A DNA stretch of 36,230 nucleotides. Source: Candidatus Omnitrophota bacterium. GTDB lineage: Bacteria > Omnitrophota > Gorgyraeia > Zapsychrales > Aceulaceae. The notes below the pieces were generated by a model. It was not told where the DNA came from. It searched no databases and saw only the letters and a list, made by a program, of their open reading frames with translations. Of this stretch, positions 1 to 36,230 are shown one piece after another (positions within the stretch are counted from its first letter, which is position 1; each line of letters opens with the position of its first letter). The position numbers and the translations under genes are program-made. The stretch spans positions 1-36,230 of the forward strand of contig JAQUUP010000020.1 in NCBI GenBank assembly GCA_028693815.1. The letters run 5' to 3'.

Positions 1-2
1 TT

Positions 3-3000
3 GAAGATGCGAAGAAATATTTGATTGAAAGATTTAAAATTGAAGATGAAAGTAATTTTAAAATTGCAAGAAAGAGAAAAGGAGTAGGTGAAGAAGTTCT
101 AGCAGTCTCGCTAAAAGAAAAAAATTCAATTTTTGCTGCCATTGCTCCTGGAGCTACGTGGCAAGGAAATAGGAATTTTAGTAAAGAGGAATGGATGGAG
201 ATAACATTCCGTGTTTTGCCTAATGGTAGCGCAGGGTCTCCGATAGGAGAGTATGATTTAAGTGCAGCTGCAAAAGCTTGGAGACAAGCGACAGCTTTGG
301 CTCAAAAAAAAGACGGTGGCAAAAGTATTGTTCGCCAAATTGGTCGATTAAATGATCCTAAGAATAAAGGATTTTTTCAGGGGAAAAGAGAGCTTGACGG
401 GGCTGTTAAGCAATTTTTTGGCTCTACGGCAACGTATTCTTATTTTTCTGGGAACAATTTTCTTTCAGCGATTGAAAGCGGAACAAATAAAAAGCTTACT
501 TTTTACAACCGTGACACATTGAAGCCAATAAATTATGCAGAAGCAAAAAAGGCTAAGACTCTTCACGTTATTAAGGTTGGCGATCAAAGTATTGCGCTTG
601 TTGTATCGTCTTCAACGCTTAGAGTTGGTGATAAGATTAAAGGTGATTTTGCAGAGGCTTTTGAAAGAATTTATAATGTTTTTGATAGACGTTTGCCTAG
701 AAAAATAATTGTAGATTACGGAGAAGGGGAGGACTATTCTTTCGACCTAGGCAACAAAGTTTTTAAATTAGAGGATGCTTTGGACTTGGTTGAGGGCCAA
801 GAAGATATTACCTTGTTTGAAATGCAGTTTGAGGGCGTAATACAAGCAAAAATTAAATCAATAAATTTTGATAATACAGAATGGGAAGTTGTTTCTGTTC
901 GAACCGGACGGTCATCGTCAGTGCTTGATCAAAACTTAGCAAAAATTAGATTTAAAATTAAAACGAATCTTAACAATCAATTTGCAATTCAAGATTCGAT
1001 TATTCGTCAGGTGGAAGAAATTCTTGGCAAGCCTTTAGGAAAAATAATTTTTACTTCGCTTGATAAGAAGGGATTAGAGCAAAGGTTTTTTTATCAGCCA
1101 TCGGAAACATTAGAAGAAATCGAATTTCGGTATTCTTGGGGAACGTTTCGGGTAATAAAGCCAGAATCTTCTTATTCATCATGGTACGTTAAGAAAGGAG
1201 CAAAGCCTTTTGCTTTTCCTGAAAAGTCCACTGTACCAGCTAAGATTATAATCCCAAGTTTTGCTGATGATGTTCCAGCCAAGACAGTTTATGAGGCTGC
1301 AAAAAAAGTAGTCGAAGAAGGAGGATTAATCATTCAAGAGACTAAAATTGGTTCGCTGGAAGGTTATCCTAGTAGTTTAGGCGATGAGAAATTTCCTGAT
1401 AATGTCCGTGAGTTTTCTTTTGTGGTTAAGGAAAAAGGAACGATCATTTTTTTGAAAAAAGATGGATTTTGGAATCGTACAATTCTTGGCGTTAAAGGAT
1501 TTGATGAACAAGTTGAATTTGCGCAACCAACAGCTTTTGAAGCGACACAGCAATTAAGAAAGCAGATTATTGGCTTGATAGATCAAGGAGATGTTGATTT
1601 TAAAGATACTGAAGAAACAGGTCTTGAGGAAAAAATAGAAAATGCTGGCTACGAATTTAAAGTTATAAAGGATGCAAAAGGTTTAAAAGAAATGTTTACT
1701 CCGGTGAGCGGTCAATATATAGAGATTTTTGATCGAGAAGATGGTGAAGATATCTATAAGCCTGAAAATGTTATTAAAATTTTACAAAGTGAATTGGAAA
1801 AGAGCGAAATCATCGATGTTTACGCTCATGTCGTTACTGCTGGTGAGGCAAAAGTCATTGTCTTTTATGCTCCCGAGCAGGCTTCTTCTGATATTAAGAA
1901 AAAGAAGCTGGCTATTGATTTGCCAGCTGCAAAGCAACATCTTGATCAACTTATTGAGCTATCAGCAAAAGAAGAAATTGATTTGTTTGAGGTTGCTAAA
2001 CTGTTGCGCGATGATCCCATTATTTTAAAATTTGCCCCAAGAGAATGGCTTCAAATGCTTAAAAAAGAAGATATTGTTTCTGAGGATGGCCAAGACATTC
2101 TTTCGTCACAAGTTTTATTTAACATCATTACTTCTATTATTGATGCGATGTCATCAAAAAAACGTATTGATAATCAAGGTAATCCTGTTTTGAATCATGT
2201 AGAGCCGATTTCGTTTGTGCACGAGAATAAAGTACCGATAACTAGGCATGCAAGAACTCTCGCGAAAGAGCTTTATAAAGAACATAAAGAATCACCTGTG
2301 GGGCGAGATTATCTTGTTTTTTCATACAATCAAGCCGAGCGCGTTTTAGAGGATGATCCTGGAGTGAATCGTATTGCAATTAACGTCCAGGCAGCTAAAG
2401 GGTATGCCCAGGCGAATCTTGAAGGCAGGAATTTTGAAACTGATCCAAATAATCCCTTAAAGTTTTTTTATAAGCTGGCGGGGGGTATAGGTCAGGATTA
2501 TGATCCGGATCAGGATATGTTTAAACTTATTGATGATTACAATAAAAAGACTGGGGCCATTGTACAAGCATTGTGCTATGTAAGCAATGGATGGGGGTAT
2601 CGAAATACGGATGGCAGTTTTGAAAAGGTTAGCATCAAAGATGATATTATTCCCATGATCAAAGAGATCCATGAGAAAAAAGGTGTTAAGTTTTTTGCTT
2701 TAAGCGACACAACAGGAGAGGCGAATTCAAAGCAAACCTTTGAAGCTTTCGCTGAACTTTTTGATTATTTTAAAAAAGAAATAGAATCAGGAGAGATTGT
2801 TTTTACATATCATGGCCACACAGATTCTATTCAGGGGATTTTAAATGTTTTTGCCGCGATTAAAGCCGGTGTAAGAGAGATTGATGTAGGTCTTTTAAAT
2901 CTGGGCGGATCACCCACTGCATCTGCATCAAAAGGAAACGTTTGCGCTGAAGACTTAATCTTTATCCTTGAAGCTCTTGATGTTGATTCTGGGGTTGATT

Positions 3001-6000
3001 TAGATTCCTTAATCGAGGGCGCTCGCAGTGAAATTATTAAAACTATTAATGAAAAATATTTTCAAGATCGCATAAGCATTGTCGGTGATCTTTCTAGAGA
3101 AGCGCGCAAAAATCTAGACTCACATTTTATTGCGGGGCTAACTGCGAAAAAAATTTTAGAAAACGCCAGCAAGCTTAAGATTTCAGGATATTCTACATAC
3201 GTTGGGGTGCATGACCAAGTTGTTAGAAGCGTAGGGCCTGCAGATAAAATTGTGATTAAAGATAGATATGGGCATATAATTCCTTATCAAGATTTTAGTG
3301 AAGATGATTCTGATGAGGCCTTTGAAATTGTATTTCGATACAAGTGTGGTGCCGCGTTTAGCTTTCGGCGACCACCCTCCTTATCAAAGAATTGGGTGTA
3401 TGAAAAAGAAACGGCGAGTTCGACACTTACAAAGTTTAAGCCATACGAGCAAGGATTAACAGGGGAGTTCTTAAGCTATGTTAACGAAAATATTCTCACA
3501 GAAAGTAATTGGAGAGAAACTGAGGATTCAGGTGAGTATTATTCTGAGATGGAGACGCCTGCTGGAAGCCGAATCATGTTTGCAAGAGAGCTCCATAAAA
3601 GAGTCCCCTGGAAAGTGACCTATCTTGATTTAAAAGAACAAGATATTGGGGAGCTTAAAAATGTTCCGTTGTTGTTCCCGGATATCGATACTGCCGAAGA
3701 TCTTTTAGAGTTGATTAAGAAAGTAAAAATTAACACAAATGTTATTGGAGATTTTATTGAAGAGATAGAGTTTGAAGGCTCGCTTCAGAACAAGCCACTT
3801 AAAGATTTAGATTCTTTTAGAATTTTAGTTTTTGACAGGAGAATCAAAAAGAATCCATATGCAATCGAGCATCCGTACCTTATTAGCGCCCAAAAAGGTG
3901 AAGATGGATGGGATATCACGATTGAGAAAAGGTTTGGTGAAGAAAGAGAAAGAATTATTAAGACTCTTGTGGCCTTGATGAGCGGGGAGACTAATTTTGT
4001 TTCGAATGCGACCCTTGAACCTTATACAACAGAAGTTGTAATGAGCGATGGTTATGCGACAGTAAAAAGAGAACCTTTTTTTATGATGAGCAATACAGAT
4101 ACAGAAATTACAAGGAAAATTAAGGGTTCAGATGGAAAAGAAACTACAGTTTTTACGGCCCTAAAAGTTGTGCAAGATTCCTTCCCAAACATAAAAACTT
4201 TAGCGGAATTTTATAAATTTATAGAAGAAAAATTTGGGTATGGTGCTACAGAAGAAGGCTCAGGGTTAGGGTATAGTTTGGCTTTCTATGCAGCAAAAGA
4301 ATTATCTTCAAGCACCTTGACAATAAACAGGCAAAAAGTTATCGAAATTCTTGCTGAGCTTATTGAATCAGATGAAATCGATACTGAGATCCTAGAACGA
4401 TATAATCCAGAGCAACCGATGCGCAAACGTCAATTAAAAAAAAGAGCCACTTTAGAGCTAGGGATAGAGCAAAAGGCAGAAGAAATTATTAGAAAAAATT
4501 TGCAAAGCGAATTATTTCTTCGTGAGGTTTATTTATTTGCACAAGATGAATTTAAAGGCGGATATCAAGAGGCTTTAGAAAAGGCGAAAAGTTTAATCGG
4601 CCTCAAAGGCGATAAGTACGATTTTATAGATTATTTTAAAAGACAAAGCAACGCTCGAGGTTTTCATTGGATTGATTCAGCAAGTTACAGATCTGTGGAT
4701 TCGTTAGTTGATTTAACAACCGAGAATGGAAGCGAGATTATTTTTAAGCAACCAGATGGGGATGGTAGTAAATGGGAGTTCGAAAGCTTTAATGTTGATG
4801 AAAAAGATATGCGTTTGTTAGAAAAGTTTCCGTTTTGGTTATCTGATATTTTGCTTGTCGATATTAACAGTGCTGATGATTTTCTAGAAATTCTTAAAAA
4901 AGTTTATCTTGATGGACAGAGTTTAGGTATGGAAACATCTGATGGCAAATTTATTGTTCAGATAAACAAAAAGGGAAATAACGATTTTCGTATTTTACTT
5001 AAACCAAGGAATCGATCTCTAGATACGATTTCAGGTGATTATGAAATTTTGTTTAGCAGAGACGATAACAATGGCTGGAATATTAAAGTTTTAAGTCCAG
5101 AGGTTCCTGCTTTTGAGGCAAAGAAATTTATTATGGAGTTAAACGATCCTTATTTTTATGTTCCAAGAGGACAATTTTATCTTTCTCAGCTGTTGGGTAA
5201 GAGATTTTTTCTTGCGGAAGATATGCTTAGTAGTCTTCAGAGACTTGCTGGCGATATTTGGCAACAATATGCTGTTAAGGTAGATTCTTCAGAATCTTTA
5301 TCTCTAGAATTAGATCCAAAAGAAAAAATAGTTGAATTCGAAATTTCGGGAAGAAAACAAGAAACTGAACATGTGGTTTATCGTTTAAGCGAAAAAGGTT
5401 TTTATCTTTTATTTGTTGAACTTCTTGAAAATAAAGAAAATCGTCATGTAGCAAGAGAATTGTTTTGGTCCATGGCTCATCAGGCGCATTCTGGCATTTC
5501 GGATCAAGAACTTGAGTCTATTGCAAGAAAAAAGCTTTTAGAATTAGAAGGTGAAGGATTACAGTTTAAATATGGTCAGTTGCTTAATTTAAAAGGTAAA
5601 CTTGTTGAGGTCCCATTTTTTCTTAAAAAAAGTTTTTTCGATATTTTTACAGACAGATCAAGTTTTTTGTATATGATTACTAGATTAAATGGATGGGTTT
5701 CGAATATTGAGGGAGAAGATTCTGAAGATATTGTAAATATAAAAATTGGAGACGTCGGTCCACATTTTGATCTTCCTTTTACGGCTTTTCTGATTATGAT
5801 CGCGGAGATTTCTGATGATCCTCAAGGATTAAAATGGGTTAATCGTTTTTTAACAGAAGCTTTGAAAAAAGTCGATAATAACGACTTTAAGTTTATCCGC
5901 AATGACGATATCAAGGCGTCTTCCGCTACTCCCACAGGCGGTATTGATCTGACCGAGATTTATGAGGATTTAAACATTAAGATTGATCAAAGCGGGTCAC

Positions 6001-6203
6001 CTCTTGCTATTGAATTTCAGAATCTTAATCAGATTCATATTGAAGGATTGATGCCGGTCATTATTAATATTGTGCCTATATTAAATCTTCCAGTGCTTTT
6101 GGGTTTTGATCGTAATTTAGAAAAACCAACCAAAAGTTTGGCACATGCAGATTTTGAACCTATGGATCGCAGCCGGCCTTTCGATTATGCTTTAAAACAA
6201 TAA
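3..6203 (+). CDS. Giant protein with embedded HMG-CoA-lyase-like domain (5' partial)
   Basis: The frame is open to the window edge, so the true start lies upstream; at least 2,066 codons are visible. Numbering from the TTG at 21, residues about 665-1060 resemble an HMGL-like TIM barrel of the HMG-CoA lyase / pyruvate carboxyltransferase family: PREWLQ (674 on, family PRDGLQ), VEPISFV (727 on, family VEATSFV), DTTG (896), HGH (931-933, metal-binding H-x-H), LGGSP (961-965, family LGGCP) and GNVCAED (972-978). The catalytic Cys of HMG-CoA lyase is Ser here and the first metal-ligand Asp is Glu, so the reaction is unknown. The flanks, about 660 and 1,000 residues, match nothing I recognise, but contain recurring modules of a Gly-containing strand pair, a Trp strand, and an acidic (D/E)-D-hydrophobic helix. 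The end of the gene is sharp, with a terminator 24 bases later. Localisation cannot be judged without the N terminus. Confidence 0.85.
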   Translation, partial: EDAKKYLIERFKIEDESNFKIARKRKGVGEEVLAVSLKEKNSIFAAIAPGATWQGNRNFSKEEWMEITFRVLPNGSAGSPIGEYDLSAAAKAWRQATALAQKKDGGKSIVRQIGRLNDPKNKGFFQGKRELDGAVKQFFGSTATYSYFSGNNFLSAIESGTNKKLTFYNRDTLKPINYAEAKKAKTLHVIKVGDQSIALVVSSSTLRVGDKIKGDFAEAFERIYNVFDRRLPRKIIVDYGEGEDYSFDLGNKVFKLEDALDLVEGQEDITLFEMQFEGVIQAKIKSINFDNTEWEVVSVRTGRSSSVLDQNLAKIRFKIKTNLNNQFAIQDSIIRQVEEILGKPLGKIIFTSLDKKGLEQRFFYQPSETLEEIEFRYSWGTFRVIKPESSYSSWYVKKGAKPFAFPEKSTVPAKIIIPSFADDVPAKTVYEAAKKVVEEGGLIIQETKIGSLEGYPSSLGDEKFPDNVREFSFVVKEKGTIIFLKKDGFWNRTILGVKGFDEQVEFAQPTAFEATQQLRKQIIGLIDQGDVDFKDTEETGLEEKIENAGYEFKVIKDAKGLKEMFTPVSGQYIEIFDREDGEDIYKPENVIKILQSELEKSEIIDVYAHVVTAGEAKVIVFYAPEQASSDIKKKKLAIDLPAAKQHLDQLIELSAKEEIDLFEVAKLLRDDPIILKFAPREWLQMLKKEDIVSEDGQDILSSQVLFNIITSIIDAMSSKKRIDNQGNPVLNHVEPISFVHENKVPITRHARTLAKELYKEHKESPVGRDYLVFSYNQAERVLEDDPGVNRIAINVQAAKGYAQANLEGRNFETDPNNPLKFFYKLAGGIGQDYDPDQDMFKLIDDYNKKTGAIVQALCYVSNGWGYRNTDGSFEKVSIKDDIIPMIKEIHEKKGVKFFALSDTTGEANSKQTFEAFAELFDYFKKEIESGEIVFTYHGHTDSIQGILNVFAAIKAGVREIDVGLLNLGGSPTASASKGNVCAEDLIFILEALDVDSGVDLDSLIEGARSEIIKTINEKYFQDRISIVGDLSREARKNLDSHFIAGLTAKKILENASKLKISGYSTYVGVHDQVVRSVGPADKIVIKDRYGHIIPYQDFSEDDSDEAFEIVFRYKCGAAFSFRRPPSLSKNWVYEKETASSTLTKFKPYEQGLTGEFLSYVNENILTESNWRETEDSGEYYSEMETPAGSRIMFARELHKRVPWKVTYLDLKEQDIGELKNVPLLFPDIDTAEDLLELIKKVKINTNVIGDFIEEIEFEGSLQNKPLKDLDSFRILVFDRRIKKNPYAIEHPYLISAQKGEDGWDITIEKRFGEERERIIKTLVALMSGETNFVSNATLEPYTTEVVMSDGYATVKREPFFMMSNTDTEITRKIKGSDGKETTVFTALKVVQDSFPNIKTLAEFYKFIEEKFGYGATEEGSGLGYSLAFYAAKELSSSTLTINRQKVIEILAELIESDEIDTEILERYNPEQPMRKRQLKKRATLELGIEQKAEEIIRKNLQSELFLREVYLFAQDEFKGGYQEALEKAKSLIGLKGDKYDFIDYFKRQSNARGFHWIDSASYRSVDSLVDLTTENGSEIIFKQPDGDGSKWEFESFNVDEKDMRLLEKFPFWLSDILLVDINSADDFLEILKKVYLDGQSLGMETSDGKFIVQINKKGNNDFRILLKPRNRSLDTISGDYEILFSRDDNNGWNIKVLSPEVPAFEAKKFIMELNDPYFYVPRGQFYLSQLLGKRFFLAEDMLSSLQRLAGDIWQQYAVKVDSSESLSLELDPKEKIVEFEISGRKQETEHVVYRLSEKGFYLLFVELLENKENRHVARELFWSMAHQAHSGISDQELESIARKKLLELEGEGLQFKYGQLLNLKGKLVEVPFFLKKSFFDIFTDRSSFLYMITRLNGWVSNIEGEDSEDIVNIKIGDVGPHFDLPFTAFLIMIAEISDDPQGLKWVNRFLTEALKKVDNNDFKFIRNDDIKASSATPTGGIDLTEIYEDLNIKIDQSGSPLAIEFQNLNQIHIEGLMPVIINIVPILNLPVLLGFDRNLEKPTKSLAHADFEPMDRSRPFDYALKQ

Positions 6204-6226
6204 TATAATAACATTATATATATTAT

Positions 6227-6262
6227 AAAAAGCCCCTTTGTCAATTGACACAGGGGCTTTTT
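6227..6262 (+). terminator. Intrinsic terminator after the giant gene
   Basis: A perfect-looking stem (AAAGCCCCT-n-TGTCAATTGACA-n-AGGGGCTTTTT, one T/C mismatch) ends in a run of five T. It begins 24 bases after the stop codon of the giant gene and should end its transcript. Confidence 0.85.
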
Positions 6263-6292
6263 AGTGGTATTGATAAAAGAGTAGAGATGAAG

Positions 6293-6480
6293 TCCCGACA
6301 CCCTTCGGGTGAGGGATCACGTTCGAAAACTTAAATGTTTAATATCCTAACGCGTCACGCGCGTGGGATAACGTTCGAAAACCTAAATGTTTAATATCCC
6401 GACACCCTTCGGGTGCGGGATAAATTCGCGCCTATGATTTATGTCGCTTACGCTCAATAAATCATGCGCTCATTTAAGGA
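6293..6480 (+). repeat. Stacked palindromic repeat element, copy 1
   Basis: The block holds three short GC-rich hairpins (6293-6316, about 6344-6369, 6397-6420). The first and third share the core CCCGACACCCTTCGGGTG, and two 29-base direct repeats (6319-6347, 6371-6399, one mismatch) lie between them. It continues as the box GGATAAATTCGCGC (6418-6431), then a 9-bp stem hairpin (ATGATTTAT / ATAAATCAT, 6433-6464), then CTCATTTAAGGA (6469-6480). The last box contains the Shine-Dalgarno sequence of the following PilZ gene. The same order of box, variable hairpin and box recurs at 13671-13764, and inverted at 10258-10333. Confidence 0.75.
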
Positions 6481-6485
6481 GGCAT

Positions 6486-6857
6486 ATGGACGAAAGAAGA
6501 TCGTATCAACGTTTTTCAATGATTTTACCTGTAGAATATAAGCTTGCGGCTTTTCAAGATCAGCCTACAATGACGTCAAGTTTGGATATTAGTGGCAACG
6601 GAATGCGTTTTTGTATCAAGGATAAAGCAAGCATTGGAGAAGAGGTTCATCTTTATGTTCAGATTCCTGATTCAGAAAAAGTACTTTTGGCGGCAAAAGT
6701 TGTTTGGGTTAAATTTCTTGAAGATGATCAAGAGTATGAAATAGGCGTTAAGCTTGCGGATACAAAATCAGAAGACGGAAAAAAGTTTATGGATTTTTAT
6801 TCGCAACAGATGCTTATTTTTCTAGAAGAAAATAAAGATCAAAATAAAATAGAGTAA
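6486..6857 (+). CDS. PilZ-domain protein (c-di-GMP receptor-like)
   Basis: This is a 123-residue single-domain PilZ protein. Both c-di-GMP-binding motifs are present: RxxxR at residues 5-9 (RSYQR) and D-x-S-x-x-G (DISGNG) about 35 residues later, which predicts real ligand binding rather than a degenerate fold. I place the start at ATG 6486 because AAGGAGG sits at 6476-6482; the in-frame ATG at 6441 lies inside the repeat hairpin and would add 15 residues of repeat-derived sequence. No output domain is attached, so it probably acts by binding a partner. A second PilZ protein lies at 11491. Thirty-two bases separate it from the next gene. Confidence 0.9.
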   Translation: MDERRSYQRFSMILPVEYKLAAFQDQPTMTSSLDISGNGMRFCIKDKASIGEEVHLYVQIPDSEKVLLAAKVVWVKFLEDDQEYEIGVKLADTKSEDGKKFMDFYSQQMLIFLEENKDQNKIE

Positions 6858-6889
6858 TTTGTGAGTTGTTTAACACCTAAAGGATTTCT

Positions 6890-8368
6890 GTGAAGGTTTT
6901 ATGGTTTCGTTATTGCTTGATTGCAATTATTATTCTTATGTGTGTCAACGCCAATAGTCAGGATTTTGTTAAGACTCCTAATGTGAGCGGGCAATTTTAT
7001 CCTTCCGATAAAGATCAACTTGTTTCTGAAGTTGATCAGTTCCTTTCAAAGGCAAAGCCTAGCCCTGTCGATGGAAAAATACAAGTTATTATTTCTCCGC
7101 ATGCGGGGTACCTTTATTCTGGAGAGGTGGCTGCTTACGGATACAAGGCAGCGAAAGAGCAGCAATATTCTACGATTGTTGTTTTAGCTCCAACACATCG
7201 CTTTGAACTTTCAGGATCATCTATTTGGGCCAAGGGGGCATTTCAAACACCGCTGGGATCAGTTGAGGTTGATGAAGATTTTGCCAGCCAGCTTATTTCA
7301 GGAAATACTAATGTTCAATTTACTTCAGAGGTGTTTGCGCAAGAGCATTCGCTGGAGGTTCAGATCCCATTTTTGCAGAGAACATTTAAAGATTTTAAAA
7401 TTGTTCCCGTGATTATCGGACAACTCAATCTTGCTCAATGTCAAGATCTCGCATTATCTTTGGATAAGATCATCGGCGCTCGGGAAGATGTTTTGATTGT
7501 TGTCAGCAGTGATATGTCTCATTTTCATGACAGGAAAACAGCGAAAGCCATGGATGACAAGACGATTGCCATTGTTAAAGAGTTAGATGCGGAAGAATTG
7601 TTTGAACGATGCTCGCAGGGCCTTTCTGAGTTGTGTGGTATTTTTCCTGCTACCGTTGCAATGTTGTATGCTGATAAAAGAGATCTTGATGTCTCTGTTT
7701 TAAAATATGCTGATTCGGCGGATATTACAGGAGACAAGAATTCTGTTGTTGGGTATTTCTCGGCTGTATTTTATAAGCAAAATAAAATGAAAGCAAAGGA
7801 TGATAAAACAATTCCGTTGAGTGATGCACAAAAAAAACGTTTAATCGAAATTGCAAAAAAAACTATAAATCAATATGTTGAAACAGGAAAAGTTTTGGAT
7901 GTTAGCGAGACTGATCAACGGCTTTTGAAGGAAGAGGGCGCTTTTGTGACGATTCATAAAGATGGGAATTTGCGGGGTTGCATTGGTAATATTTTTGGCC
8001 AGGGACCGCTTTATAAAACTGTTCGAAATATGGCGATTGCAGCATGTTCGCAAGATCCCCGTTTTCCTCCTGTAAGCAAAAAAGAGCTTAAAGATTTAGA
8101 AATCGAGATTTCTGTTTTATCAAAGCCGTGGCGGATTAGCAATCTAGACGAAATTGAGCTTGGCATTCATGGCGTGATTGTTAGCAAAGGCTCATCTCAT
8201 AAGGGTTTATTTTTGCCGCAAGTTGCAACCGATCAAGGTTGGGATCGTGAACAATTTTTATCTTACCTGTGCGCGCATAAGGCTGGATTGCCTGCGGATG
8301 CATGGAAAGATCCTTCCGTTGTTTTAGAGGTTTTTACTGCCCAAGTTTTTTCAGAAAAAGATTTTTAA
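6890..8368 (+). CDS. Exported MEMO-AMMECR1 fusion (AmmeMemoRadiSam system B+A)
   Basis: A 492-residue protein starting at GTG 6890 with AAAGGA just upstream. Residues 1-24 look like a signal peptide (short basic N-region, hydrophobic core from about 8 to 19, then VNANS). Residues about 27-297 are a MEMO domain: PHAGY (His71), PTHR (His103), EHSLEVQIPFL, SSDMSHF and LCG (Cys249). The two His and the Cys match the metal-site triad described for human MEMO1. Residues about 310-492 are an AMMECR1 domain with the hallmark LRGCIG (361-366), DPRFPPV and HGVIV. B and A proteins are usually cytosolic and encoded beside a radical-SAM enzyme; none is seen here. The biochemical role of the system is not established. 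Confidence 0.93.
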   Translation: MKVLWFRYCLIAIIILMCVNANSQDFVKTPNVSGQFYPSDKDQLVSEVDQFLSKAKPSPVDGKIQVIISPHAGYLYSGEVAAYGYKAAKEQQYSTIVVLAPTHRFELSGSSIWAKGAFQTPLGSVEVDEDFASQLISGNTNVQFTSEVFAQEHSLEVQIPFLQRTFKDFKIVPVIIGQLNLAQCQDLALSLDKIIGAREDVLIVVSSDMSHFHDRKTAKAMDDKTIAIVKELDAEELFERCSQGLSELCGIFPATVAMLYADKRDLDVSVLKYADSADITGDKNSVVGYFSAVFYKQNKMKAKDDKTIPLSDAQKKRLIEIAKKTINQYVETGKVLDVSETDQRLLKEEGAFVTIHKDGNLRGCIGNIFGQGPLYKTVRNMAIAACSQDPRFPPVSKKELKDLEIEISVLSKPWRISNLDEIELGIHGVIVSKGSSHKGLFLPQVATDQGWDREQFLSYLCAHKAGLPADAWKDPSVVLEVFTAQVFSEKDF

Positions 8369-8392
8369 ATTTTAAAAAGGATTATAAAGAAA

Positions 8393-10258
8393 ATGAAGCT
8401 ACCAAAAATTTTAGTTATTATTATCTCTGTTGTTTGTATTTTTCTTGTTGTTATTTCGCTCGGAATTTTTATTCTGATTAAGATGTTTGACATTAAAAAA
8501 TTTCAACCTCAGATTATTTCGCAGGTTGAGAATGTGCTAGGCAGAGAGGTTTCTTTAAAAGATTTGTCACTTTCGTTTTCCTTTGCTAATGGGCTTGTTG
8601 CCTCAATAGAAGGTCTTCAAGTTTTGGATGACCCGGCTTTTTCAAAAAAGAATTTCTTTTCAGTTTCGCAAGCTCGTCTTAAGTTAGATTTGATTCCAAC
8701 AATAACCAAGCGTGAAGTTTTTGTATCTAGCATTGAATTTATTGATCCGTCTATTTTGATTGTTCGAAACGACCAAGGTGTTTTTAATTTTCAGACATTT
8801 AAGTTTTTGGATTCATCATCTGGCGCGGCTCAACCAGCAGCTGTTTCGCCGGGCGTGCTATCTACTGGCGATCTTTCTTCTGCAGCAGCGATTCCCTTGG
8901 TTTTTATAAAGAATGTAGCGATTAAAAATGGCACATTAAATTTTGTTGATAATACCGGTGATGAACCGATGGCGATTGAAGTTTCGAAGATATTTTTTGG
9001 AATAAATAATTTTTCTTTGAACAATGTTTTTGATTTTGTTTTGGAAGCAGCAGTGTTTTCTGATGAAAAGAATATAAAAGTTGATGGAAGGGTAAAGATT
9101 GATCTTGGAAAACCAGTTGCGTATCTTCGAGATACAAAGTTCAAATTAAACTTAGAATCATTAAGCTTAGAAAAGATTGCTGCAATGCTTCCTGCAATAA
9201 AGCAAATAGAGCTTAAAAAGAATTTGGCAGGAGAAGTATTTTGTTCGATTGATTTAATGGAAATAAGCCCGGAAAAGATGACGATTGTTTATTTAAAGGG
9301 CGGGATTGAAAACGGTAAGATTGAAAGTGGTCGCTTGAAAGAGCCATTGCATTCGATTGTCGCCAATGTTGAAATCAAGGAAGATAATGTTTCGATTGAT
9401 CAAATTTCCGCTAAGCTGGGAGATGGGAATATTTTAGCTAAAGGCTCTGTGTTGGGTTATCAGAAAGATCAACAGTATGATATTTCTTTAGATGCTTCAA
9501 ATGTTGATTTAGGCAAGACAGTTTATCAGGGTGATCAAGATATTAAGTTGTTAGGACTTTTGTCAACTTCCGCTGAAATTAAAGGCACAGGATTTTCGTC
9601 TTTATTGGCGTTTCAGCCGAAGATGGGGCGACAAAATTTAACACTTAAAGAAGGAAAGCTTGAAAATATTAATGTTTTAAAAGTTGTTTTAAGCCAGCTT
9701 AATTTTGCTCCTGATTTAGTTCAGAAATTAGAGCAAAACCTTCCTGAGAAATATAAAGAAAAATTAAAACAAAAAGACACCCCTTTAACAAATGTTATAT
9801 TTGCGTCTTATATCGAGGATAATAAAATTTATCTTGATTCTGTAAGCGTTGCGACAGATATTTTTAGTCTTGAGGGCAAAGGGACACTGGATTTTGATTT
9901 GAACGCTGACATTCAGGCGCGCATTATAATTCCTCAGGATTTATCGCAAAGCATGGTTGATTCAATTGAGGAATTTAGTTATTTGATTGATGAAAACAAA
10001 GAAATTGTGATTCCTGTTATGATTAAGGGCAAGGCCCCGGATAAGCTTTCTTATTTTCCTGATTTAGAATATATCGGAAAAAGACTTTTAAAAAATAAAG
10101 GGCGTCAGGAGCTTCAAAAAGTCTTAGGTAAAGTTTTGAAAACAGGCGGAGGCTCTGATGAATCGTCTGGATCCGGCGAGGGTGAGGGCGAATCAAATCA
10201 GAATCCATCTCCCGAAGAGCAGATTATTGGAAATGTTTTGGATATGATTTTCAAATAA
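8393..10258 (+). CDS. AsmA-family envelope protein
   Basis: A 621-residue protein with one N-terminal membrane segment (about residues 5-30), followed by the AsmA-type N-terminal block (FQPQI, VLGREV, LKDLSLSFSF) and long alternating beta-strand sequence. The rest therefore probably lies in the periplasm, and AsmA relatives are linked to phospholipid transport and outer-membrane homeostasis. The C-terminal 45 residues are a Gly/Ser/Glu-rich linker ending in a short hydrophobic helix (GNVLDMIFK). AAAAAGG lies 12 bases before the ATG. It follows the MEMO-AMMECR1 gene by 24 bases, in the same direction, suggesting co-transcription. Its stop codon touches the inverted copy of the hairpin repeat. 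Confidence 0.85.
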   Translation: MKLPKILVIIISVVCIFLVVISLGIFILIKMFDIKKFQPQIISQVENVLGREVSLKDLSLSFSFANGLVASIEGLQVLDDPAFSKKNFFSVSQARLKLDLIPTITKREVFVSSIEFIDPSILIVRNDQGVFNFQTFKFLDSSSGAAQPAAVSPGVLSTGDLSSAAAIPLVFIKNVAIKNGTLNFVDNTGDEPMAIEVSKIFFGINNFSLNNVFDFVLEAAVFSDEKNIKVDGRVKIDLGKPVAYLRDTKFKLNLESLSLEKIAAMLPAIKQIELKKNLAGEVFCSIDLMEISPEKMTIVYLKGGIENGKIESGRLKEPLHSIVANVEIKEDNVSIDQISAKLGDGNILAKGSVLGYQKDQQYDISLDASNVDLGKTVYQGDQDIKLLGLLSTSAEIKGTGFSSLLAFQPKMGRQNLTLKEGKLENINVLKVVLSQLNFAPDLVQKLEQNLPEKYKEKLKQKDTPLTNVIFASYIEDNKIYLDSVSVATDIFSLEGKGTLDFDLNADIQARIIIPQDLSQSMVDSIEEFSYLIDENKEIVIPVMIKGKAPDKLSYFPDLEYIGKRLLKNKGRQELQKVLGKVLKTGGGSDESSGSGEGEGESNQNPSPEEQIIGNVLDMIFK

Positions 10259-10333
10259 GCACTTAAGTTATGGAGCCGAAGGCGACATAACTTAGAAGTG
10301 CGAATTTGTCCCGCACCCGAAGGGTGTCGGGAC
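10258..10333 (-). repeat. Double-hairpin repeat element, copy 2 (inverted)
   Basis: Read on the minus strand, this has the same order as copies 1 and 3: a hairpin with core CCCGACACCCTTCGGGTGCGGG (split here as GTCCCGACACCC / GGGTGCGGGAC), the box CAAATTCGCAC, a second hairpin with 9-bp stem TAAGTTATG / CATAACTTA and loop TCGCCTTCGGCTC, and then GTGCTTATTTG. The loop sequence resembles that of copy 1 while the stem differs, with both arms changed together. The element starts exactly at the stop codon of the AsmA gene, and it lies in a 104-base intergenic gap. Confidence 0.7.
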
Positions 10334-10362
10334 ATTGAGAGCATAACTTATTTTATCTGTAT

Positions 10363-11154
10363 ATGTTAGAAAAAAAACCATACAAAAGATCTCGAAATTT
10401 ATTTAATCCGCAGTCAAAGTCTCCTTTTCGCTTGAGTCGATCACGATTAGAGAATTTTATAAAATGTCCTCGGTGTTTTTATCTAGATCGTCGCTTAGGA
10501 ATCGATCATCCAAGCATGCCAGCGTTTACGCTTAATAGCACTGTGGATGAACTTTTAAAAAAAGAATTTGATTTTTATCGGCGCGAGCAAACGCCTCATC
10601 CATTGATGCAAAAATATCGTATTGATGCCGTTCCTTTTTTGCATCGAAATATGGATCAGTGGCGTGAGAATTTTAAGGGAATTCGATATGAGGATACAAA
10701 AAGAAATTTAATTATATTCGGGGCGATCGATGATCTTTGGGTTAATCCAAAAGGAGAGCTATTTGTGGTAGATTATAAAGCAACAAGCGCCACGGGCACG
10801 ATTTCTTTGAATAGTGAATATCGTCAAGCGTATAAGCGCCAAATGGAAATTTATCAATGGTTGCTGCGAAAACAAAACCTGGATGTTTCTAATACGGGTT
10901 ATTTTGTTTATTGTAACGCGAATAAGAATAGAAAGTCTTTTGATGGTCATTTGGATTTTGATGTTGAAGTTTTAGGGTATATTGGTGATGATGCGTGGGT
11001 TGATGGTGTTATTCAAAGTGCTTATGATTGTTTATGCAACGATCATCTGCCAGAATTTTCAGAAACGTGCGAATTTTGTCAATATTATAAGTCGATTGAT
11101 GATTTTAAGAATCAAAAAGTCTATAGAAAAGAAGAGCAGCAATTTTTGTTTTAG
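10363..11154 (+). CDS. PD-(D/E)XK nuclease-superfamily protein with Cys cluster
   Basis: A 263-residue protein. The nuclease core motifs are Asp123/124 in GAIDDLW and Asp137-x-Lys139 in VVDYKAT, followed by Gln160-x3-Tyr164 (QMEIY), the pattern of Cas4/RecB/AddB-type nucleases. The N terminus has SRLENFIKCPRC (Cys35, Cys38), and the C terminus has Cys223, Cys225, Cys236 and Cys239 (CEFC), a layout that could hold an iron-sulfur cluster as in Cas4 and AddB. No cas genes or helicase are nearby, so a Cas4 role is not supported; DNA repair or processing is an inference. I see no clear Shine-Dalgarno sequence. It is followed, 11 bases later, by a small lipoprotein gene. Confidence 0.8.
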   Translation: MLEKKPYKRSRNLFNPQSKSPFRLSRSRLENFIKCPRCFYLDRRLGIDHPSMPAFTLNSTVDELLKKEFDFYRREQTPHPLMQKYRIDAVPFLHRNMDQWRENFKGIRYEDTKRNLIIFGAIDDLWVNPKGELFVVDYKATSATGTISLNSEYRQAYKRQMEIYQWLLRKQNLDVSNTGYFVYCNANKNRKSFDGHLDFDVEVLGYIGDDAWVDGVIQSAYDCLCNDHLPEFSETCEFCQYYKSIDDFKNQKVYRKEEQQFLF

Positions 11155-11165
11155 GAGATTTGACC

Positions 11166-11321
11166 ATGAGCATAAAGAAATTCTTGATTATTTTTGTTTT
11201 ATTTGTAGTTTCAGGGTGCGCTTTTACGCAAGAAGAGTATGATCTTCAGGAAAAGTATAACAAGAAGCGCCAGGAGGTTCGGGAGGCCGAAAAAAAAGAT
11301 TCTTTAACGGTTCGCTGGTAA
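11166..11321 (+). CDS. Small lipoprotein, 51 residues
   Basis: This short gene starts at ATG 11166 with AGGAG at 11153-11157, overlapping the stop of the nuclease gene. The product begins with a basic MSIKK, has a hydrophobic stretch (FLIIFVLFV), and then the lipobox VSGC, with Cys at residue 18. After that come about 33 highly charged residues predicted to be helical. The good ribosome binding site, lipobox and clean stop make it very likely real. It is probably anchored to a membrane by lipid at the Cys. The function is unknown; small entericidin-like or Lpp-like lipoproteins have a similar overall shape, but I see no specific match. Confidence 0.75.
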   Translation: MSIKKFLIIFVLFVVSGCAFTQEEYDLQEKYNKKRQEVREAEKKDSLTVRW

Positions 11322-11333
11322 TTAAAACCTTTA

Positions 11334-11361
11334 TTGCAAGAAATTTGTTTTATGCTAAAAT
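11334..11361 (+). promoter_or_regulatory. Possible sigma70-type promoter
   Basis: TTGCAA (11334-11339) and TAAAAT (11356-11361) are separated by 16 bases. It lies in the gap after the lipoprotein gene and upstream of a terminator-like hairpin and the PilZ-coiled-coil gene. The region is AT-rich, so chance matches are likely. Confidence 0.4.
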
Positions 11362-11415
11362 ATTAATAATAATATAAGCATATATAGATATGAAAAATAA
11401 TCAAAAAGATCTAAG

Positions 11416-11454
11416 AAAGCAGCCTTAAAAACAAGGGGTTGCTTTTTCTATTTT
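11416..11454 (+). terminator. Intrinsic terminator or attenuator
   Basis: The stem AAAGCAGCC / GGTTGCTTT (one G-U pair) has a 12-base loop and is followed by TTTTTCTATTTT. It may simply end the transcript of the preceding genes (6486-11321). As it lies 55 bases downstream of a possible promoter and 37 bases upstream of the next start codon, it could instead act as an attenuator. Confidence 0.65.
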
Positions 11455-11490
11455 AAGCGTAAATAATGCGCAAATTCCGAGGAGGGGATT

Positions 11491-12669
11491 ATGGTACGTA
11501 ATTTATTCGGATTTCCAAAAAAACTTTATAAAGAGGCTCGCAGTCAATTTCGCGTTAAGGAACATCTTCCAATTAAGTGGATGTCAGGTTCAGATGTTTC
11601 TGGTATTGGCAAAATTAGGGATATTAGCGCTTCAGGGGCGCTGATTGAAGCTAAAGCAATGAAGCCGTTTGGAGACGGCACTGTGCTTCAGATGCAGGTT
11701 GACTCTCCTGCACAAGGCGAATTTGTTCCAGCGCAGGGACGTATTGTGTGGTCAAGGCGTAAAAGTTTCTTCAATCAAAGCTTGCTCTGTGGAGTTGAAT
11801 TTATTAATCCTGCTTCTGAGATTATGGAAAGATTAAAAGAGCGGGTATCGGCTCGTATCGCAAAAATAGAGCGCTTTGATCGATTTGGTGATATTTTAAA
11901 TTTGGTTCTTTTTATTTTGGCGGTTGGTTTAGGCATTCTGGTGGTGCGTCAGCAGTCTTCTATTCAAAAAACAATTGAGAAGTCAAATCATCTCATGCTG
12001 GGATCTTCCAAAAAACAAGCGGATCTTTATCGAATGTCGATGAGTGCATATCAAATGCAGTCTCTTGTGCTTGCGGAACTTACAAAAAATTACAATACAA
12101 CTCAGGCGTTACTTTCTCAGACAGAAAGCTTGCTTGCGCAAACGCAGGAAGATTATGGATTAGCCAAACAAGAAGTTAGCGCCTTGAAGTCTTCATTAGA
12201 GCAAGCGCGTATTGCAGGTTTGGATACCTCGACAAAAGTATTAATTTCTGAACGAGATGATTTAAAAGGACAGCTGGCAAGCTTAAGAACAGAGATTAAT
12301 TTGTTGCTTCAGGAAAATCCTGATTTGTTGTCTTCGCAGACAGCACCTTTTCAGAGTCGTGTTGATAATATTAATATTCAGATGCAAGATTTGAAATATT
12401 CGACATTAATGGCTAATATCAAAGAGCATAAGAAAGCCATTGGAGAATCTCGCTATAAAATTGCATCATTAAAACGTCAAGCGCGAAAGGTTAAAAAGGA
12501 AATTTTGCATCAAAGAGATGCGATTGGCTTAGCTCAAGGAAATCAGGGTTATCTGATCAAAGATGGGGAGATTTTTTCTGCACAAAAAACAGCGCAGACC
12601 TCTGCTGGCCTTAAAGAATCAGGTGAACCAGTAAAAAAAGTTAATATCAATGTTTCACTTTTTGAATAA
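11491..12669 (+). CDS. PilZ-domain membrane protein with long coiled coil
   Basis: A 392-residue protein with a strong GAGGAGGGG ribosome binding site. Residues about 17-115 form a PilZ domain with RxxxR at 17-21 (RSQFR) and DISASG at 44-49, both intact c-di-GMP motifs. A single membrane segment covers about 134-152. Residues about 155-355 are Gln/Lys/Glu/Leu-rich with heptad-like spacing, predicted coiled coil (for example SLLAQTQEDYGLAKQEV), and a short tail ends in VNINVSLFE. With the PilZ domain in the cytoplasm, the coiled coil would project into the periplasm, so c-di-GMP binding could be passed across the membrane; that is inference. It does not match a named family I know. Confidence 0.85.
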   Translation: MVRNLFGFPKKLYKEARSQFRVKEHLPIKWMSGSDVSGIGKIRDISASGALIEAKAMKPFGDGTVLQMQVDSPAQGEFVPAQGRIVWSRRKSFFNQSLLCGVEFINPASEIMERLKERVSARIAKIERFDRFGDILNLVLFILAVGLGILVVRQQSSIQKTIEKSNHLMLGSSKKQADLYRMSMSAYQMQSLVLAELTKNYNTTQALLSQTESLLAQTQEDYGLAKQEVSALKSSLEQARIAGLDTSTKVLISERDDLKGQLASLRTEINLLLQENPDLLSSQTAPFQSRVDNINIQMQDLKYSTLMANIKEHKKAIGESRYKIASLKRQARKVKKEILHQRDAIGLAQGNQGYLIKDGEIFSAQKTAQTSAGLKESGEPVKKVNINVSLFE

Positions 12670-12678
12670 TTAGGCCAC

Positions 12679-13422
12679 GTGAAGATAAAGAATTGCCAAA
12701 TTGTAACCGCAGCTGGAACGCTTTCCTACGTTTATGTTCGTTCACCTCGACGAAAGACCGTTGCTATCCAAATTGATCAAGATTTAGAAGTGCGGGTTTT
12801 TGCGCCATCTTTCTTAAATGAACAAGAAGTTATTGATTTCATTGAAGATAAGGCTTTTTGGATTAAGCAAAAGATTAATGCATTTAAGAAGCGGCATTTT
12901 TGCTCAACAAAGCGATTATTTTCCGATGGAGAGGAGTTTTTGTTTTTAGGAGAAAAACACAAGCTTTGTTATCAAGAGACTTTAAATAAGAAAGTGTCTA
13001 TTCAGTTTTCGTCTGATCATTGGGATGTCTATGTTCCAAAAGTACTAGCACAAGAAGATATCGAGCCTTTGGTTAGAAAAGCGTTTGTTCAGTGGTATCA
13101 GCGTGAAGCTAGAGAGATTTTGGCAAGTCGGATTTTTTATTTTGCACGAATTTTAAAGGTTGATCCAAGCAAGGTCAGCATCCGTACGCAAAAAAAGATT
13201 TGGGGTAGTTGTCATCATTCGACGAAGCGTATTAATTTAAATTGGAAGATTGTAATGGCCCCTCTTCGGGTGATGGATTATATTATTGTTCATGAGTTGT
13301 GTCATTTAAAAACGCCGAATCATTCTAGTAAGTTTTGGGATCGCGTTCAAAAGGTTTTGCCGAAGTATAAAGAGTGTGAGAAATGGCTCTACGGTCATTC
13401 TGGGTTAATGGTTTTATCTTAA
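12679..13422 (+). CDS. YgjP-like / SprT-type zinc metallopeptidase (DUF45)
   Basis: A 247-residue protein from GTG 12679. The C-terminal part carries the zinc motif HELCH (205-209) with a third His at 215 (HELCHLKTPNHSSKFW), preceded by GSC and INLNWK, the signature of the YgjP-like metallopeptidase family. The usual family length is about 230-250 residues, so it is full length. No signal peptide is seen, so it should act in the cytosol. The substrate is not known for the family. It starts nine bases after the preceding gene and is followed eight bases later by the DUF167 gene, so these are likely co-transcribed. No convincing Shine-Dalgarno precedes the GTG, leaving some doubt about the exact start. 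Confidence 0.9.
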   Translation: MKIKNCQIVTAAGTLSYVYVRSPRRKTVAIQIDQDLEVRVFAPSFLNEQEVIDFIEDKAFWIKQKINAFKKRHFCSTKRLFSDGEEFLFLGEKHKLCYQETLNKKVSIQFSSDHWDVYVPKVLAQEDIEPLVRKAFVQWYQREAREILASRIFYFARILKVDPSKVSIRTQKKIWGSCHHSTKRINLNWKIVMAPLRVMDYIIVHELCHLKTPNHSSKFWDRVQKVLPKYKECEKWLYGHSGLMVLS

Positions 13423-13429
13423 AAATATA

Positions 13430-13651
13430 ATGCGAATTGATATCAAAGTTATTGCGGGAGCCAAAAAAAATTTTATAAAGCAGGAGGATGATATTTTTAA
13501 GGTTTATTTGAGTGCTCCTGCGGTTGACGGAAAGGCTAATAAAGCCTTGGTTGCATTTTTGGCCAAACATTTCAAAATTTCAAAAGGAAAGATAGAAATC
13601 ATAAAAGGATTGAAATCTAGAAACAAAACAATTATGATAGAAGGAATTTAA
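13430..13651 (+). CDS. DUF167 / YggU family protein
   Basis: A 73-residue protein with the family signature: an N-terminal strand with VIAGAKKN, the central APAVDGKANKAL, and the C-terminal IIKGLKSRNKTIMI. These match the V-P-x-A, A-P-P-V-D-G-K-A-N and G-x-x-S-R-x-K features of DUF167. The family is widespread, small and soluble, with no settled function. It lies eight bases after the metallopeptidase gene and is the last gene before the third hairpin repeat copy. Confidence 0.92.
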   Translation: MRIDIKVIAGAKKNFIKQEDDIFKVYLSAPAVDGKANKALVAFLAKHFKISKGKIEIIKGLKSRNKTIMIEGI

Positions 13652-13670
13652 TAATAAGAAAATCCTAATT

Positions 13671-13764
13671 CGTCCCGCTAGGTCGCGGAACTTACAGGAT
13701 AAATTCGCGCAGTCTGACTTAACGTTGTCTACCGGCTTTCGCAAGTCAGGCACTCATTTAAGGA
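13671..13764 (+). repeat. Double-hairpin repeat element, copy 3
   Basis: A short hairpin TCCCGC / GCGGA at 13673-13689 is followed by GGATAAATTCGCGC (13697-13710, identical to copy 1), a hairpin with stem CTGACTT / AAGTCAG (about 13714-13749), and the box CTCATTTAAGGA (13753-13764, identical to copy 1). The final AAGGA is the ribosome binding site of the following YqeY gene. The middle hairpin differs from copy 1 in sequence but keeps its pairing. Confidence 0.75.
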
Positions 13765-13771
13765 ATGCAAT

Positions 13772-14215
13772 ATGTTAGAGCAGCAAATTTCTAAAGATTA
13801 TATCCAGGCGATGAAGGCTAGAGATAGTTTTAAAAGCTCTGTTTTAAGTTTTTTGAGAGCTCAGTTAAAAAATGTTTTGATTGATAAAAAGATTGATCAG
13901 CTTGAAGATCAAGAAGTGATTGCTATTATTAAAAAACAAATTAAGCAGAGACAAGATTCTATTGCTCAATTTGAGCAGGGGAATCGTCAGGATTTAGCAG
14001 AGAAAGAAAAAAAAGAGCTAGAGATTTTAAGAAGTTATTTGCCGGAAGAGATGTCCGATCAAGAGGTTAAGAAAATTATTGCGGAAGTCATTCAGGAAAC
14101 AGGTGCCGCTAGCATGAAAGATATGGGCGCAGTTATGAAGGCTGTTGGGTTAAAAATTCAGGGACGAGCGGATAATAAGCTGGTTAGCAATTTAGTTCGA
14201 GAATCACTCTCGTAA
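13772..14215 (+). CDS. yqeY: GatB/YqeY-domain protein
   Basis: A 147-residue protein, the normal length for free-standing YqeY. It resembles the C-terminal tRNA-binding domain of GatB: LEQQISKDYIQAMKARD at the N terminus, LRAQLKNV, EKEKKELEILRSYLPEEMS in the middle, and GAASMKDMGAVMKAV followed by GRADNKLVSNLV at the C terminus. The family is thought to bind tRNA or associate with amidotransferase functions, but its role is not firmly known. Its Shine-Dalgarno AAGGA is provided by the conserved 3' box of the hairpin repeat. The polysaccharide deacetylase gene starts 20 bases downstream. Confidence 0.93.
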   Translation: MLEQQISKDYIQAMKARDSFKSSVLSFLRAQLKNVLIDKKIDQLEDQEVIAIIKKQIKQRQDSIAQFEQGNRQDLAEKEKKELEILRSYLPEEMSDQEVKKIIAEVIQETGAASMKDMGAVMKAVGLKIQGRADNKLVSNLVRESLS

Positions 14216-14235
14216 TTTTAAGAATAAAAAACTTT

Positions 14236-15018
14236 ATGAAAAAATTTGAACAAATTATTATTGTTACTATTCTTTTTTTAGTCATTATTGGTACTTATGG
14301 TACGGAGCTTTATGGGAAATACACCACTCCGATTATTATGTATCATAATGTTGAAGAAAAAACAGATGTTCATCGTCTTAACGGAGTTGGAACGAGCAAT
14401 TTTGAATACCAAATGTCTTTTTTGAAGCGAAATCATTATAATGTAATTAGTTTAGATGCTCTCGTTGAGGCAATCGTTAATAACGAAAAGATTCCGCACA
14501 ACACTGTTGTTCTTACTTTTGATGACGGATATGAGGATAATTATTTATTAGGGTTTCCAATTTTAAAGAAATATGGATTTCCAGCAACCATTTTTATCAG
14601 CTCTGCGAAAATTGGGACAGAAGGGTATTTGACTTGGGATCAAATAAGAGAAATGGAACAATTTGGGATTATGGCTGGAAGCCATACGTTGTCGCATGTT
14701 TATTTGCCAGGGGTTTCAGAAGAAGAGCAGATCAAAGAGATCAGAGATAGTAAAAGAGCTATTGAGCGAAAGGTGGGCCATCCAATTTATAATCTTTGTT
14801 ATCCAACCGGGGGATTCAATGATTTTATAAAAAAGATAGCGAAAGATTTTGGATATAAATCCGCATGCACAACTAATCGTGGATACGATCAGTTGAATAA
14901 AGATGTTTACGAGTTAAATCGTATTCGTTTCGGAGATAGAGATATCTCTTGGCCTATATTGAGAGCTAAGTTATCTGGATTTTATAATTTTTTTAGAAGT
15001 TCAGTCGATCCGTACTAA
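14236..15018 (+). CDS. Polysaccharide deacetylase (NodB / carbohydrate esterase 4)
   Basis: A 260-residue protein with an N-terminal membrane anchor or uncleaved signal (about residues 6-22). NodB-domain motifs follow in order: PIIMYHNV at 32-39, TFDDG with Asp96 and Asp97, SHTLSH with His150 and His154 as metal ligands, and CYPTGGFND. This predicts removal of acetyl or related groups from N-acetylated polysaccharide in the periplasm or at the cell surface. It lies just ahead of a large carbohydrate-active protein (15046-18330), in the same direction with a gap of about 27 bases, suggesting that both act on an exported polysaccharide; that is inference. Confidence 0.93.
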   Translation: MKKFEQIIIVTILFLVIIGTYGTELYGKYTTPIIMYHNVEEKTDVHRLNGVGTSNFEYQMSFLKRNHYNVISLDALVEAIVNNEKIPHNTVVLTFDDGYEDNYLLGFPILKKYGFPATIFISSAKIGTEGYLTWDQIREMEQFGIMAGSHTLSHVYLPGVSEEEQIKEIRDSKRAIERKVGHPIYNLCYPTGGFNDFIKKIAKDFGYKSACTTNRGYDQLNKDVYELNRIRFGDRDISWPILRAKLSGFYNFFRSSVDPY

Positions 15019-15045
15019 GTTAAACGATAAAACAAAAGGAACTTG

Positions 15046-18000
15046 ATGAATGCAAAAGGAGTAGAACTCAATCCGTATTATTTAGATAATCAAGATCGAT
15101 TTGTAATTGAGAATTATAATAATACAAAGACGTTTACTAATTTCTTTCCTGGAATCGCTGGGGCGTGGGGAATCCCGATGTGGGTTTTTTATGTGAATCG
15201 TGGTCAATGTGTTTCGAGTTTTGGAATTGAGAGCAAAGACAAATCTATTATGGAGTTTCAGCCTGCTAATAAGGCGTATCGACACGTTTCTACTCAAGGG
15301 TTTCGTACGTTTCTTAAAATCAAAAGTGGCAACAAGACTATTTTTTATGAACCATTTCAGGAAAATTTATCCAATTGTCAATTTAAGCGTACTCAAAAGA
15401 TGGCAATTTCAGCGCACGATTTGACCATTGAAGAGGTTAACCAGACATTAGGTATTTCCGTTGAAGTTAATTATGCGACATTGCCTGAAGAGCAATATGC
15501 AGCGCTAATTCGAAAAGTCTCTGTTAAAAACTTATCTAAGAAAAAATACGATATTGAAATTATTGACGGCATGCCTGCGATTGTTCCTTATGGTTTAAAT
15601 GATCGACTTTTAAAAGATATTTCTCGAACGGTTGAAGCTTGGATTCAGGTTAGTAATTTAAAGAAAAAAGCTGCCTACTATAATTTGAAGGTTGTTGTTT
15701 CTGATAAATCGTGTGTTGAGAATATTACGGAAGGAAATTTTTATTTTAGTTTTCAAGAAAATGGCAAGACACCAAAACTTTTAGATCCGATTGTTCAGTC
15801 AGCATGTATTTTTGGAAAGGCTAAAGATTTTATTTATCCAAAGGCATTTGTTGACGAAAAGAACTTTCAGGTTCCCAAGGATCAGAAGACGAGAAACAAG
15901 ACACCGTCTGCCATGAGCTTTGCTAAAAGTTCGCTTAAAGCAGGACAAAAAACCGTGATCACATCTTTGATTGGACACATTCACAGTAAACCTGAGCTGA
16001 ACCGCATTGTTAAAAAAAGTATTTATGGCGATTATTTAGATGTCAAAGCAGATCGAAGCCGTGCCGTTATTGATGAGATTCGAAATTTAGTTTTTACGAA
16101 TAGTGGTTCTCGAGAATTTAATTTGTATTCGATGCAAACATTTGTTGATAATGTTTTGCGTGGAGGTCTTCCCGTTTCGTTTAAAACAGAGCAAGGTCGC
16201 GTGTCTTTTAATGTGTTTAGTCGAAAGCATGGAGATCCAGAAAGAGATTATAATTATTTTGTTTTAAACCCAACATTTTTATCTCAAGGAAACGGTAACT
16301 ATCGGGATGTTAATCAAAATAGGCGTAACGATATTTGGTTTAATCAAGATGTTAAAGACACTGGTATTATTAATTTCTTAAATTTGAGTCAAGCTGATGG
16401 ATACAATCCTCTTGTTGTCAGAGGGACAGCTTTTGCTTTATCTAATTCTAAATTAGCAACGAGTTTGGTTAAGAAATACGTAAGCAGTGGTAATCGAAAA
16501 ATGGTTAGCGATCTTCTTGAAAAGGATTTCTTTCCAGGCGAAGTTCTAAAAGTTATTTTTGAAAACGACATTAAGCTGACTGTAAGGCCAAGAGAATTTT
16601 TAACAACGATTCTTTCTTCTTGTCATATTCGCGAGTTAGCAGATCACGGGGAAGGGTTTTGGACAGATCATTGGACGTATAATCTCGATTTGATTGAAAG
16701 CTATTTGAATGTTTATCCTGAAAACCTCAAAGATTTGCTTGCAGACAAAAAGGCATTTACTTTTTATCATAATGATCATTATGTTTTGCCTCGATGTCGA
16801 AAATATGTTTTGACAGAGCGTGGGCCTCGTCAATATCAATCTGTGGCAAAGTTATCAAAAGATCTTGTCTCCAAGAAAGATAATAAACTACGAGTTCATA
16901 ATGGAACAGGACGTGTTTATCATACCAATCTTATCGTCAAGCTTTTATGTCTCATTGTTAATAAAGCAGCTTCTTTGGATCCCTCTGGTATTGGTGTTGA
17001 GATGGAGGCTGATAAACCAAATTGGTATGATGCTCTCAATGGATTGCCAGGGCTTTTTGGTTCGTCAATTTCTGAAACATTAGAAGTTAAGAGGGCGTGT
17101 CTGTTTTTGTTAAATTCATTAGAAGAGATAAAAGCAAATGATCAGGATTCTGTTGATATTTTTGAGGAATTAGCGAGCTTCTTGTCAAAGTTAAGCGATG
17201 CTCTTTTGAAACAGACTGGTTCTTTATCCTACTGGAAGAAATCAAATGATATCAAAGAAGCGTATCGTCATTCTGTTTTAATGGGAATTACCGGAAAGGA
17301 AAGAGCTGTTTCTATTTTAAAAATAAAAAAGTTTTTAAATCTTGTTCTTAAGAAAATAGATAAAGCAATTGTTCTTGCGAAGGATGAAAAAGGAGTGCTG
17401 GCGACTTATTTTAGTCATGAGCTTGTTGACTATAAGAAGCTTAAACAAGTAAACGATCAAAATTTGCCATTTGTTGCTCCATTAAAATTCAAGAGACATG
17501 CTTTGCCGCCATTTCTTGAGGGTTTTGTTCATGCGCTTCGATCTGAAACGAGCATTCAAGGAGCAAGAGAATATTACAAAAAAGTTCGAGCGAGCAAGCT
17601 GTTTGACCAAAAATTAAAGATGTATAAGGTCAATGCTGATTTATCTGGCGAATCATCTGAAATCGGACGGACCCGAATATTTCCTGCTGGTTGGCTTGAA
17701 AACGAATCGATTTGGTTACACATGGAATATAAATTCTTGCTTGAGCTTTTACGGTGTGGGCTTTATGAAGAATTTTATTCTAATTTAAGAAATACAGTGG
17801 TTCCTTTTTTGGATCCAAAGAAATATAGTCGTAGTATTTTAGAAAATTCATCGTTTATTGTTAGCAGCGCTCATGAAGACCCTAAGAGTCATGGTCGAGG
17901 ATATGTCGCTCGATTAAGTGGCTCAACGGCTGAGTTCGTGCACATGTGGCTTTTTATGAATGTTGGCATAAAACCTTTTTCATTAGACAAAAATGGGAAG

Positions 18001-18330
18001 TTACAGCTTGAGTTTAAACCGATTTTGGATAAGTCTATGTTTACGACAAAGCCAACAACCGCATGTTTTCGTGATCTATCGAAGAAGTGGTGCACTATTT
18101 CTTTACCGGAAAATACATATGCTTTTAATTTTATTGCGCGAACACTTGTTGTTTATCATAATTCAGAGCGCATAGATACATTTGATCAATCAAAATTCAA
18201 AATCAAGAAAATTGTTTTGAGCTTTGCTAATGATAAAAAGAATATTGAGCTTGAAAGTCAGATTATTCCATCTCCTTATGCTGAACGCATCCGAAACGGA
18301 GAGTGTGAATGTATTGATGTTTTCTTTTAA
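15046..18330 (+). CDS. GH94 / cellobiose phosphorylase-related protein, 1,094 residues
   Basis: I choose ATG 15046 since AAAGGA at 15035-15040 gives normal spacing; the adjoining TTG at 15043 is too close. Sequence recalled from the long GH94-like (formerly GT36) 'cellobiose phosphorylase' proteins is visible: FFPGIAGAWG near the N terminus, HGDPERDYN, SQGNGNYRDVNQNRRND (413 on), GFWTDHWTYNLDL (about 537 on) and NWYDALNGLPGLFGSS (659 on). Asp662 in WYDALNG may stand in for the general acid of GDWNDG in true GH94 enzymes. There is no signal peptide, so it should be cytosolic. The substrate and whether it is a phosphorylase cannot be read from sequence. It follows the deacetylase gene closely. 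Confidence 0.8.
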   Translation: MNAKGVELNPYYLDNQDRFVIENYNNTKTFTNFFPGIAGAWGIPMWVFYVNRGQCVSSFGIESKDKSIMEFQPANKAYRHVSTQGFRTFLKIKSGNKTIFYEPFQENLSNCQFKRTQKMAISAHDLTIEEVNQTLGISVEVNYATLPEEQYAALIRKVSVKNLSKKKYDIEIIDGMPAIVPYGLNDRLLKDISRTVEAWIQVSNLKKKAAYYNLKVVVSDKSCVENITEGNFYFSFQENGKTPKLLDPIVQSACIFGKAKDFIYPKAFVDEKNFQVPKDQKTRNKTPSAMSFAKSSLKAGQKTVITSLIGHIHSKPELNRIVKKSIYGDYLDVKADRSRAVIDEIRNLVFTNSGSREFNLYSMQTFVDNVLRGGLPVSFKTEQGRVSFNVFSRKHGDPERDYNYFVLNPTFLSQGNGNYRDVNQNRRNDIWFNQDVKDTGIINFLNLSQADGYNPLVVRGTAFALSNSKLATSLVKKYVSSGNRKMVSDLLEKDFFPGEVLKVIFENDIKLTVRPREFLTTILSSCHIRELADHGEGFWTDHWTYNLDLIESYLNVYPENLKDLLADKKAFTFYHNDHYVLPRCRKYVLTERGPRQYQSVAKLSKDLVSKKDNKLRVHNGTGRVYHTNLIVKLLCLIVNKAASLDPSGIGVEMEADKPNWYDALNGLPGLFGSSISETLEVKRACLFLLNSLEEIKANDQDSVDIFEELASFLSKLSDALLKQTGSLSYWKKSNDIKEAYRHSVLMGITGKERAVSILKIKKFLNLVLKKIDKAIVLAKDEKGVLATYFSHELVDYKKLKQVNDQNLPFVAPLKFKRHALPPFLEGFVHALRSETSIQGAREYYKKVRASKLFDQKLKMYKVNADLSGESSEIGRTRIFPAGWLENESIWLHMEYKFLLELLRCGLYEEFYSNLRNTVVPFLDPKKYSRSILENSSFIVSSAHEDPKSHGRGYVARLSGSTAEFVHMWLFMNVGIKPFSLDKNGKLQLEFKPILDKSMFTTKPTTACFRDLSKKWCTISLPENTYAFNFIARTLVVYHNSERIDTFDQSKFKIKKIVLSFANDKKNIELESQIIPSPYAERIRNGECECIDVFF

Positions 18331-18340
18331 GAGGTTCTCG

Positions 18341-18466
18341 ATGCGCTTTTTAGAAAATTTATTTCCATTCTTATTCATTTTTTTATTTATTACATTTCCC
18401 AAAGAAATAGATTTAGGACGTGACAACCTATTTGTAAAGATAGGCTTGCGGCCAATGGTGTGTTAA
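18341..18466 (+). CDS. Possible small membrane peptide, 41 residues
   Basis: ATG 18341 has AGAGG about seven bases upstream and opens a 41-codon frame. The product is MRFLENLFPFLFIFLFITF followed by a charged tail, so one membrane segment is predicted. It begins 10 bases after the preceding gene. No homologue is recognised and a short AT-rich frame could arise by chance. Confidence 0.35.
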   Translation: MRFLENLFPFLFIFLFITFPKEIDLGRDNLFVKIGLRPMVC

Positions 18467-18481
18467 AGTTTGCAAAATAGG

Positions 18482-18501
18482 CAAGTGAGCGTGCTCGCTT
18501 G
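18482..18501 (+). other. Short inverted repeat before the bat operon
   Basis: CAAGTGAG and CTCGCTTG pair around a four-base loop, with one G-T pair. No T-run follows, so it is not a standard intrinsic terminator. It could be an operator-like palindrome, as it lies just upstream of the possible bat operon promoter. Confidence 0.35.
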
Positions 18502-18503
18502 TA

Positions 18504-18530
18504 TTGATAATGGATAACATAAAATATAAT
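18504..18530 (+). promoter_or_regulatory. Possible promoter of the moxR-bat operon
   Basis: TTGATA (18504-18509) and a perfect TATAAT (18525-18530) are 15 bases apart, shorter than the preferred 17. The AAGGAGG ribosome binding site follows at 18537-18543, so the leader would be very short. Confidence 0.4.
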
Positions 18531-18549
18531 TATAATAAGGAGGATAGCA

Positions 18550-19548
18550 ATGGTTGAAAAAGGAGATATTGCTTTGATTAATGAGAAGGTTAAGAAAGAA
18601 AGTTCTTTTCTTGACGGTATTCTTTTTGAAATGCAAAAAGTAATTATTGGCCAAGAATATTTGCTGGAACGACTCTTGGTTTGCCTTTTGGCTAATGGCC
18701 ATATTCTTATTGAAGGTGTTCCTGGCTTGGCGAAGACAACGGCGGTTAAGACGTTATCTTCAGTGATTCAAGCAAAGTTTCAAAGACTTCAGTTTACTCC
18801 AGATATGTTGCCAGCAGACTTGACTGGAACAATGATCTATGAGCCAAAGACATCAACGTTTCGCGTAAAAAAAGGACCGATTTTCGCAAATATTGTTTTA
18901 GCTGATGAAATTAATCGTGCCCCAGCGAAGGTTCAGAGTGCTTTGCTTGAGGCTATGCAAGAAAGACAAGTGACGATTGGAGAAGAAACTTTAAAGTTAG
19001 ACAATCCGTTCTTAGTTTTGGCAACTCAAAATCCGATTGAACAAGAAGGAACATATCCTTTGCCTGAGGCGCAGGTAGATCGTTTTATGTTAAAAGTAAA
19101 CATTACTTATCCGACAAAAGAGCAGGAATATAAAATTTTGAAGCGAATGTCATTTACTGAAAAGAAAATTGATGTTAAAGAAATTGTTACTGTTGAAGAT
19201 ATTGTGCGTGTTCGTGGATTGATTGATGAAATATATATGGATGAAAAGATTGAGCGATATATTGTCGATCTTGTTGAAGCGACTCGAAACCCTGAAAATT
19301 ATAATCTTGCTGATCTTAAAGGATTAATTCAGTATGGCGCTTCGCCACGCGCTAGCATTTATCTTGCGGTAGCTTCCAAGGCCTACGCGTTTATTCAAAG
19401 ACGTGGTTATGTGACTCCCCAAGATGTTAAATCTATAGGAATGGATGTTTTGCGTCATCGTGTTACGCCAAGCTATGAGGCAGAGGCGGAAGAAAAAACA
19501 TCTGAGGATATTATTAAAAAGATATTTGATGAGGTTGAAGTTCCATAA
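18550..19548 (+). CDS. MoxR-family AAA+ ATPase
   Basis: A 332-residue AAA+ protein with AAGGAGG ahead of ATG 18550. Walker A is GVPGLAKT (56-63) and Walker B is VLADEINRAP (about 116-125), followed by KVQSALLEAMQERQVT and ATQNPIEQEGTYPLPEAQVDR, all typical of MoxR. MoxR proteins act as chaperone-like ATPases with VWA-domain partners. Here those partners, DUF58, BatA and BatB, follow directly. It is the first gene of an eight-gene operon. Length and motifs are complete, and no oddity is seen. Confidence 0.97.
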   Translation: MVEKGDIALINEKVKKESSFLDGILFEMQKVIIGQEYLLERLLVCLLANGHILIEGVPGLAKTTAVKTLSSVIQAKFQRLQFTPDMLPADLTGTMIYEPKTSTFRVKKGPIFANIVLADEINRAPAKVQSALLEAMQERQVTIGEETLKLDNPFLVLATQNPIEQEGTYPLPEAQVDRFMLKVNITYPTKEQEYKILKRMSFTEKKIDVKEIVTVEDIVRVRGLIDEIYMDEKIERYIVDLVEATRNPENYNLADLKGLIQYGASPRASIYLAVASKAYAFIQRRGYVTPQDVKSIGMDVLRHRVTPSYEAEAEEKTSEDIIKKIFDEVEVP

Positions 19549-19564
19549 GAATTAAATATTAGCC

Positions 19565-20455
19565 ATGATTCCTAAGGAAGTTTTAAGAAATATTCGGCGT
19601 ATTGAAATAACGACATCTCGGCTTGTGACTGATGTATTTGCTGGCGCATACCACAGTGTCTTTAAGGGCCGGGGTATGGAGTTTGATGAAGTACGCGAGT
19701 ATCAGCCCGGAGACGATATTCGCACAATCGATTGGAATGTTACAGCAAGGACGGGAAAGCCGTATATTAAGAAATTTGTTGAAGAGCGCGAGATGACTGT
19801 GATGCTTCTTGTCGATGTATCAAGATCTTGTCAATTTGCAACGGTTAATGAGTTGAAAAGTAAGCTCGCAGCTGAGATTGCTGCTGTTTTGGCTTTTTCT
19901 GCTATTCGAAACAGTGATAAAGTGGGACTTATTATTTTCACAGATGGTGTTGAAAAATTTATTCCACCTAGAAAAGGTTTGCGCCATGTTCTTCGTGTTA
20001 TCCGAGAGGTTTTGTATTATGAGCCAAAAGGATTTAAGACTGATATCTGTCAGGCATTGGAATATTTAAGTAAGGTCACAACGCGCAAGAGTGTATCATT
20101 TTTAATTTCTGATTTCTTTGAAGATAATCTTGTGACGCGTTTGAAGAAAGATTTGGCTATTGCGAATAAGCGTCATGATTTAATTGCTGTGACTCTTAAT
20201 GATCCTCGAGAGCGCAATCTTCCTGATTGCGGAATTCTTGAGCTTGAAGATGCTGAAACGCAGGAAGTATTTTCTGTTGATTCCACAAGCGCGCAGATTC
20301 GGGAACGTTATTGCAAAGATGCGCAAGAGCGCATTTTAAAACGAGAGGAATTGTTTCGTTCTGTTGGAATGGATTTTATTAATGTTTCAACAGATGTTCC
20401 TTATGTTCACGAGCTGACGAAATTCTTTATAAAGAGAAAAAGAAGGTTTCGGTAA
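19565..20455 (+). CDS. DUF58-domain protein
   Basis: A 296-residue protein with the DUF58 signature at residues 34-70: KGRGMEFDEVREYQPGDD, then IRTIDWNVTARTGKPYIKKF. A VWA-like fold follows, beginning LLVDVSRS (81-88), where D-x-S-x-S is incomplete (DVSRS), and LISDFFED later. DUF58 proteins nearly always accompany MoxR, and are presumed to be partners at the membrane face. It starts 16 bases after moxR and ends three bases before the next gene, so translation is probably coupled. Confidence 0.95.
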   Translation: MIPKEVLRNIRRIEITTSRLVTDVFAGAYHSVFKGRGMEFDEVREYQPGDDIRTIDWNVTARTGKPYIKKFVEEREMTVMLLVDVSRSCQFATVNELKSKLAAEIAAVLAFSAIRNSDKVGLIIFTDGVEKFIPPRKGLRHVLRVIREVLYYEPKGFKTDICQALEYLSKVTTRKSVSFLISDFFEDNLVTRLKKDLAIANKRHDLIAVTLNDPRERNLPDCGILELEDAETQEVFSVDSTSAQIRERYCKDAQERILKREELFRSVGMDFINVSTDVPYVHELTKFFIKRKRRFR

Positions 20456-20458
20456 AAT

Positions 20459-21004
20459 ATGTTTTTTTTAAGAGAATGTTTTGCACAAGAAGTCGAGGGG
20501 CTTCGGGGAATTAAGCCACCGGTAGAATTTCCGGGAAATTATTTTTTTCTTTTTTTGATTCTTTTTTTAGCGTTGTTGATAGCTGGATTCTTTTTGTTCC
20601 GATATTTTTATGGTCGTCGCAAAATGAAACCAAAGGCTGTTGAGTCAGCAAAGCCACCGTATTTGATCGCCTATGAACGATTGGAAGTTTTAAGGAATAA
20701 AAATCTTCCAGGATCAGGCGAGATTCAGCAATATTATGTTGAGCTTTCGGATATTGTTCGAAGATATTTAGAAGGACAATTTTTAATTAAGGCGCCCGAA
20801 ATGACAACTGATGAATTTTTGCATGCTGTTAATCAGGCACCAGCTTTGGTGTTTTCAAAAAAAAATCTTTTATATGAATTTTTAGGTTCTTGCGACATGG
20901 TCAAATTTGCTAAATATGGACCAGAAATTAGTGAAATGGATAATAGTTTCTTGTTGGCTAAGAAATTGATTGATGAAACAAGGCAGACAGATGATGGAAT
21001 TTAA
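20459..21004 (+). CDS. Small membrane protein of the Bat operon (DUF4381-like)
   Basis: A 181-residue protein with an N-terminal segment containing CFAQEVEGLRGIKPPVEFP, then one strongly hydrophobic helix (about residues 28-49, with FFLFLILFLALLIAGFFLF). The C-terminal cytoplasmic part has the motif YVELSDIVRRYLEGQF, then APEMTTDEFLHAV. The same ending pattern occurs in DUF4381 proteins and in the C-terminal tail of BatD-like proteins (compare LLQQYFSHKLSIPEGMITDKE in the BatD here). Its place between DUF58 and BatA fits that family. The stop overlaps the BatA start by 14 bases. Confidence 0.8.
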   Translation: MFFLRECFAQEVEGLRGIKPPVEFPGNYFFLFLILFLALLIAGFFLFRYFYGRRKMKPKAVESAKPPYLIAYERLEVLRNKNLPGSGEIQQYYVELSDIVRRYLEGQFLIKAPEMTTDEFLHAVNQAPALVFSKKNLLYEFLGSCDMVKFAKYGPEISEMDNSFLLAKKLIDETRQTDDGI

Positions 21005-21989
21005 GGATCCCTGGATTTTACTCATAGCGCCGGTTGTTCTTGTTTTGATTTATTTTGTGTGTCAATATAAGAGAAAACCAACATTTCGTTTTTCTTCCGG
21101 AATTTCTTTGCAAGGTGTCTTGAAAAGCTTTAAAGTTAAAATAAGCCAAAACTTTTTTGTTTTGCGGCTTTTATCGATTTTGTTTTTTTTGATTGCTTTG
21201 GCAGGTCCTCGTCAGATCTTGGAAGAAGTTCAGCACAAAACAGAGGGGATTGATATTGTTTTAGCCATTGATGTTTCTGGAAGCATGGCTGCAGAAGATT
21301 TTAAACTTCAGAATAAACGTGTTAATCGCTTAGATATCGTTAAGAGTGTTGTTGAAGAATTCATTGATGGACGAAAAAATGATAGAATCGGCATTGTGGC
21401 ATTTTCTCGCTTTGCCTATACTCTTTGCCCGTTAACTTTGGATCACGATTGGCTTTTGACAAACTTAGAACGTTTAAAGCTTGGCTTAATTGAGGATGGA
21501 ACAGCTATTGGATCTGCGGTTGCCTCATCAGTTGCACGACTTAAAAATAGTAAGGCAAAAAGCAAGATTATTATTTTATTAACAGACGGAGTTAATAACG
21601 CTGGAAAGATTGATCCGATTGAAGCTGCGAAAATTGCTGAAGCTAATAAGATTCGAATTTATACTATTGGGGTCGGGACTAAGGGTTTGGTTCCTTTTCC
21701 TGTTAAAGATTTTTGGGGGAGGACAGGCTATCAGAATGTGGAGATCAATCTCGATGATCAAACTTTGAAAGAAATTGCCAAGGTAACCTCTGGAGAGTAT
21801 TTTTGGGCGATGGACACCGAGTCGTTGCGTAATATTTACAAGGCAATTGATCAGCTTGAGAAAACAGAAATTGAACAGTCTGGCTATAGAGACTATCAGC
21901 AGTTGTTTTGGATTTTCTTAGGGTTGGGATTATTTGTTTTATGCGTTGAGATCATATTATCAAGAACATTATTTTTGAGGATTCCTTAA
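20991..21989 (+). CDS. batA: BatA-like VWA membrane protein
   Basis: A 332-residue protein. I choose ATG 20991, as AAGG lies seven bases before it; the earlier in-frame TTG at 20970 and ATG at 20973 lack a site. The order is one or two N-terminal membrane helices (residues about 9-24 and 55-72), a VWA domain with intact MIDAS motif D94-x-S96-x-S98 (DVSGS), DGTAIGSA, and LLTDGVNNAG, and a C-terminal membrane helix. The MIDAS should bind a divalent metal. BatA-type proteins form a membrane complex with BatB, C, D and E; the system was named for aerotolerance in Bacteroides, though its precise role is unsettled. Confidence 0.93.
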   Translation: MMEFKDPWILLIAPVVLVLIYFVCQYKRKPTFRFSSGISLQGVLKSFKVKISQNFFVLRLLSILFFLIALAGPRQILEEVQHKTEGIDIVLAIDVSGSMAAEDFKLQNKRVNRLDIVKSVVEEFIDGRKNDRIGIVAFSRFAYTLCPLTLDHDWLLTNLERLKLGLIEDGTAIGSAVASSVARLKNSKAKSKIIILLTDGVNNAGKIDPIEAAKIAEANKIRIYTIGVGTKGLVPFPVKDFWGRTGYQNVEINLDDQTLKEIAKVTSGEYFWAMDTESLRNIYKAIDQLEKTEIEQSGYRDYQQLFWIFLGLGLFVLCVEIILSRTLFLRIP

Positions 21990-21991
21990 AA

Positions 21992-22993
21992 ATGCAATTT
22001 GCAGAGATTCAAAATTTAAATTTTTTGTGGTTTTCGATTGCCATAGGATTATTTTTGGTTTGGGCTTTTAGACGCAAAAAAACAATAATAAAAAAGTTTG
22101 TTTCAGAAGAGCTACTTTTGAAGATTGCTGCAAATAAGAATCAAAGGATGGAAATATTCAAAGGAATTCTTTTGGTTTTAGTTTTTGTTTTTTCCGTTAT
22201 TGCTTTAGCAAGACCGCAATGGGGATTTAAATGGCATGAAGTTAAAAGGCAAGGACTTGATATTATTATTGCCATTGATACTTCCAAGAGCATGATGACT
22301 GATGATGTTAAGCCAAATCGATTAGAGCGCGCCAAGTTAGCGGTTAAAGATCTTATCAAAAAATTGCAAGGTGATCGCATCGGGTTGATTGCATTTGCAG
22401 GTTCGGCTTTCTTGACTTGTCCGCTTACTGTTGATTATAGTGGTTTTTTGATTTCGTTGGATGATTTGGATTTAAACACCGTTTCTCGAGGAGGAACATC
22501 TTTAGCAAGCGCTATTCATGAAGCCATGAAAGGCTATGAAAAAGTTCCTAGTCAATATAAGGCTGTTGTTATTATTACAGATGGGGAGAATTTGCAAGGG
22601 GATCCCATTGCGGCGGCAAAGAAAGCGGCACAAGAGAACATTAAGATTTTTTGTGTTGGCATAGGAACGCCTGAAGGTGAGCTGATTCGAATTAGGAATG
22701 ATCAAGGAGATTATGAATTTCTAAAAGACAACGATGGTAATTTTGTTAAATCTCGGCTAGATGAACAAATGCTTAAGCAAATAGCTTTGTTAACAGGTGG
22801 TGCTTATGTTCGTTCTAGTGGAGCAGAGTTTGGTCTCGATTATATTTATGAAAAACGGTTATCAAAAATGGAAAAACGAGAAATCGAAAGCAAGATGAAA
22901 AAGCAGTATACGGAAAGATTTCAAATTCCTTTGGCTATTGCTTGTTTATTTTTAATAATGGAAGCTGCTATTTCTACTCGAAAAAAAATATGA
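21992..22993 (+). CDS. batB: BatB-like VWA membrane protein
   Basis: A 333-residue protein built like BatA: an N-terminal helix (about 9-26), a second at about 57-73 followed by ARPQWG, a VWA domain with MIDAS D96-x-S98-x-S100 (DTSKS), RGGTSLASA and IITDGENLQG, and a C-terminal membrane helix (IPLAIACLFLIMEAAI). It starts two bases after the BatA stop and overlaps the start of the TPR gene by four bases (ATGA), so the three are translationally coupled. Confidence 0.93.
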   Translation: MQFAEIQNLNFLWFSIAIGLFLVWAFRRKKTIIKKFVSEELLLKIAANKNQRMEIFKGILLVLVFVFSVIALARPQWGFKWHEVKRQGLDIIIAIDTSKSMMTDDVKPNRLERAKLAVKDLIKKLQGDRIGLIAFAGSAFLTCPLTVDYSGFLISLDDLDLNTVSRGGTSLASAIHEAMKGYEKVPSQYKAVVIITDGENLQGDPIAAAKKAAQENIKIFCVGIGTPEGELIRIRNDQGDYEFLKDNDGNFVKSRLDEQMLKQIALLTGGAYVRSSGAEFGLDYIYEKRLSKMEKREIESKMKKQYTERFQIPLAIACLFLIMEAAISTRKKI

Positions 22994-23943
22994 AAATATT
23001 TCTTAGTATAATTGCTATTTATTTGTTTTGCGTTTCTGGTGTTGCCTTTGCTTCGCAGGCTGGTGATGTTAAGAGGGGAAATGCGCTTTATCATGAAGGA
23101 AAATATGAAGAGGCGCTAAAAGAATACCAGAAGGTTTTGAGCAAGAAGCCAGACTCTGATATTATTAATTTTAATATGGGAACAGCGCTGTACAATCAAG
23201 AGAAATTTGATGAAGCGCTTAGTTTTTTTCAAAAAGCATTGTTAGGAGAAGATGAGATTCTTAAGGAAAAAACGCAATATAATATAGGAAATACACTCTA
23301 TAAAAGCGGTATTTTAAAAGAAGAAGAGAATTTGGATTTGGCTATTCAATCTTTAGAAAAAAGCCTTGAGTCGTATGAAAAGGCTTTTGTTTTTGATGAA
23401 AAAGATGAGGATGTTGAGGCTAACCGAAAATTTGTTAAAAAAGAATTAGAGAGATTAAAAAAGAAAAAGGAAACGCAGCAGGACAAGCAATGTCCGATGC
23501 CGAATAAGGATAAAGACCAAGAAAGCGAGTCTGATCAAAAAAAGCAGCAACAGCAAAATCAGTCGCAGAATAAAGAGCAGAAAGACAAAAGCGAAAACAA
23601 AGAAAAACAAAAGGAAGATCAGCAGCAAGGTCAGCAGAATCAGCCTAGCCAACAGCAAGAACAAAAAGAGAATCAAACTGATCAGCAAGAGCAGTCTTCT
23701 CAACAAGATCAAAAAGAACAGCAGGATGAACCTAGACAGCAGAAGCAAGAATCTCAGTCTCAGTCATCAGAGACTGACGAGAAAGATCAGCAGCAGTCAC
23801 AAGGGCAACCTCAGGATCAATCGAAAATGACAAAACAAGAGGCCTCGGCCATGCTCCGTAATTATGAGCAAAATGAAGAACCAAAAAAACTTCTTAACCT
23901 AGTTCCTCAAAAGCAGGATGTTCCGATAGGAAAAGATTGGTAG
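22990..23943 (+). CDS. batC: BatC-like TPR protein with long Gln/Lys-rich tail
   Basis: A 317-residue protein starting at ATG 22990, overlapping the batB stop (ATGA). Residues 1-22 are a signal peptide (FLSIIAIYLFCVSGVAFAS). TPR units follow (ALYHEGKYEEALKEYQKVL, then NMGTALYNQEKFDEALSFF), with a third looser unit around KSLESYEKAFVFDEKDEDVE. From about residue 155 to 290 the sequence is almost only Gln, Lys, Glu, Asp, Ser and Asn, then ends with MTKQEASAMLRNYEQNEE, a conserved-looking tail. The low-complexity region is typical of BatC-type proteins in kind, and presumably is a flexible periplasmic linker. The position between batB and batD supports the assignment. Confidence 0.85.
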   Translation: MKIFLSIIAIYLFCVSGVAFASQAGDVKRGNALYHEGKYEEALKEYQKVLSKKPDSDIINFNMGTALYNQEKFDEALSFFQKALLGEDEILKEKTQYNIGNTLYKSGILKEEENLDLAIQSLEKSLESYEKAFVFDEKDEDVEANRKFVKKELERLKKKKETQQDKQCPMPNKDKDQESESDQKKQQQQNQSQNKEQKDKSENKEKQKEDQQQGQQNQPSQQQEQKENQTDQQEQSSQQDQKEQQDEPRQQKQESQSQSSETDEKDQQQSQGQPQDQSKMTKQEASAMLRNYEQNEEPKKLLNLVPQKQDVPIGKDW

Positions 23944-23946
23944 TTG

Positions 23947-25770
23947 ATGATGATAAAAAGAAATAGAAGAATTAAGAGAAGTTTTTTAGTTTGTTTATTT
24001 TTTATTTTATTCTTCGCAACGCTTGGTTTAGCGCAGGATATTGATTTTAATACGTCTGTCAATCGTAACAAGGTCGCTTTAGATGAAACGATTGAGCTTA
24101 GTTTGACGGTCACAGGAACCCAAGACGTTTCCCCGATTAAGCTTCCAGAGATTCAGGGATTTCAATCAAAATACGTTGGTCCTTCAACAAGCATTTCTGT
24201 TGTTAACGGACAATATTCTTCTTCGATATCTTATAAATATATTTTGTTCCCTCAGCAGTTAGGGCGTTTTCAAATTCCAGGTTTTGGCATTACGATTGAG
24301 GAAAAACAATATTCTTCTAAGCCAATTGACCTTGAGATCGTTGAGTCAAAAAGTGATTCATTCTCATCTCAGGCGGCGAATTCTGATCAAGAGGATCTTG
24401 GTGATAGAATATTCTTAGCCTTGGAAATAAAAAAAGAAAAAGCATATTTAAACGAGAGAATTCCGGTAAGCATTAAGCTTTTTTATTCTAATATTCCTGT
24501 TCAAGATGTTCAGTTTCCTGCAATTGAGCAGGAAGGTTTTGTTTTTGAAGAATTTGCTAAGCCTCAACAATATCAGGATTCTATTAATGGCATTTCATAT
24601 AATATTATTGAATTTAATGTTATGGCCTATCCTTCTAGATGTGGAACGCTTTCTTTGGGGCCTGCAGAGTTGACATGTAATCTTTTGTATAAGAGCGCTT
24701 CCCGAAAAGATTCTTTGTTCGATGATTTTGGAGTATTTTCGAGTTCTTTTTTTGATAATTTTCTTGGGTCGCATGAGAAGCGTCCGATTACGCTAAAATC
24801 AAAACCGATCGAAATTGAGATATTGCCGTTACCGGACGGGGCTCCAGAAAATTTTTCAGATGGAGTTGGGGTGTTTAATTTTTCTGTTTCGGCAAGCCCA
24901 CAAGAGGTTAATGTCGGTGATCCTGTGACGATTAAAATGACGATTTCAGGGGATGGAAATTTTAAGAGTTTGACCATGCCATCTTTTAAAAATAGCGATA
25001 ATTTTAAAGTTTATGATCCTGAAATTAAGCAAGAAAATAAAAGCAAGATTTTAGAACAAGTTTTAATTCCAAAATCTGAAGATATTGAAGAAATCCCAGT
25101 GATCAGTTTTTCTTATTTTGACGTGGACCAAGGGAAATATAAAACTATTACAAAAGGACCTTTTCCGTTAATTGTTAATAAAGTAAAGGCAACACAGCCT
25201 TTAAGGCTTGTAGAGCTTTCGGGAGAGCAGCCAACCGGTGTTCAGGACGACCGCTTAGGACGTGACATTGTTTTTATAAAAGAACATCCAGGGGCATTTT
25301 TTTCTTTGGGCTGGGTTTTATATCGAGATATTCGTTTGTGGATTTTTGTGATTGGATATGCACTGTTTGTTGTAGGTTTTTGTTTTATTTTTCGTCAGCA
25401 AGAAAGAATGAAGACAGATACAGCTTATGCAAAGAGGCTGCGCGCTCCTAGGAAAGCAAAAAAAAGATTGAAGCAGGCAAGACAACTTATAGATCAGGGA
25501 AAAGCGCAGGAATTTTACGACACTGTTTTTAAGCTTTTGCAGCAATATTTTAGTCATAAACTTTCTATCCCTGAGGGCATGATTACGGATAAAGAAATTG
25601 ACCTATTTTTAAGTAAAGAAAAGATTGCGTCTGATATTGTGACTAAAACAAGAACACTTTTGGCTCAATGCGACGCAGTTCGATATGGAGCCATTTCTGG
25701 AGATGTGGAAAATATGGAAAAGAATTATGAAGATCTTCAAAGCATTATTGATTTCTTTGAGAGGATGTAA
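23947..25770 (+). CDS. batD: BatD-like membrane protein
   Basis: About 607 residues. ATG 23947, 23950 or TTG 23944 could start it; no clear ribosome binding site separates them, and it begins right after the batC stop, so re-initiation is likely. There is a signal peptide (residues about 12-30, with LFFILFFATLGLAQ). The large periplasmic region has beta-sandwich-like repeats: the first includes NRNKVALDETIELSLTVTG, a later one SPQEVNVGDPVTIKMTISG. A membrane helix follows near residue 470 (LWIFVIGYALFVVGFCFIF), then a cytoplasmic helical tail with KLLQQYFSHKLSIPEG. This is the layout of BatD. Confidence 0.9.
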   Translation: MMIKRNRRIKRSFLVCLFFILFFATLGLAQDIDFNTSVNRNKVALDETIELSLTVTGTQDVSPIKLPEIQGFQSKYVGPSTSISVVNGQYSSSISYKYILFPQQLGRFQIPGFGITIEEKQYSSKPIDLEIVESKSDSFSSQAANSDQEDLGDRIFLALEIKKEKAYLNERIPVSIKLFYSNIPVQDVQFPAIEQEGFVFEEFAKPQQYQDSINGISYNIIEFNVMAYPSRCGTLSLGPAELTCNLLYKSASRKDSLFDDFGVFSSSFFDNFLGSHEKRPITLKSKPIEIEILPLPDGAPENFSDGVGVFNFSVSASPQEVNVGDPVTIKMTISGDGNFKSLTMPSFKNSDNFKVYDPEIKQENKSKILEQVLIPKSEDIEEIPVISFSYFDVDQGKYKTITKGPFPLIVNKVKATQPLRLVELSGEQPTGVQDDRLGRDIVFIKEHPGAFFSLGWVLYRDIRLWIFVIGYALFVVGFCFIFRQQERMKTDTAYAKRLRAPRKAKKRLKQARQLIDQGKAQEFYDTVFKLLQQYFSHKLSIPEGMITDKEIDLFLSKEKIASDIVTKTRTLLAQCDAVRYGAISGDVENMEKNYEDLQSIIDFFERM

Positions 25771-25771
25771 A

Positions 25772-26542
25772 ATGAAAAATTTTAAAATAATTCCCTTATT
25801 GTTTGGGTTTAGTTTTTTTGTATTTTTCGGCAATGTCGAGGCAGCTCCCAAAGATGTTGTATCAAAGTTTTATGAAGCAAATCTTTCTTATAAAGACGGA
25901 GAGTACCGAAAAGCTATTGATCTTTATGAGGACATTGTCCGTTTAGGATTTGCTAACGGTGTTCTTTATTATAATTTAGGCAATAGCTATTTTAAGATTG
26001 ATGATCTTGGTCGCGCGATTGTTAATTATGAGCGTGCAAAATTCTTTATTCCAAGAGATGGTGATCTACGTTCTAATGAGCAGTATGCTTATTCGCTCAC
26101 GCAAGCACATAATCTTTTGACAAAAAAGATGTTTTTAGGCCGCATCATAGAGAAAATCAGAGATGAGTTTACCTGCAATGAAATTGTTTGGTTTCTTCTA
26201 GCTCTTTATATTGTGCTTGGGTTTTTTGTTGTTTTCGGCATGCTGAGCAAGTGGCCAAAGAAAAAAATCTTTATTATTTCTGGAATTTTTATTGTTATTA
26301 TTGTTTTCGGTTCGATGATGTTGATTACTAAAGTTTTAGCTGAAGATCGAGCGGCAATCATTATGCTTGATACTGATGCTAAATTTGAGCCACAAGATAA
26401 TGCCACAACGCATTTTTCCCTTGTCATTGGCTCAAGAATTAATGTTGTTAAAGCTGAAGATAATTGGGCAAAGATCGAACGCTTAGATGGGAAGCTTGGT
26501 TGGATTAAGGCCAAAGATTTTGAAATGATTCACCTGCATTAA
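25772..26542 (+). CDS. batE: BatE-like TPR-SH3 protein
   Basis: A 256-residue protein from ATG 25772, with AGAGG seven bases before it and inside the batD end (one-base gap between genes). It has a signal peptide (about 1-23), TPR units (ANLSYKDGEYRKAIDLYEDIV, NLGNSYFKIDDLGRAIVNYERA), two membrane helices (about residues 131-151 and 161-184), and a C-terminal SH3b-like domain (AKFEPQDNATTHFSLVIGS, then DNWAKIERLDGKLGWIKA). BatE is normally the last Bat gene, as it is here. The start 29 codons upstream is rejected: those residues are a frame shadow of the batD end. Confidence 0.88.
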   Translation: MKNFKIIPLLFGFSFFVFFGNVEAAPKDVVSKFYEANLSYKDGEYRKAIDLYEDIVRLGFANGVLYYNLGNSYFKIDDLGRAIVNYERAKFFIPRDGDLRSNEQYAYSLTQAHNLLTKKMFLGRIIEKIRDEFTCNEIVWFLLALYIVLGFFVVFGMLSKWPKKKIFIISGIFIVIIVFGSMMLITKVLAEDRAAIIMLDTDAKFEPQDNATTHFSLVIGSRINVVKAEDNWAKIERLDGKLGWIKAKDFEMIHLH

Positions 26543-26555
26543 TTCATAATATGAT

Positions 26556-26583
26556 TTGTTGATTTCTTTTTCTGCGTTATAAT
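26556..26583 (+). promoter_or_regulatory. Sigma70-type promoter for the response regulator gene
   Basis: TTGTTG (26556-26561) and a perfect TATAAT (26578-26583) are 16 bases apart, 28 bases before the start codon of the response regulator. No terminator is seen between the bat operon and this site. Confidence 0.6.
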
Positions 26584-26610
26584 AAGAAAAAGAGACTTTC
26601 GGAGTCAGTC

Positions 26611-27012
26611 ATGTGGAATGTTTTAATCGCTGAAGATGATTTTCAGAATAAGAAAAAACTTCTCGATGCTTTAAAGGGCCGAGCAACGTGCACAGATGTC
26701 TCCAGCGGCCAGCAAGCATTAGATGCCTACAAAGATAGCCTTTCTAAAAATATTCATTTTGATTTTATTCTTCTTGACGTTACGATGCCTAAGATGGATG
26801 GATTTGCTGTATTAAAAGCAATTCGAGCTCAAGAAGAAAATCTAACCCCACCTAGAAAAGAAGCCTTTGTCATTATGATTACGGCTTATAAAGATTCATT
26901 GATGGAAAAATACAATATGGGCTGGGATGATTTTATTACAAAACCAGTCGACAAAGATGTTCTGATCAAGCATATGGAGCGCTTGGTTCATCCTGCTCGT
27001 CATAATTCTTAG
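26611..27012 (+). CDS. Single-domain response regulator (CheY-like)
   Basis: A 133-residue receiver domain with no output domain. The acidic pair is AEDD (Asp9, Asp10), the phospho-acceptor is Asp56 in LLDVTMPKMDGF, the switch Thr91 lies in MITAYKD, and Lys111 in ITKPVD. These residues are all present, so phosphorylation is expected. GGAG lies about nine bases before ATG 26611. No histidine kinase is in the window. Its end faces lpxB from the other strand, 10 bases away. Confidence 0.95.
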   Translation: MWNVLIAEDDFQNKKKLLDALKGRATCTDVSSGQQALDAYKDSLSKNIHFDFILLDVTMPKMDGFAVLKAIRAQEENLTPPRKEAFVIMITAYKDSLMEKYNMGWDDFITKPVDKDVLIKHMERLVHPARHNS

Positions 27013-27022
27013 TAAATATTAT

Positions 27023-28162
27023 TTATTTTAGGAAAGAAAGAATCTCTTTTGCCGCGCGCATGCTTGCTCCTGGTGCGCCGAGAGCGTTTTTTACTTTCGT
27101 GAGATCTTTTTTGATAGATTCTATTTTGACAAGATCGCTTAAAATGGAAATAATTTCTGATGTTATTTTTATTTCAGTTGCGTTAAGTTGTATGCATTCA
27201 GGAACAATCTTTTTTTGCGCAACAACATTAACAAGTCCAATATAAGGAATTTTGATTAATAATTTGGCAAGGATCCATGTTAGAAAAGATGTTTTGTAAA
27301 CGACAACCATTGGTTTGTTTAAAATGGCAACTTCAAGCGTTGCCGTTCCGGAAGCAACAAGGCAGAAATCTGATGCGCGAATACCATCATAGGATTGATT
27401 GCTTAAGATTTTTATGGGAAATTTTTTTAATAGATATTTATTTAGAAGATCATCTGTAATCGTCGGTGCTTTTAGAATTAGAAATTGTAGATTTTGATTC
27501 TTTTGATAAAGATTTTTTGCCGCACGGATCATGACTGGCAGAAGGCTTGTGATTTCTTTTTGTCGTGAGCCTGGTAAAAGTGCAATTGTTTTTTTAGTTT
27601 TTTCTAGACCGAGATCTTCAATAATAGACTCGCGAGTTTTGTTTATTTTTATTTCATCAACAAGTGGATGACCAACGCAAGTGACATCCAAGCCTTTTTT
27701 TGCGTAGAATTCTTTTTCAAATTCAAACAAGACAATCATTTTATCAACGATTTTTTTGATCAACTCAACACGTTTTTCATTCCAGGCCCAGACTTGTGGG
27801 CTAATATAATAAATGACTTTGATGCCTGTTTTCTTTAGTTCTTGAGCAAGTTTTAGATTGAATCCAGGGTAATCGACTAAGATGACAGCTTTTGCGTTTG
27901 TTTCTTTAGTTTTATCTAAGATTAAACGAAAGAGTCTTTTGAATTCTGAGAGATGTTTAAGGACTTCGACAAATCCAATAACTGCAATTTTAGTGATGTC
28001 GGCATAAAGTTCGACACCGCTTGAGCCCATTTCTTTACCTCCAAGACCTGAAAATGTAGCATGAGGATCAAGATATTTAATGGCTTTAACAAGGCTAGCT
28101 GCGTGTGCGTCTCCGGAGGCTTCTCCAGCAACAATGATTAGGTGGTTTTTTTGTTGTTCCAT
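27023..28162 (-). CDS. lpxB: Lipid-A-disaccharide synthase
   Basis: A 379-residue glycosyltransferase of the LpxB family (family length about 380). It joins UDP-diacyl-GlcN to lipid X, giving the lipid A disaccharide, at the inner face of the inner membrane. Motifs include VAGEASGDAHA at the N terminus, YYISPQVWAW, VGHPLVDE, LLPGSRQKEI, and AILNKPMVVVYK. Its start overlaps the end of the Gfo/Idh gene by 25 bases, indicating coupled translation. It shows that the organism makes lipid A and therefore has an outer membrane with lipopolysaccharide or a related lipid. Confidence 0.96.
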   Translation of the reverse strand: MEQQKNHLIIVAGEASGDAHAASLVKAIKYLDPHATFSGLGGKEMGSSGVELYADITKIAVIGFVEVLKHLSEFKRLFRLILDKTKETNAKAVILVDYPGFNLKLAQELKKTGIKVIYYISPQVWAWNEKRVELIKKIVDKMIVLFEFEKEFYAKKGLDVTCVGHPLVDEIKINKTRESIIEDLGLEKTKKTIALLPGSRQKEITSLLPVMIRAAKNLYQKNQNLQFLILKAPTITDDLLNKYLLKKFPIKILSNQSYDGIRASDFCLVASGTATLEVAILNKPMVVVYKTSFLTWILAKLLIKIPYIGLVNVVAQKKIVPECIQLNATEIKITSEIISILSDLVKIESIKKDLTKVKNALGAPGASMRAAKEILSFLK

Positions 28163-29073
28163 ATTTGATTGGTGATGTCTAAAGCTAACAATAGGGCGTC
28201 GCGGCCTTCAGCGCCTGAAACAATAGGCTTTTTGTTGTTTTGAACGCAATCGATAAATGATTCGAGTTCTTTTTTAAGAGGCTCTTCTTTTTCAATAGGA
28301 AGGGAGTGCTTAGATATGAGCTTTCGATGTTTTTTATAGATAAAAGCTTCTTGTTTAATGTAGTCAAGAGAAATGTAGGCATCTTCTAGAAAGATTCGTA
28401 TTTTTCGTGTGACTTCGTCAGAAACACGGCTTGCAGTTAGGTTGCAGACGCATCCATTTTTAAAAGTAATCCGGGCATTAGCAATATCTTCTAGCTGTGT
28501 TAAGACTTTTACTCCAACAGCTCTAACTTCAGCTACTTTTGAGTTTGCAAGACCTAAAATAATATCAATGTCGTGAATCATTAAATCCATGACAACACCA
28601 ATATCTAGTGATCGGTTTGGAAAATGATTAAGTCGGTGGCATTCAATAAATTTTGGATTTTTAGCAAAATGCTTGATGCTTTCAAAAGCGGAATTAAATC
28701 GTTCAATATGACCAACTTGCAAGATACATTTTTTTTCTTTTGCAATTTTAATAAGCTCATCTGCTTGCTTGACAGTGGTCGTAATAGGTTTTTCGATAAG
28801 GGTGTGGATATTGTTTTTTAAGAAGTCTTTGGCAATATTAAAGTGGAAAGTTGTTGGGGTGCAAACGTTAACAGCATCAACTTTTCCGATTAGATCTTTA
28901 TGGCTAGTGAAAAGTTTTACCTTATAATGATCTGCGAGTTTCTTGGTTCGGCGTTCTTTTACGTCGCAGACTCCAATAAGATTAACTTTATTTGAAAGTT
29001 CATGATAGACTTTTAGATGGCGAGAACCGAGGTGCCCAATGCCGATAACAGCAACATTTAATTTATTAGACAT
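28138..29073 (-). CDS. Gfo/Idh/MocA-family oxidoreductase, possibly lipid A related
   Basis: A 311-residue NAD(P)-dependent sugar oxidoreductase. The Rossmann motif is AVIGIGHLGSRH (8-19) and the family motif EKP is at 94-96, followed later by GVVMDLMIHDIDI, containing the usual His-Asp pair. Length is normal. Overlap with lpxB suggests a role in making the lipid A sugar: in Leptospira and Acidithiobacillus, GnnA of this family oxidises the 3-OH of UDP-GlcNAc before transamination by GnnB. No GnnB-like aminotransferase is in the window, so gnnA is only a possibility. It is the first gene of a two-gene minus-strand unit. Confidence 0.88.
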   Translation of the reverse strand: MSNKLNVAVIGIGHLGSRHLKVYHELSNKVNLIGVCDVKERRTKKLADHYKVKLFTSHKDLIGKVDAVNVCTPTTFHFNIAKDFLKNNIHTLIEKPITTTVKQADELIKIAKEKKCILQVGHIERFNSAFESIKHFAKNPKFIECHRLNHFPNRSLDIGVVMDLMIHDIDIILGLANSKVAEVRAVGVKVLTQLEDIANARITFKNGCVCNLTASRVSDEVTRKIRIFLEDAYISLDYIKQEAFIYKKHRKLISKHSLPIEKEEPLKKELESFIDCVQNNKKPIVSGAEGRDALLLALDITNQIWNNKKTT

Positions 29074-29114
29074 AGTATTAATTTCACAAATAAATAAGTT
29101 TATATAATGCTGAC

Positions 29115-29143
29115 ACTATAACAAATCGCTCGACAAAAGTCAA
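29115..29143 (-). promoter_or_regulatory. Promoter for the oxidoreductase-lpxB unit
   Basis: On the minus strand, TTGACT (29143-29138) and TATAGT (29120-29115) are separated by exactly 17 bases. It lies 42 bases upstream of the oxidoreductase start and overlaps the promoter-like sequence of the divergent ABC transporter. Confidence 0.65.
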
Positions 29144-29158
29144 TCAGTATGCTACGAT
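29130..29158 (+). promoter_or_regulatory. Possible promoter for the MsbA-like gene
   Basis: TCGACA (29130-29135) and TACGAT (29153-29158) are 17 bases apart, 41 bases before the start codon. Each element has two mismatches to consensus. It overlaps the minus-strand promoter by 14 bases. Confidence 0.4.
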
Positions 29159-29198
29159 GCACCCCTTAGAAATTTAATATTTATATATCTATACATAT

Positions 29199-30992
29199 AT
29201 GCAAAATTACTTCAAACTTCTTAAATTCTTAAAGGGACATGTCAGGGTTTTGATTGCCGCGATAGGCTGTATGTTTGTTTCGGCGATTTTTGACGGATTT
29301 CAGCTGTCATTAATTGTTCCTATGGCTGACAAGATTCTTGGAAAAGGCGAGATTACTTTGCCTACTAAGGCGCCTGTTTTTGTGATGAATTTTGTTGATT
29401 CGATTAATGCTATGCCATCTGAGAAACTTTTGTACATTGTTTCTGTCGGCATGCTTATTATATTTTTTCTTAAGGGTATTTTTACTTTTTTACAAGGTTA
29501 CTTGATGAATGATGTCTCCCAGCGTGTTATGAGAGATATTCGCCATCGTCTTTACCAAACGATTCAGAATTTGTCGTTGGATTATTTTAGTAAAAAAAGG
29601 ACTGGAGAGCTTGTTTCGCGTATTACAAATGATGTTTCAGTCATTGACAATGCTGTTTCTTATGGGGTTTCGGATCTTTTTTATCAGTCATTTCGTGTTC
29701 TTGTTTTTGTATCTATTGTTCTTTTCATTTACCCTAAAGTTTTTATTGTTATGCTTGTTTTAGTGGGTTTTATTGCTTTTCCAATGAGGCAGATAGGAAG
29801 AAAGTTGAAGAAAATATCTCATCAATCTCAAGGGAAAATGGCTGATATCAATTCACTTTTGCTAGAAACAATTTCAGGGATTCGTGTGGTTAAAGCCTTT
29901 GGTATGGAGGATTACGAGACAAATCGTTTTAAGAATCAGAACAGTGATTTTTATAAACTTAAGATGAAAGCAGCTAAAAGGACTTTAATTATTAGCCCGA
30001 TTACAGAGTTTATTGGAGCTCTTTTTGGTGCTGGGATTTTGCTGTGGATCGGCCGACAAGTTATTGCCGGAGAAGTGTCTTTTGGGATTTTTGGGTTATT
30101 TTTAGGCTCGCTGCTTTCATTGTTAAATCCTATTAAAAAACTGAGCAATGTTAACGCTATTGCTCAGCAGGCATTGGCTGCTAATGAACGTATATACGAT
30201 GTTTTAAATTCAAGTCCAACGGTTGTTGAAAGTTCAGAGGCAAAAGGTATTGGCGTTATTCAAGATAAGATAAGTATTAAGGGTGTTGATTTTCATTATG
30301 ATGATGAAGCAAAAGCGATTTTAAGAAATATTACTTTGGATATTAATGCTGGAGAGATTGTTGCCGTTGTGGGACCAACCGGAGCTGGCAAATCAACATT
30401 TGTTAATTTGATTCCAAGATTTTACGATCCAACAAAGGGTGACGTTGAGATTGATGGTATAAATCTTAAAGATGTGAGCTTCAAATCATTGCGTGGCCAG
30501 ATTGGCATTGTGACTCAGGAAACAATTTTATTTAATGATTCAATACGCGCCAACATTACTTATGGTCATCTCGAGGCGTCTCAGGACCAAGTTGAACAGG
30601 CTGCTAAGAAGGCTTTTGCGCATGACTTTATTCTAGGGTTACCAAGCGGTTATGATACTGTTATCGGGGATAGAGGTTTTCGTTTATCAGGAGGAGAGCG
30701 TCAACGTATTGCGATTGCTAGAGCGATTTTAAAGAATCCGCCGATTTTAATTTTAGATGAGGCAACATCACAGCTTGATTCAGAATCTGAGAAATATGTT
30801 CAGAAAGCAATTGATGAGCTGATGAATGGGCGCACGGTTATTTCAATTGCACATAGGCTTTCCACGATTAAAAAGGCTACAAAAATTGTAGTCTTGGAAA
30901 ACGGAGAAATTGTTGGAATGGCGCCACATGCAAGACTTTTAGAGGAATGCGATCTTTATAAAAGGCTTTATGAAACGCAGTTTCAGGCCTGA
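29199..30992 (+). CDS. msbA: MsbA-like ABC exporter (lipid flippase)
   Basis: A 597-residue half-transporter: an N-terminal exporter membrane domain with about six helices (residues about 17-320), then the ATPase domain. Walker A is GPTGAGKS (392-399), the signature LSGGERQR starts at 496, and Walker B ILILDEAT at about 516, with the H-loop in SIAHRLSTIKK. Half-transporters dimerise. The membrane domain carries LSLDYFSKKRTGELVSRITND, typical of the MsbA group. Its divergent neighbour lpxB suggests that it flips lipid A core; other substrates are possible for this family. No clear ribosome binding site precedes the ATG. Confidence 0.9.
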   Translation: MQNYFKLLKFLKGHVRVLIAAIGCMFVSAIFDGFQLSLIVPMADKILGKGEITLPTKAPVFVMNFVDSINAMPSEKLLYIVSVGMLIIFFLKGIFTFLQGYLMNDVSQRVMRDIRHRLYQTIQNLSLDYFSKKRTGELVSRITNDVSVIDNAVSYGVSDLFYQSFRVLVFVSIVLFIYPKVFIVMLVLVGFIAFPMRQIGRKLKKISHQSQGKMADINSLLLETISGIRVVKAFGMEDYETNRFKNQNSDFYKLKMKAAKRTLIISPITEFIGALFGAGILLWIGRQVIAGEVSFGIFGLFLGSLLSLLNPIKKLSNVNAIAQQALAANERIYDVLNSSPTVVESSEAKGIGVIQDKISIKGVDFHYDDEAKAILRNITLDINAGEIVAVVGPTGAGKSTFVNLIPRFYDPTKGDVEIDGINLKDVSFKSLRGQIGIVTQETILFNDSIRANITYGHLEASQDQVEQAAKKAFAHDFILGLPSGYDTVIGDRGFRLSGGERQRIAIARAILKNPPILILDEATSQLDSESEKYVQKAIDELMNGRTVISIAHRLSTIKKATKIVVLENGEIVGMAPHARLLEECDLYKRLYETQFQA

Positions 30993-31044
30993 AAATGACA
31001 AGAAAATGGCTATTTTTGTCTAAAAAATGGCGAAAAAGAAAATG

Positions 31045-31073
31045 TTGCATTTATATTAATTCTTAGTTATACT
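31045..31073 (+). promoter_or_regulatory. Promoter of the rpsB operon
   Basis: TTGCAT (31045-31050) and TATACT (31068-31073) are separated by 17 bases, leaving a leader of about 60 bases before rpsB. Leaders of rpsB are sites of S2 feedback in some bacteria; no such structure was identified here. Confidence 0.6.
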
Positions 31074-31139
31074 ATGTGGATTAATTTTTTAGAATGATAA
31101 AAAGTAAGCTTTTATCGAAAACAGTTAAACGGAGGAAGG

Positions 31140-31925
31140 ATGACAAACGAGTTAATCAAGAAACTGCTAGAAGCAGGGGTTCACTTCGGACACCAAACAA
31201 AAAGATGGAACCCAAAAATGAAACCTTTTATCTTTGGCGCCAGAAGCAAGATTTACATTATTGATCTGGAAAAAACTGCAGAGTGTCTGAATCAGGCCAA
31301 GGATTTTTTGCATGAAATTGCAATGAAAGGTGGGCGTGTCTTGTTTGTGGGAACAAAAAAACAAGCGCAAGATGTAATTGTTCAGGAGGCAAAACGTTCG
31401 GATATGTTTTATGTTAATTATCGTTGGCCGGGTGGACTTTTGACAAATTTTGAAACATCAAAGAAATCTTTGGAGAAGCTATCTAATTTAGAAAAGATTT
31501 TGGAAGATGGTACGGCTGAAAAACTAACAAAAAAAGAGATTGCTCGCATGGGCAAAGAATGCAATAAACTTTCCCGCGATCTTAATGGTATTCGAGAAAT
31601 GAAAGATCTTCCTCAGGCTATTTTTGTTGTTGATCCAAAGAAGGAAGAAATTGCCGTTCGTGAGGCAAAAAAATTAAATATTCCTGTTGTTGCAATTATT
31701 GATACTAATTGTGACCCAGATATGGTTACTTATCCGATTCCAGCCAATGATGATGCTTTAAAATCAATTCGTTTGATTTTAACGATAATTACTGACAGTG
31801 TTGTTGAGGGTCGAAAAGGATACATGACAAGTGTTTCTACTCAAAAAAAGGCAAAAGAAGAAAATGAAGGTCCTATTGCTGAAGATAAGCCTCAAGAAGC
31901 CGTCTCTCAAGAAGAGACTGTTTGA
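31140..31925 (+). CDS. rpsB: 30S ribosomal protein S2
   Basis: A 261-residue protein with GGAGGA directly upstream. Conserved features include LLEAGVHFGHQTKRWNPKM, KIYIIDLEKT, VLFVGTKKQAQ, YRWPGGLLTNF and IDTNCDPDMVTYPIPANDDA. The C-terminal extension of about 35 residues is acidic and Lys/Glu/Gln-rich, as often seen. First gene of the rpsB-tsf-pyrH-frr cluster found in most bacteria. Confidence 0.98.
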   Translation: MTNELIKKLLEAGVHFGHQTKRWNPKMKPFIFGARSKIYIIDLEKTAECLNQAKDFLHEIAMKGGRVLFVGTKKQAQDVIVQEAKRSDMFYVNYRWPGGLLTNFETSKKSLEKLSNLEKILEDGTAEKLTKKEIARMGKECNKLSRDLNGIREMKDLPQAIFVVDPKKEEIAVREAKKLNIPVVAIIDTNCDPDMVTYPIPANDDALKSIRLILTIITDSVVEGRKGYMTSVSTQKKAKEENEGPIAEDKPQEAVSQEETV

Positions 31926-31988
31926 GGTATTTTTTGAGAAAGAATTTAATAATTTATAATGATAAGATATAGTTGAAAGGAAATAATA

Positions 31989-32519
31989 ATGGGCACAGGG
32001 GTAGACGCAATTAAAGAATTAAGGGAAATGACTTCTTGCGGAGTCATTGAATGCAAGAAGGCTTTGGAAGAAACCGGCGGAGATCTTGCTAAAGCGAAGG
32101 CAGTTTTGCGAAAAAGAGGTTTAGAGTTAGCTGCAAAAAAAGGAAGCCGAACAGCTAAAGAAGGACGCATTGAGACATATATTCATTTGGGTTCAAAGAT
32201 TGGTGTGCTTGCTGAAGTTAATTGTGAAACAGATTTTGTTGCAAAAAATGATGATTTTATTCAATTTTCAAAAGATGTGGTTATGCATATTGCTGCCATG
32301 AATCCAAAATATGTCCGCAAAGAAGATATCCCTGAAGATATTTTGTCTGAGCAAAAAGATAAAGATGCATTTTGCAAAGAAGTATGTCTTTTGGAGCAGC
32401 CATTCGTTAAAGATTCTAAACTAACAATACAAGATTATCTTAACAATCTTGTGGCAAAGATTGGTGAAAATATGTTTGTTAGCCGATTTGCTAGATTTAA
32501 GGTTGGGGAAGTTGAATAA
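31989..32519 (+). CDS. tsf: Elongation factor Ts (short form)
   Basis: A 176-residue protein with AAAGGA ahead of ATG 31989. The N-terminal UBA-like domain has [21 protein letters not shown], and the core has [15 protein letters not shown] (TDFVAKND contacts EF-Tu). E. coli EF-Ts has 283 residues; this one is closer to the compact form of Thermus and lacks the second half of the core and the coiled-coil insert. It exchanges GDP on EF-Tu. The final codons overlap the pyrH start by eight bases. Confidence 0.97.
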
Positions 32520-33231
32520 AAAACCAATTTATAAACGTATTCTTTTAAAATTAAGTGGCGAAGCAATACAAGGCACTAAAGGCCATGGCATTGATGCTGA
32601 GATTTGTGTTTCCTTGGCTAAGCAAATTAAAGAAATTTGGAAATCCGGCGTTAAAGTTGCTTTAGTCGTTGGAGGCGGAAATATTTTTAGGGGTCAGGTT
32701 GAATGTGAAAAGTTTGATCTTAATCGTTCTGTTGCAGATTATATGGGTATGTTGGCAACTGTTTTAAACGGGTTAGCGCTTCAAAATGCACTAGAACATG
32801 TAGGTGTCCCGACAAGAGTTTTGACTGCAATTGAAATGCATGCGATTGCTGAGCCGTATATACGTCGACGTGCAATGCGTCATTTGGAAAAAGATCGTGT
32901 TATTATTTTTGTTGCTGGAACCGGGAATCCATATTTTACAACGGATACAGCTGCGGCACTTCGGGCAAAAGAAATTGGGGCTGAAGTTATTTTGAAGGCG
33001 ACAAAAGTAGACGGTGTTTATTCGGCTGATCCTGTTAAGGATAAAAATGCTAAAAAATTTACGAGTTTGAAATTTATCGATGTTTTAAACAAAAATTTAA
33101 AAGTTATGGATGCAACAGCGATTAGTATGTGTATGGATAATAATTTACCAATCGTTGTTTTTAATTTAACCAAACCTGGTAATATCAAAAAAGCGGTATT
33201 TGGTGAAAAAATAGGAACAACCGTAAAATAA
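32512..33231 (+). CDS. pyrH: UMP kinase
   Basis: I place the start at TTG 32512, which has AAGG and GGGG just upstream; the product then starts [16 protein letters not shown], as expected for the family, with 239 residues. The longer in-frame start at 32449 would lie inside tsf. Motifs: KLSGEA (nucleotide-binding loop), [30 protein letters not shown] and [10 protein letters not shown]. It phosphorylates UMP to UDP as a hexamer. Overlap with tsf indicates coupled translation. Confidence 0.96.
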
Positions 33232-33244
33232 ACGGGGGTGCGCA

Positions 33245-33811
33245 ATGATTGTCAAAGAAGTCGTTCGAGAAACAGAAGCAAAGATGAAGAAAACAATTGA
33301 GTCAGTTGCTCGAGAATTTTTAGAGGTTCGAACTGGGCGAGCTCACCCAGGTCTTATTGAAGGGCTTCATGCAGATTATTATGGAACGCCAACAATGGTT
33401 AAGCAGATCGCTTCTATTTCTGTTCCTGACGCACGGACTGTTATGATTCAGCCTTGGGATCCGGCAGCTATTGCAGCTATTGAGAAAGCGATCACTAATT
33501 CAAAACTTGGCATTCTTCCATCGAATGATGGAAAAATTATTCGTTTAAGTATTCCGCAGCTTTCTAAAGAGCGACGTGCGGAGCTTACTAAACTTGTCAA
33601 GGAGATGGCAGAAAAAGGACGTGTTTCGATACGATCTATTCGTCGCGATGCAAATGATAAGGTGAAAAGTTTAGAGAGCGAAAAGAAGATTTCTGAGGAT
33701 GATAGTTTTTCTGGGCAAGAATTGATTCAGAAGCTAACCGATAAATTTATTAAAGAAGTTGATGGTATTTTAGAGTCTAAAGATAAAGAATTGGAAGAGT
33801 TTGGTAAATAG
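33245..33811 (+). CDS. frr: Ribosome recycling factor
   Basis: A 188-residue protein (family about 185) with a GGGGGTG site before the ATG. Features: EFLEVRTGRAHPGLIEGL, YYGTPTMVKQIASISVPDART, IQPWDPAAIAAIEKAI, and IRSIRRDANDK. It splits post-termination ribosomes with EF-G. Thirteen bases after the pyrH stop, it is the last gene before the tRNA cluster. Confidence 0.98.
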   Translation: MIVKEVVRETEAKMKKTIESVAREFLEVRTGRAHPGLIEGLHADYYGTPTMVKQIASISVPDARTVMIQPWDPAAIAAIEKAITNSKLGILPSNDGKIIRLSIPQLSKERRAELTKLVKEMAEKGRVSIRSIRRDANDKVKSLESEKKISEDDSFSGQELIQKLTDKFIKEVDGILESKDKELEEFGK

Positions 33812-33828
33812 TTCTTTTTAAGTTTTTT

Positions 33829-33904
33829 GACCCACTAGCTCATCCGGTAGAGCACAGCCCTTTTAAGGCTGGTGTGCCGCGTTCAAGTCGCGGGTGGGTC
33901 ACCA
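33829..33904 (+). tRNA. tRNA-Lys (anticodon TTT)
   Basis: A 76-base cloverleaf: acceptor GACCCAC / GTGGGTC, D-arm GCTC / GAGC, anticodon stem CAGCC / GGCTG with loop CTTTTAA (anticodon TTT), and T-arm CCGCG-TTCAAGT-CGCGG. The 3' CCA is encoded. It starts 17 bases after frr. Confidence 0.96.
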
Positions 33905-33940
33905 TTTGGGGCAGAGCCTTGCTAAAGGCTCTGCCCAAAT
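33904..33940 (+). other. Long stable hairpin after tRNA-Lys
   Basis: ATTTGGG-G-CAGAGCCTT pairs with AAGGCTCTGCCCAAAT around the loop GCTA: 16 pairs and one bulged G. There is no T-run after it, so it is not a classic intrinsic terminator; it may mark a processing site or pause for the tRNA transcript. Confidence 0.6.
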
Positions 33941-33971
33941 ATCGAACATTGTTCTTTTAACTTGATTTTAC

Positions 33972-34053
33972 GGGCGGATGGCGGAATTGGTAGACGCGCT
34001 AGTCTTAGGAACTAGTGGGGCAACTCATGGAGGTTCAAGTCCTCTTCCGCCCA
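33972..34053 (+). tRNA. tRNA-Leu (anticodon TAG)
   Basis: An 82-base cloverleaf with long variable arm: acceptor GGGCGGA / TCCGCCC, anticodon stem CTAGT / ACTAG with loop CTTAGGA (anticodon TAG), variable arm TGGGGCAACTCATG, and T-arm GAGG-TTCAAGT-CCTC. CCA is not encoded. Confidence 0.95.
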
Positions 34054-34092
34054 CTTATAAGAATCATTTGTAAGAATTTATTATAAAATCAT

Positions 34093-34164
34093 GCGGCGGT
34101 AATTCAGTGGTAGAATGCATCCTTGCCAAGGATGATGTCGTGAGTTCGAGCCTCATCCGCCGCT
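34093..34164 (+). tRNA. tRNA-Gly (anticodon GCC)
   Basis: A 72-base cloverleaf: acceptor GCGGCGG / CCGCCGC, anticodon stem CATCC / GGATG with loop TTGCCAA (anticodon GCC), and T-arm GTGAG-TTCGAGC-CTCAT. CCA is not encoded. Confidence 0.95.
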
Positions 34165-34213
34165 TTTAATTTATTTTCGATTGGGTTAATGATGGATCTT
34201 AAGGAGGAGTCAG

Positions 34214-34684
34214 ATGAAGTTAAGTGAGTTTTTGTGTAAAAAGGCGATTTCGGTTGATCTAAAACAAAAAACAAAAAAAGAAGTTGTCCAAGAGCTGATT
34301 GGGCTTTTGGTTGATGCAGATGTTGTTGACAAAAAAAATAAAGGTAAAATCTTTGATGTCATTATTGCAAGAGAAGAATTAGGTTCAACTGCCATTGGTC
34401 AAGGCGTTGCGATTCCTCATGCTAAGTTTGATGGAATCAATAAGCTTGTGGCAAGTCTTGGTATTAGCAAAGAAGGCGTTGAATTTGATTCTCTTGACGG
34501 CGAACCCGCCCATATCTTTTTTCTCCTTATTGCGCCTGTCGATTCTGCTGGTCCACATCTGAAAGCTTTGGCCAGAATTTCTCGTCTCTTAAAAGACAAA
34601 TTCTTTAGAGATAGCTTAAAATCAGCTGATAGTACAAAAGCTGTTTTAAAATTAATTGCGCTCGAAGATGAACGTATTAGTTAA
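34214..34684 (+). CDS. PTS EIIA component (fructose/nitrogen type)
   Basis: A 156-residue PTS_EIIA_2 domain with AAGGAGG before the ATG. The phospho-acceptor His69 lies in GQGVAIPHAKFDGI, matching the family's G-x-A-I-P-H. Other features are REELGSTAIG and FLLIAPVDSAGPHLKALARISRLL. No EIIB or EIIC follow, and HPr is nearby (36003), so it is probably a regulatory EIIA like PtsN rather than part of a sugar transporter. It could take phosphate from HPr. Confidence 0.92.
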   Translation: MKLSEFLCKKAISVDLKQKTKKEVVQELIGLLVDADVVDKKNKGKIFDVIIAREELGSTAIGQGVAIPHAKFDGINKLVASLGISKEGVEFDSLDGEPAHIFFLLIAPVDSAGPHLKALARISRLLKDKFFRDSLKSADSTKAVLKLIALEDERIS

Positions 34685-34733
34685 TAAAAATTGATTTTGT
34701 AGCATTAATTTTTAGATTATAAAAAGCTAAAGC

Positions 34734-35996
34734 ATGAGTGACAAAAATCACGGTATGATTGAAAATATTGCTAAATGGTTTTATCCTGGAATGAGGGTAA
34801 AGCGATGGCTTTTAACGTCTATTTTCGGAATTTGCATTGTTGCGCTTGGATCTGTTTTTGCTGCAACATCGTATACGCTGGTAAGCATTTTTGGATTTGT
34901 TATTATTATTTGCGGGATTATTCTTGTTGTCTTGGGGATCGGTAAAGTTATTGTTTCTTTAATTACCTTATTTTTACCTGAGCGAGAACGAGAACTTGTT
35001 AATATTTTATATCAGCGTCGATATCTTGACCGAGGACCAAAGATTGTAGCAATGGGTGGGGGTCATGGGATTGCTAATCTTTTGTTGGGTTTAAAAGAAT
35101 ACACATCAAATTTGATAGCGATTGTAACTGTTGCTGATAGCGGGGGATCGTCGGGACGCCTTCGGGAAGAGTTTAATATTGTTGCTCCTGGTGATATTCG
35201 TAATTGTCTTGTGGCGCTTGCGGATGCACCAGCTTTGATGGGCGATCTTTTTCAGTTCCGGTTTTCACAAGATTCTGAGCTTAAAGGACATAATTTTGGA
35301 AATCTTTTTTTGACGGCTATGGTACAGCTTACAGGCGGTGATTTTGAGAAAGCAGTTAAAGAGTCAAGTAAGGTTTTGGCGATTCGTGGAAAAGTTATTC
35401 CGTCGACAGTAAATGATGTTCACTTGGTGGCAGAGTATATGGATGGGTCCATCACTGAAGGAGAAGCGAGTATTCCAAAGGCGAATGTACCGATTAAAAG
35501 ATTGTATTTGAAACCAGAGGATACGAAACCGACACAGGAGGCCCTTGATGCTATTGCAACGGCTGATGTTATTATTTTGGGTCCAGGAAGTCTTTATACG
35601 AGCATTATTCCAAATTTGATTATTAATGGCATGACTGAGGCGATTGAAAAATCAAGTGCATTTAAAATTTATATTTGTAATGTGATGACTCAGCAAGGAG
35701 AGACTGAAGGCTATAGCGCAAGCGATCATGTGAGAGTTTTAATGGAACACACAAGCCCAAAAATTATTGACGCGGCTCTTATTAACAATATGCAGGCTCC
35801 CGTTGATGCTTTAAAGCGGTATGAGGAAGAAAATTCTCATCCGGTGATCGCTGACTCGGATAAAATAAAAACCCTTGGAGCAAAAGTTGCTGCTGAAGAT
35901 TTGTTGGGTGTTGATGATTATGTGCGCCATGATTCTAAGAAATTAACACAAGCATTGATTAATTTAATTGAAAAACATAGAGTTATTAAACGATAG
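34734..35996 (+). CDS. yvcK: YvcK/CofD-like protein with membrane anchor
   Basis: A 420-residue protein. Residues about 24-45 and 48-80 form two membrane helices; residues 103 to the end are a YvcK/CofD-fold domain with MGGGHGIANLLLGL (107-120), VTVADSGGSSGRLREEF, PGDIRNCLVALA, LKGHNFGNLFLTA, and VILGPGSLYTSIIPNLI. B. subtilis YvcK (GlmR) is soluble, with about 317 residues; it binds UDP-sugars and helps direct carbon to cell wall precursors. The extra membrane part is an N-terminal addition. No clear ribosome binding site is seen. Set between EIIA and HPr genes, which suggests linked carbon regulation. Confidence 0.93.
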   Translation: MSDKNHGMIENIAKWFYPGMRVKRWLLTSIFGICIVALGSVFAATSYTLVSIFGFVIIICGIILVVLGIGKVIVSLITLFLPERERELVNILYQRRYLDRGPKIVAMGGGHGIANLLLGLKEYTSNLIAIVTVADSGGSSGRLREEFNIVAPGDIRNCLVALADAPALMGDLFQFRFSQDSELKGHNFGNLFLTAMVQLTGGDFEKAVKESSKVLAIRGKVIPSTVNDVHLVAEYMDGSITEGEASIPKANVPIKRLYLKPEDTKPTQEALDAIATADVIILGPGSLYTSIIPNLIINGMTEAIEKSSAFKIYICNVMTQQGETEGYSASDHVRVLMEHTSPKIIDAALINNMQAPVDALKRYEEENSHPVIADSDKIKTLGAKVAAEDLLGVDDYVRHDSKKLTQALINLIEKHRVIKR

Positions 35997-36002
35997 TTAA
36001 AT

Positions 36003-36230
36003 ATGTTAAGAGTTGAAAAAGAAATTACTGTTACAACGGATCAAGGGTTGCATGCACGACCTGCAGCTTTGTTTGTTCAGATTGCTAATAAATTTGATTC
36101 CGAAATTACAGTGCGTAAGGGGCCTGAATTGGTTAATGGAAAATCAATTATGGGTATTTTGATGTTGGCTGCGGAAAAAGGGAGCAAGCTTATTGTATCG
36201 GCTGAGGGAGATGATGCACAAGAAGCTGCA
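36003..36230 (+). CDS. ptsH: HPr phosphocarrier (3' partial)
   Basis: The first 76 codons are visible and run off the window end. Active-site His17 lies in GLHARPA and Ser48 in NGKSIMG, the site phosphorylated by HPr kinase in Gram-positive and many other bacteria. The gene begins six bases after the YvcK stop, so they are likely co-transcribed. An HPr kinase gene is not in the window. Confidence 0.95.
   Translation, partial: MLRVEKEITVTTDQGLHARPAALFVQIANKFDSEITVRKGPELVNGKSIMGILMLAAEKGSKLIVSAEGDDAQEAA

Follow-up and report, generated by a model that had tools for sequence, protein, structure and literature searches.

Polymorphic exported proteins combine fixed ends with exchangeable middles. 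Viral polyproteins and prohormones are processed: they are made as long precursors that carry short recognition motifs at their module boundaries. In Omnitrophota, giant ORFs of >20 kb have been described as resembling adhesins or coats and as having few annotated domains (Seymour et al. 2023, PMC10066038). Such ORFs are already known, and they are regarded as functionally obscure. The window analyzed here, a stretch of 36,230 nucleotides from an uncultured Candidatus Omnitrophota bacterium, contains a giant modular ORF of 2066 codons (3..6203, + strand), the 5' end of which is open at the contig end. Like the published giant ORFs (PMC10066038), the ORF and its relatives are very long, come from the same phylum, and are predicted to be extracytoplasmic. 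Unlike them, the family of these proteins has a conserved N-terminal domain (NTD) and tail, carries metabolic-enzyme modules, and shows motifs at the module boundaries. The window ORF also stays below the >20 kb criterion, as it spans 6.2 kb in the contig and about 7.5 kb or more together with the fragment described below.

This family shares with polymorphic exported proteins an export signal, a conserved N-terminal domain with swappable modules after it, and many copies per genome. It differs in its new N-terminal domain and in using paralogues of metabolic enzymes as modules. With processed viral polyproteins and prohormones it would share a short motif repeated at the module boundaries of one long precursor. 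In contrast to these, the family is bacterial, its modules are metabolic enzyme paralogues, and cleavage is only putative.

The N-terminus of the window protein appears to lie on a different contig of its genome (G000). Contig C23 ends in a 443-aa N-terminal fragment (L095:10376-11704) that contains a Sec signal peptide and the NTD of about 340 aa. The fragment is collinear with orthologues on both sides, and the gap between C23 and C20 is unassembled. By synteny across this gap, the fragment would be the missing N-terminus, and therefore at least ~1,080 residues would precede the barrel module discussed below. The figure of about 660 residues given in an earlier note on this DNA holds for the content of the contig and falls short as a true count. 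A Memo/AMMECR1 protein (6890..8368, + strand), which is not part of the system, serves as a syntenic marker, as it lies downstream of this ORF in each of the three Aceula genomes; the named neighbors are Candidatus Aceula meridiana and Ca. Aceula lacicola. Truncation of the window copy by the contig end might suggest that separate genes were joined into one long ORF as an artefact of assembly or frame. However, the frame of 2066 codons is unbroken in the window, and Ca. A. meridiana has a complete syntenic orthologue of 2042 aa, which lies within a contig of 538 kb. Other barrel-containing ORFs of 2730, 2863, 3484, and 5747 aa occur in independent assemblies, which already refute a fusion and make such an artefact extremely improbable. 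The barrel hosts in G003 and G056 are without the tail and truncated at their 5' ends. Matches to DUF2963 and Lac_Phage_Head fell under the cut-off and were discarded.

We defined the family by its conserved ends, the NTD (~340 aa) and a C-terminal 'GGIDL' tail of ~60 aa. In the window protein, the tail corresponds to residues 1977-2035 (5931..6107, + strand; 4e-24). The NTD was found in 25 of 28 relatives from the order, a single genome having as many as 77 matches, and the tail likewise in 25 of 28. Both ends were present in 35 of the 49 family ORFs fetched, and all but one of these 35 (34/35) showed a signal-peptide pattern by a crude criterion. The proteins are mostly 1,100-4,800 aa long. 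The NTD had no match in Pfam, NCBIfam, PDB sequences, or PDB folds; its predicted model was of moderate quality only (pLDDT 73) and had no structural neighbor in the PDB. From these sequence comparisons, the window protein very probably belongs to a large exported modular family with conserved ends and exchangeable modules, which is apparently undescribed so far. The arrangement had been noted as unfamiliar. It is indeed that of a giant Omnitrophota protein, though not a unique one, being a single case of this large family with exchangeable enzyme modules. The order would be signal peptide, NTD, variable modules, and tail. The precursor would be exported via Sec, with the NTD and tail serving in folding, targeting, or retention.

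The middles of the family include paralogues of PGK, enolase, GAPDH, PPDK, and acyl-CoA dehydrogenase. On inspection, catalytic motifs were retained in the PGK, GAPDH, enolase, and acyl-CoA dehydrogenase modules. In the window protein, residues ~644-1036 (1932..3110, + strand) form a module resembling HMG-CoA lyase, a DRE-TIM barrel. The module matches PF00682 with E=1.1e-13 and 51.6 bits, above the Pfam gathering cut-off of 29 bits, and the HMG-CoA lyase profile PRK05692 with 3.4e-19. A single-sequence query of the PDB returned 6nds (1.3e-14), and a six-sequence profile query returned 1ydo (5.5e-30). The AlphaFold2 model (pLDDT 84, pTM 0.87) was closest in Foldseek to the same B. subtilis HMG-CoA lyase, 1ydo (E=1.6e-15, TM 0.83 on the target), and its TM to human HMGCL 2cw6 was 0.82. 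Sequence, profile, and fold are concordant, so that membership of the barrel in the PF00682 / DRE-TIM superfamily is nearly certain, and a chance motif match is ruled out. These matches confirm the earlier proposal of an altered HMG-CoA-lyase-like TIM barrel within a giant protein. With the HMG-CoA lyase family NF004283, the barrel scores 69.1 bits, below the NCBI family cut-off of 246 bits. By NCBI's sequence criterion, it is not an HMG-CoA lyase.

The active site was compared by alignment with four annotated plasmid-borne HMG-CoA lyases, and positions below follow the 2066-aa frame and its codon starts (all + strand). The catalytic Arg is kept and the metal-ligand Asp is replaced by Glu in R680-E681 (2040..2045; codon starts 2040 and 2043), a pair invariant in six of six relatives. 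The second Glu, E734 of the IEAxSFV motif (2202..2204), is kept, as are the metal-site H-x-H, H937-G-H939 (2811..2819; codon starts 2811 and 2817), and the Asn of GN..ED, N979 (2937..2939). S970 (2910..2912), numbered Ser964 in the earlier note, takes the place of the catalytic Cys, giving GGSP instead of GGCP; the six relatives have Ser or Asn there. The columns thus bear out the motif order, the kept H-x-H and Asn, and both substitutions as first read from the sequence. In addition to the substitutions, the barrel differs from HMG-CoA lyases in an invariant Y-x-S-N strand, in N-terminal helices, and in its position inside an exported giant protein.

Pairwise identity among the six barrel proteins is mostly 23-30%, with 52% for the closest pair. 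Because Arg, Glu, Glu, His, His, and Asn are invariant despite this low identity, the conservation argues for a metal site that is maintained rather than decaying. The barrel would bind a divalent metal via Glu681, His937, His939, and Asn979. Together with Arg680 and Glu734, it may make or break a C-C bond like other DRE-TIM enzymes, and its substrate would differ from HMG-CoA. The barrel is probably an active enzyme that acts on a substrate other than HMG-CoA, and it is of interest as a DRE-TIM barrel whose active site has R-E instead of R-D. Retained HMG-CoA lyase activity in spite of both substitutions would explain why the top profile, PDB, and fold matches are all HMG-CoA lyases. Against this stand the score far under the family cut-off, the fixation of R-E and of the Cys loss in all six relatives, and the identity of only 19-28% between these relatives and HMG-CoA lyases, a gap as wide as would be expected between lyases and other DRE-TIM enzymes. 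Genes of the leucine or ketone-body pathways are also not consistently among the neighbors, and a working lyase is very unlikely. The modules beside the barrel are, host by host, PGK; LOG, receiver, and sugar-transferase domains; and glycogen-synthase-like, GT9, and guanylate-kinase domains. In a fourth context, the barrel occurs with AceK, and an isocitrate lyase ORF adjoins. Since the neighbors differ in every host, no substrate can be inferred from them, and a role of the barrel in one conserved pathway was rejected. A tree of the barrels and the four HMG-CoA lyases neither supported nor excluded a single clade of giant-embedded barrels, and no literature was found on mutants at the Arg41/Asp42 site of HMGCL.

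Short motifs recur at the module boundaries and differ by lineage: SSS in the genus of the window, and D-x-A-M-[LVI], [RHK][SAT]ELR, and RSE-x-R elsewhere. In the window protein (+ strand), SSS is found at residues 202-204 (606..614), 304-306 (912..920), and 1435-1437 (4305..4313). By inspection, the orthologous place of the first also holds SSS in G001 and G002, and that of the second SSS in G001 and SSA in G002. SSA lies directly ahead of the tail (KASSATPTGGIDL; 5919..5927), where SSA or SSS is also present in G001 and G002. With domain limits placed by hand, 5 of 40 SS[SA] sites in Aceula fall inside domains versus 41% expected (P=1e-4). In G124, [RHK][SAT]ELR occurs 18 times in 6610 aa of giant ORFs and 0 times in 13561 aa of other ORFs. 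RSE-x-R was observed 14 times in G123 versus 0.12 expected and flanks AceK on both sides, and D-x-A-M-[LVI] was counted 33 times in G022 and 19 times in G015. Recurrence at boundaries is strong in f62, f55, and f5 and moderate for SSS in the window's genus. A boundary motif was searched for in lineages f3, f4, f6, and f7 and none was found; therefore it is no phylum-wide rule.

The motifs might be an inserted DNA repeat without function in the protein, comparable to the in-frame palindromic elements of Rickettsia. The codons in G123 are rather uniform, with TCC in 12 of 15 Ser codons, as a repeat would predict. The 18 sites in G124, however, have 18 distinct DNA sequences, in which each of the six Leu codons and five of the Arg codons are used, so that a repeat origin was rejected there; SSS in Aceula draws on TCN and AGY codons alike. 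Given this codon diversity, a DNA-repeat origin is strongly disfavored and highly improbable, and in the clearest lineage the diversity shows selection at the protein level.

We favor, with a probability of roughly 0.55, the reading that the barrel is one module in a polyprotein that is exported via Sec and may be cut at the boundary motifs. The motifs, SSS in the window protein, would be recognized at the protein level, with a processing protease that releases the modules as the most likely agent. Such site-specific processing, taken on its own, has somewhat less than an even chance. The shared NTD and tail, the active-looking enzyme modules, and the lineage-specific motifs make the question of a processed polyprotein testable. 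Alternatively, the giant protein may stay uncut as a surface or periplasmic scaffold, in which the enzyme-derived domains, including the barrel, are folds recruited for structural purposes or for binding, with the motifs acting as flexible linkers or modification sites. The interpretation of published Omnitrophota giant ORFs as adhesins or coats (PMC10066038) fits a scaffold, as do the alteration of both the metal Asp and the catalytic Cys in the barrel and the lack of an obvious substrate supply for exported glycolytic enzymes; SSS could also be an ordinary flexible linker. However, catalytic motifs are retained in the barrel and in the four kinds of module inspected. [RHK][SAT]ELR, RSE-x-R, and D-x-A-M-[LVI] are specific sequences unlike generic linker composition, and RAELR has no Ser or Thr for modification. 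We consider a scaffold rather unlikely.

The polyprotein reading can be extended to the phylum, although only tentatively. Omnitrophota may export multi-enzyme polyproteins in which paralogues of glycolysis and glyoxylate-shunt enzymes and a new DRE-TIM lyase follow a signal peptide or lie between a dedicated NTD and the tail. Proteases that recognize the lineage-specific boundary motifs would free the catalytically intact enzymes, giving a working metabolic set outside the cytoplasm, possibly within the envelope or inside a host or prey cell. This raises the question of why glycolytic or glyoxylate-shunt enzymes would be exported. The PGK module is not the sole PGK of its genome, as a normal PGK is also present.

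The barrel lies in a single open frame of 2066 codons at 3-6203 (+), whose 5' end runs off the window, since the window begins at base one of contig C20 of its genome (G000). The earlier note had proposed a comparison of this region with PF00682, and a Pfam profile search gives a match (1.1e-13, 51.6 bits). The barrel also matches the NCBIfam HMG-CoA lyase model PRK05692 at 3.4e-19, but its score of 69 bits is below the family cut-off, which is set at 246. Its sequence matches 6nds, a solved HMG-CoA lyase, at 1.3e-14, and a profile built from six relatives (the barrel of the window and those of five other Omnitrophota genomes) reaches 1ydo with E=5.5e-30 and the human enzyme HMGCL with E near 1e-28. 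The AlphaFold2 model of the barrel was graded good (pLDDT 84, pTM 0.87). The top Foldseek matches of this model are HMG-CoA lyases (1ydo with E=1.6e-15 and a target TM of 0.83; 2cw6 with TM 0.82), so the refuting outcome named in the note, a fold other than a TIM barrel, did not occur. The barrel represents a new form within the DRE-TIM kind and, by the tested criteria, is no HMG-CoA lyase.

The active site was compared by aligning the barrel with four annotated plasmid HMG-CoA lyases. R680-E681 aligns with the R-D of the lyases, the Glu of IEAxSFV is retained as E734, H937-x-H939 and N979 are retained, and the lyase Cys position is occupied by S970. The substitutions already noticed by eye (Asp to Glu and Cys to Ser, with H-x-H and Asn kept) are thus seen in the alignment. 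R-E is present in all six relatives. The Cys position holds Ser in the window, in the Aceula genome G001 and in G124, and Asn in a second Aceula genome, G002, and in G003 and G056. A Y-x-S-N strand is invariant across the subfamily. Pairwise identity among the six barrels is mostly 23-30%, rising to 42-46% within G002/G003/G056 and to 52% between the window and G001. That Arg, Glu, Glu, His, His and Asn stay unchanged across this sequence distance argues for a metal site that may be in use with changed chemistry.

Across 384 genomes of the phylum, the barrel subfamily was recovered in only 6, every time within ORFs of 2042-5747 aa. Two of the hosts are named Candidatus Aceula meridiana and Ca. 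Aceula lacicola, and the genus Aceula also includes the window's genome. The barrel tree groups window/G001 and G002/G003/G056, each with 100% support, and gives no clear placement for G124 or for the lyases.

Ca. A. meridiana has a full-length orthologue of 2042 aa, with a signal peptide, an N-terminal domain (NTD) of ~340 aa, the barrel, and a C-terminal GGIDL tail of ~60 aa. By synteny, a 443-aa fragment abutting the end of contig C23 of the window's genome would be the missing N-terminus of the window protein. Upstream of this fragment, ORFs of 550 aa and 1187 aa follow the gene order of G001; downstream of the window ORF, the gene order agrees with both G001 and G002. The NTD (up to 77 matches per genome) and the tail are each found in 25 of 28 order relatives. 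Both ends are present in 35 of 49 fetched ORFs, which were chosen because they matched (median 1838 aa). Pfam gives no match for the NTD or the tail, NCBIfam none for the NTD fragment, and the PDB neither a sequence nor a fold match for the NTD. To our knowledge, this host architecture is undescribed. Seymour et al. 2023 (PMC10066038) report Omnitrophota giant ORFs of >20 kb that are adhesin-like and sparsely annotated with domains, and PMC12057145 cites a relevant preprint on giant genes. In the literature searched, there is no description of the NTD/tail family, its enzyme modules or its boundary motifs, although a prior description is possible.

The middles of family proteins include a PGK module (Pfam 3e-102) and PPDK, enolase, GAPDH, acyl-CoA dehydrogenase, methyltransferase and GNAT domains. 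Since Pfam recognises nothing in many of the middles, enzyme modules make up the smaller part of what is annotated. Inspection of the PGK, both tandem GAPDHs, the acyl-CoA dehydrogenase and the enolase shows that their active-site motifs are retained. Most of these genomes also have housekeeping PGK, enolase and GAPDH of normal length. The tandem GAPDHs and the acyl-CoA dehydrogenase belong to a 2776-aa NTD/tail protein of G002 (C32, L127:3817-12144). The enolase module of G002 (C8, L128:4315-9030) has its C-terminal TIM barrel at aa 946-1260 and its N domain after it, from aa 1279. From its sequence, this enolase is apparently circularly permuted with its catalytic motifs retained, and no other enolase was found in this 95% complete assembly. 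Two GAPDHs and an enolase share a 2991-aa ORF of G015 (C80). An ORF of at least 5747 aa in G056 (L011:1-17241) holds alpha-amylase, starch-synthase-like, GNAT, HMGL-like, GT9 and guanylate-kinase domains. The syntenic Aceula locus carries one barrel type in the window's genome and G001, and PGK plus another barrel type, closer to the barrels of other genera, in G002. This looks like an exchange of modules between conserved ends.

Short motifs recur between modules in several lineages. In G124, where the proteins have signal peptides (by inspection) and lack the NTD, giant ORFs totalling 6610 aa contain 18 copies of [RHK][SAT]ELR, and the contig's other ORFs, 13561 aa in all, contain none. The 18 copies have 18 different DNA sequences, and in the two ORFs checked all copies lie outside annotated domains. 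A giant ORF of this genome with isocitrate lyase (L025:82-5292) adjoins another with AceK and the barrel (5401-13989), and RSELR-like motifs lie where their modules meet. Both enzymes, isocitrate lyase and AceK, belong to the glyoxylate shunt. In G123, which belongs to a different family within the order, RSE-x-R was found 14 times against 0.12 expected, and two copies closely flank AceK. D-x-A-M-[LVI] occurs 33 times in G022 and 19 times in G015, in the latter also immediately before the tail. In Aceula, the density of SSS in family ORFs is 3.6 times that in other ORFs (117 observed versus 32 in shuffles), and SS[SA] tends to lie outside annotated domains (only 5 of 40 copies within them, with domains making up 41% of residues; P=1e-4, domain limits hand-set from Pfam tables). 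No boundary motif emerged in lineages f3, f4, f6 and f7. The simplest reading is that the motifs would be recognised sequence-specifically at the protein level, for example by a protease.

Elsewhere in the window, a 1095-aa ORF at 15043-18330 (+) has no Pfam match, NTD or tail, and consecutive MoxR AAA, von Willebrand A and BatD genes at 18550-25770 (+) form a Bat-like operon. The LpxB gene at 27023-28162 (-) (6.4e-102) points to an outer membrane bearing lipid A.
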